From Halichondria panicea (taxonomy: Eukaryota; Porifera; Demospongiae; Suberitida; Halichondriidae), in NCBI RefSeq assembly GCF_963675165.1, contig NC_087378.1, positions 4,707,205 to 4,771,204 on the forward strand: a stretch of 64,000 bases of DNA. Direction: 5' to 3'. Both the position numbers and the translations under genes were made by a program. Below, one piece after another: positions 1 to 64,000 of this stretch (the stretch's first letter is position 1; each line of letters begins with the position of its first letter). The notes below the pieces were generated by a model. It made no database searches and was not told where the DNA came from. It worked only from the letters and a program-made list of their open reading frames with translations.

Positions 1-1
1 T

Positions 2-223
2 TCATCGAAGCATTACATCACGACACTGAGCCCCTACAGTGAAGAGGAAGCGAATCAACGGAAACGAAAACGGGTCAGGTGCGAAGAAGCTGAAGTGTTG
101 TCACCAACCAAAAAGAATACGTTTGAGACTGATTTTGGTTTTGAGGCGGACAATCCACTCATGGAGACTACTCTGGAAAGCCCTATAGACAGCACCAAGA
201 GCTTATCTACTCTTGACAGCTAG
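2..223 (+). CDS. 3' part of an unrecognised gene; basic, Ser/Thr-rich C-terminus
   Basis: From base 2 an open frame of 73 codons runs to a TAG at 221-223 and is cut by the window edge on the left. The peptide contains SPYSEEEANQ, a basic cluster RKRKRVR that looks like a nuclear localisation signal, SPTKK (a possible proline-directed phosphosite) and an acidic, Ser/Thr-rich end. The composition suggests a nuclear regulatory protein, but I do not recognise the family. Directly after the TAG the same frame stays open to a TGA at 317-319 and encodes another acidic Ser-rich tail (DEEDSSSGVSSDNTEPDG). The TAG could therefore be a recent premature stop or a read-through stop. Exon structure upstream is not visible. 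Coding nature is fairly likely, identity unknown. Confidence 0.5.
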   Translation, partial: SSKHYITTLSPYSEEEANQRKRKRVRCEEAEVLSPTKKNTFETDFGFEADNPLMETTLESPIDSTKSLSTLDS

Positions 224-229
224 AGTGAG

Positions 230-327
230 GGTGTGGGAGATGAGGAAGATAGCAGCAGTGGTGTCAGCTCTGATAACACTGAACCTGATGGCATGCCTCA
301 GCATGATACACTGCTGTGATTATACAC
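230..327 (+). repeat. 98-bp exact direct repeat, copy 1 (copy 2 at 960-1057)
   Basis: Bases 230-327 are identical to 960-1057. Copy 1 lies in frame just beyond the stop of the terminal exon and encodes an acidic tail. In copy 2 that frame has a TAA shortly upstream and the open frame is a different one. This looks like a recent duplication of a 3' exon. Confidence 0.85.
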
Positions 328-604
328 TTGTTATGAGTACAATAGTTTTGTCTTGTTAAGACCACATTTTGTCTGCATTGATTTGGTAGAAAGTTACAAA
401 TGTAAGTACTCTAAGGTCTAGGCATGTTTGATCTTGCTTTCCCACTGTTTTGTAGTACTAGACTCTTGAGAATGCTGAGTGTTGTCTGATACACTTGCCA
501 CATTTTAGGCTCTAACCTGTAGAGGCATGCTTCGTCAAGTTTATGATCCTAGTTTGTCAGAGTATGTGGTTATTCATTTGAAGCCATGGATATGATTATA
601 GTCT

Positions 605-640
605 GCCTACATTTAACCTCCTGTGTGTGTGTGTGTGTGT
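605..640. repeat. (GT)n microsatellite
   Basis: Run of GT dinucleotides, one of many in the window. Others lie at about 2094-2132 (CA), 4291-4342, 9347-9375, 36292-36330, 37230-37268 and 43122-43154. They create spurious CVCV/HTHT reading frames. Confidence 0.9.
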
Positions 641-720
641 AGTGTACATGCATGTGTGTGTAGCTAGATGTTATGTATACCAGGTGATCACATGCCTAAT
701 CTTGGTTCTATTCTCCACAG

Positions 721-793
721 CTCACCAGCTACTGTTTTGGAATGCCCCACTTGAACTCTGTTTACCAAGTGACCACCACAAGATATACCACAA
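721..793 (+). CDS. Candidate exon spliced to a terminal exon at 895
   Basis: A good acceptor (ttctccacag) precedes 721 and a consensus donor (gtaagt) follows 793. The frame reads LTSYCFGMPHLNSVYQVTTT. A second acceptor (ttttccccacag) ends at 894. Joining 793 to 895 gives K and then an immediate TAA at 897-899, so this would be the last coding exon pair of the gene whose other end lies at 2-223, or an alternative 3' end. No family is recognised; support is splice signals and an open frame only. Confidence 0.3.
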
Positions 794-959
794 GTAAGTA
801 CCTTTACAAGCATACACTAATACATAATTTTAATTATAGCCTTATAATTTATGGTATTGGTACACTGACTATAACTGCTTTGTTTTCCCCACAGAGTAAG
901 AAGATAAAAAGACACAAGCAAACACAACTGGGACTATTATATTACAGCGCTAATCTAAT

Positions 960-1057
960 GGTGTGGGAGATGAGGAAGATAGCAGCAGTGGTGTCAGCTC
1001 TGATAACACTGAACCTGATGGCATGCCTCAGCATGATACACTGCTGTGATTATACAC
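960..1057 (+). repeat. 98-bp exact direct repeat, copy 2
   Basis: Identical to 230-327, offset by 730 bp. The flanks differ immediately on both sides, so the duplicated unit is just this block. Confidence 0.85.
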
Positions 1058-2089
1058 ATTAGATGCCCAGCCATGCATGCAAAGTATATTATTTATGTTT
1101 ATAGTTTTATATGTATAATAATAATTATTTTACAACTTGGTGGTTTGACATTTTTTGGCATTAATTTTCACTGGTATTGAAAAATCACTAAAATCCTGCA
1201 ATAGTTGAGAGTAGTGTGAAATAAATACAGCAGATATAATATATAAGTATCGTAGAATTGAATTTAGTGCATAAAAGAAAGAAAGTAAAGAAAAACCAAA
1301 TTTAATATACTACTCTACATGCCATGAGTTTTTCTCAGTCTAATGTACTATAAATTATGTATCACAGCTACTCTGATGGAGTGACTGTTAAAATTAAGTC
1401 CATGCTCCATTCTCTGTCAAAGTGTTTACTTCTTCTTTAACTTGGTAGGGGACTTTTGAAATCTGCATCTGCAATGAGATAGACAAAAGGGAGGGTCAGT
1501 AACGAAGATACATGTAGCTATATTACATACATGTAGTTTGAACAGAGGCAATAAATATAATTTTTAGGAGTTACAAATTAATTTAGTGTTACGTATAGTG
1601 TACATGTACATAATTATATGTAAGATAGTAAAATTAATGGCACCACATAATTATAAGCTGCATGGACTACAACAAAATATTTTGTATATTTATGTGAACA
1701 CTTGTAGCTAGCTAGCTAGTGCATTTGCTCACCACCGTCTTGTCTAGATTACTGCCAAGTGCAATGGGACTCTTTTGTTGACTTGTGGATTCCTCTTTAC
1801 TGACACGAGAGCCACAATCTGTGTTCACATATCCAGCAGAATTAATGGGAAACATAAACTTGAGCAACTAGTCGAGCAGAATAACAGGCACTGAGAAACA
1901 GAGCACTGCAAACCACTCGGTCAGGTTGAGCGGTGTTATTTGGAACACGGTCTGCTAGGAAGGGAGAAAGACATAGACCCTCGTTCAGTTAGCTGTTCGA
2001 CACATTACAGATACTATTACTACCTGTAGGCATTGCATGGTGCAGGCCAGCATATAGGGCAATCCTGACAGCACCATGTTTAGCCACTC

Positions 2090-2133
<44 letters not shown>

Positions 2134-2521
2134 GCTCTGTCCGTCTACATAGTACTCTATTTAAAGGTAACACACACTTGAATAGCTATAATTAATTTTT
2201 AACGCAAAATTCCGACATGTAACGCTGTAGTCAATTGTCATGTACTCTACACACATACGCATGTAGAGCTAATTGTACGTATGTATATACAACAGAGATA
2301 ATCTTGACAGAGCTTAGATTGTGTGTGCAGATTAGATTGATCTGGGTTACGATAGCAACACCAGAGCGTGAAGGCAATCAAGTCTGCCAACAGCACTGTA
2401 CTACATATTGTACACGTATAATACAGGGAACACAAAAGTGCTACGTATAAACTATAGAACTAAGTTGGGCCATATCTAGAAAAGAGTATCAATTTAAGAT
2501 TGTTAGCATTAGCCTCCTTCG
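1058..2521. other. No gene seen; one dispersed repeat and a CA microsatellite
   Basis: AT-rich sequence without a convincing exon. It contains the repeat fragment at 1737-1852 and a (CA)n tract at about 2094-2132. Confidence 0.5.
1737..1852 (-). mobile_element. Fragment of a dispersed element also present at 15511-15622
   Basis: About 115 bp nearly identical to 15511-15622, starting with the same caccgtcttgtctagatta-like stretch. At 15436 the other copy continues into an 81-bp piece of the transposase/Ulp ORF of 54-58 kb; this copy does not. It is a truncated relic. Confidence 0.7.
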
Positions 2522-2630
2522 CAGCCTCTCCTTTTTCTGTTCTTTGTCACACGGTCAATAAGATAAATACGGTAAGAATTGGAGGAACAAAGAAAGAAAG
2601 AACTAACCGTCTAAGAAAAAGGAGAGCCTG
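2522..2630. mobile_element. Foldback (MITE-like) element, aggctctcctttttct family
   Basis: The left end reads cagcctctcctttttct and the right end agaaaaaggagagcctg, inverted copies of each other around a core containing aacaaagaaagaaag. Related elements lie at 3741-3848, 8249-8478, 34700-34835 and 35318-35440. No transposase; a non-autonomous family. Confidence 0.7.
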
Positions 2631-3740
2631 CCTCGCTAAGTCGCGTGACGGTGGCACAGTGAAAATGAGCGTGGGCTTTCAGTAGATGGGCGGAGCCTGA
2701 CAGGCAACAAAGCCACAGGATGCCTATGCATTGTAGACTTACTTCATATGCAAGTCTGGAGATAATTATTATCATAGACGATGGCTTTAATATCTAGTCT
2801 GAAGACTAAAGGTCTATCTTTGAGCCTATCCTCAAGCTTCAAATTGAGGCTTGAGTTATTATTGAGCAGTAGTCTAGTCTAGAAACAGTGTAAAATGACA
2901 ATGTTGCAAGGTTGTGATCTCATGAGTACTGACAGAGTGACTAAACTATACTAATTTGTGTGCATGAGACAGTTTTCACAGGGGAACGAGCACCAATGTC
3001 GAATTTTCCCTTAGTTCAATACATGTAATAGATTGAAGATCGATAGGGTCCTGTCAATTCCATAGTCGTGTAATCCTATTGTAGTAGTATTAGAGGTTCT
3101 GCTCCTTTTGGAAACTTTCTGGCAGTAGAACCAGCTCTATAGTGGATACGGAAATAATACCTGCAGATAAGCACTCAGGTCTACATTGTCTAATTTAAAA
3201 CACTCGACTGGGTCGAACGTGAGGTCTTGAGAGTGGGAGCACATTGAGTTTGATAAGGCGAGTCTTGTAGTCTGTAGTTCTGCTGTAGTTCTACTGTAAT
3301 TATCCGAGGATAAAATTGGTTGCCCTTGCCCTTCTAGTTTGGATAGTGTGATTGTTCCAGGGCAATCTTCTTCTCCTCTTATTATGACTTGGACTAAAAC
3401 ATTCCTTCTGATGACATGAAGGGATCTGTCAATTTTGGCATGTCAGAAGTATTGCTGTGAGTTGTCCAGGATCTGGGATACTTTGCCCAGGTCCTTTTCA
3501 GGCTTTTGACAAGTGCTATTATCAGATACAGTAGTACTCTAGCCTTTCATGCTTCATCTTGTAGAGCTAACTTCTACATACCGTGTTCTGTAGCTTCACA
3601 CACTCTTTGCCTCTAGTTCCTGGTAAATACGCTCTAAGTACTGTGTCACAGTGTGTGGGAGGACAGATATTGCGGTTTACTCTTGCCCACGCTCAATTAA
3701 ATTTGGCTACGTCAGTAGCAGATCACAAGACTTAGCGGGG
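2631..3740. other. No gene seen
   Basis: No supported exon, RNA gene or strong repeat was found here. It contains short stop-rich frames only. Confidence 0.4.
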
Positions 3741-3848
3741 CAGGCCTTCCTTTTTCTTAGTGGCTTCCTTTTTTCTTTCTTTGCTCCCTCCAATTATTAT
3801 TGTGACAAACAACAGAAACAAAAATTATAACTGAAAAAGGAAGGCCTG
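3741..3848. mobile_element. Foldback (MITE-like) element, same family as 2522-2630
   Basis: Ends caggccttcctttttct and aaaaaggaaggcctg are inverted repeats. The core contains ttctttctttgctccctcc, the reverse of the core motif in the 2522 copy. It is flanked by cgaaggaggct, as in the other copies. Confidence 0.7.
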
Positions 3849-3980
3849 CGAAGGAGGCTATGTTACATTATGCACTTACTGAGCTAGGTACATAGCATAA
3901 ACAAAAACACGCCCTATATCAGGGAAACCATGCAGCCCATCAAATACATGATTGTGGTTTAAAACCATTTCTACTCATTA

Positions 3981-4232
<252 letters not shown>

Positions 4233-4286
4233 TCAGGCCCATGTAAGCCGGGGCTTGATAAACTTGTGTGCAACACTATATTCATT

Positions 4287-4290
<4 letters not shown>

Positions 4291-4342
<52 letters not shown>
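4291..4342. repeat. (GT)n microsatellite in a SERCA pseudogene intron
   Basis: About 26 GT units between the exons at 4379 and 4113. The antisense reading creates a poly(HT) frame that is not a gene. Confidence 0.95.
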
Positions 4343-4347
<5 letters not shown>

Positions 4348-4590
4348 ACCACATTCTAGGTTGTGTACATGTGTGTACCTGTTGAGAGCGTTGAGCATCT
4401 CTATGGTGACGAGGACGGAGAGGGCCATAGTCATTGGATGAAGGTCATCAAATATGTCACAGCTACTCAGAGAAGAAAACTCAGGGGTGGTATATTGGTG
4501 CATTGGAGGTGGTGAGACTGGGGAGAGGTAAATTTTAAAATTAAAATAACATTTTTATTTGAAACACATAACAGGGCTCTCAGAGACCTA

Positions 4591-5356
<766 letters not shown>

Positions 5357-5574
5357 TCAAGTGCATAATTACAATCACATGTAAAGTGTACATACTGTAT
5401 AATGTACAGTACACGAAGACCACATGCACATGCACATGCACATGCATGTAACAGTTCTAGGGATGTGAAACAAGCTTGCCGAAGTAGAAGATATAATTTA
5501 TTGCAAATATTTCGAATCAGTTGTTTCTTTGCTCTAGCTGCTATTTAAATCATGAACCACACAAGTAGTAGTCA

Positions 5575-5721
<147 letters not shown>

Positions 5722-5865
5722 CTACAGTGGACATATATATATAGAGCTTATAATTATAGAGCTTATAACACAATACAGACATCACCACTTATACAGTTTA
5801 ACCATTAAAAGTGTAGACATGTATGAGATGCGATATCAAGAAGAGGACACAAATAATCCCCTTCA

Positions 5866-6003
<138 letters not shown>

Positions 6004-6260
6004 TCACAGCACTTCACAACAAATAAGTTTTAGATAGACAATAACGTTCCCAGAATTTTCAAAGCAGTGGCTATTTTCAATAACAGAATGTTGCCTTTTC
6101 TCTTATAGCCTAAGAAGGTTTTTGTCTTGACCAGTGTGGGCAAATTCAAAATGAATTCTTAGAAAGCTTTATCGCATGACATGATGATAATTATATCAAG
6201 GACCACCCAACAATTCAGTGAAACACTGGCTACGTTTGGAAGGTTATGTAACTTAGTTCA

Positions 6261-6488
<228 letters not shown>

Positions 6489-6616
6489 TTAAACGACGAA
6501 ACAGACCTGACGATTACTATAACCCGTGGCTGCCCACACGCTAATAAATATTGTACTGACGGGCGGACTATAACAATGGCGGCAATGAAGAGGTGGCCTA
6601 CTACTGACACAAGGTC

Positions 6617-6870
6617 AAACACATGCTATGGAGACTTTGGGGCCTGGCTGTATTATGGAGGTGGCCTGCTAACACAAATCCAAACACATGCTATGGAGAC
6701 TTTTGGGCCTGGCTGTATTATGGAGGTGGCCTGCTAACACAAATCCAAACACATGCTATGGAGACTTTGGGGCCTGGCTGTATATATGGAGGTGGCCTGC
6801 TAACACAAATCCAAACACATGCTATGGAGACTTTGGGGCCTGGCTGTATTATAGAGGGCTGCTACAATAG
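6617..6870. repeat. 65-bp minisatellite, four copies
   Basis: The motif acatgctatggagacttt recurs at 6621, 6686, 6751 and 6817, i.e. with periods of 65, 65 and 66 bp. The unit reads acatgctatggagactttgg followed by ggcctggctg and ggaggtggcctgctaacac. Because 65 is not a multiple of 3, all three frames look partly open. It sits in the intron between SERCA exons 7115 and 6472. Confidence 0.9.
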
Positions 6871-6992
6871 ACAGGTTCACTGTACATGCATACGTATGCT
6901 AACACAAATATGCCTCAAGAGCTAGCGGCTTATTTTTGGACAATTTGGGTCCTAACTAAGCATTGTTCTAACCACGCCATATTGTAGCACTA

Positions 6993-7280
<288 letters not shown>

Positions 7281-7351
7281 TTAACCCATGCATCACAAAT
7301 ATACAACAAAAAATAATAACACAAATTGTTGCAAATAATTAAAATATAAGC

Positions 7352-8171
<820 letters not shown>

Positions 8172-8248
8172 GTGCTACTAACCTAGGTATCATGTGACCC
8201 AGCAACCTACTTGACATGCTCAACTGATCCTATACTGTGATTAGCCTC

Positions 8249-8478
8249 GATCCCAGGCCTTACTTTTTCTTGCTGTTGTCACTGTTCATCCATAAAGACA
8301 TTGTGAGGCAGCAAAGAAAGAAATGGGCGTACAGTGAAAAAGTAAGTCTCCTTTTCCTAACTTTACGTCCATTTCTTTCTTTACCTCCAATTAATACCGT
8401 ATTTTATCTCATTAAAGGATTATACAGTATTTTAACTTATTGAACGAATGTGACAAAAAAAGAAAAAGGAGAGCCTGT
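8249..8478. mobile_element. Compound foldback element
   Basis: It begins ccaggccttactttttct and ends aagaaaaaggagagcctg. The inner block (tgctgttgtcactgttcatc...agaaagaaatgggcg) is found inverted in the element at 35318-35440. The right half resembles 34700-34835. It looks like two family members inserted together, just upstream of the kinase start. Confidence 0.65.
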
Positions 8479-8560
8479 GTAGATGCTATACTGTGATAAA
8501 ATTTAACAAACAGTTGTTTTTAGTTTGTGAGTGTGTACATGTACGTGCAGTGTGTAGTAA

Positions 8561-9342
8561 ATGGCTCAAGTAGGCTTCGATGCTGGCTACAGTGATGACG
8601 AGCAGTATCACAGCGCGGGGGACAGTCCGCCACCCTCACGTGCCCAGGAGCTGTGGACCTTTGATAGGGATATAGGCCAGGGAGGTTTTGGAATTGTCAA
8701 GTTGTTTGTGCATAAGGTACACGTCACTGCATTATAATATATAACTGGACACGCCCCCACAGCTCACGGGGGAGAAGCTTGTTCTTAAGGAATGTCGTCA
8801 GCTCAATATTTCCCGTGAGTCATTTGATCGCTGGATGCAGGAGGTGGAGATCATCAAGCGCTTGGATCACGTCAATATTGTCAAGGCGCAGAGTCCGCCC
8901 GAGGGACTGTACTACCGTCCCCAAGGAAACGTGCCATGTATATATATGGAGTTCTGTGGCGGAAGGGACCTCAGACAGGTGGGCGTCGCCCTGATGATAT
9001 AATTATATACAATGCCCCGCCCCCTCTTTGCTAGGTACTTCGTGAACCTGACAATTGCTGTGGTCTCCCGGAGGAAGATGTCCGACAAATCTGTTCTGAC
9101 GTCAGTAAGTGCTCTGCCTTGGACTCTATAGTGTGTCGTGTGTGGGGGTGTGGGTATGCCGTAATTTTCTGTTTTTGACAAAAGACCGTGGGCTGATGAT
9201 TATTATAGCCCATGGTATTTTGTCAAAAACAGGCCCAAATAGACTTTTGATTCAACACATCATTTAAATGGCCTCTCTAAAACAGAAAGTTGTGGCCGTT
9301 CAAAGATGCTTCTTATAACGCTTTGACCCCCTACTGACCCCC

Positions 9343-9378
<36 letters not shown>

Positions 9379-9830
9379 CTCTGGTATCCGGTTTCTTCAC
9401 AAGAAGAAGGTCATCCACAGAGATCTCAAGCCAGAGAACATACTGCGCAAGATCATCCACAAGAACCAGGTGAGTTTATATCAGATAATGACGGTGGATT
9501 GCAGGCACTTACAACAGAGCAGCAAACCATGGTAGGATAATAATTTCTCAGCGCCTAACGTCTCCCCAATGTCGTATTGGTCAGCTACAATGAATTCTAC
9601 TCTGACTAGCTTGCCCAGCGCTATAGCAAGAGTACTCTAGCTTTATTACATGTACATGTAGAAAGTATAACTAGGGCCAAAACTGAAGAACAGAAGAAAA
9701 TACATTATTTAATCAAGATGTTGGATTTCTTGTTGTACAGGTTGTGTATAAGTTGACTGACTTCGGACATGCGAAGAGTTATGATCAGAGTAGTGTGTGT
9801 ACCTCCCTGGTGGGCACCATGCAATATGTG
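8561..9830 (+). CDS. IKK-family Ser/Thr kinase, N-terminal exons only
   Basis: Five exons with consensus junctions are in phase: 8561-8716, 8763-8978, 9035-9104, 9378-9469 and 9741-9830. The protein starts MAQVGFDAGYSDDEQYHSAG. It then has the glycine loop GQGGFGIV, the lysine in LVLKECR, the helix-C glutamate in MQEVEIIKRLDH, the hinge region CIYMEFCGGRDLRQ, EPDNCCGLPEEDV, the catalytic loop VIHRDLKPEN, the magnesium motif DFG, and the activation loop DQSSVCTSLVGTMQYV. PENCCGL and DQGSLCTSFVGTLQYL are hallmarks of IkappaB kinases, and the two activation-loop serines four residues apart are kept. These kinases phosphorylate IkappaB and release NF-kappaB. After MQYV a normal donor (gtgagc) follows, but no exon for APE, the rest of the C-lobe, the ubiquitin-like domain or the dimerisation domain was found to 13 kb. 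It is either 3'-truncated or split by a very large repeat-filled intron. Confidence 0.85.
9169..9231. repeat. Imperfect hairpin in the kinase intron
   Basis: ctgtttttgacaaaagacc pairs with the inverted tattttgtcaaaaacag around a short ATTATTAT-type loop; arms of about 26 bp with a few mismatches. It may be a tiny foldback element. Confidence 0.75.
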
Positions 9831-9906
9831 GTGAGCACATGTGTGTTTAACCCTCTGTGTCCCCTCCACTGCACATGTACCCTCTGTGACTGTACATGTG
9901 TGTATT

Positions 9907-10025
9907 TAATCGACTCCATGGTTGCTACTTAATCTTTGAACAGAAGGCCATAGGCAGAAAGTCGATATCTCCAAAAGTACGGACAAAGACAGTTTATCAC
10001 AGTGCTTGGTCACACAAAAGATCGG
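9907..10025 (-). repeat. Dispersed repeat, inverted relative to 14497-14615
   Basis: aatcgactccatggttgc, ggccataggcagaaagtcg and cacagtgcttggtcacac all occur as reverse complements at 14497-14615. The 14.5-kb copy is followed directly by the 1.8-kb copy A. The insertion here begins right after the last kinase exon seen. Confidence 0.85.
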
Positions 10026-10030
10026 AAACA

Positions 10031-13000
10031 CCTCTTAACGTTTTAAGGTAGATATATATGCTTGTTTTAATGGTATAACAAGTGCAAAAAACATTTTTGG
10101 GAGAGTAGGGTTGGAAGAGCATGTGCTCTTGAACTGTAACATACATTCGAGAATAATAGGTGCAAAAAACAAAAATGAGGAAGAGTTATTGGACAGAGTT
10201 CAGATAACAATAGAGATCACAGAAAGACGCACAAACATGAGTGAAATAAGCTTCATCATAGGCAGATAATTATACAATGTGACTTATATGCAGGAAGCGG
10301 CTTGTTTGCCAAGGTGGTTTGAACACCAATACTCGCTAGGGAAATCTGCACTTTATTGTGTCCACATCATCATGCTACATGTAGGTGATTCCACCCAATT
10401 TCATAGCTCCGTGGAGGGTCACAGCGATCCCTACTCAACTGGTAGTCAGTGACCGCCTACGACGTTAGTATTTAGCTTTTTTTCACAGCAATATTTTCTT
10501 TTTTGCAGCTCTAGTGAGTTTCTCTATAGCAACACTTTCATGGATCTAATTACCAACCAGGAATTTGGCTCCCGATTCACTCACATTGAGAACGACAGAG
10601 GACAAGAGACAAGACTCGATCAGAGTAAGTCAACGTGTTGTACGGTACCCTCTTCGATGTGGGTCATTTGTTTCTCACGTTTAATTCTTAAGTTTCACCT
10701 CAAAAGCACTCTATGTGTAACTATACACGACAATGTATAGTTACGTCCCAAAGTTAGCTACTTGCTTGCACCATAATCATCAAGGTGAGATGTATTGGCC
10801 TACAGTATTGCCCAGCAGTGACAGTTATTGTAGCCTTTAAGGAATGGATGCATGTAAAGTACTTAGTATACGTACAATTAATCCTTAATTCGAACCGTTG
10901 CCAATATCATAAACAGCATTAGTCATTAATCTTTGTATGCATGTACATTATTATTGTCTTTGTGCAAAAGCACAAAGATATACTGTAACATGCAGCCTAT
11001 AAGCATGTGTCATATACACACACACAGCACATACACCACTCCAGGTATGGCAAAGACCAACTCGTTCTTTTGGGACGATTGTACATATTGCTAGGTTGTA
11101 CAAAGACGTTATCTCCTCCGCAGTGGGAGCCTAGGGTTTGGGATCACCAAGCACCTCCAGTGACTGGCTGTAAAAGGTGAGGGTTACAAAGTAATGTGTT
11201 AAACCAGCATGTATGTAAATTTATAATGCAATACTAGCCATGCGTACGTACATTTTATCTCCAAATTATCCCTCTGTCATAATCCATGTACATGCATGTA
11301 CCTAAAGTGTCTGTTTCGTTATATACGTTATATACGTGTGTCCATTACAAATGGTTGTGATCCTCCAACTGTGTACCTCTAACTCTAAACCATTGGATAT
11401 CACCATCCCCTCATGTCCTTCTACCCACGCATTTTTTTCTGTGTCTTACATGGGGAGGTATGAGTTAGCTAGCCAGACCAAGAAACCTGGTTCAGAGCTA
11501 GCCTCTTTATATACATGTCGTCGTGTGTGCTAACAGTAGTACTGCTTTTAGTGTTATGTATTGCATCTCTTGTCCTTGCAGAGAACAAATTAGCTTGTGA
11601 AAGCGTGACCCTATTACCCATTTGGAGATGAAGCCAATTTATTGTGTAGGGGTATTTACCGTATTTTTTGTCTCAGTGTGTTGTGATTTTCGTGTCCCAA
11701 CGACAGTGCGGGTTGGTCTAGACGACCAACATGGAGTGAGCTGGCCAATCTCGTCTCAGTAACATAGGAGAGGAGCAAGTACATGTAGCAAAGGAACGTG
11801 TGACCAGCTACGAGTCTGGTGAGTATACAGTGATAATAGTTGTGTTAGGTTGTACAATCAACCCTTTATCAGAGCTACGTAGGACTCGTGTGTCGCTTAA
11901 TGTTTATTGTCTAGTGGGTCTTTACCGTCTGTTTTGGCTCAGTGTGACTGCTGCTTTTACCCAAGTGCTCTAAAAGTATTACCAAATGTACCCACTCTGA
12001 GTAGAGAGGATGTGTTTATTGGTTGACTGATGCTTCCATTTACAGCCCCTTTGTATACTTTATTTCTTCTTGAGGTGGAGAATGGTATGGCAAAAGCTTG
12101 TCAATTGCTGTACCATCAGGAAGCAGCAGATAGCTAGATTGTTTGTTGCTGAAGCTACTACATGTTTGGCCCGAGGGTTGTTGATAGATTTCAATTCACT
12201 GGAGGTGTGTCGCTGCTTATTTAAAGCCAGCCCAAGGGAGCACTGTCTAGATGATCTCACGATGAATTGAAATTATTTGTGAAAAGCCAAGACTACCTAA
12301 AATTCAGACCCAATTGCTTCAGAAGTTCAGATTACTGGTAGATCTAAAGTGCTGCCACATTATACTGTCTACTTAAACGCCTAGGATTCACTCAAAAAAG
12401 GCTAAACACATCAATACATGCTCTAAAAATAGATGTAGGTCTTGCACAACCAATCATTCATTTACAATGAGCATCCAGCTCTGACCATTACTATATGTAC
12501 ACATACCTGAGGTCAATTAGTGGTAGTTTCTTTTTAAATTGATATTTCAAGTGTACTTGAAAAGCTTTGCAGGTTATACTGCAAAGCACTGCAACCACAA
12601 TGTAGTAAATACAGTTGGCTTCTGTTATAGTGTCAGCAAGCCAACAAAATAATTTCATAATTATAGCTATTGCCATTGTGGCTGCCTCTATGCCCCAAGT
12701 CATAGCTGTGCCTGCAATTCATATAGGTAAAGTTTCACAAAATGAAAAGCAGCAGTAGCAGCATTAGTCCTTGATTCATTGTCTGTGTGAATTAATCAAA
12801 ACCAGGAGGCCTTGATCAAGAGAACAAGCTGAATCTTGCCTTAGCCACATATTCATCTCATATCTTGTATACCAAGGGTATGAAGAGAAGCATAATTATG
12901 TCCTTGCTAGTACCACATAACAAACTAGTGCTGCAAGCTGAATCTTGCCTTATTGTGGCATGACTTGTGGCATGAGTTGAGCAGGCCACAGATTCATTGT

Positions 13001-13511
13001 CTGTCCACAAGGTGGCTCATTAGCTTATCTATTGACAGCCTCAAGAATTCATCTAGTGCTTGTATGGCATTGTCTGCCCAGTGTGAATCGCAAGATCCAG
13101 CTTGTTGCCAGCTTGTTGCCATGTGGTAGATGTCAGATAGAGTGTGGGGAGCTAATGAGCACAGCTAAGGGAATTGGAAATGACCAGGCCTCCCTGTGTA
13201 AATGGTTGAAACACTCCACGTTATGAGTGATCAATTTCACCATTTCTGTGTACAGCACATTGTATGGCAGCCAAGACAGGTAATGAGCATGCTGACTATA
13301 AAATAATCCCTTTGTAGTGTTAGCCACGCCCTATAACGCGGAGTGTTTCACGCAAACATTTTCGTTTCCAATCCCCTTCCTTTTCGATCTATGACAGAAC
13401 AGACTGGAGAAACGTGACCTTTTTACAGACAGCAAAAACAAAGTCAGCAAAAACAATTCATGTTTAGACCCTCACTTGGAAATAAAACGGGGGGGGGGGG
13501 GAACAAGCAAT
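10031..13511. other. Repeat-like region, one candidate exon only
   Basis: Apart from the possible exon at 10509-10624 nothing convincing is coded here. Blocks such as 12060-12260 have open frames on both strands without recognisable domains. Short direct repeats (gctgaatcttgccttattg-like at 12830 and 12935) are present. Confidence 0.4.
10509..10624 (+). CDS. Candidate internal exon, unrecognised
   Basis: A strong polypyrimidine acceptor (tttcttttttgcag) precedes 10509 and a consensus donor (gtaagt) follows 10624. The 38-codon frame reads SSEFLYSNTFMDLITNQEFG and then SRFTHIENDRGQETRLDQ; both ends have phase 1. It could belong to the kinase gene upstream or to another gene. I do not recognise it. 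Confidence 0.35.
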
Positions 13512-13697
13512 GGTACTTCGAGGTACGTTGTTTTCAATCCCTCTCTACTGTATCTATTGTTCCACAGTACTACTGCAGTCCTTTGCAGGCTATGAAACAT
13601 GGGTGGTACTTCTGAGGTACGTTGTTTCCAATCCCTCTCTACTGTATCTATTGTTCCACAGTACTACTGTACTACAGTCCTTTGCAGGCTATACACT
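13512..13697. repeat. 92-bp tandem duplication
   Basis: ggtacttcgaggtacgttg at 13512 and ggtacttctgaggtacgttg at 13604 start two nearly identical units ending in cagtcctttgcaggctat. The second has a short internal expansion of the tac motif. A run of about 13 G precedes it at 13488-13500. Confidence 0.85.
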
Positions 13698-14104
13698 CTA
13701 GAGCCACTGCAACCACAATGTAGTTGTTGTGTTATTTTAGTCCACCCACACACCCAAAAATAATAAAGGTCAAAGTGAAGTGTGGTGGTTTGTTGAAGCA
13801 CTCCCTTCTAGTGTAATGTTGATGTTTGGATTTGCTTGCTGCAACAGAATCAAAAAATGGAACAGAACTTTTGTGCCTCTACTGTACATTGCACTCAGTT
13901 GTTGTTCGTATTCCATACACGTGCTCTTGTTCTTTTGCACCCGCGAAAATTCCCGCTATACGGTACATACATTCCCGCAATACAGCTGAATCAGTGTTCT
14001 ACTTCACAAGTGAATAATTTCCGTGGAGGACAAGGTGCAGTCGGCTTTGTTTTTTGGTCCGTTGTGCGCATCCATTTTATGCATATAGCTGTACTGTATT
14101 ATCC

Positions 14105-14180
14105 GAGGCGCGTGGAAGGCCACGGGTATAATAGTCCGTTGGTTTGTTTGTCTGTTTGCGATTAAGTCCACTCACCTGGA
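14105..14180. repeat. Dispersed repeat, ggtttgtttgtctgtttg family
   Basis: The stretch running through tagtccgttggtttgtttg to cactcacctggatgccat is shared with 17380-17455. A diverged relative lies at 43970-44045. It looks like the end of a repetitive element. Confidence 0.65.
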
Positions 14181-14609
14181 TGCCATATCACACAACAAGT
14201 TATAATAATGTGTTTGTGTACCCACGAGGTGCGTGGAATTGACTGAAGAAATTTCTTCTGAGGGCTCTCGAGCCCCCTTTTTTAATTATTCATTGACAGG
14301 AAATGCATTAATGAAAGCATCGCAGGTGCTGATGCCTCGGTGGAGGTGTCAAAGCTTCATAACATAAAGCTACTAATAGCTAGCTTTTATACACACACTG
14401 TTATCATGAATAATAATATTATTGATGAACATGTTTAAATTTGTTTTTAATTTTGCTGCATGCAGAATCCGGAATCACAGGGAAATTCAAAGAGTGGGTA
14501 ATGATCTTTTGTGTGACCAAGCACTGTGATAAACTGTCTTTGTCCGTACTTTTAGAGATATCGACTTTCTGCCTATGGCCTCCTGTTCAAAGATTAGTAG
14601 CAACCATGG

Positions 14610-16410
14610 AGTCGATTAAACCCGTTATTAGTTCTGCACAAAGCAGACGGAAGTATTCTTTTTCCTTGCTATCACGATTAATATTTTAATACAAATCACG
14701 TCTTTTGTTAACAAGATGACTAACCACGTGGCATAGACACTATACGTATAGTGTTCTGTTCTCAATATATTGTGAATGTACAGAAAAGTCAAAAAAATAC
14801 TTTCCTTCAGACACGCGGGAGTCTCTGGGGCGCTATGACACGCTGTGTGTTTCAAAAGTAGGAAGAGTATATGTACACAACACAAAACGTAGTCATTATA
14901 GTCAGTGGCTATGTTCCAGTTGGGAAGTTAGTGCACAGTAGTGCTCGCACACCCAAATTTAAACCAGAATACAATGTGTATGTATGAGCATTTGTGATAC
15001 AGACCGGCACATATCTTTGGTGACATGCTGTCTGGTGGTACCTTCTTACCAAGAGCACGCATGCACCTACGATTGTCTACCATGCACCGCTGCGTATAAA
15101 ACGTTCACAGCTTCCACCTTGCTTGTGTGCTTCAAGAAGAGGCCCGTGGAGTGGTAGTGATCATGCTCATGCACAAACGGTAGGCACTCTGGATCATCGT
15201 AGATACATCCATTACTCACTTGGATAAGCTTCAGCGGGACCACAACACCCTCTTCGTGATAAAGGGGGTTTGCTGACGATCTATCAAGATTTAGATTAGA
15301 TCCATATAATAATTTGTTATAGTACAGTGATGGTGGCTATAGCATATTGTCAACAATAATTGGAGTGGAAACTCACTATGAACTGGTTATGTTACCGAAT
15401 GTCCTAGTTTGTGGTGGCATATCTCCGATAGTATACCGACAGAGAAGGTGCTGCTCTCCAAAACGACTGCTGTGAAGATAAACGTACATGCCAAATTCTA
15501 GCCTGTCCGTCTTGTCTAGATTACTGCCAAGTGTAATGGGACTCTTTTGTTGACTTGTGGATTCCTCTTTACCGACACGAGAACCACAATCTGTGTTCAC
15601 ATATCCAGCAGAATTAATGGGAAGATATGAGGGGCGTTCACAGTGCAGAGGAATGAAACCCCATTACAATAGTGAGATCTGTAGCTTCGCTATTGTGAGT
15701 GATTGACCTATACAGGATGACAAATTTGGGCATCATTATTATTATGCATATCTCCCTACCCTATCAACATATCGGGGCCTTAAAAGGGATTTTCTCGACA
15801 CAGGCAGCATACTTGAATACATGAGACACATATTCCTCGGACATATCCACCCGACGTAAATATTGTGTCTGTCAATTGGGGGTGCTCCTCTGGTTGTTAT
15901 TTGTGGGTTTTTCCTCAGGGGCCTTGTCTTTCCTGTGGTTCCTATAGGTCTCGCCGTGGTGGTTCTGAGTTTTTGGTATGAGTTGCTAGGGCTTTGCCTC
16001 GAGGACATCGACATAATCCTGTAGTAGTCGATCAGTTTGTTCACAGAATCGAACGTCATTAAACACATGAAATACCTTCCCCTTAGGGAAAGTACCCGAT
16101 AATGAAAAATGTTTTTCTCGAATAAATTACACGGAAGCGGCTGTAGCACACATGCAGACGGACAAACAGACAGACACAAAAACCGTATACATCGCTTGCG
16201 CATGCGCATGCACATCGAGACATAAGTTATAAAGTAATGATGATAAAGTAAATATGTTATGAGGCAACCTTCAAACTCACGTCAAAATATTAGAAAGGTG
16301 ATAGGGAAGAGGGGTGGGAACAAGGACTTGTTCTGCTACCATCTATTTGAATGTTGAACTGAGCAGACTTCCAACACTCCACGCCCACGCAATGCAACAG
16401 GATTAAACTA
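14610..16410. mobile_element. Long dispersed element, copy A
   Basis: Many blocks match 18622-20412 in the same order and orientation: gattaaacccgttattag, gactaaccacgtggcatag, ggcgctatgacacgc, gacatgctgtctggtgg, gataagcttcagcggg, catattcctcggacatatcc, and the end block actccacgcccacgcaatgc. Copy A also holds, on the minus strand, an 81-bp piece of the transposase/Ulp ORF. No full reading frame is left. Confidence 0.75.
15436..15516 (-). pseudogene. 81-bp relic of the transposase/Ulp1/PHD ORF
   Basis: The reverse complement matches 57143-57223 with one visible difference. It encodes DKTDRLEFGMYVYLHSSRFG and then EQHLLCR, against DKTDRLEVGMYVYLHSSRFG in the large ORF. Upstream of it the frame continues into a different sequence (STSQQKSPITLGSNL). 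So the module was joined to other sequence here, and similarity stops abruptly on both sides. Confidence 0.85.
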
Positions 16411-16477
16411 GCTTTTGGCCTGTTGTCATTTCTTATACACAAATCCTTTTCGTTGTTGAAGGAGACCAGACCATAAA

Positions 16478-16835
16478 TCTTTGGAAGGAAGTGTCTTGCA
16501 CAGACTGAGAAGTTGTTCGGATTGTCTCTGGGATTGTCGCTTGCTGAAGAGTATTCAAGGCAGCAGTTGTCTCACCTTAATCTTAATCCTAACTATAGAA
16601 AAAGATGCTCTATTTAAGTCGTTTATACTTCCCAGTGAAGTCATGAATTCAGTGAAAGCAGTCAAGAGCATTTATTCCCTGTCGTTTGATAAGATGGCCA
16701 ACTTAAGAAAGAAGGATATGGAAAAATCAATGGACCGGTTAAAAAAAATTATGACAAAGGCACATCAGTGACACTAAACTTGAGAGATGAACTTAAACCG
16801 TATGCAGCCAAAGTTAATCTGCCCATAAACGTTTA
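16478..16835 (+). pseudogene. Degraded transposon-type reading frame
   Basis: A frame ending ...LRKKDMEKSMDRLKKIMTKAHQ stops at 16771. A -1 type shift continues it as SVTLNLRDELKPYA. The same tail pattern (SVSLRDELK after a stop and shift) ends the ORF at 25.5-26.7 kb, so I infer one family. Lys-rich and helical; function unknown. Confidence 0.4.
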
Positions 16836-17236
16836 TATCGGTGTTTCTTGAAACTTGGTTAGTTGTAAGTAAGCGAGCCATCGCAGATTCGTAGTACAGC
16901 CGAAAGGTTCCTGTTTGCATTGTGCTTAATCGGCTAATCTCAATTGAGCTCTCGTTGATTTGAATGGGGACAATGTAATGATTTGGTTTCATCATGGTGT
17001 CGTATAAACTCTTGGCAAAGACCGTTGAATCTATTAAACATCAATTCCAGCAAGTCCCAGGTCTGTGTACACGACAATTATAATCAGCATTCGATAACCA
17101 GCTGATTTTCCAACAAGGTCCATCAGTAACACACAAAATAATTCATGACTCACTTCAATTTCAATAGAAAAGCTTTTGTCGTTCCACAACGGCCCCAACA
17201 TTTGGTACTGGACTTTGGTTGTAGTGGACATCATTG
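16780..17236 (-). CDS. Possible two-exon fragment, unrecognised
   Basis: Minus-strand frames STTTKVQYQMLGPLWNDKSF (within 17034-17234) and KPNHYIVPIQINESSIEISR (within 16774-17030) look protein-like. An acceptor-like ttaatag lies between them. The lower part overlaps the + strand relic, so at most one is real. Low confidence. Confidence 0.2.
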
Positions 17237-18621
17237 TACTGTAGAAAAAGAGTATGCCACCAAATTGGCCAGCTTAACAGTTATATGGGTGGAAGAGACA
17301 TAAACCTACTTGAATTTTCCAAAAAACATACTGTCCACCCGGGAAAGATCGAATAGTTACCCGAGGCCATGCCGTGGCCAGCGGGTATAGTAGTCTGTTG
17401 GTTTGTTTGTTTGTTTGTCTGTTTGTGGTGAGAATCTCTACTCACCTGGATGCCATAGCGCTGCGTTTGCAGCATAGATAGCAACAATATCTTGCTTTAA
17501 ATAGTGGCAGATTTTGATGTTAAAGTTTCTTTGTCGAATAAAAGCGAGCAAAAGCTAAACTTGCCCGTTGGCAGCTGCTAACTACACGCGGCCTTTATTT
17601 GAGATACTCTACGTTACATTGTGATTTTCCACATGGGTTACTCACAGGCATTGAGTTTATTTCCCCAAATTCATCGAAATACATGTCTTTGATACGACCC
17701 ATTCTTTATCGAATTTGGGTGCGCTTCACAAATTTGAAGAATCGAATCAGCACTAAAAGCCCTCCACCAGAGCCAAAAGAGATAGAGTCGGAGGTAAAGA
17801 AACACGTCCTGCATGTGATCAGGAAAATAGTATTCATCCATCATAACCATGTTTCCATTATAATTATGCACGCGCGGTACACGCGATTTTTTTATTATTT
17901 ATTTTCGCCTTCCGTTTTCCATTTCCTTCTTTTCCATGCACCCAGTAATACGGTACTACTATAAAAGACGGGTTATTATATGTAACGTATGTACGTATCG
18001 TAATTGGCTGACTTGATAAGGTATACGTAGACAGTGACATGTGTTCCCTTGGCCGGCCCACTCCCATTACTACAACTTCGATCTACTTCTAGAAGATCAT
18101 TCAACATTATAATTATATACAAAGCAAACTATAAATACACATTCTATATTCTATACTAGTTTTTGGGTGAAAGCAAAACATGGCGAGAGGCATTTGTTCA
18201 AGTACACATTTTTTGGAAAGTGAATCAAATTTTAAAGGACATTATGTTACACTGGTGTGAGCTGTGGATGTACCCTCAGTTAAAATTAATAATATTTTTA
18301 TATATAACTTACTGGATTTTAACCTCTGCTCGCAGCTTCTGTGCCGCAAATATCTCCTTTGCCCTTTCTTGAGAGGCAGTTGGTTTCTTCTTTTTTTTTC
18401 ACTTTTCAAATTTAGCTCTGTTCTAGACTTCTACCGGGTAAGATGGCTTTATAACTTTTCAAATTTTTTTCACTGGTTTTAATTAAGCTCACTTTCATTT
18501 TTTTAGCTGTTAGTGGAGTCAGGTGGTTCATCTTGCTCATGCTACCTATAATCTCTTTATAATCTCTTCTTTGGTAGCATCAATATCTTGGTATAAGATA
18601 CGTATTATAGACAATGAGTTA

Positions 18622-20412
18622 TTTAAGTAGAGAATCGATTAAACCTGTTATTAGCTCTGCACAAAGCAGACAGAAGTATTCTTTTTCCTTTATCACGATA
18701 ATACAAATAACGTCTTTTGTAACAAGATGACTAACCACGTGGCATAGACACTATACATATAGTGTTCTGTTTAACCCTTTCTCAGAAAAGTCATAAAAAC
18801 ACTTTTCCTTCAGACACACGGGAGTCTCTGAGGCGCTATGACACGCCGTGTGTTTCAGAAGTAGGAGGAGTATAGACTTCGCAAGTGCATATGTCAGTAT
18901 AGTCAGTGGCTATGGTCCAGTCGGAAAGCCAGTAGTGCTCGCACACCCAACTTTAAACCAGAGTACAGCATATGTGATACAGACAGGCACATACCTTTGG
19001 TGACATGCTGTCTGGTGGAATCTTCTTACCAAAAGCATAAAACGTTCACAGGCTGCCAGTGGGGTGGTATAGTGATCATGTTCATGCACAAACGGTAGGC
19101 ACTCTGGATCATCATAGATTCATCCATTACGCACTTGGATAAGCTTCAGTGGGAGACCACAACACCCTCTTCGTGGCGCTGTTTCTCAGCTGCTCCATAA
19201 AGGGAAAGGGGGTGATCCATGTACTGGCTATGAAGCTTCTAAGAAAGACCAAACACGTCAATACTTAAGTATGAAAGAAAATGTGTCTCATTGTATAACA
19301 TATACATGCATGTAGGATGGGATTATTTTCGAAAAATAGTACCGTATAGCGGGTAATTTTCGTGGGGTATGGTTACAGTGCTCTTGCACAAAGATATGGA
19401 AACCACTGTATACTGACCAAGCGGGTTTGCTGACGATCTATCAAGATAAGATAATTTGTTATAGTACAGTGGTGGTGGCTATAGCATATTGTCAACAATG
19501 ATTGGAGTGGAAGCTCACTATGAACTAGTTTTGTTACCGAACGTCCCCACATGAAGCCGGCGTCTGTCCCAGTGGCCCCTATCCCTATCTGAATGCCTCA
19601 GACGGGAGTCTCCCAGATTCGAAGGAGGGGCGAGGACACAAACAACTCTAAGACGCATGATCGGTCTCCATACAATGTTGGCACGTCCTCCCCCGCTGGT
19701 TCTGATTAGCCAGGGCATACAAGGAGCTATTCAACTGTGACCAGACCACTCTGGGGTTGTTAGCCGCCTGCTTGGAGTCTCCGATGCAGAGAAGATACGA
19801 GTGGCGGGAGATCTGACGGATTCACTATTGTGAGTGTACAGGATGACAAATTTAGACATCATTATATTGTTATGCCTATGCCTATCTCCTCTCCCCTATC
19901 AACATATACCGGGGCCTTTTTCGGGATTTATCGACACGGGCAGCATACTTGAATACATGAGACACATATTCCTCGGACATATCCAAATATTGTGTCTGTC
20001 AACTGGGATGTGGTTGGGGTTAGTTCTTCGTGAGTTTCTCCTCAGGGGCCTTGTCTTTCCTGTGGTTCCTGTAGGTATCACCGTGGTGGTTCTCGCAGCA
20101 GTTCTGGTTGGTCCCTTTTGGTCTCTTTCTTTTGTAAGAGTAGTTGCTAGGGTTTTGCCTCGAGGACATCGACATAATAGTCGATCAGTTTGTTCACAGA
20201 ATCGAACGTCAGAAATACCTTCCCCTTAGGGAAAGTACCCGTTAATGAAAAATGTTTTTTCTCGAATAAGGAACATTAGCATGCAGCTGTAGCACAACAT
20301 GCAGACAGACGGCGTAACATCGCTTGCGCATGGGCATAACTTATAAAAAGTTATGATGATGAAAGTTATGAGGCAACACTCCACGCCCACGCAATGCAAC
20401 AGGATTAAACTA
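18622..20412. mobile_element. Long dispersed element, copy B
   Basis: Direct-orientation relative of 14610-16410, with many small indels. It lacks the 81-bp transposase/Ulp piece, and around 19550-19830 it carries different sequence. Both copies end at actccacgcccacgcaatgc, suggesting a defined element end there. Confidence 0.7.
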
Positions 20413-21411
20413 CGTTGACTCACGGTCTGGGCGCAGGCACACAATTTGCATACATGATCAGAGCCCGGAGATGGGCAGTTATCCGCAACCATACTACACC
20501 AGACCCCAGAGATATCATGACACAATAATCGTTGCCTAGCAACTGACCACATCCATTTTCACAAACAATATGACACTAAAAAAGTGTTCCCCAATGTTTT
20601 CACGGTGACACGGTTCATCAGCAGAAAGTGAAACGCTTGTCGTCACTATTCAGGTATGTGGTTTGTAACCATGTAGTACCTTCATTACTTTCACATGTGC
20701 TGGTGTTAAATTCTGTTAAATTAATGTTATTCGTAGACTTACTCTGCATGGAAACAGAATCCATGTTTTTTCTTGCAATGTACATAACATCAACTCCGTT
20801 TGAGTTTCAGTATCCACCCTTTAATCGGTCAGTACTTATGCAGCTTGTTTAGAACAATCTTGAAGTCTTCGATATGTCAAAGCACTGCCGACAGACATTG
20901 TATAAGGTACACATTCTAGATTAAAATGAACACATATATATACTGTGACAGAAGTTTTCCTAATAATTATGTATACTTGCATTTCATTTGGCAAGGAACT
21001 CTCTTCGCAACACGAAAACTCATTTTTTTGTCCACTTGAAAACCCCTTCTCTTTCCATGCAAGTAGCTTGCAATACACTGGCCAACCCTGTCCATTACGC
21101 AGTATGACTCAGTGTATTGTGCTTGGTTCAAGGCAACTAGAAACTTTTTGCGCCTGGGGTGCTCTCTCTCTCCCAATACGGAGCATCAAGGGCAGCTTCA
21201 CATTAAAGGTAGACTGCCACAAGGCTGCCGCATGCACTATTGCCCTCGGAGGACCTGTGCATCTGTCAAGAGAGGGCAGATCTTATTGGAAAGCGCTTGG
21301 TAGATATACGTATAATGTAAGATGCTCAGCAAAGTAGAACAAAATTAACTGCTCCATGTCTATAGCTGGTACTGGGCTCTCCAATTTCATCAAACATAAC
21401 AGGTGGATGTC
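20413..21411. other. No supported gene
   Basis: A minus-strand frame at 20967-21200 (WEREHPRRKKFLVALNQAQY) has some protein character but no start, splice context or family match that I can see. Confidence 0.3.
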
Positions 21412-21846
21412 ACCGAATACATCCATTAACTGTTTCATTATACTTCATATTTGCTCCACCATCTAGTTGCAGAGTATCCGGTTGGACAATATTGTTCCAT
21501 GGGTGCTCTTTGATTTGTCCTTGATAATATGGTACGATTGACCAGTTTTCTCCAGGCTGGATGTCACCGAATAAATCCATTAACTGTTTCATTACTTCAT
21601 ATTTGCTCCACCATCTAGTTGCAGAGTATCCGGCTGGACAATATTGTTCCATGGGTGCTCTTTGATTTGTCTTTGATAATATGGTACGATTGACCAGTTT
21701 TCTCCAGGCTGGACGTCACCGAATAAATCCATTAACTGTTTCATTACTTCATATTTGCTCCCTCCACCATCAGTTGCAGTGTATCCGGCTGGGCAATATT
21801 GCTCCATGGATGCTCTTTGATTTGTCCTTGATAATATGGTACGATG
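21412..21846. repeat. About 153-bp tandem repeat, almost three copies
   Basis: accgaataaatccattaac starts at 21566 and 21718, and a variant (accgaatacatcc) at 21412. On the minus strand the units translate to IVPYYQGQIKEHPW and KYEVMKQLMDLFGD-type peptides. The outer copy continues in frame to VADVAYPLITKKVINVF (21847-21980). This suggests an internally expanded exon of a minus-strand gene or transposon. The unit length of about 153 would keep frame only if exact, and the copies differ by 1-2 bp. Confidence 0.8.
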
Positions 21847-22038
21847 CAGCCATTGCGCACGTGAATGAGCTGCAACTGGAACACGTTTATCACCTTCTTC
21901 GTAATTAGGGGATAAGCAACATCAGCCACAGTGAGGTTGTTGACTTTCATACCAGCTGCCAGTGTTTGCAAGAACACTGGTGATCTATTTCTTGGTGGGC
22001 CTGTTGAAGAAAGAGACTAATTAACAATGTTAACTTAC

Positions 22039-22185
22039 CTTTAATACCAAAGTCATTCTTTTGGCTACACTCTCTGGTTCCCCGACTACACGACGGATGA
22101 ACTTTATCCTCTCGATTCGCATTAGTGGCCCTTCATGTCGAGCAGCTTTCCTGGCTTCTAGCAGCTCTTCTAGATATCCTGATTG
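22039..22185 (-). CDS. Candidate exon of a transposon-like or host gene
   Basis: Exactly 49 codons between a cttttctcag acceptor and a consensus gtaagt donor. It reads QSGYLEELLEARKAARHEG, then LMRIERIKFIRRVVGEPESV. The charged helical character is convincing, but I cannot name it. Downstream (lower coordinates) lies the frame with the 153-bp repeat. Confidence 0.45.
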
Positions 22186-22689
22186 CTGAGAAAAGATGGC
22201 TTTTCTTGTTTAGATCAGCTATACCTAGAACGTCTCTCAGAGCAGCCATAAATATCTTGGAGCACGTCCAACTGGTTCATGGGATTTGGCTAAATCATTT
22301 ATAATGTTAATTGCAGCTGTTATCACATTCTAATTTCATAATTATTTCCAATTCGCATCCTAAGAAGTTGCTACACAGAATTCGGCTTTTATATAATGAT
22401 TTCCTCTCAATGTCGCGTAATTACACTTTGTTTTTGATCTTGGTAGTAGAGTGGGCTGACAGGCATGCCAATGTGTTTTTTTTCTGAAAGATGTGGCTTA
22501 CTGTTGCGTTTAAAGCGAATATATACTATACATGTACGTGCCTAAATGGACGCTGATCACGTGTTGGGAGTTGGCTAGATCTCGCATCCCACTTTATAAG
22601 AATTCGAGTTGGATTTTTGTAATATCAAACTTCACCATTTTGAAGCATCATTCTCCCCTATTATACTGTTATGCTGAAACTATTATGTT

Positions 22690-22866
22690 TCAGCCATGTA
22701 TAAAATTGTTTCATGTACAGGTACATGTTTTTGAATTATGGTAGCATTTTTGAGAGCATGTTCAATTCCTAAACTAATAATATTGATGCAGTAGCTCTCA
22801 GAATTACCTTTCCAATGAAAGCACCGTAGGTGCTGATGCCTCGGTGGAGGTGCCAAAGCTACATAA
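22690..22866 (+). repeat. Dispersed repeat shared with 46825-46972 and 48471-48600
   Basis: gccatgtataaaattgtttc, gagcatgttcaattcctaaac and tctcagaattacctttccaa occur in the same order at 46825. The block gtgctgatgcctcggtggag also occurs at 14330 and, inverted, at 48500. It abuts the start of the 119-bp satellite. Confidence 0.85.
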
Positions 22867-22880
22867 CATAAAGCACTGTA

Positions 22881-23835
22881 CCCTAGAGTGCACGGGCGTA
22901 TGTATTTCTTGGTGTGTATTGTGTGTGCGCAAGTGCATTTTTTATTTACTGCACACACAATACACACATAGAAAATTATATACACTTACACGTACCGTGT
23001 ACCCTAGAGTGCACGGGCGTATGTATTTCTTGGTGTGTATTGTGTGTGCGCAAATGCATTTTTTATTTACTGCACACACAATACACACATAGAAAAATAT
23101 ACACTTACACGTACCGTGTACCCTAGAGTGCGCGGGCGTATGTATTTCTTGGTGTGTATTGTGTGTGCGCAAGTGCATTTTTTATTTACTGCACACACAA
23201 TACACACATAGAAAATTATACACTTACACGTACCGTGTACCCTAGAGTGCGCGGGCGTATGTATTTCTTGGTGTGTATTGTGTGTGCGCAAGTGCATTTT
23301 TTATTTACTGCAACACAATACACACATAGAAAAATATACACTTACCGTGTACCCTAGAGTGCGCGGGTGTATGTATTTCTTGGTGTGTATTGTGTGTGCG
23401 CAAGTGCATTTTTTATTTACTGCACACACAATACACACATAGAAAAATATACACTTACATGTACTGTGTACCCTAGAGTGCACTGGCGTATGTATTTCTT
23501 GGTGTGTATTGTGTGTGCGCAAGTGCATTTTTTATTTACTGCACACACAATACACACATAGAAAATTATATACTTACACGTACCGTGTACCTTAAATGCG
23601 CGGGCGTATGTATTTCCTGGTGTGTATTGTGTGTACGCAAGTGCATTTTTTATTTACTGCACACACAATACACACATAGAAAATTATACACTTACACGTA
23701 CCGTGTACCCTAGAGTGCGCGGGCGTATGTATTTCTTGGTGTGTATTGTGTGTGCAGTAAATAAAAAATGCACTTGCGCACACACAATACACACCACGAA
23801 ATACATACGCCTGCACACTCTAGGGTACACAGGTA
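22881..23835. repeat. 119-bp satellite, eight copies, ending in an inverted half unit
   Basis: Units begin at 22881, 23002, 23121, 23240, 23352, 23471, 23590 and 23708 (cctagagtgc...gggcgtatg). Inside each, ggtgtgtattgtgtgtgcgc and tgcacacacaatacacac form a hairpin around tgcattttttatttac. After the last unit the sequence reverses: 23755-23835 is the inverted complement of the unit's first part, ending actctagggtacac. The many VCIVCAVNKK/YCVCASAF frames are translations of this satellite, not genes. Confidence 0.95.
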
Positions 23836-23867
23836 TAAAACATGGCACATTAGGTTATGAAACGTAC

Positions 23868-23991
23868 CTGCAGCAAAGAGAAATCGGAAAAACTTAGAGC
23901 ACACACTTTTCCCCTGATGGATAAAGCTGCTGTATGGGTTCTTCCGTTCTGCAGCTATGTGCCTTGATTCCAATCCCTCTTCCTCTTCTAT
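23868..23991 (-). CDS. Orphan exon resembling DDE-transposon-associated proteins
   Basis: An acceptor (attgtag) precedes it and a gtacg donor follows. The frame reads IEEEEGLESRHIAAERKNPY, then SSFIHQGKSVCSKFFRFLFA. The pattern of a conserved Cys followed by F-x-FLxA is one I associate with N-terminal regions of animal transposon-derived proteins (VCRxTFLFLH-type). The continuation is cut off by the satellite. Coding ancestry is likely, function only inferred. Confidence 0.45.
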
Positions 23992-24000
23992 CTACAATAG

Positions 24001-25532
24001 AATATACGGGTTATGAAGGTAGCCCAAATGAATCAGCTGCACCTCTCAGGTGTTGGAGAGATCGAGAGAAGACACAATAATAATTCCAATACACTTGTAT
24101 TTATTTACCCTCCAATGCACGTGTACTTCCTCACCTGTGATACTCTCTTACTGCCTGCATGCTAGCTCGCTACTCTCTTACTGCCTAGCCTGTATGCTAG
24201 CGAGCTAGCTAGCGAGCTAGCTAGATTATTTGAATATTGTATTCTAAAAAAAGCACAGAGCCCAGCCCCTTTTTTCTGAACTGACCTCTGACCCCATAAA
24301 GCTGCGGTCATTTTGACCCTCAGTAGTAACATCTTGGGGGTCCTGGCTCACATGATCCAAGCATGCCTTTAGAAGCAAAATGGAGTACACTGAAGGAAAC
24401 CTATCTGAAGCCATCCAGTGAGTAACTAGCATTTGGCTTGCTAAACAGTATTACAGTTGCACTTGTATGAATGCATGAAACTATAATTATTATTATTACC
24501 AATAGTTCATTGAGTCTTGTTCACCTATGTTTAGCCACCAATAGCACGTGAATCATTGTGATGACAGCCTTTATCCGTATAGAAGTACTAAAACTAATAT
24601 CACCATTGATTTATTTGAACGTGGTAGTAAATGTTGCAATAGTATTATAATGCCATTTGGTGGCACTATAGCAAATCCGGACTCCATAGGGAGTGGTTCC
24701 GCCTATTCTGTTGCGCAACCGGATGTGACACTGACCACATTAGAAAATGGCTGTGATCTGATTGGGCTGCGACTATAAAAGATCCCGCCCAACTAAGTTT
24801 TACTAAATTATGCAAGCTAGCTAGCTGTGTATAGCCAAGGGCGTATGAAGAGAAGAGGGCATGCAACTACTATCTATCATTATACCACACTTACGTCACC
24901 ACAAATTGATCTCATTGGTCAACAGCTGTAGGATATATAGAATATTAGCATACAGCCCCAGGCATGCACAGTTTTTCAAGTTGTTTTTTCATTTGTTCAA
25001 GAAAGTAAGCAAAGAGAAAAGAGCCATGCTTGACGGGTACTAAGACTCAAAGCGACGGCAGAAACACAGAAGGTGCTCTCCAACAAGATGGCTAAGCTTC
25101 CATGGGTCCATGGGCGCGGTTTAGATACATTTTATCCAAGAAGAGCTTGCAACTCCAGTAAGGGACGTCGAATGGTAAACGCTTGGACCAAGGAAGCTCT
25201 TGAGCATCTGTAGGAGTCAACATGTTGCTCAACTAGCTCTTTGACGGCTGCAAAATCCGGCATAGTCTTGTTCTTTTTTGCAGTCTGCATCGTGATGCTA
25301 GGGGGAGGTCCTTTTATAGTGCTGCGGTCACGTGGTATAAGTCAGATATGCCACACCTACTCGGAGGATATATGGGTGCATATCCTCCTCTTAGGTGCCT
25401 ATACAAAAACAAATGGGCGGGGACTCTAGCAGCTAAAAATAGACAATAAATTATTGCACGTGCACTAACTAGATCACATAGATGGCTCAGAGATACCTGT
25501 AGCCGTTGAGATAGAGTTAGCCACAAACCCTA
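24001..25532. other. No supported gene
   Basis: Contains a small duplicated stretch (tactctcttactgcct at about 24131 and 24170, followed by ctagctag tracts) and stop-rich frames. A 38-codon frame from 25089 has no supporting context. Confidence 0.35.
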
Positions 25533-26670
25533 AAACCCTTGCACAAACAAGCTCAAGAGAAGGACCGATGTTCCTTCTATTCCCAAGAATAAAAGAAAGC
25601 CTAATATTAAGAAGAAAGGCCAACCTTTATTAACTGATATTGAGCAAGGCAGGGTGTCAGAGATTGACATGACAAAAATAATGGACTGCGTTTATTTCAG
25701 AGTGGAGAAGGAGATGTTTGGAGAACTATTTCCCAAAAGACAACAGATATGGGAACATATAAAGTCCTGTCCTGATGAACTGTATACTTTGGTGAATTAC
25801 TCTGTAAATGAATACCTAAAACTGTATAAGACCTGTGCAAGTGTTGCTGCGAAGGACTCGGAGCTATTTCTAAGATGGTTTCTAAGATGGTTGGGATCTT
25901 TAACTTGTGAAGAAAAACAAACTGATGTAACAAAAACTATGACACAGCTAGTTTGCGGTATCCCTGGTGACAAAGAAACACAAGGGTCTACGGTTGCAAT
26001 TGTTTTGAATGCCGTTCATTGGGGAATAAGCCAACAAATGTCAAATTCATTAGAAAAAATCTCATCATCTCACCATGAAGATACACAACCACCAATAGAA
26101 GAAAAGCCTTCGGATGATGTTGCTATGCACCGCATTTGTGGTTGGGCACTAAAGTCTGCTTCAGACCACCTGAAAGCACAGATGAAAAATGCAGAGCAAA
26201 AGAAGCCTGCTATATTAAACAGCATAAAGAATGTATTGGACTTCGCCATTTCTTTGAAATTACCTAACGCAGACAAACACTTGCTACCTAATCCTGTCAA
26301 TTATTTGGACAGAGGAGGCCTTACATTCCTTAAACCTTCTCTCTGGTCGTAGATGCGGTCTGTGGAGCTAAAGATTGTTGAGAATTTAAACCAAAAATGC
26401 TATCGAATGTATGGCGACAAACTATTTCATGTCACTCACACGGCTATAGTTTCAGACAGAACTTTGTTCAACGAATTTGTTATTGGGGTGGCGAACATTG
26501 AGACTTCTGCGGACGACATTGTTGAAACTTTGTATATAGAACACTACTGAATAAAGTGTGTAATGCTAGGTGTAACGAGTTTTTACGTAATATAGGAAAA
26601 CTGTCATGCATTACCCAAAACAAATCAGTAGACGGTAGTGTATCCTTAAGAGATGAATTGAAAGTTTAAA
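25533..26670 (+). pseudogene. Degraded transposon-derived ORF with in-frame TAG and a frameshift
   Basis: An open frame from about 25533 runs through a basic leader (PSIPKNKRKPNIKKKGQP) and a 230-codon body (MDCVYFRVEKEMFGELF, PVNYLDRGGLTFLKPSLW) to a TAG at 26350-26352. It then resumes in the same frame (MRSVELKIVENLNQKCYRM) to 26552. A -1 shift continues it as KVCNARCNEFLRNIGKLSC and ends SVSLRDELK. YLDRGGLTF is a phrase I associate with transposon-encoded proteins in marine invertebrates. One stop plus one shift marks a young relic. The peptide is otherwise well preserved. Confidence 0.55.
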
Positions 26671-26712
26671 AAAACACACACAATAAAATTGTATTCAAGT
26701 GACGGTAAATAA

Positions 26713-27709
26713 TTATTGTATATAATTGGTCTCCTTTGATAAGTTCGACTGTCTCAAATACAGTTTAGCTGATCGATACTGTTCACCGTCTTTGGAACTT
26801 GACTGTTGTTTTGTAAGGAGAGTTGCCTTAGCTGTTTCATAATTAGCTGCGGTTAGATTACTGCTTGTGGTCTGCTTTAGCTGTCCAAAAATTGTCTCTG
26901 TAGCGCTGCCATTTACTCTTCTGGGGTTGATATAGTAGCCAGGGTTAGAGGTAGTGAAGTCATTAACTAGGCCATACCACATGATACGCATCAAATCCCA
27001 GGTCTGTGTGTGTGTGTGTTTGTATGTATACATGTATCCATAATTACAGCCATTTACCTGCCATGCCAAAAATGTTCGTTTATCTTCATCTTTTTCGCTC
27101 TCTTTTGCCCACTGTGTGAAGAATTCGAATCCTTCCGTCATTCTGCATATTGTAGTTCCATCTTTCTCAAAAACTCTCACTTTTGTACCTAAGATAGATA
27201 TATTCAATAATCATTTCCACACTGGGAGCATCTTTCGGTTTAGGATCACTACGAGCATATTCTCTTAATTCGGCTAGCACTTCATCTTGGTGTTAAAAGT
27301 ATATTAAAATTGCAAAGTGGTGCATGACCTGTACACTAATAATTACCTGCATAACCTTGGACGGTAATACGTTTAGTCGGGTCCATGAGTCTCGAATTAT
27401 GTAGCTCTTTTTGAGTTTGGGCACTCTTGAGCACTGGCTAGCTTGGATACGAGATACTTCTCTTGAGTACATATCTTCAATGATCGACCAACCAAAGGTG
27501 ACATTACCGACTTTGAATGCTCTTGTACCCCCACGTTTTGCGGGTCTTGATTGAAAGAGAGTTGAAATCATATTTTTCAGCTGTGTGAGCGCGTGAGTAC
27601 ACACGTTCGTTACTACAAACCTGGTGGCTGGGGCAAATGACGAAGTGCACAAGTTTTCCAGTATACGGAGAGAGGAATGATGGCTTGATACTATCGGCAT
27701 CAGCCACAC
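26713..27709 (-). pseudogene. Transposase-type C-terminal region, minus strand
   Basis: Segments in order: VGNVTFGWSIIEDMYSREVS and SYIIRDSWTRLNVLPSKVMQ (27350-27530), DEVLAELREYARSDPKPKDA (27195-27290), EKDGTTICRMTEGFEFFTQW and FLAWQ (27060-27185), a small intron with a (GT)n tract (about 27003-27056), then TWDLMRIMWYGLVNDFTT, NPRRVNGSATETIFGQLKQ and LTAANYETAKATLL (26713-27002). NGSA-E-x-IF-x-QLK is a signature I associate with the end of DDE-type transposases in sponges and cnidarians. No N-terminal catalytic part is seen next to it. Probably a relic; exon borders are tentative. Confidence 0.5.
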
Positions 27710-27757
27710 GACTATAAAATTTAGTAACTTAAGCTGACAGCTTTTACGAACCTGTAT

Positions 27758-28045
27758 GCCTTCCGAGGAGCACCAGTCATTTCTTTTATCGTTGTCATGT
27801 TGGCAGGGTTAGGGTTGGACCACAACATGTACTCATAATCGTAGTTTGGTAGAGATTGGAGGTAATTTCAGTCAACAATTTCAGTGTGATCACTCCAATA
27901 AGCCTTCCGAGGAGCACCAGTCATTTCTTTTATCGTTGTCATGTTGGCAGGGTTAGGGTTGGACCACAACATGTACTCATAATCGTAGTTTGGTAGAGAT
28001 TGGAGGTAATTTCAGTCAACAATTTCAGTGTGATCACTCCAATAA
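27758..28045. repeat. 144-bp tandem duplication
   Basis: 27758-27901 and 27902-28045 match from gccttccgaggagcaccag to atcactccaataag. On the minus strand each encodes YDYEYMLWSNPNPANMTTIK. The upper copy also carries the end of an ankyrin-type exon. Confidence 0.9.
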
Positions 28046-28085
28046 GCAACGTCAAGAGCAGTCTGGCCATCATCATCAGTTGCCT
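28012..28085 (-). CDS. Terminal exon with an ankyrin repeat
   Basis: After a ctttgttcag acceptor the frame reads ATDDDGQTALDVAYWSDHTE, then IVD and a stop. DG-TALDVA is the ankyrin consensus. A likely preceding exon at 28193-28281 reads SVSEDVSTSTKDDSGLAYSS and GVDVEDNT, with a gcag acceptor and a gtata donor. It is a small fragment of an ankyrin protein; whether it is still a gene is unclear because the tandem duplication runs through its end. Confidence 0.4.
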
Positions 28086-28430
28086 CTGAACAAAGGTATA
28101 TACATTATAACACGGTATGATTAATGATGATGGTTCTCTCGTTACCACTGTCACTCTGTAAAAAACATACGCCATATGGAGTGATATACTAACTGTATTG
28201 TCTTCGACATCAACACCTGAGCTGCTATAAGCCAATCCACTGTCATCCTTGGTACTGGTGGAAACATCTTCAGAAACACTCTGCAAGAATAAACAAACAA
28301 TAAAATGGAACATAGACTTAAAATGCACACCACCAGTGTAAGAGGTATACTTTGTTGACCATCACGTTCTTGGTTTATATCATGCCCTTTTCTGCATAAT
28401 ACTTGTACTGTTTTTTTTTATTGAAGGGAT

Positions 28431-28622
28431 TCACGTGCTCACATGTACATTCGGGACATTCGGGACACTTGACAGAGCTTTTCTCACAGTTAGCACATAT
28501 TGTCTGGACACATCCATTTCTCCTTCTTGATCAGGGGGTGGTTGGGGCAGGCACCGTGTCCTTACTTTGATGACATCTTCATCTTTATGAATGAGTATCG
28601 CATCCAGATATACTCCATTCAT
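28431..28622 (-). pseudogene. Fragment also found at 29790-29870
   Basis: Minus-strand frame IHKDEDVIKVRTRCLPQPP. The DNA (ggggtggttggggcaggca to tttgatgacatcttcatct) recurs at 29803-29863. Repeated fragment of unknown origin. Confidence 0.4.
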
Positions 28623-30093
28623 CCATTTTTATAAAAATAATGATAATAATTATTATTTTGTTTTAAAGAAGCCTTTTTTGCAGTGTATGCCTTGTTGCAC
28701 TATATACATTGTTAAAATGGTGTGTTAAATAGCGCACTACTTTTCACTGGTAATTTTTAGTGTGTTTTAATGTGCACAACTGTGCATATCTGTGTTCACT
28801 GACACTCAATGTGTGTGTAAACCATAAACCCACAACAAATGTATATACACGCATGATTTTTTTGTTTGCGTTTGACTGCTTCAAGAACATTTGTCTCTTC
28901 ATTTTTATTTTAAACTTATGATTAGTTACATTCATCAGAGTATGAGTGAAGAAGAGTCCAGTTATTCCTATCTCTCACATCTGTTAAACTGTTTTATCGT
29001 ATGAGGGCTTCGACACAAAAATGACAATGCCTACATTGGGAAAAACAGTGTGAAAACTGCTAATGCTCACACTTGATGGGGTGGAGGGACCAGGCGACGA
29101 CCATTCAAAACCACTGCCTTGTATTCATAATAGTTCTCAGAGAACGAAGGACCTGCACAGGTGTATAATACACAGTGTCATACAGACCATCACTGTCAAT
29201 TTAATAAACATGTCGAGTGTGAGAATATCACCTACCGCAGAAGTGGCGAATGAGCACATGTAAAACAGGTACTCCTGTTTTCCTTTTGAGCTTTTGAGCT
29301 TTGGCGCTGGCCATCTAAAATTCTTGTGTTGTAAAATAAATTTTTCCTTTCAAAATGTCATACTATAATTACTATACTGTCGTCATAAGACCGTGGTATG
29401 CCACTCGCCATACTATAATCTCAAATGAGCATCCACAACGAACCATTATTTTTCATAGCTACGTCTAGCATTGTCGCATCTTGGAATCTTTTCTCTCTGT
29501 ACACTGTACTTACTTGAGCGCACAGCTGCTCCATTAATTCCTGGATTGGGGCCGTTACCTCACGGTAGCATATTGCTGCCTCTTGGCATCTCTTATCTCT
29601 ATACAGGAGTGACACTCCTCTCAGTATAGATACTATATTATAATCATAGTGTGACTAGCTGGTCCAGCCAGATACTGCGCACTTACTATAGATATACTCC
29701 ATTCATCCTTGTTGTCTTTTCTCTGGCCATATATACACATTTTATAATGCATCCATTTCTCCTTCTAATTATCGATTATAATAGATCAGAAAAGCAGATT
29801 GGGGGTGGTTGGGGCAGGCACTGTGTCCCAACAGGGACCTTACTTTGATGACATCTTCATCTTTAAGGAACAAAGGACCTACATATTCGCTGGCCTTCTA
29901 AAATTCTTGTAATAAGAAAAATGTCCCTCAGTTGCCAGGCAATGAACTTCACATTTAGAGGATTGGAACGATGGCTGCCTGCAGAAATAAAATGGGGCAT
30001 TAGCAACCTTGAATGTGCATCGATATTATGATTTTTCTTTTAAAAGGAGAAGGCATATTACCCGGCGGCCGTGGTATGACATTCGCCATAATA
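28623..30093. other. No intact gene; duplicated fragments
   Basis: A minus-strand frame at 29421-29615 contains two related peptides (SLLYRDKRCQEAAICYREV and STVYREKRFQDATML), suggesting an old internal duplication. The rest is stop-rich. Confidence 0.35.
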
Positions 30094-30440
30094 TTAAAAT
30101 ACAATACAGACCTCATATCCCCCGTCGACAGCCCTGCTCCAGTCATCAATCACTTGAATGAGAGCTGACACAGTTGAACGTGACGACATAAAGCCCCATT
30201 GCCTTGGGGAAATTGGTGAATGTAATTTCATGTGCTCCTCCAGAAGTGCTTTCACGTGTTTTTTGAAGTGATGGATCACCACTCTTGGGTACGGGAACCT
30301 GAAGGGTAATTACCTGTGCTGATTGATAAATTAAACAACATTGCAAGTGGAGAGGCACTATTTTCTGCAGTACTTTTTAGCATTTTAGGAGATATGCCCA
30401 TAGATTTGCCAGTTTCTAGGTTAACCCTTTAACCGTTGGA
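30094..30440 (-). mobile_element. Non-LTR retrotransposon, start of reverse transcriptase
   Basis: The frames read GISPKMLKSTAENSAPPLAM, then VVIHHFKKHVKALLEEH and ISPRQWGFMSSRSTVSALIQ, then DDWSRAVDGGYEVCIVF. This is the finger region of a CR1/Jockey-like reverse transcriptase (F-R-GRSTVSALL-type motif). The catalytic YADD block and the 3' end are absent, and a frameshift separates the two parts. It continues the minus-strand element seen at 32.4-36.1 kb. Confidence 0.75.
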
Positions 30441-30549
30441 TTCTTAATTAACAGCAAAAAGTGAAATGTCTGTTTATTCTCTATCGGGTTTCCAGAGCAA
30501 TAAAATGCCTAGCAACCATATACCAATAGAATGCCCATACAACAAGGAA

Positions 30550-31038
30550 CAGGAACACGAGCCTGGAGCAGTGCTTCAGAAAACACGAACTAGAGAAGAA
30601 AAGAGCCTATGAGCAAAGAGTGAGGGAGGTGGAACATGCGTCCTTCACCCCCTTAGTGCTCTCCGCAAGTGGGGGGCTAGGAAAAGAAGCAACAGTGTTC
30701 TACAAAAGATTGGCTTCCCTCCTAGCTGAGAAATGGGACCAACCATACCACCAGGTCATAAACTGGCTAAGATGCTCCCTATCATATAGTCTGCTCAGAT
30801 CTGCTATACAATGTGTTCGAGGCTCCCGGTCCTCCCGTGGTCGCGCCATCAAGACCATCCCACAAATGGATTTGGTGTCGGCCGAGGCACACTTATGCCA
30901 AATGGACTAACAAGTATATTTTTCCTTTTTGTATAATTTTTGTTTTTGTTTTTCTTGTTGTAATCTTTATTATTTTGTCTTGCCTAGATTAGTACCCTAC
31001 ATGAGTAACTTTAATTAAAAAAAAAAAAAAAAAAAAAT
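30550..31038 (+). mobile_element. 5'-truncated non-LTR retrotransposon with poly(A) and TSD
   Basis: A frame from about 30550 (NTSLEQCFRKHELEKKRAYE, then ASFTPLVLSASGGLGKEAT and WLRCSLSYSLLRSAIQCVRG) to a TAA at about 30910 is the C-terminal end of a non-LTR retrotransposon protein. An A-run of about 20 bases ends at 31038. The 12-bp sequence tacaacaaggaa flanks it at 30538-30549 and 31039-31050, a target-site duplication. This is a textbook target-primed insertion, inside the older minus-strand element. The tail is still uniform, so the insertion is fairly young. Confidence 0.9.
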
Positions 31039-31147
31039 ACAACAAGGAATAAAATGGTGCAACATGTGTTGCTATTTACGCCCACCCGTTTTTATCATTT
31101 TAAATGCCCGGCCAGCGGTGAGATAAAATCCAAAAAAAAGTTTTTTA

Positions 31148-31449
31148 GGCCACTCCAAATGAGACTGTAGTTTCCCGTCCAACTCGCGCTTCCTGCTTTA
31201 GCTACCGCATTAAATAGTCATTATGGCCATTATTTCTCTAATTATCCAATGAAATATTGAAATTACTTTTTTCTTGTTCTGTTTGTGGGTGTATGTGTGT
31301 ATAGTAACATTTTTGTGGGTGATTAATTAAATTCATTGATGATGCACCACATTTATAATGAGATTCATAGTAATGAATAATCCTGCTCACACCCGCATAT
31401 AATTTACTAGAGTCTCTGACGGGAAACTACAGTCTCATTTGGAGTGGCC
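31148..31449. mobile_element. MITE with 32-bp perfect terminal inverted repeats
   Basis: Arms 31148-31179 (ggccactccaaatgagactg, then tagtttcccgtc) and 31418-31449 are exact inverted copies. The second member at 60427-60566 has the same arms and an internal deletion. No coding capacity. Confidence 0.93.
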
Positions 31450-32400
31450 TTATTGATCATGGTATAAAGGCTTGACTAAGCTTGATTTTCACATCATATG
31501 AATGTAACAGTGCTAAGATATATCAATTTGAATATTACTAACGATGCTACTAACGATGCTTTCCATTACCACCCAAGAGGTACATCGTGGGTATCATTTG
31601 GTTGTTTTGATAAGGTGTACCATCGCCTCTGGTATACATTGTATAACCATCAGCCCTATTGTCACCAGGTATCTCTTTATAACTGCACAGCTAGTGTGAG
31701 TGTGATACCAGGTATCTCTTTAGAACGGCAAAGAGCAGTATGGTACCTTCACTGTCAGACATCAACAAATTTTCATCGTCGCCGGACAGTCCATCATCCG
31801 ATGACACACTTTTGTCATCAGGAAGTTCATCTCCGTCATCGTTGGACAGACCCACTTCCACCAGACGGTCCACCCCCTGATACTGTTGACATCAGAGAGA
31901 AGGTGTGGCTCGGTGAACGATCTATGAAATTTACAAGCTCACATAAAGACTGTTCATTACTGCTAATTCTATTTTAGCTATACGTACTATACTTTAATAC
32001 ACTACTGATATTCTAGCTATACTAAATACTACTTACCAGAGTCACACAGTGCCTGGTCTTTCACCGTCCTGGTCCATAGCGCTAGCGTCTAGGTCCATGT
32101 CATGCAGTCCCAGACAGTTCATCAGCGTCTGGCATAAAGCTGGTAGCCTTTGGGACGTATCCTACTAAACCCGTTCCATGAAGGCGCTTCATCTCTGCAT
32201 CCAAAGTACTTCGAAAGTTCCCAAACCTTTTGGAAGTATCTGCTCATGCATTATTCATTTCTGAGCCTTGCCAGAGTCTGATAGGCCAAGGCGAGGTTGC
32301 TGACTCTCGTCCTCTCTTTTTTTCCTTGAGCTGCTGACCTTTGCTCTGTGACTGTAAAATAAACACATTTGCTTCCTTTTCTTCTCTCCTTCATCAGTTT
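31450..32400. other. No supported gene
   Basis: Includes a short duplicated stretch, accaggtatctctttata at 31666 and accaggtatctctttaga at 31706. The frame at 31498-31977 has no recognisable domain. Confidence 0.35.
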
Positions 32401-33502
32401 CTAGGAGTGAATATTCAGCCCCCTGAAATTCTCAAGATATTCATATACTTCCTGTTCTGTACACAGCAGATCTTTTGGGCAATCAGAAGGGTGTAGGTCA
32501 GCAAATTGGTCAGCGGAGTCATCTATTTCTAGTGGAGGACACTTGAGATTGAAACAAGAATGGAAAAAAATGTTAAGTGCAGTGGCTTTTTCAATTGGTT
32601 TGTCAAATGTCCTGCCATTCTCTTTGAGTGTAGGGATCGAACAAGTGTTACCATTCAGGGTTTTTATTGTTTTCCAAAACAGTTATCATCTTTAGTATTC
32701 AATCTGTCGAAGTTCTTCTTACTTTTTCGAATCATAGATACCACAAGATTTCTTTGGTTTTTAAACCTCTTAGCATCACCAGCTTGATTCGATAATTTAG
32801 ATCTCTTAAAAAGTATATTTCTCTTGGTTATCGCTCTGATAATTTCCTTGTTGATCCAAGGAATTTTTCCTTTAACCTTGATACTTGAAAATGGGTATAC
32901 TAACTTCCATGATTTGCAGGAAGGACGAGTTCCAAGCTGACACACAGGAATCAATGTCATTCGAGTAGAACTCCATTTCCCAATTAGTCTGCTAATGAAT
33001 ATCTCCAAACTTGTCTTCTGATAACTCTTTCTTTGAGGGGACAGTATTTTTTCTTTTTTCAGGGTGAAGAATAAACCCAAGTGATCTGAATTGGTTAGTT
33101 TAGGTATGGATGTACAATTTTCCACATTGTTCGGCCTTGAAACCAGCACCAAATCAATAGTTGATGAATGGCCTGTGCCCGAAAAACGAGTGGGACACTT
33201 GACAATTTGTGATACCGAAAAATTACACACAAGTGTGCATACATGTAATGCGAAGGATGGAAATTAACATTGAAGTCACCAATAATAATTAAATCGGATA
33301 GACAAGACTGATTTATAGTGAGCAGTGCATCTGAGAAAGTATCAATAGAATTTTCTGAGGACGGTGGACGATAAAAGACACCAAGACATAACTTGAGGTG
33401 ATCTCTGAAAGGGATAGGCAACGCCCCACATGATGCTAGATAAATGCAGTGTGTGACGTCACACCCTCTGGTTGGAGGCGAGTTGCACTCAAGAAAGTAC
33501 AC
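32401..33502 (-). mobile_element. Non-LTR retrotransposon, endonuclease C-terminal part and linker
   Basis: Minus-strand frames carry PPTRGCDVTHCIYLASCG, GVFYRPPSSENSIDTFSDAL and LIIIGDFNVNF (33260-33502). A frameshift near 33230 leads to IVKCPTRFSGTGHSSTIDLV and TNSDHLGLFFTL (32664-33230). The linker follows at 32401-32562 (LHPSDCPKDLLCTEQEVYEY), ending in TAG. GDFN and SDH are the conserved metal-binding/catalytic blocks of the apurinic-type endonuclease that nicks the target site. Several stops and shifts show it is dead. Confidence 0.85.
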
Positions 33503-34199
33503 AATGATCCCTATATCTGCTTATTTTTCTCGTAGGGGGCCTAAAAGAGAAATTCAAAGCAATCAGGCATCATGCACACATACACCCAGCACTACTGATA
33601 GCTACAGTTGCTATCTTAGTGGCGAGCTTTCTTTTATTCGGCTTGATTTGTGTGAAAAAAGACCGATTTGTCAGTTTATGTACCTATATCTCCAATATGA
33701 ATTAATTTTATAACATGTGCGTTACACAGAATTAAAGTGTGTTTATAACTGCATGGAACAAAGCATATTTTCCAGCTCTCAATGCAGTGAAGTAGTAGCA
33801 GCACCATGAAACGTTTGTCCGAAGTCCAGAAAGTTTGCGTACCTCTCCTGCTCTTACTGTACATGGTAATCTAGTTTGAAGTGCTCTAAGACACAGTTTA
33901 GGTATTAGAAAGTGGAACACAAGTATCTTTATCTGTATTGTGTGATCAAAGAGATGGCATTTGAAGGACTTGGGAACAGACCTGTTATGGTTTGTAGAGT
34001 GTACTGACACCCCCTTTGGAGCTCACTTTCTCATCACTTTGCATATAGCAGCTCTAAAAGATTAATAGCCTATGTCTAAGTGTATCTGGTGTCTCCTCAA
34101 GAGCACAGTTTGCTATAATACTACAAACTCTTTACTGACATTTTGAGTGCACACACCCCTTTTTGTTCATTACACGCCCCTTTTTAGCAACTCGCCTCA

Positions 34200-34500
34200 T
34201 CCAACGAAAGTGCTGGGTGTTGCCTATCCCTTTCTTTCGTGTATCTATGCTCTGATTAAAGTGACTAGCACAAATTCTAGACCAAGCGGCCCTAAAAGTA
34301 AAATGTTAAAATGAATGCTTTTGTGAATAAACATGGCAACACCGCCACCATTCCTGATCTAAATACATTGTAGTTAGGAATGTATAACTCACTATCTATA
34401 ATATCACTACACAACCATGTTTCTACTAGACAAACAACATCTGGGCAGTGGGTAGCACAAATAGCCCTTAATTCATCTATTTTAGGTTATTAGGCTTAGA
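34200..34500 (-). mobile_element. Non-LTR retrotransposon, endonuclease N-terminal part
   Basis: The minus strand reads KIDELRAICATHCPDVVCLV, then ETWLCSDIIDSELYIPNYNV and GPLGLEFVLVTL. The E-T-W block with its metal-binding glutamate is kept. About 700 bp of unrelated sequence separate it from the GDFN half at 33.5 kb, and the segment around RSGMV has lost bases. Confidence 0.8.
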
Positions 34501-34699
34501 GAAACACTTACTAGTACATGTCATAAGAGCAGTCCTGTTTGTAACCCTGAGAGTTTGCACCCTCCACGTTATGTTGATTGCCTAAGTCTGACCTAAAAAA
34601 GGTGGTTGCGAGTTGTTTTGATCCTCAGTAGGTTCCAACGATTGGTCTACATTGCTACTTTGGGCCTGTGCAGTCCTGTTTGTAACCCTGAGAGTTTGT

Positions 34700-35447
34700 A
34701 GCCTCTACACAGGCTCTCCTTTCTGTTCTTTATCATCACAATCGTTCAATAAGATAAAATACTGTATTATTCGTTCAATGAGATAAAATACGGTATTAAT
34801 TGGAGGAATAAAGAAAGAAATAGACGTAGAGTTAGGAGTATCGGGAAGTCGCGTGAGGGTAGAAGGGTGGTAGAAGGGTGAAAATGAGCGTGGGCATACT
34901 GAGCTAGAGATGTTGGACTGCCCACGCAGAGGTCTACGATGCAGCAAGCTGGACATGGACTTGGAACTGGAAGTTTGCAAGCACTATAGCTAGCTATACT
35001 GTACCTTAGGCTTAGCTAGATGATCTACTAGAATCTAGTCTAGATTGTGTGTTTAGATTCTATCATTATTACCTTTTCTTGTGTCTTTCTACATGCTATA
35101 GTAGAATAGCTTAGTCATCATTAAGCAGGTAGCTACTGCCACCAGAGCTGGCCACACTGGTTCTCTGATCTGACTTGCAGCACAGCTTGGTGGTTGTCTC
35201 AGTGCAATACAGTACAGTCTTATAATTATATTCTGAATGCGTGTGAGAATACCTTACGTCACGATTGTGGGCTACATATCGCCCACGTTCATAAAAATCC
35301 TTGTGGATCACGCGATTTCCCAAACCAGGCCTTACTTTTCTTAACTGTACGCCCATTTCTTTCTTTGCTGCCTCACTATGTCTTTCTTATGTTTATGGAT
35401 GAACAGTGACAACAGCAAGAAAAGTAAGGCCTGGGAACGAGGCTAGA
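34700..35447. mobile_element. Nested foldback elements inside the retrotransposon
   Basis: 34700-34835 (acaggctctcctttctgttc...attggaggaataaagaaag) belongs to the family at 2522. 35318-35440 has arms caggccttacttttctt / aagaaaagtaaggcctg. The host sequence gagagtttgcaccctccacg...ggttgcgagttgttttgatc flanks the insertion on both sides (34550-34625 and 35447-35520), a duplication of about 110 bp. Confidence 0.65.
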
Positions 35448-36070
35448 GAGTTTGCACCCTCCACGTTATGTTGATTGCCTAAGTCTGACCTAAAAAAGGT
35501 GGTTGCGAGTTGTTTTGATCCTCAGGAGGGTCCAGCGATGGGTCTACATTGTCATCTTGAGCATGTGTTCCAAGTGCCTTATCTAGTGGATCGCTAAAGC
35601 GATACAGTGGCTCTAACTTCCACCTAGCTTGCTGATCAATAAGCAACCAGTTATCCTCCAGTCTTTTTAGCTTACTTTCATCACCACGAACAACAAACCA
35701 CCACTTACTTATTTGGGACGATTTAATGGTCTTATATTTCCTCTTCACCGAAAAAGCAACAACATCAACATCTGATATGGACTTAATCGAATCACATAAT
35801 TATCTCTGAGGTAGTTGTAGATCTTCGAGTGCCCCAAATTTTTCTAGAACCAACTACAATAACTTTAGGAGTTTTAGGAGTCTTGTGCTGGTTCTGGTTC
35901 TTGCCACTTTTAACTGGATTGGATGGAACGCCCGCTGAAGCATGAAGGACATTCAATTGACGGTTTATTGTACAAATCTTACGTTTAGGTGTTTTGTAGC
36001 CTCGATCCCAGGCCGCACTTCCCACTAGGGAAGTGGGCATGCCAACAGAGACTTCACTTTCATGACACAT
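35448..36070 (-). mobile_element. Retrotransposon ORF1-like region
   Basis: The frames read VGMPTSLVGSAAWDRGYKTP, KVIVVGSRKIWGTRRSTTT and, after a frameshift, SDVDVVAFSVKRKYKTIKSS, ISKWWFVVRGDESKLKRLED and WKLEPLYRFSDP. The order upstream of the endonuclease fits the first product of the same minus-strand element. ISKWWFVVRGDE is a repeated phrase in marine invertebrate retroelements as I know them. Inactive. Confidence 0.5.
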
Positions 36071-36113
36071 TTGTTATGAATAGCCTGTATTAATTATTAA
36101 TTAATTAATTCTT
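35911..36113. repeat. About 200-bp direct repeat, copy 1 (copy 2 at 36367-36568)
   Basis: ggatggaacgcccgctgaag through gaagtgggcatgccaacaga to ttaattattaattaattaat is repeated 456 bp downstream. Copy 1 belongs to the ORF1-like frame. Copy 2 repeats only its first part, joined to a (GT)n tract. Confidence 0.85.
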
Positions 36114-36287
36114 CTTATTATGATTATCCTTCAGATTGCCACTGCCCGGCCACCCTTATATAGGGATGGGGAAAATAATTCGAGGTTCATCATCATCTTC
36201 TTTCTTGATTGTACAATGTGGCATTGCAGCAACAATACAGATCTATAGATGGATTGGATTCGCCATTAAAGTCAAAATAAATAGATG

Positions 36288-36331
<44 letters not shown>

Positions 36332-36366
36332 CGTGTGTGTTTGGTAAGGGGGTAGTAGCACAAGGC

Positions 36367-36568
36367 TAACTGGGTTGGATGGAACGCCCGCTGAAGCATG
36401 AAGGACATTCAATTGACGGTTTATTGTACAAATCTTACGTTTAGGTGTTTTGTAGCCTCGATCCCAGGCCGCACTTCCCACTAGGGAAGTGGGCATGCCA
36501 ACAGAGACTTCACTTTCATGACACATTTGTTATGAACAGCCTGTATTAATTATTAATTAATTAATTCT
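36367..36568. repeat. About 200-bp direct repeat, copy 2
   Basis: Near-identical to 35911-36113. Upstream of it lies a (GT)n tract preceded by cgccattaaagtcaaaataa, a combination found again at 37200-37270. Confidence 0.85.
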
Positions 36569-37226
36569 TATTGAGAACCCGCAAAGGAGGCTAATCCTAG
36601 CTAGCTATCAAGCTACTGGTATCGACTGCTTGCGCATGCGCTAATATCCCCCCGGTATCTGGGGGCTTTGGATAACATCGTTTATGCTCAGTAAAACTAT
36701 GACATCACAACAAAAGGAAGTGGATTGAAGGAAGTAGATAGAAAGTTCGATTGAAGGTTTCTAGCCCATCGGATAGCATTCTCTGATAGCTACCCTTAGC
36801 CTGCTATGTTAACAAAAGACTCACAGCCCGCAACAGTGTGGATGACGATCGTCTGAAAGGAATGGCGGCTGATAAGAGCATATATGGACAGGCCACGCCC
36901 ATTTAACACTAACTTTGGTGAAAGTCTACTATACTACTGCTACTGATTCTATCAGAAGAAAATAGCAGTACAACAAACCTACACAGCTCTGTCTCTAGCT
37001 AGCTAGCTATATAACTCTGTGTATGACTTTTAGGATATTTTCTCTGATGTATCCAGTATTATAGGAATATTTACGGGAAAAAATCCAATAATTTGGTGCA
37101 TGCGCAAGCAGTCGATAGCAGGCCTTCTTTCAAAGGCCGGTGAAGGAGGCTAGGTGTTTTGTGGCTTGTAGTTACATGTACAAGATCTATAGATGGATTC
37201 GCCATTAAAGTCAAAATAAATAGATG

Positions 37227-37277
<51 letters not shown>

Positions 37278-40024
37278 ACGTGTTCTATACATACATACAA
37301 TTTAGACACATTAATTTTTAGTTGCATGTGTGCTTGATACATACTGTAGGGTGCATGTACACATATAGATTGGGTTTCGAACACAACGTTTTTTGATTGC
37401 GAATTTTCACATAAATCGCTATTGAACGCTATTGAGACTATGAAAGCTAATTATTAAAAGACACGCAAAAAGTGTTGAACTTCCACGTGACAAAGTATTA
37501 GTATGTTGAGGTGACTATAGTGTTCTAAACCCGATATAATTATGGGTAGATACGAAGAGCGGACTGGGATCGAGGCTAGTAACCTACAGGCATGGTAATG
37601 GTCTCAGTCAATGACTCCTATATGCATGTAGATTGATTGAACAGTATACATTCATTGAACAAGCAGCTTACGTAAACAAGTTGCAAATTCTCCCTACACA
37701 TGTTGGAAGGATGCCTCAGGGTAATGCCAGAAGGGAGACCAATCACATGTTCAGGTTTGAGAGGCACTCTTGTTTGAGATTGTTGAGCAAGAGCTGCATT
37801 AAAAATAAAAATATACCTGTTTGCAAACAACTCATATAGAACTCACAATATTTGGCGTTTAACCTTGGTTGTAGTGGCCAAGTACGTTTTCCTCTAAATG
37901 GATGAATACAGACCTGTACAGCAAGAACGCGATCCCCCCTACGCTTCCGAATGGAGGGTATAATAATAATAATCTGTGCATGAAGTATTTTAGTGCAGAC
38001 CCCATAATCTTAGTTATTGCTGGGAACAATTTCTCAGTAATTGAGATGCATGCACTCTGTGTGTATTTTTCTAATCGGACGAGCTGAGCTTCTGTCTGAT
38101 TAGCTCCTTCTTGTTGTCAAACTTCCCTTAGCCTTGCCAGCAGAGTCTTTGATATGGCGTTCCCAACCTCATTACCCGAGGCTTGAGAGCTGGTGGTTGG
38201 GGCATGTCCCAACAGAGACTTCACTTTGATGGCAAATTTGTTAAGCTCTTGGCTAGATTTTTCTTCCGCGTGCATGCAATCTTAATTGTTACTTCAACAT
38301 TTACAAGGCCGTTGACCTATAGGGACTGTACTGTAATTATTTTCTTATTACTCTTTTGTCAGCTTGCCATGTTTATACTCGTGTGTAAACGCATGTTTTA
38401 TCTTCGCCTGTGGAAGGTATAAAAGCTTCTGGCATGTTGGGAAGCTCTTTTTTTTGTTTGATTCCAGACCTTGAGTGGCCACTTCCTCTTTTGTGGTCCT
38501 TCCTTTTGTATTCTATTTTGAGACGCAGCTCCCTTGGTATTCGATTACACGATTTCAGCATGTCCCAACAGAGACGAAGTTGGCCTTCCCCTCCATGTCC
38601 ACTTTTTTTCTTTCTTTCTGGTCTCTTTATTATTCGTTGCCATGGCCTACATAATTATATTACATACGGAGTATAGAAACCATTAATTTTTTCCATAATC
38701 TGCACACGCATTTCTGTGGTGTATGACCTATTGCTATTGGCTAACGCTCACAATCCCTGTTATAACTGGCATGCATGCGCGCGCACTGTAAAAACAAGTG
38801 GGTTGTTTCAACCCTGACATATGTGTCATTTGATTGTCCCTCCAAATAACATGCTACACGTATGTCAAATTGCAAGCTCACATGTAGTATTTCCAAGACA
38901 AGGGCGTATAAAGAGAAGAGGAGAAGAGGGCATGCAACTCCTGTGTATGCCTCATATTATATACTCATTTAATCTATTGAGTACAGTCAAAAGCTTCTTA
39001 TAGGGCGGAATTGATTTTACAATTCCGATGATTCACTGTTAGGACCATTAATGACCATGTACAATCGTGGCGAACACTTTGGCTGCACGTACATCAATTT
39101 TCAGTTCTTAGCTTGTTTAAAAGTTCTGCAGTCAGCCGTTTAAGCAGTTTGACACATGTGTAACACGCTATACACGCATGCTATAAATGGCACATCTCTT
39201 TTTACAGTATATGTGTTAATATAGTATAGAGCTGGTGGTTGGGGCATGTCCCAACAGACTTCACTTTGATGTACGAACAGCCCATATTAAGCTCTTGGCT
39301 AGATTTTTTTCCGCGCGACTAGCTTCTCTACCTTGGCTAACTCATTGAAGAAGAGGAATGTCTACGAACTGTCTGTTTAGTACGGACCATGTAGTGTGAC
39401 AAATTGACAGACTTTAGGTTAGCTGCTTGCGTACATCATTTTAACTCCCTAAATGGGTGATTTCAATTATTTTTCAACAGGTTATGCCCCTCCTCTTCTT
39501 GGACTGATTCGTTGACCACGACAATTATGTGCTTTTTGTAACAGTATTATAAGACATGTGTGTTGTTTCCCAATAACTTTGTTGATCTGTGATGGTGACT
39601 CTCTGGTACTCAAATACACCTGTAACGTGAGAGCAGACGCGGGGGGTGGTGGGTTAGATCTAATTAGTGGTTGCTCAGGGGATTCAGTACATAAAACTAC
39701 ACAATTCGTTTAAGAGTCTCGAACCCAAACACGTACAGTACTTTTGTGCAAGGTGTGGTGGTTTGTTACGGCCGAAAGTGACCGAAAGTGCTTGCCTGAG
39801 CTCACATCACTAAGGACCTCTGCGGTCTGCTGCTTGGTCTTGTTTGGCCTTCAGATGCCCATGCGCAGAAATGACTTGTGAGCTATAAATTAACCTTTGT
39901 TTACACTAAAAGTTTAGTAATTACTTCTATTTGTACCACTAGAAAAACGAACTACTTTAGACGGTGGAATGGGAGTAAGTTTTCACTTCCAGTGTGATTG
40001 TGGAGTAAAAGAAATTACTTTCAG
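36569..40024. other. Repeat-rich region without an intact gene
   Basis: Contains the (GT)n tract at 37230-37268 with its repeated flank, and two copies of a block (ctggtggttggggcatgtcc to taagctcttggctagattt) at 38190-38265 and 39230-39310. No convincing exon was found. Confidence 0.4.
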
Positions 40025-40274
40025 GTTTGGAAGGCTTGATTTGTCTCAGGATTAAAGAGTATAGTGTCCGCTATGTTCTCTCATCTGTGGATTACTTCAG
40101 TAAAGAACACCTTCCCTACGCTATCACTGCTTTGTTTGTTTTGATCTTGGTGATTATCTTTCCACTTGTATTTCTTGTCATCTATCCAATGCGTTGGTTT
40201 CAACGAGTTCTGAACAAGTTTAAAATTCAGCGTCAACACGTTGATATGTTTGTTTACTGTTATCAAGGTTCATG
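40025..40274 (+). CDS. Orphan exon with one transmembrane segment
   Basis: A ttactttcag acceptor is followed by a frame ending in TGA at 40272-40274. It reads YSVRYVLSSVDYFSKEHLPY, AITALFVLILVIIFPLVFLV, IYPMRWFQRVLNKFKIQ. A hydrophobic stretch of about 23 residues followed by a basic Arg/Lys-rich tail is a type I membrane anchor. HLPYA-hydrophobic-YP-R-FQ is a pattern I know from the end of large sponge surface proteins. No ectodomain exons lie upstream, so it looks like a stranded fragment. Confidence 0.45.
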
Positions 40275-40667
40275 ACCACGCCCAGCTACTTTCGGCCTTC
40301 ATATCTAGAGAACCAAGCAAGGCACTGGAAATCCAAGACCACCACTAGAGAGCACTAATCAAGATCTATCATCAGATATATTAAAAACATCTGCCGTAAT
40401 CGGATCGCTAGCTATACCTTAATTAAGGAGTGATCACCAATACCACACAACTACACTACACTATATAAAATAATACTTCTATATAAATAAATAGTCAGCA
40501 CTTGGCTTTCCTTGCCTTCCTCAAGGCGGCAGCAGGTAGCACCATCGGGTATGTCTAAAACCGTCTTGCAATGCGCATGTGTATATAGTGTGCCGCGCTT
40601 GCGCATGCGCACCAAGTCCAAGGTATAATTATCTCTAGCAAGGATCTAGGACACGTGGATCTAGGAC

Positions 40668-42505
40668 ATGGATGACCTGAAAAAGCTATCTGCTGCGGTT
40701 GGACTACCTCCATCGCTGGAGCTGCGCACAGTGGACGGGATGGGTCGAGGAGTGTTTACTAAAGAGTCTATATCTGCTGGGGACACTATATTCAGTGAAC
40801 TACCTATAGCACATTGCAGTGTGGAGGAGACTAGAGGCACTATCTGTGAGCACTGTTTCAACAGATCAGAGTGAGTGATTGTGTATTGCATGCAGTGCTC
40901 ATGATTCCTGTGTAGGTCACTGAAGAAGTGCAGCCGATGCAAGTTTGTTTATTATTGCAACTCTGACTGCCAGGTACGTATACGTGTGTGTCTAGATATG
41001 TGTGGGCGTGTCTTCAGCGTATATTGTATGCAGCGTTTGGATTGGCTGCTACACAAGACAGAGTGTAAGGGTGTGAAAGGTGAGAAGGCTACACCGTTTG
41101 TAAGACTAGCTCTCCGAGCACTGACAAGGGACATTCAACACCTCTGCTCACGTAAGCAACAGCTGCTCTGTTCATCAAGTTATAATGTGATGTGATGATA
41201 AAATGTGAGGGTGTCCTCTATAGTTCCTGTTCACTGGTTCACTGGCAGAGACAGAATGATTGAACAGCATTTGATAGCTCACACTGCTCAGCTCTGTGAC
41301 TATCCTCCGCATGTCATCCATCAGCTCTTCCGGAGGGTACACCATTGTGGTTGTTCATCGTGTTACTTCAATCCCCCTCTCTCTGTATAGTTGTTCTGTA
41401 ATCAATTCTCAATTACGGGTGTGAACAACATATCTTCAGCTGGTGTGGCCTTGTACTCTGCCCCCTCTCTGCTCAACCATTCCTGTCGTCCCAACACTCT
41501 TCCCTTGTTTATTGGACGACAACTAGTCCTCAAGGCTGTCAGGGATATAGGTCCTGATGAGCAACTGTTCATTACCTACACTGATACACTGCAATTGCTG
41601 AGTGAGCGACAAACTGAGCTACAGAGTACATACAACTTCACCTGTGCCTGTGAGAGATGCTTAGAGGACATCAGCAAATCCCCCGTGAGTGATTGCTGCT
41701 GTGCTATTATTGCTTATATATTTATTATAGAGATGCTCTGACCGATTGCTCTTAATGGGTGCCAATGGTATGTTGCTTTTGTTAGTACTACATACTTTTA
41801 ATTACACTGTTATCCTGTGTTGAAGGAAGGGAAATCTCCTCCTTGTTAAGACAGGATATGGAGACAGAGCTGACAGAGTTGAAGGGGTTGAATGAACATG
41901 GAGATATCCTGCTATATACTGTAGTTCTTAGTATAACCATCAGTGTGTATTGTGTGTGTATGCTCCCTAACAGTTTGTGTGTACAGTGGCAGAAAGTGTA
42001 TGACAAAGGCAGAGCTCTATACGCGAGCCATTCGACACGACTATCCCATGATAATATTCTGAGTATGTGTCTTATGGACCATCTGATCGATGCCAGTAAT
42101 CACTTGTGTCTCTGGGAGGAGTCGCTCAAGTACAGCATCCAATTATTGGAACCATCTCTGTTAGTCATTATTATACAGCTTTTCCTCAACACACACACAC
42201 ACCCCACACACACACAGCCGTCACTATGGGCTCCTTCATCCTTCGAGTGTATCCCGGCTACTGATAATTGGCGAGTTGAGACTATGTTTAGAAACTACTG
42301 ACCAACTGATCCTATCACTAAACGACCTCACGAAGGCAAGCCCTCCATTGTAGTGTACCCAGCAGTTACACCCTCCCCCCCCACACACACACTGCAGGCT
42401 AAGACAGCAGCTGAGAGACTGTATGGAGCTGACCACTGCATCACTATGGCAGCAACCACCATGCTGACCGAATCTCAACTTAAACTAGCTCGCAGACAAA
42501 AATAA
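40668..42505 (+). CDS. SMYD: SMYD-family SET/MYND lysine methyltransferase
   Basis: Ten exons join in phase to 438 codons: 40668-40870, 40916-40973, 41034-41151, 41224-41336, 41391-41684, 41731-41767, 41826-41920, 41987-42159, 42218-42335 and 42398-42505. Domains in order: split SET N-part (GMGRGVFTKESISAGD), MYND zinc finger (CEHC, CSRC, YYCNSDCQ, HKTEC), the SET core with SLLNHSCRPNTLPLF, DEQLFITYTD, the post-SET cysteines FTCACERCLED, and a helical C-terminal region (SMCLMDHLIDASNHLCLWEE). The length is normal for the family (430-490). The product should transfer methyl groups from S-adenosylmethionine to lysines of histones or other proteins. Intron 9 would use a GC donor (aag|gcaagc); the other junctions are GT-AG. 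Gene intact as far as I can see; the subfamily is not fixed. Confidence 0.9.
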
Positions 42506-42783
42506 ATTTATTTCATTGTTAATTGATTTTGCTGTAGACTTTCTACGATATAATAACAATTATTAAAAGTGTTTGTAACAGTACTTGTGACACAGCTGTG
42601 TACAGTAATGGAATTGATCTACATGTAAACTTAGCCAACATGAATTGACCATTTATACCTCAACAACAGACAGCAAGTTAATTAATGCACCGTAATAATA
42701 TTATACCTCTACATTAATTAAAACATACATGTATACTGTAGGAGCAGTGTTACAGAGGTTACCGTAAACAGAATACAATGTAC

Positions 42784-42787
42784 ATAC

Positions 42788-42818
<31 letters not shown>
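42784..42818 (+). repeat. (GT)n followed by a long G run
   Basis: About five GT units followed by an uninterrupted run of about 18 G. It can form G-quadruplex structures and is a frequent sequencing-error site. Confidence 0.85.
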
Positions 42819-43121
42819 CTATGTACGGTACATATAAGCCTGTACGTGTGTGGATTAATTCAGTCAATATAGATGCATTAAAAGACAAATTAAAATTTTG
42901 AATCACATACAATGTATGATGTAATCTATTTTTGTGTTTACTCTAACTCACTTGTAAGCAGAAATTCTTGTTGTACACACTGTTAGAGTCGTCGTAACAA
43001 CAGCCTGGCTTACTTACTAGTAGCCAACAGAGGCACAACACCAAATGGTAGGTGGGCGGGGTAATCCCCATGAACAATGAGAGTGTGAGACACTAGCGGG
43101 TTGGACCTGTGTGAGGAGGGT

Positions 43122-43156
<35 letters not shown>

Positions 43157-43488
43157 TAGTTGTATGTCAAAACTAACATATGCATTCAGTAGCTCTAAAA
43201 GCGCATGGATCCTCCTTGCCAGTCCTAACCCTAATACACACAAATGAAGCGCAAGGATTTAATTATGTACTAGGGGTTATTAAGGTACAGTATTTGTTGA
43301 CAAATACCCCCCAGACACCACCACCCTTGCCATCACTCTAATACCTTAAATTGTAGGAGCTAGGTGTACGAGTGTGACATAATGGCTATAATTATACAAC
43401 CTAAAAATAGTAAGGGTTTTCCTCTGTGCTCATCCAGCTAACCACACTTACCACTGAGCTCAGCTAAAAACCCACAAAGAGCTGACAA

Positions 43489-43496
43489 TATAAAAG
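43489..43496 (+). promoter_or_regulatory. TATA box of the FHA gene
   Basis: tataaaag lies 65 bp before the ATG at 43554. The surrounding leader (gctattcacatctcaccaag) is repeated before the gene at 50171, which also has tataaagg at 50073. Confidence 0.5.
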
Positions 43497-43553
43497 GCTA
43501 CACAAACAGAAAGCTATTCACATCTCACCAAGTTGAGCAACAGTGCAACCAGC

Positions 43554-45222
43554 ATGGAAGATTCTCACAACCCAACAAGCGAGCCGTCTAGCGTATTCCT
43601 GCAGGAACAAGAGCCAAATCAGGTTTGTAAACCCTGTACAGTAGAGGTTAATTAATGACCTGTCGCAGAGACCTAACCACAGCCCAGGAGGAATCTTGCC
43701 TGAAACAGGTAAATTATTAAAGCGTATTTGCAATCACAGTTCGATTACTAATGGAACGGTAGGTTGAATATTGTAATAGGCATTTTACGGCATGTTTTAC
43801 AATACTATCGCTATAGACACGCCCAGATACCATCTCCTATTTTTATAGCCAAACATGAACAGTAGTATTTTATGTGCATACCATCACAAGATACAAAGAT
43901 ATTACTGACATATGCCCCTACATTGAGTTCAAATATGGTAAACGATGATTGTTATTAACCCTAGGCGCGTAGGCGGGCCACAGGTTATAGTCCGGTCTGT
44001 CTGTCTGTATATATTCTGAGTCTGCTCACTCTGATACCTTCTGATAATGTCAACCAGAAAGACTAACGGCAGAGCGTGATGAGACTTTGAGCACCCAATC
44101 AGCGAGCCTTTTGCGAGTGCTCTCCCAGGACAAGAATATCTCCCAAAACGTAGAATATACACCCCCGGTATATTTCGACTATTTCCTCAAAGAGGGTGAG
44201 TCGATTGTACATACTCTGTGCATGTGTGTGTGCGTGTGTCCCCGATTTTCTATACACACATATATGTACAACAGGGGATAACTTGGTAGGACGTGGGGAG
44301 GATTGTGATGTGACACTCTCCAATGGATCCCTCTCCCGGAAACATGCACAGATACTTGTGGAGAAGGGTTCACACTTTATAAAGGATCTTGGAAGTCGGA
44401 ATAAGACGTTCAGGCGAAAGGTGGTATTGCAAATCATACATACATGTACATGCATGTGAGACAGTTAGATTGTTATAGCAGAGAACTCAGTAAGCTAATC
44501 TAATGTTTGACAGCTGGTTAAATGATTATTGAGCGACAAGACAAAAATCTAACTTACACTGAGATGTAATTGTAGTGATGTGCATGTCACTCCCTCCCAC
44601 CTCCCAGGTGGCCCTCAAGCCTAACATCTATTATGAGCTGACGGACGGAGTGCAGGTGACGTTGGCCAATATCACTTGTTACTACCTCATAGGAAACGGG
44701 CAGGAGGAGGCAGCCAATGATGAACGAGAAGGTAACTCTTCTATGCTCCAGTAGGTTTTTGGTGAACTATATGGTTTGTCCTAGTTTCAGAGGAGAGTGA
44801 AACCAGTACAGTGTTGTATGGCCCCAGTGAAACTCAAGAGAGTGTGGAGGACTATGATTACAACTATGAGGAGGAGAGCCCTCAACCTCAACCACCAATT
44901 GGTGAGTGCTGTACAACAAATATATGTACGTATAGGAGATTATTTGAGTGGTAGCTTTAGTGTCTACGAACATTGACATACATTGTAATTATGTCTCGAC
45001 CGCACGAGGACTACGGCATAAAGCTGACTGTATCCGTGTGTGTGTATTCCAGCTCTGTAACTGCTCAACGCAAAAACAAAAACTTGGCGTACTTCAAACC
45101 AATTGTATTTCCTTACAGCAACAACCCTTTCAGTTTGCCGCACCCCCACCTCCAACCGTAAGGCCTCGGCCTCAGCCACTGAGACGTCTCAAGTACCTGC
45201 TGCTAAGAAGCGGCGTAAATAA
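43554..45222 (+). CDS. FHA-domain nuclear protein
   Basis: Seven exons join in phase to 245 codons plus stop: 43554-43622, 43669-43708, 44058-44195, 44275-44420, 44608-44731, 44785-44901 and 45119-45222. It starts MEDSHNPTSEPSSVFLQEQE. The FHA core reads VGRGEDCDVTLSNGSLSRKH, FIKDLGSRNKTF, VALKPNIYYELTDGVQVTLA, NITCYYL. The GR, S-RKH and N residues that bind phosphothreonine are present. An acidic tail (YDYNYEEESPQPQPP) and a basic end (VPAAKKRRK) complete it; the last is a good nuclear localisation signal. The arrangement resembles the N-terminus of MDC1-like DNA-damage adaptors, but no BRCT part follows. The first exons resemble exons of the gene at 50171. Function: phospho-dependent nuclear adaptor, by inference. 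Confidence 0.85.
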
Positions 45223-46824
45223 CCTTATACCTGAGCTCCCATATTGTACATTGTATATATGCATGTACATGTACTCACATTGTTGTTTTCTTGCATTGTG
45301 TACAGGGTCACTGTTAAGTACACAACCACATAAAGTATTTTAAAGCATGTTACTGAGTGTCAGAGTCTATGCATGATGTTCATATGCATGAGGAGTTCTA
45401 ATGTTGGGAAAGCATGTGTGTATATATTGTTTTTGGGTGCCTCTCGAGAAAGGGCGTGGCAGCATTTGCAAAGATGTGGTGTACTACTTATCCTCTCAAC
45501 AATTTATTGCTACAATTCAGGTTGCTATAGCGGGGGATATTTGTAAGGGAATTTCCTCCTAAAGACCCTACCTAATTAGGTAACTAAAGTACGTATAATT
45601 ATAGCCTGGATAATAGGTGGTAGGTTAAATACACACGGAACTTGTACACTAGCTGTTAGAGGAAATCTGAAACACTTACCACGAAGTCATTCGCTTTCTG
45701 TTCCTGTTCTTTGATATCATCCTTAGCTGCTTAATTCATTCTCATATCACTGCTCCCAATCAACTCTACCTGTATGGTCAGATGGAGAAATTTAGAGAGA
45801 TTTTAGGGAGGTAGATACGTAACTATTGAAGCCTCTCAAAAAAGAGAGGTGGCAGAGGTTGTTTAGACATTACATGTCAGCATTGCACAAAGTTTGAGTA
45901 GTCTACATAACGGACACCTTCGGGGAACAACGTTTTGTCACTAGTACGTGCATGTTTAAATACGCTCAATAGGTACTTTTTTTACCCATTACATGTCCTG
46001 TATGCCCAATAGTAACTCCCAATAGGTGCTAAGTCAGGTACGTACACATGTACATGTAGTAAAGCTGACCTCAACTTTCCGAAGGAGTCAACCACTTTTT
46101 TCTGTGTAAAGACAGGAGAACATTATAATTACCAAAACAAAAAACACGTGCAGCACTGACGTAGCACGCACATAAACAATACACGAACATCTAAGGAGAG
46201 AGCCAGTGTTTTCTTGGCTTGCTAGCTAAAGCTCTAATACAAGTGAGGTGGAACAGTAACAGCATGCAGTTCACACTATCTGCAGTGGAGTTACCTGGCA
46301 GCAGTCTCCAGTATTGATATCCTGCCATGCCGTCATTCTCAATCTGGGCGGCCATACTCTTGCTACCTCCACCTGATTGGTCAGATCCATGAGAAGGCGT
46401 TGTATGGAGAAAATGTTGCTGGACAGGTGTGCTTGAGCTGCAGAAAAGTGCGACAAAAAGCCATACACTTACAGTAACGGACGATCGATCAAGTCGATCA
46501 TCCATCATTGGTATAGCCCAGAAGGTCGAATACAAGACCTTTTCGTCCCTAATGTTTATTGTGCCGGGACTCATCAGTGGACTGCACGCGCACGCGCACT
46601 CAGTAAATGTACTTTGCTCACACTATTAGCGGTTTCTAGAACTAATAAATAATTACTTGCATCCAGTGTAATTTAATTTTGATTGGAAAGTGGTCATGGC
46701 AATAGGCAAATGGACTAAGTGTACATGTAGTTATGGTCCAACAGGCTGTGGCTGCATGCATGTGTCTAATTGGAATGTTGTGGTCTACCTAACATGAATA
46801 TAGATTGCCTTATTATGCCATAAG
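45223..46824. other. Possible minus-strand exons, weak
   Basis: On the minus strand an ATG frame MDDRLDRSSVT ends at a gtaagt donor (46470-46510). After a tttctgcag acceptor (46440) a frame QAHLSSNIFSIQRLLMDLTN, reminiscent of syntaxin N-termini, ends at 46374. KKVVDSFGKLR (46075-46105) and AKDDIKEQEQKANDFV (45680-45730) are further exon-like pieces. The phases between the first two do not match, so I do not call a gene. Confidence 0.25.
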
Positions 46825-46972
46825 CCATGTATAAAATTGTTTCATGTACAGGTACATGTTTTTGAATTATGGAAATACTAGCTATTATTTAGTAGCATTT
46901 TTGAGAGCATGTTCAATTCCTAAACTAATAATATTGATGCAGTAGCTCTCAGAATTACCTTTCCAATGAAAT
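46825..46972 (+). repeat. Dispersed repeat, left member of an inverted pair
   Basis: Matches 22690-22830 directly and 48471-48605 as reverse complement (gagcatgttcaattcctaaac, tctcagaattacctttccaa). The pair encloses about 1.5 kb. Confidence 0.85.
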
Positions 46973-47479
46973 CTACGAATACAGTGCCTGCGTAGATCTA
47001 CTGTTGTGCTCTCTAGCAAGCTCAAGTGAACTCGAATATTGTAAGCTGTTAATGGAGACAGCAACTATAACTAACACAAGACTGCTCTCCATAGTAGCCT
47101 ATGTACAGTAAAACCACTAGGTTTGGTGAATTTCAAGCTATTGAGCCGGGATCCTCGTGCTGATCCATAATTTTAGAAGAAATGCCATGCACATTCGCAA
47201 AGGTTTTTCACCAGCAAAATATTCTAATACTTAACCTGCCATCGACTCATTAATGGGTGCCGTACACTGCGGCTATCGGAAATATAAAGTTGCCAAAATC
47301 GAGGCATGCCCTAAAGCGCAAGTTTTCGCCCGTGTTTCGGCGCGCCCCCTCGCCCAAACGTGTATGGATTTCTTTAACCGGGCCCTTGCCTTGTTTCGGC
47401 ACTTACAAGTTTTGAGCACCCCGAAACGTTATTTGGCGGGTAGCCGAGGGTGTACGCTACAGTTGGGTACCAACCTCGT

Positions 47480-48000
47480 CATGTCCTGATATAGGTAGGT
47501 GTAGTCCTGCAGATCCGAGAGTACTTTGTGACTGCCGAAAACATCAAGGAGGGATCCCCTGCACACTCTGACCATTACTTGAAAAGGGGGGGGGTTTCAC
47601 GAGGGTATTGGGTGTGGCTGGGTGGGTTACCAATGGGGAAAGGGGCTGAAATTGAGGTAAGAGCTTGTAACCTACCCCCCACAGACTGTTCGTTCCGAAC
47701 AGTCTGTGGGGGGTAGGTTATATAGTGATAGCTGATCCACACTCACAAAAAATATAAAATGCTATAAATGTGTAGGAGGTGTGTACCTCAAGTTGCGGAG
47801 TGCCCCCTAGTTTGATAGTGGTGGGGGCGTTAGAGGGTGTGGTGTCCATAGAGGTGTCGACCCCGCTCCCTTCTGACGAGACCCCACACAAGCACTGTCC
47901 ACGCAGAATGGACAGGTGGAGACTTGATGAGACGCTCCTCAATCTGTACAATAGGGGAGGAGGACACATTGTCAGAGAAACTAATCACACTTGTATCTGA
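47480..48000 (+). CDS. Possible exon fragments, unrecognised
   Basis: IREYFVTAENIKEGSPAHSD (47513-47575) follows an acceptor-like ctgcag. A second open frame at 47779-48000 contains HCPRRMDRWRLDETLLNLYN. Both look protein-like but the antisense frame of the second is open too. No family seen. Confidence 0.25.
47668..47720. repeat. Perfect 24-bp-arm hairpin, 5-base loop
   Basis: 47668-47691 (taacctaccccccacagact then gttc) is the exact reverse complement of 47697-47720. The loop is gttcc. It could act as a structured RNA end, an extrusion site or the remnant of two inverted element ends. Confidence 0.95.
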
Positions 48001-48191
48001 GCGCATCATTATGCCCCAGTGCGCATGCACAAGCGAGCTACATATACGGTAGTGTGTCCGTGTGTGTGTGTGTAGACTGCTACAGCCGCTCAAGGATCAA
48101 TGAAGTGCAAATAAGAGTTTCTATAGGCTTCTAATCATGTTTTCTTGGATTTTAATTCGTGGATTTATAAAATAAAGCTTCATTCTCGAGT

Positions 48192-48375
48192 TATGGCTAG
48201 TTTTGCTCACTTCGAGTGCCATTGCAGCCTTTTCAGAAGAGTTCGTAGCAAAACCTGTTCACTGAGTGTTGCTACTCTACTTAGTAGTTAGCTCTGCACT
48301 AGAACGCTAGCTATTGGTAGCTGCAAGAGTGAGAAAAGAGCTGCAAGGCTCGCTGACTTGCAGCCATTAATTTTA
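48192..48375 (+). repeat. Dispersed repeat shared with 58655-58840 and 54270-54330
   Basis: Blocks ttatggctagttttgctcac, ttagctctgcactagaacg and agaaaagagctgcaag have diverged matches at 58655-58840. The part gtgttgctactcta...gcagccattaattt matches 54272-54325. Confidence 0.65.
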
Positions 48376-48470
48376 GACTTGAACTTTTGGCATTGATCTT
48401 TTTTAACAACACAATCACTATCGATCATTACCCACTAATAATCATGATCAATGTTTGCTTTATGTTATGT

Positions 48471-48605
48471 AGCTTTGGCACCTCCACCGAGGCATCAGCA
48501 CCTACATGTATGGTGCTTTCATTGGAAAGGTAATTCTGAGAGCTACTGCATCAATATTATTAGTTTAGGAATTGAACATGCTCTCAAAATGCTACTAAAT
48601 AGGTG
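48471..48605 (-). repeat. Dispersed repeat, right member of the inverted pair
   Basis: Reverse complement of the block at 46825-46972, extended by the gcacctccaccgaggcatca block that is also at 22830-22855 (inverted). Confidence 0.85.
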
Positions 48606-48687
48606 TGAGGCTCTACTTTAATTAAATAGGGATAAATACCTTCATTAGCCTTCATTATGACTAATCACAGAGCCTGTGTGTGTGGGG

Positions 48688-49151
48688 GGGAAGTTGTGTA
48701 CAGTATGCACACCTTGCACGTAGGGGTGGTCCCAATATCGTCTCCTGCATAATCGAGTGATCCCTGTGGCTAGCCGTCAGTCGTGTCTAAGCCGGGTGCC
48801 CTCAGCTGGGGGGGGGGGGGGGGATATTTAGCAACACAGTTCAATATGTACAGTACATTAGGTATAAAACCTGTTGTGTGTGTAGGGAGGGGGGGGGGGG
48901 GCTATGTACAGTACATTAGGTATAAGCCTGCCATGTACATACATGTAGGAGGTGATGAAGCAAAGTGGTATCACAACCTAAAAATAGCTAACCACACATT
49001 ACAGGGTTTATGCTAAGTCCTGGTAGAACAAGATAGATCTTGAATAGAAATTGAGCAATAATTTAGAACCACAATGTACCTGTGCTGGACATGATGAAGC
49101 ATGATGTATGATAAAAATAGTAAGGGTGCTGGACATGATGAAGCATGATGT
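48688..49151 (+). repeat. About 465-bp direct duplication, copy 1 (copy 2 at 49560-50022)
   Basis: Shared from gaagttgtgtacagtatgca through cgagtgatccctgtggctag to gctggacatgatgaagcatg. The copies differ in the length of their G runs. A short third copy of the first part is at 60258-60330. Confidence 0.9.
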
Positions 49152-49575
49152 ATGAGTATAAGCCTGTGTGTGTGGGGGGGGGGGGGGGGGAGGTTGTGTA
49201 CAGTATATTAGCTACATGAGCTTGTATGATAAAAATAGTAAGGGTGCTGGACATGATGAAGCATGATGTATGAGTATAAGCCTGTGTGTGTGGGGGGGGG
49301 GGGAGGTTGTGTACAGTATATTAGCTATGAGCTTGTGTGTGTGGGGGGAAGGTTGTGTACAGTATATTAGCCATGAGTGTGTGTGTGTGTGTGTGGAGGG
49401 CGGGTTGTGTACAGTATCTATGATCCTGTGTGTGTGGGGGGGGGGGGGAGGTTGTGTACAGTATAAGCCTGTGTGTGTGTGGGGGGGGGGGGAGGTTGTG
49501 TACAGTATATTAGCTATGAGCCTGTGTGTGGGGGGAAGGTTGTGTATGTGTTGGGGGGGGGGGGGGAAGTTGTGT
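49140..49575 (+). repeat. G-run tandem array
   Basis: Seven or more units of cctgtgtgtgtg, G6-G18, aggttgtgtacagtatatta, tagctatgag. The long G tracts, spaced 40-70 bp, give strong G-quadruplex potential on the + strand. It lies between the two 465-bp copies. Proline-rich antisense frames are artefacts of it. Confidence 0.9.
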
Positions 49576-50022
49576 ACAGTATGCACACCTTGTACGTAGG
49601 GGTGGTCCCAATATCGTCTCCTGCATAATCGAGTGATCCCTGTGGCTAGCCGTCAGTCGTGTCTAAGCCGGGTGCCCTCAGCTGGGGGGAGGGGATATTT
49701 AGCAACACAGTTCAATATGTACAGTACATTAGGTATAAAGCCTGTTGTGTGTGTAGGGAGGGGGGGGCCATGTACAGTACATTAGGTATAAGCCTGCCAT
49801 GTACATACATGTAGGAGGTGATGAAGCAAAGTGGTATATATCACAACCTAAAAATAGCTAACCACACATTACAGGGTTTATGCTAAGTCCTGGTAGAACA
49901 AGATAGATCTTGAATAGAAATTGAGCAATAATTTAGAACCACAATGTACCTGTGCTGGACATGATGAAGCATGATGTATGATAAAAATAGTAAGGGTGCT
50001 GGACATGATGAAGCATGATGTA
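49560..50022 (+). repeat. About 465-bp direct duplication, copy 2
   Basis: See 48688-49151. It ends about 50 bp before the promoter of the gene at 50171, so the duplicated block directly adjoins that gene. Confidence 0.9.
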
Positions 50023-50072
50023 ATAGTAAGGGGCTGGTGGTCATACTAACCACAGAAACCACAGAGCTCAGC

Positions 50073-50080
50073 TATAAAGG
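50073..50080 (+). promoter_or_regulatory. TATA-like box of the chimeric gene
   Basis: tataaagg about 98 bp before the ATG at 50171, in a leader that parallels the FHA gene leader (aggaagctattcacatctca against agaaagctattcacatctca). The extra distance comes from a small duplication, agcaagatttca ... agcaagatttca. Confidence 0.45.
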
Positions 50081-50170
50081 TTACACAGAACAGGAAGCTA
50101 TTCACATCTCACCAAGTTGTATCAGAGAGCAAGATTTCAGTGCAAAGCAAGATTTCACAGTGCAATCAGC

Positions 50171-53100
50171 ATGGACGAAGAGGTTTGTACCCTGTACAAT
50201 AGAGTGGCATGTGAACACATTATTTTGTCACAACAAGTATACGTAATGTACACTTTCCGATAATTATTATTAATTAACTCTACAGAAACTTGAAGAACAG
50301 GCCAGGCTGCCAGAGTACGACTCGGCCTCTACTCCAAAGATGCGAGAGATACAGGTGAGAATTTTTATATGCTAGCAAATACCAAATATACACCCATAAT
50401 AATTGCAATGACTCGCTCACCTTCACAGGAGGAGAGTGCCTTTGACCTGTCGCAGAGTCCTAACCACAGCCTCACTCCAGAGGAGGAATCTTACCTGAAA
50501 CAGGTAAGCAATCACAGTACGAAACTCATGTGCATCTTTGTAGGATTGCAATTCTGCACAGAAGTTTAACACTATTTGTATGCTCTCAATTGGAGGGTTG
50601 CATGCATATATGTAATGAACAATAAACTCGGTCTAGTGTCTCCAGTTGCTCTTTAAAATGGAATGGTAGGTCGAAAAATAGGCCTGGGGTACCTGGGGGC
50701 GTGGTTGAAATTCGTTTCCAAGGTAGTTCCTGAAGGTGCCACACATCGGTAACGTGTACTACTGTAGGTTTAACCGTTTTGGCACCATACGAAGCGTAGA
50801 AATTTACCGTACCGTACGGTTGCACGTTTTGTTGCGCTTTCGATTAAAAACTGTTGAGCGACAATACATGTAGAATGCTTATGTCAGTTCTGTACCGATC
50901 CTTGTACAGTAGCTGCTCTCAAATAGTAGCCTCAGTGAACGTTGAGGCTAGCACGTGGCAGCCATATTAATACTAGCTAGGTAGAAGCTAGTTAGTGCTT
51001 TACAAATACTTTCTTGTGGCAGAGTTTGAGTTTGTGCAGGTGAAAAGAGCAACTTGAAGGTGCTGGAATGTTTTATAGGCCAGGGTATTAATCGCCTCTC
51101 TCGAATTGTAGCCTCTTTTACGCATATACAGTATGTACAACAAGGAAATAAAACGCATGGTGCGTTGTTTTATTTCCCCATTCACAGGTTCCTTAATCAG
51201 TATCATCAGTCTATGTGAATCCTATAATTATATATAACTGAGCTTAGAAAAATATGCTACATTATAGGACATTGGTGACTCACCTCTCACCCCAACAACC
51301 GAGCCATCCAGCCCATATCAGGTTTGTACATGTACGTCTGCTGTCTGCATAATTTGTCGCTATATAATTATATTTGAGCTATATACATGTAATTAGACAC
51401 TAGTTGATAAGATATACGTGGGAAGTACATGGGAAAAGTGCCTCAGAGCAGTAGTATCTAGACACTGTGTGTCCATGTGGATACTCAGCGACACCTCCAA
51501 AACAGTGTCTAACTACTTTGTCGGACACGTTACAGCATAGATACTCAGGGTGTCATACAGGGGAGGGGGAAAGGGGCCCCTTTGGCTCCAAATTTGCATG
51601 TCCATAGCTGGCAATGGAAAATACAATTGACCGTTTTTTAGCTACATGTAGCAAAAGCATGCCTTGTGAATCCTACCTATATATATTTTATTGCATTATA
51701 GGACATTGATGACTCACCTCTCACCCCAAAAACCGAGCCATCCAGCTTCTGCCGTCAAGACCCATATCAGGTGTGTATGTCCTTACGTCCTGCATGACAT
51801 AATTTGTCGCTATAAATATATAGTACGTACACTATTTTGCTTTTATAAGAGTGCTTGGTGCTTGCTATGGACATCATGTAACTTATTTTGTTGGGCACAT
51901 TCACCACAAACAACAATTAGCATACACGTAGATAGTGTGGAGAGGAATTGGAAACGAATTAATCAGTCAAACTTATGTGAATCGATCCTACCTATATATA
52001 ATTGAGCGCTTTATTACATTATAGGACATTGATAACTCACGCAAAAACGTTTCAAAAGGCATTCCCGCAAACCCTTGAAATATACGGTATATACATTGTA
52101 ATAGTATATGCATTGTAATAGCTAGAGTGGTTATAATTATTATACTTACGAGATACTAACTACAGGAGTACTCCAGGCTGCAAGAGTCCGACTCCACCCC
52201 TACTCCAAAGAAGAGATGTTTGCGAGAGATACAGGTGAGTGATGGTTACAACAAAGCACAACCACAGTGTACGCATGTAGTATGCTAGAATACACCCACA
52301 CTAATTGCAATGACTAATTAATCACCTTCACAGGAGGAGGGTCGGTCGCAGAGTTCTAACCCTAACCTCAGTTCAGAGGAGGATTCTGACCTGAAACAGG
52401 TAAATTATGCAATCAGGGTATAAAAGTCTTGTGCAGTATATGCTTGATCAGAGGCTGCGGCTACTAAATGTTTCATTTTGCTGGCAGAGTAAGCTATACA
52501 ATTCGAGAGAGGCGTTATTAGGCCTACTAACACCTCAACCCTTTACAATTCAATCTTTCAGTCCTAACCCTGTAGCACACACAACTATTATACATGTACA
52601 TGTACTAGGGATTAACGTCCCAGCATTTGTTGGTATGTACTTGGTCATCGTAAGTAATTTTCACCTGCCATGAGAAAGTCTTTCATAAAAGCACTATACA
52701 TGTACGTATATACCTCATGTAGCCTCAAATTTCACTGAGGTTATACTATTTGAGAGTAGCTCTATTGCACTGAATATGGGCTGTTTTATTTGAGGGCATC
52801 AGATTTTACAGAGAGGTAGTAGAAGGACTGTAGATACTTGGACTTATTACTCACCTTCACAGGAGAGTGCCTTCGACCCGTGGCCGAGTTCTAACCACAG
52901 CCTCAGTTCAGAGGAGGATTCTGACCTGAAACAGGTAAATAAATCACAGTATGAAAGTTACGTGCATCTTAGTAGGATTACTACAGAAAATTAGAACGAA
53001 TCGTATTCCACGTACATGTCATGTGATTGCAATGACTTACTCAATTAATAGGAGCATGTTTTACAATACATTCACATAGACATGCCCAGATACAATCTAT

Positions 53101-56100
53101 CTCAGGCCTATTTCTAAAAAAATTGGCTTGGCGACGAGACTATAATTATACAGGTCTAGACTTAAAGATAATGTGGTTATGCACACATTGGCAACGTGTA
53201 CTAGTGTAGTACGTACGTATGCTATCGAATAGTGCAATGTGTTACCCAGGAGGAGAGTGCCTTTGACCTCCTGTCGCAGAGTCCTACCCACAGCCTCACT
53301 CCATATGAAGATTCAGATGAAGATTCTTGCCTGAAACAGGTGCAAGAATATTTGTAATCACAGTATGAAACTCAAGTGCATCTTTGTAGGATTACAATTA
53401 CAACAGGGTTGCATGTAATTGTACATGTAGTATAATTATGTTGTGTATAAGGGTAATCCTAAAGTACATGCAACCATTACTTTGACTTTCAGGAGGAGGA
53501 AATTGACGACAGCCTCTCTCAAAAAGACGCCACTGATCTGGAGAAGGTAAACAACACAAGCTGAGTAAACGATCCCATTATATATAATATTATACACATT
53601 TACTACGTGTATGTACTCACATAGATAAATGCAGCACATCATGTACAGTCCAGGCAAATTTGATGTTATTCACTCTTGCTTAGGAGCAACAGGAGTCCGA
53701 TTTACAATCAACTCCAAGACAAAGCATACAAGTCACACCCAAACCAAGCCTGCACAAAATGCAGGGAGCAGAGGTAAGATAACGCTAAACAACAAATCAT
53801 ACTGTAGAAACTGGCTTAGTCAGGGTGATATACAGGATTTTGAAGTACATGTAGGAGGGGGAAATGTGGCGGTGCGCAAAGTGCACCGTCGCCTAAGGAC
53901 TCCCTCAGAATTTTTTGGGTGAATTCTGATGGGTTTTGGGGTTGCCTTTCGTATTTTAAATGGGGGGTCCGATTCTAAATCGATGGGTGTTAAAATTGGG
54001 TTTATATTTTTCTATGTGCATGAGTCAGCAAAACATACCATGTGCTCTTAGACCTTGACCTATAATTTAGATATGGACTATTTGTCTCGTAAGAGATCAC
54101 GTAGATGACGGTGACAGTGACAGTGCTAGTATTTTTGTCCATATATACAATCATACATCTAAATGTATGATAGAAAGGGGAAAACAAATGGAGCCAGGGG
54201 GATATCCTCCCTTCCCCGCTGTATGGCACCCTGGGCTTACTCGAATATAAGGGTTAGGGTTAGGGTTAGAGTGTTGCTACTCTAGTTACTTCTGTGCACT
54301 GTTTTATGAGAGCAGCAGCCATTAATTTATATAGACATCCTTTTTAGCAACAATTATGCATGCTAGCAGATTTACCAGTGTATGCCAATATAAAGCAACG
54401 TGCCAGCTACATGTATAATTATACATATATAAAAGCACCATATAAACACGTATATGTACATTACCTCTCAGGGATGCGCAAACACGGGACCGGAAAGGCT
54501 CACAGAACCGCACAGCTCAAAACCTGTGTATACACCAAAAAGAACACGTCAGTATACACGTCAGTATGAAACAAAGGTAAGCAAATGCATAGGCCACGCA
54601 AAGGGCTAGTCGACCAACAATGGGGCACCTTTTTTATGACACATTTTTAAGTACACTTACTATTCTTACTTTCAATCAGGTATTGATGACTTCAACCGAT
54701 ACCGATACCGATACCGGGTCAGACAGAGAATCGGAGTACTTTCCAACACCACTACGACAGTTTAAAATCAAGCTGCCCGCTTTACCAGATATTCCAAACA
54801 ATTGCACAATCGCAGAGATGCGACAGGTGGACAGCTTCATTCAAAAGTTCAGCAGAGGCTGCAAAAGAACGGGCTGCCGTGGAGGGCTTATTCCTGTTGA
54901 AGCGAGAACTCAGCAAATGGGAGGAGCGGCACGAATAATCTATAGATGCAAGAGATGCTCAAAGTATTATACTTTTGACAGTGCCATTCTTCCGGATCAC
55001 CCCACAACCAGACAGAGCAAACTCAGCAGGGCACTACAGGTGGCCTTCATTACAGCAGGATGCACACATGCAACATACAAGAAGGTGCTTGATATCCTTG
55101 GCATGGCGGCAGTGTCCTTTCCGACATTCATGCAAACTATAAGGGATATGCACCCTGTAGTAGAAGAAATGGTCGAGGAAATGTGCTCAAGAGAGAAAGA
55201 AAGAATGAAAAACATGAGCCAGGAAGAACTCGGATCATGGACACGAGCTGTTACTACTGCCGATGGTGCCTGGCACACGCGTGGTTTCTTTAGCAAAAAT
55301 TCCACATTCACCGTACGAAACTACTTCAACGGAGCACTGCTATATTTTATACATCTGTGCCAAAAAGGCCGAGACCACATCATCGAAGAACCGCTGTACA
55401 AAGGCACATCTAAGTCAACTGAAGGGTACAGTGCAACACAATTGATGAATGTGGCACGCACAGAGGGTTTGAACATTGAAGTCCACTGGCAAGATGGTGA
55501 CTCTTCTTCTAGCAAACGTGTCTTAAAAGCGTTTCCCGGTGCCAAAATCATGTTGTGCGGAGGTCATGCTGCAAAGTCTCACCTCAAGCTACTGATGGTT
55601 CGAGGCAAGCAAAAGAAGTTCACTGCCGCACTACAAAACAGGGAGAAACATTTTTTTCCAGAAGTTGTTAATGTCGAGTGTCACTGCAAATCCAAAAATT
55701 GTAAGGCAGGATGCGGATGTCTGACAGACGTGTTCTGCCAGCGTTCGAGAAATAGCTTCTCCACCATACTGTCGACCTGCGAGTCTGCCGCTGACTTCTC
55801 AAGACGACTCAGTCATCTAACACACCACGTACAGGATGAGCACCAATGGGAGGAAGAACAAACATGTGAAAAACACTATCTAACCACCTGTAAAGAATGC
55901 GAGTTCGAATCTGACGGCGTGGTTGCTCGACAGTGTGACTTTCACCCCCTTACACTATGTAACTGCGGCGAGTGTGCCGATAAAAATCACCACGAGTGTG
56001 AAGGGAAACTGTATCGTACGAAAGAGGTATTACGTTGCCCCTTTCACCTACTAGCATACAAAATTGAGTGCCTGACGAGAACAAAAATGGCCGACAAGCT

Positions 56101-58225
56101 AGTCCACCCCATCCTGAAGCGTGGCCACTCCAATTGGCTCGAGAGTTCACACAGTGTTCTGATACGATTTAGACAAAAGCACGTATTCTTAGAGAGGCTC
56201 CATTACATTGTCTCAACCAACCTCGGCCTATTGCAAGCCAACATGACACACGAGTATCAACAACAGGGGGCTGACTATCACTGGAAAACCGAGCTCTACA
56301 AAAAAATGAATCTACCATTGTACGAAGGTGTACAAGAGGTGTTGTCCAAGCAAAATCAACAGAGGAAGAAAGTACTTGAAGGAGTCAAAACAGAAAAGAC
56401 CAAAAAACGACGAGTGCAGCTGAAGAAGCTAAGAGTGATAGATCGACAGCAACGCATTGTCTGGACAGACCAACATGGACGTGACACATACGGAAAAAAA
56501 GCAACCAAGACTGCGTCCAGCCCTAAGAAGAAACAGAGCAAAGACCAGCCAAGAGCCAAGAAACGAGCCAAGAAAGACGCTCACAAGGATGGACAGGAGG
56601 ACAGCAGTAACAACTCAGACTACGCAAGTGAGGAGTTTGATATGGGCACGTTTGAAGAAGACATCCTCAGTGGGTGCATTTGCGGTGCTAATGGAAGAGC
56701 TCACAAACGATACTGTCCCATGAACCCCCAAAACTACTATCACAGGGAAAAGAATCCCACCCGCCCTTACAACAAAAGGCTCAACCTGTCGCGCACTTTC
56801 GGTGATGCACATGCCAGAATAAACTACGACGATGTCCCAGACGAGCATAATGTTGTCACTCCTGATGGTGATGCACATACCAAAATAAACGACTCAGACG
56901 TAGAGTGTTACGACGGTGTCCCAGATGAGCCTGATGGTGATGACTCAGACATAGAGTGTTACGACGGTGTCCCAGACGAGCATGATGTTGTCACTCCTGA
57001 TGGTGATGCACATGTACCAATGACTGACGTAGACAGTGACCATGAGATCCCAGACGAGCATGTCAGTGCTCACAAACACATCAGCGAACCACACATCAAC
57101 GATCGAACCAATGCAGCACAACCCGAACCACAAATCAACGTAGACAAGACGGACAGGCTAGAAGTTGGCATGTACGTTTATCTTCACAGCAGTCGTTTTG
57201 GAGAGCAGCACCTTCTCTGTCGGATTGCTAAAAAAGTAGGCAATCTTTTTCGGTTGTATTGTGGCGGTGGTATTCTTAACGCAAGCTATTCCCCAGAAGT
57301 GTTGACAATTTCTTTGAGTAACAGTAACCACAGCCTTTCACTAGGGAATTGGCGCGCTTCTCCAAATATCTCTTTGGCTGCTGCCGCCCTTGAAGCTGCC
57401 TGCCTTGCTAAGTGCAAGTGTGTCATTCCCAAACCTGTCGTTGTAGACATTTCCGAAGATGATGGCCCTACCACAGCTGCTACAAATGAAAAAGTATGGA
57501 TGGAGAACTGTTTATACAAATTAACCATCGCAGAAAAGGAAGAGGTAGTATCTTCTTGTGGTTGGCTCAATGACAGGGTCATCACTGCTGCTCAGCTATT
57601 AATGCTACAGCACTCTCCTTTGATGAAGGGATTGCAACCACCTACGCTTGCACAGCATCAGGCCTTCGATTGTCACAAGGATCAGATCTTTGTGCAAATT
57701 ATCATTGTTGGTAACAGTCACTGGTGTGTTGTATCGAATGTGGGCTGTGACGAAGGTACGGTGAATGTGTATGACACGATCTTTGCTAGACCTTCGAATA
57801 TCACCGTACGGGTTGTATGTAGCCTTGTCTCCTGTTCAACGCCCACACTATCCATCAATATGATGGATGTTCAGAGGCAGTCAAATGGATCAGACTGTGG
57901 CGTGCTTGCGATTGCTATCGCTTTCGAACTCTGCTGCCATAGAGATCCATGTATCCAGAAATTTGGCAACACAGTTTCTATTCGATCTCATCTTGCCAGG
58001 TGCCTTGAAGACTGCAAGCTTACCACATTTAGCACAGGAATTCGTAGGTGCCGAAACAAGGTTAAATTTTCAAAGCAGGTTGAAATTGCTTGTTTATGTC
58101 GAGAACCTAAAGATAAAAAATCGATGGTGAAATGCAAAAACTGTAAAGCCTGGTTCCACAAGCACTGTTGCAGGGAAACCACACAAGTTGTAGTTCCCTG
58201 GACCTGTACATTTTGTAGAAACTAA
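50171..58225 (+). CDS. Chimeric gene: exon-duplicated acidic N-terminus + transposase-like region + Ulp1-type protease + PHD finger
   Basis: Thirteen exons, each a whole number of codons (phase 0-0): 50171-50182, 50286-50354, 50429-50503, 51268-51321, 51702-51770, 52166-52234, 52334-52399, 52863-52934, 53250-53339, 53493-53546, 53684-53773, 54472-54576 and 54680-58225; about 1,456 residues. Short exons fall into repeat types: EESAFDLSQSPNHSLTPEEE (four copies), DIGDSPLTPTTEPSSPYQ (two), STPKMREIQ (two). The last exon (numbered as a frame opening at 54620) has Cys pairs at 81/86 and 110/113; transposase-like TTADGAWHTRGF (D215), HWQDGDSSSS (D292/D294), CGGHAAKSHLKLL (H316); a Cys/His cluster 353-473; GHSNWLESSHS (E508); a basic stretch 580-655; an acidic repeat 728-815 (DGVPDEHDVVTPDGDAH); a Ulp1/SENP-like peptidase with H1034, D1052, Q1087, C1093 (QSNGSDCGV); and a PHD finger 1158-1199 (C4HC3). 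Ulp1 enzymes cleave SUMO-type conjugates; PHD fingers read histone tails. The 3.5-kb exon is unlike its small neighbours and is probably a transposon ORF. Splicing is inferred from perfect phase agreement. Confidence 0.75.
52024..52078 (+). pseudogene. Decayed copy of the DIDDSPLTP exon
   Basis: After an attatag acceptor the frame starts DIDNSRKNVSKG, parallel to DIDDSPLTP, but runs into TGA and has no donor. It shows that the exon array also loses members. Confidence 0.6.
54250..54269 (+). repeat. Interstitial TTAGGG repeat, three units
   Basis: agggttagggttagggttag within an intron of the chimeric gene. It is too short and internal to be a telomere. Confidence 0.9.
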
Positions 58226-59572
58226 TTGCTGTTGTTTTTTCCATTATTCTACGTACACGTTGTAACTGTAATGTTATATATTAAGTGGTTGAAAGTGCTC
58301 CCAGAGATAGTGGTGGTGTACATTAAACCGCGGCCAGCATCCGGATGACGTGTGCGTTATATAAGAATATCAACTACATGTACATGTACACACACACTGG
58401 CCAGTATATCGAGTGTGACCTAACAATCTTGAAAGCTTTTTTTCCAACATAATACAACTAGTGCTGCAAGCTGGCGCTTTGCTAATACCTCTCGCCATGA
58501 TTTGCACACTTTCCTCTAACAGACTGCTTGTTATAGATACTACTACTTTCTGTGCTAATTTTGTCTTACTATTCTCACAGACTATGTCTTTAGTATGCCT
58601 CGAGGCGTAGTCGCAGGAGGGATATGGTAAAGCTATGTAAGTAAAGTTAGCTCGAGTTATGGCTAGTTTGACTCACATTGAAGGCTGTTGCAGTCTCTTT
58701 AGAATCTTTCGTAGCATCATCTGTTCGCACAAACTTTCTATTCAACTTATAAGTTAGCCTTGCACTAAAGCGTTACGTCAGAAAAGAGCTGTAAAGCAGC
58801 TAGCTCTGGCTGTTTAGTAGCCATTACTTGGATCTCCTGCAGACACGCCCCTTATTCCTGTAGATGTAATGCAAATGCGCGCTAATCACCACGTGTCTTC
58901 TTTCTTGCTTCCTGGTAAGCCACAAATGCAATGATACCATATACAAGTCTGACAGTCATAGATAGATCACTTCTTCTCACTTTTTTTAACAGACTGCATG
59001 CTGAAAATGGGTATACCGAAAAATGTCAATATTGTTCGTTCCTCCTTGACAAATGCGAATATAATTATCATCATCAGAAGCCCATAAAGAGAAGGACTAC
59101 GGGGATCACGTTTCGTAAGTAGTTATGACCGCATTTCCAGAGTCACTAAGTGGCCTACACGTGTTATACGCAATGCAGGGATGCGGTACAAGGAAGTGCG
59201 GTTTCACCGGCAATTACGAAACGCGATCCCCGAGTATACGTTGAAGTTAGCCGCTCCTTCTCTTTATGGGGCTCCTGTTATTACCCATGTACAATGTCTA
59301 CTTTATGCAAGAGACTACTTTTGCAAACACCGTCTAAATCCCAGGGGACTGAGTGACCACAATGACATAGCAGGGAGCGCATTTATGACTTCAATGTGGG
59401 ACATAATGGGCTAGACGGGCGTCGCCGCCCTCACCGTTACATGGAAGGAGGACAGGAACCAAGCCTATGTACAGTTTTGTTTTGAGATTGCAGTATTTCA
59501 AGTGGATTGATCACACACTTAATTTTACCACGTGTAAATTTTGCACACGAGCAACACCCACTTTACGGCTAG
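58226..59572. other. No supported gene; dispersed repeat and partial hairpin
   Basis: Includes the repeat 58655-58840. A weak inverted pair (cccataaagagaagga at 59078 and tccttctctttatggg at 59254, with gatcacgtttcgtaa / ttacgaaacgcgatc inside) suggests a decayed foldback element. The frame at 59181-59414 spans it and is probably not coding. Confidence 0.45.
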
Positions 59573-59905
59573 AATGAATAATATCAAGAGTTTATGATAG
59601 AGAGAGAGTATCGAACGTAGGCATACTGTGAGTAACGTGACTTCCTGTATCTGTCACAAGCTTGGAATTTGCACACTGACCAATCCAAGTGTGGGTGATG
59701 TCATCTATCAAGAAAGTAGATTACATCACCCACACTCACACTTGGATGGGTTGATAGATTACATCACCCACGCTTGGATTGGTCAGTGTGCAAATTCCAA
59801 GCTTGTGACAGATACAGGAAGTCACGTTACTCTCCGCATACATCTGATGTACAGTATGCCTACGTTCGATACTCTCTCTCTATCGTAAACTCTTGATAAT
59901 ATTCA
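59573..59905. mobile_element. Large foldback element, arms of about 130-150 bp
   Basis: The left arm contains atatcaagagtttatgatag, gtatcgaacgtaggcatact, gtgacttcctgtatctgtca, caagcttggaatttgcacac. The same blocks return inverted on the right up to tcttgataatattcat. The right arm has one extra insert (ctccgcatacatctgatgta). The centre holds short direct copies of gattacatcacccacactc. No coding capacity. Confidence 0.9.
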
Positions 59906-60257
59906 TGATGCTATTGCGTAACAGGCCAGAACAAAACTGTGGACAGGCTTGATTCCCGACCTCCCTTTCAGAGGGAGGCGACGCCCGACTACATAATAGG
60001 CTGAATTTGGGGCAGTGCTCAAAAGCATAATAGGGGGCAGAATTATTTCTATCTACTCAGATATACTCGAGGTTTTGCAGTTTGGAAATCTAGGCACCGC
60101 GGGAGAATAGAATAATAATACGGACAATAATTATTTTTTGTAAAGGATTTGATTTCCTAAAGAGCAACATGTACATGTAGGTGGACATGTACCTACATGT
60201 ACATGTACAATGTAGCTGTCAAGGAGGGCTTCACTAACCCCGGGTTTGTAAATCTGG

Positions 60258-60330
60258 CCAATATCGTCTCCTGTATAATCGAGTGATCCCTGTGGCTAGC
60301 CGTCAGTCGTCACCAGGAGCTGGGGGGGGA
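60258..60330 (+). repeat. Third, short copy of the 48.7/49.6-kb repeat
   Basis: ccaatatcgtctcctgtata, cgagtgatccctgtggctag and ccgtcagtcgt, followed by a G run, match 48730-48815. It ends next to a C run and the MITE at 60427. Confidence 0.85.
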
Positions 60331-60426
60331 GGAGGATATAGCTCTGATAGCAGTGATGAACATCAGTACAGTTTTCACAACTGTACCCCCCCCCCCCCCC
60401 CCACACACACACAGGCTCATAGCTAA

Positions 60427-60566
60427 GGCCACTCCAAATGAGACTGTAGTTTCCCGTCCAACTCGCGCTTCTTGCTTTAGCTACCTCATTGATAGTCATT
60501 ATGATACATCCGCTTATAATTTACTAGAGTCTCTGACGGGAAACTACAGTCTCATTTGGAGTGGCC
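60427..60566. mobile_element. MITE, 32-bp perfect TIRs (family of 31148-31449)
   Basis: 140 bp with the same exact arms as the 302-bp copy. The core shares ccaactcgcgcttc and aatttactagagtctct, so it is an internal-deletion derivative. Confidence 0.93.
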
Positions 60567-62340
60567 TAATGTACTGTACACAACTTCCCCCCCTACAAGT
60601 GGATAGGCCTGGAAGGGGACAGAAGCTTCAATAACCAGCCTTGAGCCAGCCCAAAAGTACCAAATTATTTTCAGGTTCTAAATCTGAAACGCTCTGCTCG
60701 AGGCCCTCCTGCAATTAATTATAATACGTGAGTAAGCTATACAGCTCTCTTCAAATTGCAAGCTGTACAGTGGAAGACAAACAAAAGGACTTTATATATC
60801 AGCTGCAACAACTAGAGCAGTTATACAGCACATGCATAATTATAATAAATTTATTTGTCTAGTTCACATATAATCATCTCACTTACCATAAGCCATATAG
60901 CTAGCTAGCTTACTGCTTGTGTCTTGGTACCATGGTGTCAGTAGTTTGAATTAATTTCTATTTAAAGCACTAGCACTGCGGCTTTAAATCCACTGACCGC
61001 GGCCACTATAAGGAACAATCCGCCGCTAGCTGCACAATTTAGATGGCCACCTTTACCTGCATTTTTGTAAAGATCGTCAGTAAGAAGAAGAGTTAGGAGT
61101 TCAGGAACAACGCATTTGTGCTCTTCTTGGTGAGTAGATTCAGATTCACTGTTTTTTTTTATGTTTGAAAGAAATTGGCATTTCTTTGGTTTCGTAATGC
61201 CTGTAAGTTACTGATTTTTGAGTGTGTAAACGTGTAAGATGTAGGTATGTACGGAATTTCAGAATTTTAGCAGGACGGCAAGCAAAAACAGACAGAGCTA
61301 TAATTATGCAGAAATAACTATGCTTAAACATACTGCTAAACATACTGCCTGCAAAAACCAAGTATTCGGCAAAAGGTGCTGCAACTTTTTCCCCAAGTAC
61401 TATTCAGTAGCCCGTACATTATATTTTTAGTTTGTTATAGGTTAAAGTGGACATGTCATGTTGTCTGAAATTCCCACTATACTATTGGGTGTCCTCCTGT
61501 ACATGTTAATGGTACGAACTTATCACCTCAGGAAAGTGAAAGTGAAGCATTGGGTTCACACCTTCAAGCTCCCTGAGGTGTTCACTAACCGCACAATGAA
61601 AGCTCTCCGAAAGGGCTCAGGTGAATCAAGAAAAGACCAACGTCACATACGTCACATACGTTGAAAAGTGTGCGATATTAAACATATCAATTTGACATTT
61701 TGTTTTCTCATAAAAATTTAAGTTTCCTTAATCAAAAATAAAGATCATGTGATTATCATGTGACCAATTAACATGAAATTTCCTTGTAAAACTAATCATA
61801 AAACTAATTATAAATAAAGCATTTGTTCCAGGTTAGTTAGACAGGTTAGTTAGATCCTGTCTTTTCCTGGAATCCTGATGCACATAATTATTATACACTA
61901 ATTAAATCCTGCTGCGCAAAAGCAGATTCATAGGTAATCATGGTCTATACAAACAACAAGCTAATATTTACCTGAATTGTTCTCCTCCTAACTGATTTCT
62001 CCTCCTAACTTTCTTGCTTGGCTGCACTCTGTCTTGCGCAGCAGGAAACAAGGTAGCCTACGAAACAAGGTAGCCTACAACAAATGCTTTCAGGGTTTTA
62101 CTCGATCAACTAGCTACGGTCAACTTTAATAAATTAAGTACAGTGTCATGTGACCCAAGCTCCGCCCTCACTAGTAATTGCAGACGTTTACCACCCACGC
62201 ACGTGATAAACATTCCAAAGCGCGCATGAATATCATTATAACAAAATTCCATGTCATCTTAATTTGGACAGTCCTTAATACCTCCTTAATACCCCTGAGG
62301 GGTTGATCACAAAGGCAGGTTGATCACAAAGGCAGCACGT
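60567..62340. other. Mostly non-coding; weak exon candidates
   Basis: A minus-strand frame (CVVPELLTLLLTDDLYKN, about 61060-61125) and a plus-strand frame at 61525-61664 (KVKHWVHTFKLPEVFTNRT) look protein-like but lack a convincing context. Confidence 0.3.
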
Positions 62341-62944
62341 ATGGACATCACATCTAGACTCTATGTACTAATGATGCAGCACAAGCGTCGCCCTACACCA
62401 TTCATCGACCGCACTGCTTGCAAACGCCTGCTGGAGAAGTACCCTACCGTAGTTGATAAGACGGATATGTGAGTTATTATTATTGCAAGCTAAATTTTTT
62501 GTTGTGTCCTAAATTTGTTTTCTGTGCAGTGATACATTTTAAAATGGCTTAGTTCAAGTCACATGGTCTGCATGATTTTGGAAGGAGGCGTTGAAGAATA
62601 AGTTTAGGAATGCATGGCGATCGATACTGAGAATGACATCTTCAAGTGGTAGGGTGTCAAAAGGTAGGGTGTCAAAAGGTGTGTGTATATTTCTATTTCT
62701 TCTGTGATATGCAGGCGAAGACAACTGTAACAATATTTTGTGTACTATAGCCTCTGAGGAGGATTGTGATATGGGAACATGATTATGAAGAAAAGCTGCA
62801 AAAACTCCAAGAAGAAATAGAGCTAGATATCCCAAGAGAGAGAATGGATCTTGTGAAAGACGAACCATCTGTTTTTGATGTGATCAATGTTTTTCCACTT
62901 GGTCAATCTTCACGGGTCAACCAGTCAATAACTATAACCACCCT
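62341..62944 (+). CDS. Possible two-exon start of an unrecognised gene
   Basis: Exon 62341-62468 starts at ATG (MDITSRLYVLMMQHKRRPTP, then CKRLLEKYPTVVDKTD) and ends at a gtgagt donor in phase 2. The next exon, from 62759 or 62762 (two acceptor choices in the same frame), continues in phase: IVIWEHDYEEKLQKLQEEIE, RERMDLVKDEPSVFDVINVF. A gtatgt donor follows 62944; without splicing the frame would stop inside the adjacent MITE. Charged, coiled-coil-like; no family recognised. Confidence 0.4.
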
Positions 62945-62949
62945 GTATG

Positions 62950-63336
62950 TATATATGTGACAGGCTCTGGGAAAACAGACCAATTGGCGCAAGCTATCAT
63001 CTATATACCAGATGATAGAGCAAATAATTGCCTACGCATTGATATGCTTTGCTTAGTGTGCACATATCTCGTTCCATGCCTGAGTTATGACTCGAAGTTG
63101 TGCCCACTCAAAGATAACGCCCACTCAAAGATTGCTAAATTGGGAAAAGTAAGGTAATAGTGGCTGCTTAGACAAAGCGCTTTGATGGAAAGAGTTGATT
63201 CAGAGTATCGGATTTTGCAGAGAGGACTGTAGATAACTATAAGCCAAGAAAAAAATTTAGTCCATAAATCTGGCTATTGCTCAATATCAATATCTGCTCC
63301 AATTGGTCTGTTTTCCCAGAGCCTGTCACATATATA
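62950..63336. mobile_element. MITE with 38-bp perfect terminal inverted repeats
   Basis: 62950-62987 (tatatatgtgacaggctctg, then ggaaaacagaccaattgg) is exactly inverted at 63299-63336. Ends in TATA suggest insertion at a TA-rich target. The 311-bp core is non-coding. Confidence 0.93.
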
Positions 63337-64000
63337 ATATACCATCAGGTCAATACCGATCACGATACATGCACGTGCACAGGGCAAGAACAGCTAGCAG
63401 CTAGTTTACACTTTGTACTAGTTTACACTTTGTAAATCTATGTGTATACTCTGAACATATCAGTTTACAAACTCGGACACTCCACACGGACTTGTGTAAA
63501 CTGCTATGTAGATGAACCAAGTTTATAAAGTAGTTTACACACAGTGTAAACCGCGTGGATACTTTTGTAAATGCTGCTATGAATCTGTAAATGCTTTTTA
63601 AATCCTTAAATTCAATTATTCTCCAATGACTTCTTTTTGCCACCAAGCTATCTTTAGGACTTTTGTCTAGCCGTTGGTCCAACGTTTCAATGAACTTACC
63701 TTAAGGACACTATTTTAAACGGGTACTAAATTTGGCGGTTTGGAGACCTACCAATTTGGCAGGTACTAATTTTAGCTATTTCATAATTCAGTTTCCAAAT
63801 TTTTTAATTAGCGATAGGAATAATTATCACACACAATTGAATTGAATGAATTAGCTAGTGTCACAAACAATGAACAAACAATGCATTCAAAAGGGTCCTC
63901 TGGTGGTAAAACAGTTGTTCCATCCAATAGTCCTGATATGCCAGCCTTCATCCATCCATTATATATGACTTTTCTTCCTTTCTCAGTTGAAAAGAAGTTA
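63337..64000. other. No gene seen
   Basis: Contains repeated agtttacactttgta words at 63400-63560, some inverted (tttacacacagtgtaaac palindrome at about 63535). Otherwise AT-rich and stop-dense. Confidence 0.4.

What the first reader, a model, noticed from the sequence alone, without database searches (positions are those of the whole stretch)
50171..58225. A gene that appears to fuse a host exon array to a transposase / SUMO-protease / PHD protein
Twelve small exons with good splice sites, all of phase 0-0, lead in frame into a single 3.5-kb exon. That exon carries a transposase-like Asp-rich core, a Ulp1-type peptidase with His, Asp, Gln and Cys in place, and a C4HC3 PHD finger. The combination would link DNA-element mobility (or its repression), SUMO removal and chromatin reading in one protein. 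Ulp1 domains are known as passengers of some DNA transposons; a host-type N-terminus together with a C-terminal PHD finger is not something I know described.
Basis: partly seen in the sequence, partly recalled or inferred. Interest (0 to 1): 0.88.

Follow-up and report, generated by a model that had tools for sequence, protein, structure and literature searches.

The report
Multi-exon Mutator-like transposase gene family
The supposed fusion of a host gene with a transposase is most likely a transposon family's own many-exon gene, because the same small exons sit beside the transposase at other places in the genome; its protein tail (SUMO-protease-like domain plus PHD finger) is a known transposon feature, while its front exons seem to have been swapped between distant lineages.

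Summary
Twelve small phase 0-0 exons lead in frame into a 3.5-kb exon (54680-58225) that encodes a Mutator-like (PF20700) DDE transposase core, a Ulp1-like protease with H, D, Q and C in place, and a C4HC3 PHD finger. The interpretation, a local fusion of a host exon array to a transposase, does not hold. A copy on another contig (C4) has all 12 small exons, their splice sites and the long exon. The small-exon protein matches 13 loci in the genome, 12 of which also have transposase matches, including five loci of a divergent lineage. Exon indels are nearly all multiples of three (8 of 9; introns 14 of 72), and dN/dS is below 0.5 in 9 of 11 recent comparisons. So this is an apparently intact gene of a multi-copy DNA transposon family. 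Transposase + Ulp1 + PHD is already in print (Ginger1-9_HM; a figure legend on Ulp1 and PHD of Mutator transposases). The least ordinary result is a mosaic: copy C11b shares the window's 5' exon block (99.2%) but carries another lineage's transposase (65% to the window, 97.7% to C11a). Transposon ends (TIR, TSD) and transcription remain unproven.

The parts
50171..50182 (+). E1, first coding exon (MDEE)
   Evidence: Sequence; unchanged in C4 and C11b, one synonymous change in C14 (where the script's E1 was shifted by one base)
50286..50354 (+). E2, exon type A (KLEEQARLPEYDSASTPKMREIQ)
   Evidence: present in C4, C11b, C14
50429..50503 (+). E3, exon type B (EESAFDLSQSPNHSLTPEEESYLKQ)
51268..51321 (+). 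E4, exon type C
51702..51770 (+). E5, exon type C
52166..52234 (+). E6, exon type A; the type with a homologue next to the transposase in the divergent copies
52334..52399 (+). E7, exon type B
52863..52934 (+). E8, exon type B
53250..53339 (+). E9, exon type B, longer
53493..53546 (+). E10
53684..53773 (+). E11
   Evidence: 76% DNA match in C11b
54472..54576 (+). E12
   Evidence: in C4 and C15
54680..58225 (+). E13, last exon: transposase, linker, Ulp1-like protease, PHD finger, stop
54830..55774 (+). Match to PF20700 Mutator-like transposase (residues 50-364 of P0001)
   Evidence: E 8.8e-13
55262..55264 (+). Proposed first catalytic Asp (D194 of P0001, TADGxWxTRG)
   Evidence: Conserved in 8 of 8 copies aligned; role assigned by motif (recalled)
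55493..55495 (+). Proposed second catalytic Asp (D271, WQDxDSS)
   Evidence: Conserved in 8 of 8 copies aligned; role recalled
56141..56143 (+). Proposed catalytic Glu (E487, ExSH motif)
   Evidence: Conserved in 8 of 8 copies aligned; role recalled
57719..57898 (+). Ulp1-like catalytic residues H1013 (57719), D1031 (57773), Q1066 (57878), C1072 (57896)
   Evidence: Invariant in alignment A1 of 4 proteins and in the 9-row alignment
58091..58216 (+). PHD finger, residues 1137-1178
42717..61146 (.). Stretch over which copies elsewhere align to the window in pieces: left limit from C6 and C11:5016146 matches, right limit from C14; not proven element ends

Best explanation
The 50.17-58.23 kb gene is the transposase gene of a large, multi-copy Mutator-like DNA transposon family of this host genome. 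It is spliced from 13 exons, and the 12 small ones are the gene's own N-terminal exons, not a host gene fused here. The protein would consist of a disordered, acidic N-terminus rich in S/T-P, built from duplicated exons of types A, B and C; an N-domain with zinc-type cysteines and a DDE core that cuts and joins element ends; a basic and then acidic linker; a Ulp1-like SUMO-protease domain; and a PHD finger. Shown: sequence, exon chain, conservation, copies, dN/dS, mosaic structure. Inferred: splicing, disorder, catalysis, and that the PHD finger anchors the transposase on chromatin while the protease removes SUMO from host repressors or repair factors. The 5' exon block has most likely been exchanged by recombination between lineages whose transposase bodies differ by about 35% at the DNA level.
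For: 58 matched stretches on 15 of 39 contigs (the window's own included, several per locus; a lower bound), among them C4 with 98% and 92% pieces and an open 1109-aa frame. In C4 12 of 12 small exons, 48 of 48 splice bases scored, and 3 of 3 exon indels in multiples of 3. Pooled over C4, C11b and C11a: exons 8 of 9 indels multiples of 3, introns and short flanks 14 of 72. Small-exon protein: 12 of 13 matched loci also hold transposase matches. A type-A exon lies next to the transposase in C3, C2a and C2c. PF20700 passes its cut-off in the window protein and in C2c. NG86 dN/dS: 11 comparisons with dS below 0.2, of which 9 below 0.5: window-C4 0.42 (1046 codons) and 0.36 (its C-terminal part), window-C14 0.28, window-C15 0.41, C11a-C11b 0.47, C2c-C8 0.28, C2a-C3 0.27 and 0.10, C2c-C3 0.49 and 0.78, window-C17 0.76. 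Mosaic.
Against: No TIR and no TSD could be defined; the near-identical pairs C2a/C2b and C2c/C8 run for 15 kb or more, and the C2c/C8 match continues to the edge of what was fetched, so spread by segmental duplication is not excluded. No transcript data. Two of 11 close comparisons have dN/dS near 0.8. PF20700 does not reach E 1 in C11a, C11b or C15. Small exons are not clearly more conserved than introns by identity: more alike in C4 and C15, less alike in C11b, C11a and C14. One of three exon indels in the C11b comparison is not a multiple of 3, though an intact E8-like exon lies there.
Confidence: 0.88

Rival explanations
1. One reading: a host gene's exon array became fused in frame to a transposase/Ulp1/PHD exon at this locus, giving a new chromatin protein.
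For: The exon chain and frame are real, and no transposon ends tight around 54.6-58.3 kb were found.
Against: The same array with the same last exon exists on C4, and in part on C14, C11b, C11a and C15. The one small-exon match without a transposase match is a 21-residue stretch at C1:8296934 (E 0.008).
Confidence: 0.04
2. A domesticated, host-owned family of former transposase genes, duplicated segmentally and kept for a host function.
For: Intact frames, dN/dS below 1, very long near-identical duplicates, no TIR/TSD found.
Against: 12 of 58 matched stretches contain stops (a stop may lie in an intron), copies on 15 of 39 contigs, mosaics; proposed catalytic residues kept, which a domesticated gene need not keep.
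Confidence: 0.1
3. The C11b mosaic is not recombination within a gene but a nested insertion of one element next to another.
For: The region is full of repeats and nested fragments; the C15 copy, with window-type start and end around another transposase body, could be nested.
Against: In C11b the exons lie in the same order and strand and at similar spacing, E1 to transposase about 4.65 kb against 4.5 kb in the window, and an E11-like exon only 76% alike, so of C11b's own kind, follows the shared block.
Confidence: 0.2

Closest known systems
Mutator-like elements (MULEs), Pfam PF20700; Mutator elements carrying Ulp1 (hydra, lancelet, Arabidopsis, maize, rice, melon, as cited in PMC2836005)
   Same: PF20700 match, D-D-E pattern with C..GH motif, C-terminal Ulp1-like domain; the PMC2836005 Fig. 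1e legend says Ulp1 and PHD domains of Ginger1 and Mutator transposases are aligned there (legend seen, figure not held)
   Different: 12 small, partly duplicated N-terminal exons; no TIR/TSD found; near-identical copies extend over 15 kb or more, while complete arthropod MULEs are given as 1.4-10.0 kb (start of the abstract of PMC13359780, one passage)
Ginger1-9_HM (Hydra)
   Same: DDE transposase with C-terminal Ulp1 and PHD in one protein (PMC2836005 Table 1, section 5 read)
   Different: Ginger1 has a Gypsy-integrase-type core; this family has 2 introns, 3,758 bp, 120-bp TIR; here the core matches PF20700
Rehavkus
   Same: Mutator-related, PHD finger in the transposase, a minisatellite in the element (PMC6446971 passages); a minisatellite also lies here at 49157-49582
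   Different: There the minisatellite precedes the 3' TIR, here it lies 5' of the gene; reported from arthropods and annelids; Ulp1 not mentioned in the passages seen; no tree made here

Membership tests
Mutator-like transposons (MULE) | Transposase matches the Mutator-like profile | tested here: met
   PF20700 E 8.8e-13, 48.4 bits against cut-off 26.5; also C2c, 30.6 bits; not in C11a, C11b, C15
Mutator-like transposons (MULE) | D-D-E residues conserved across copies | tested here: met
   D194, D271, E487 in 8 of 8 aligned copies; assignment by motif, no structure
Mutator-like transposons (MULE) | Terminal inverted repeats (some groups have none per PMC6446971 Table 1, passage seen) | tested here: inconclusive
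   No convincing TIR; a candidate terminus near 58505 proved to be a dispersed repeat; true ends not reached
Mutator-like transposons (MULE) | 8-11 bp target site duplication | tested here: inconclusive
   Element ends not defined
Mutator-like transposons (MULE) | Multiple dispersed copies | tested here: met
   58 matched stretches on 15 of 39 contigs
Ginger1 | Gypsy-type integrase core with H2C2 zinc finger and GPY/F motif | tested here: not met
   No integrase family in Pfam at E up to 1 for the window protein; PF20700 instead
Ulp1 / C48 SUMO proteases | His-Asp-Gln-Cys and profile match | tested here: inconclusive
   Residues invariant; profile match to 7fiu E 1.6e-4; but Peptidase_C48 stays below its Pfam cut-off and paralogs also show weak hits to other protease/acetyltransferase families. 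Activity not tested
PHD finger | C4HC3 and profile above cut-off | tested here: met
   Three paralogs 28.2-28.9 bits against 24; the window's own 19.7 is below it
Rehavkus | Falls in the Rehavkus clade | not tested
   No reference sequences in the tools

The most novel reading that the evidence does not exclude
The N-terminal exon array is an exchangeable cassette: tandem exon duplication lengthens it, and recombination swaps it between transposase lineages too different in their bodies to recombine there, so a DNA transposon evolves its regulatory or host-interaction front end separately from its catalytic body, carried in large elements of 15 kb or more that also carry a SUMO protease and a histone reader.
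Probability: 0.3. Interest if true: 0.6.

Novelty: new variant of a known kind. Interest (0 to 1): 0.36.

Why it matters
It removes a claim of a new host-transposase chimera and replaces it with a testable case of modular evolution in a DNA transposon: same 5' exons, different transposase body. It also adds a further example of DNA transposons carrying SUMO-protease-like and chromatin-reader domains, which bears on how transposases meet SUMO-dependent silencing.

Tried and rejected
Transposon ends: the inverted-repeat search between 40-50 kb and 58-64 kb gave mainly simple-repeat matches and short chance-level ones. The shared end at window 58505 in window, C14 and C17 looked like a terminus, but the 30-mer has 88+88 genome matches (reversed-pattern control 0) and belongs to a dispersed repeat of about 100 bp ending CACTAGTT, so it was dropped. 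The motif AAGGTATAGCCAGCGATC marks a right-hand limit: its 30-base form has 6 places in the genome with up to 3 mismatches, the five copies C2a, C2b, C3, C2c, C8 and one on C39, but no mirror-image left end was found; in the window the 18-base form occurs once, with 1 mismatch, at 40403-40420. A 9-bp repeat ACACTTTCC at 50250 and 58506 is compatible with chance. Relatives in IMG/VR contigs and prokaryote genomes: none confirmed, as expected for a eukaryotic element. NCBIfam: only a sub-threshold match to a clan-CE-type family. Literature searches; no title or abstract start in those listings described a swapped 5' exon cassette in a MULE, but beyond the listings only the passages named in this report were seen, plus passages of PMC12221973, which did not bear on the question.
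Full report
What was claimed and what is there. That is correct: E1 50171-50182 to E12 54472-54576, then 54680-58225. A chain this long is not chance: with a strict donor rule the region gives 8 chained exons, 300 shuffles give at most 4, and 72 other stretches of the window at most 5. The small exons are of few types: E2 and E6 alike, E3, E7, E8 and E9 alike, E4 and E5 alike, some with flanking intron pieces also alike, so the array grew by duplication.

Domains. Pfam gives PF20700, Mutator-like transposase, E 8.8e-13; PHD and Peptidase_C48 are below their cut-offs in the window protein. PHD passes in three of three paralogous C-termini given; there the protease region shows only weak hits, to Peptidase_C48 in one and to YopJ- or ElaD/SseL-type families, which I recall as the same clan CE. 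A profile of four C-termini from window, C2c, C11a and C3 (alignment) finds histone-reading PHD fingers at E about 1e-9 and a ULP protease at 1.6e-4 in the PDB set. D194, D271, E487, the C..GH motif, H1013, D1031, Q1066, C1072 and the eight PHD ligands line up in all copies aligned, 8 for the transposase part and 9 for the C-terminal part (the C14, C17 and C11a rows lack part of the region upstream of the protease residues). Naming D194, D271 and E487 the catalytic triad rests on motif knowledge, not on a structure.

Copies. The window is C2:4707205-4771204 of an unnamed 131.5-Mb genome in 39 contigs. The last-exon protein has 58 matched stretches there, several per locus and the window's own included, on 15 contigs; only 39 of 265 first-look candidates were scored, so this is a lower bound. 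Among them are C4 (98% over residues 1-604, 92% over 790-1180, open frame of 1109 aa), C14 (pieces of 92-98%, with stops), C15, C17 and many more distant ones. DNA comparison shows that the copies carry far more than the transposase: C14 matches the window in pieces between 42853 and 61146, C4 in pieces between 49897 and 58248, C11b over 49558-52838.

The small exons belong to the transposase gene. C4 has 12 of 12 of them, with 48 of 48 scored splice bases kept (the script's E1 was shifted by one base, and the printed sequence shows the E1 donor intact). C14 keeps E1-E3; C11b has E1-E7 and an E8-like exon. The joined small-exon protein finds matches at 13 loci of the genome, 12 of which have transposase matches; the exception is a 21-residue match at C1:8296934, E 0.008. 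A type-A exon lies just upstream of the transposase in C3, C2a and C2c, whose transposase pieces are 41-49% identical to the window's. So the array is an old part of this gene and not a host gene met at this place.

Selection. Indels between window and C4, C11b, C11a: exons 8 of 9 multiples of three, introns and short flanks 14 of 72. Of 17 NG86 comparisons, 11 have dS below 0.2: window-C4 0.42 (and 0.36 for its C-terminal part, so this pair is counted twice), window-C14 0.28, window-C15 0.41, window-C17 0.76, C11a-C11b 0.47, C2c-C3 0.49 and 0.78, C2c-C8 0.28 (two changes only), C2a-C3 0.27 and 0.10. Two near 0.8 speak for relaxed constraint in some copies. In the other six, between lineages, dS is saturated in five and 2.0 in one. 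Small exons against introns, identity: C4 0.991 against 0.984 and C15 0.973 against 0.952, but C11b 0.983 against 0.990, C11a 0.942 against 0.964 and C14 0.956 against 0.982; the last three include misaligned or paralogous exons. Identity alone therefore does not show constraint on the small exons, while frame conservation does.

Mosaic. Over window 51700-52430 (E5-E7 with introns), gap columns left out, C11b is 99.2% identical to the window, as C4 is (99.1%), but 94.7% to C11a. Over transposase 55030-55594 C11b is 97.7% identical to C11a and 65.3% to the window. The two blocks therefore have different histories; the break lies near window 52838-53043. C15 has a window-type E12 and start of the last exon (99.7% over 369 bp) and a window-type C-terminus (93.7% over 1094 bp) around another transposase body (40%), which may be a second mosaic or nesting. 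I read C11b as recombination or gene conversion; why it happens (selection on the front end, or simply a similar region that can still recombine) is open.

What I could not show. No TIR or TSD was defined. C2a/C2b are near-identical over about 15 kb (9117 bp at 99.96% and 5887 bp at 100%) and C2c/C8 over 15.9 kb at 99.2% and further at 97.1% to the edge of the fetched DNA, so the moving unit is large, or these are segmental duplications. There is no RNA evidence, and structure prediction was off.

Compared with what is known. Bao and co-workers (PMC2836005: section 5 read, other passages; author name recalled) list Ginger1-9_HM with Ulp1 and PHD, have a figure legend on the alignment of Ulp1 and PHD of Ginger1 and Mutator transposases, and cite Ulp1-bearing Mutator elements from hydra, lancelet and plants, with the idea that such domains may act on DNA repair during or after transposition. 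The Mutator survey (PMC6446971, passages seen) gives a PHD finger for Rehavkus and lists groups without TIRs. So the protein's domain set is known; the many-exon N-terminus with exon duplication and its exchange between lineages are the variant features. The listings showed no description of that, which is weak evidence only.

Mechanism proposed. Spliced mRNA gives a transposase whose front is probably disordered and is rich in S/T-P sites, whose core cuts the element's ends, whose PHD finger may hold it on chromatin and whose protease may strip SUMO from silencing or repair proteins. The steps after 'gene with these conserved domains in many copies' are inference.

Change made on rechecking.

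Noticed in passing
49000-49158 and 49870-50028; 49157-49582: A 159-bp direct repeat (99%; the search began at 49000, so it may be longer) and a G-rich minisatellite lie just upstream of E1, and similar DNA recurs near other copies.
   Followed up: partly
59574-59906: Large inverted repeat (arms 89 and 56 nt, 94-96% complementary), a foldback-like unit also matched in C6, C14 and C2b.
   Followed up: no
58506-59327: An 822-bp segment that lies inverted in the C14 copy relative to the window.
   Followed up: no
58456-58505: End of a dispersed repeat of about 100 bp; its 30-mer has 88+88 genome matches, reversed-pattern control 0. The end CACTAGTT resembles a Helitron 3' end (recalled, untested).
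   Followed up: partly
10068-12446: On the minus strand, resembles (91-93%) stretches left of the transposase in the C2b and C14 copies, so the window holds a second piece of related mobile DNA.
   Followed up: partly
40274-40424: Matches the right-hand limit of the C2a/C2b/C2c/C8-type copies (94.7%), 9.7 kb upstream of E1.
   Followed up: partly
C3, C2a, C2b, C2c, C8 loci (L023, L025, L026, L028, L027): In these copies the protein is split over three open frames, as if by introns, while the window copy has it in one exon.
   Followed up: no
32664-33263: Minus-strand fragment with a sub-threshold match to the endonuclease-reverse transcriptase family PF14529, E 2.4e-5.
   Followed up: no
41786-42301 and 4856-5356: Frames that recall a SMYD-type and a P-type ATPase sequence to me; Pfam gave no such match, so these are recalled impressions only.
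   Followed up: partly
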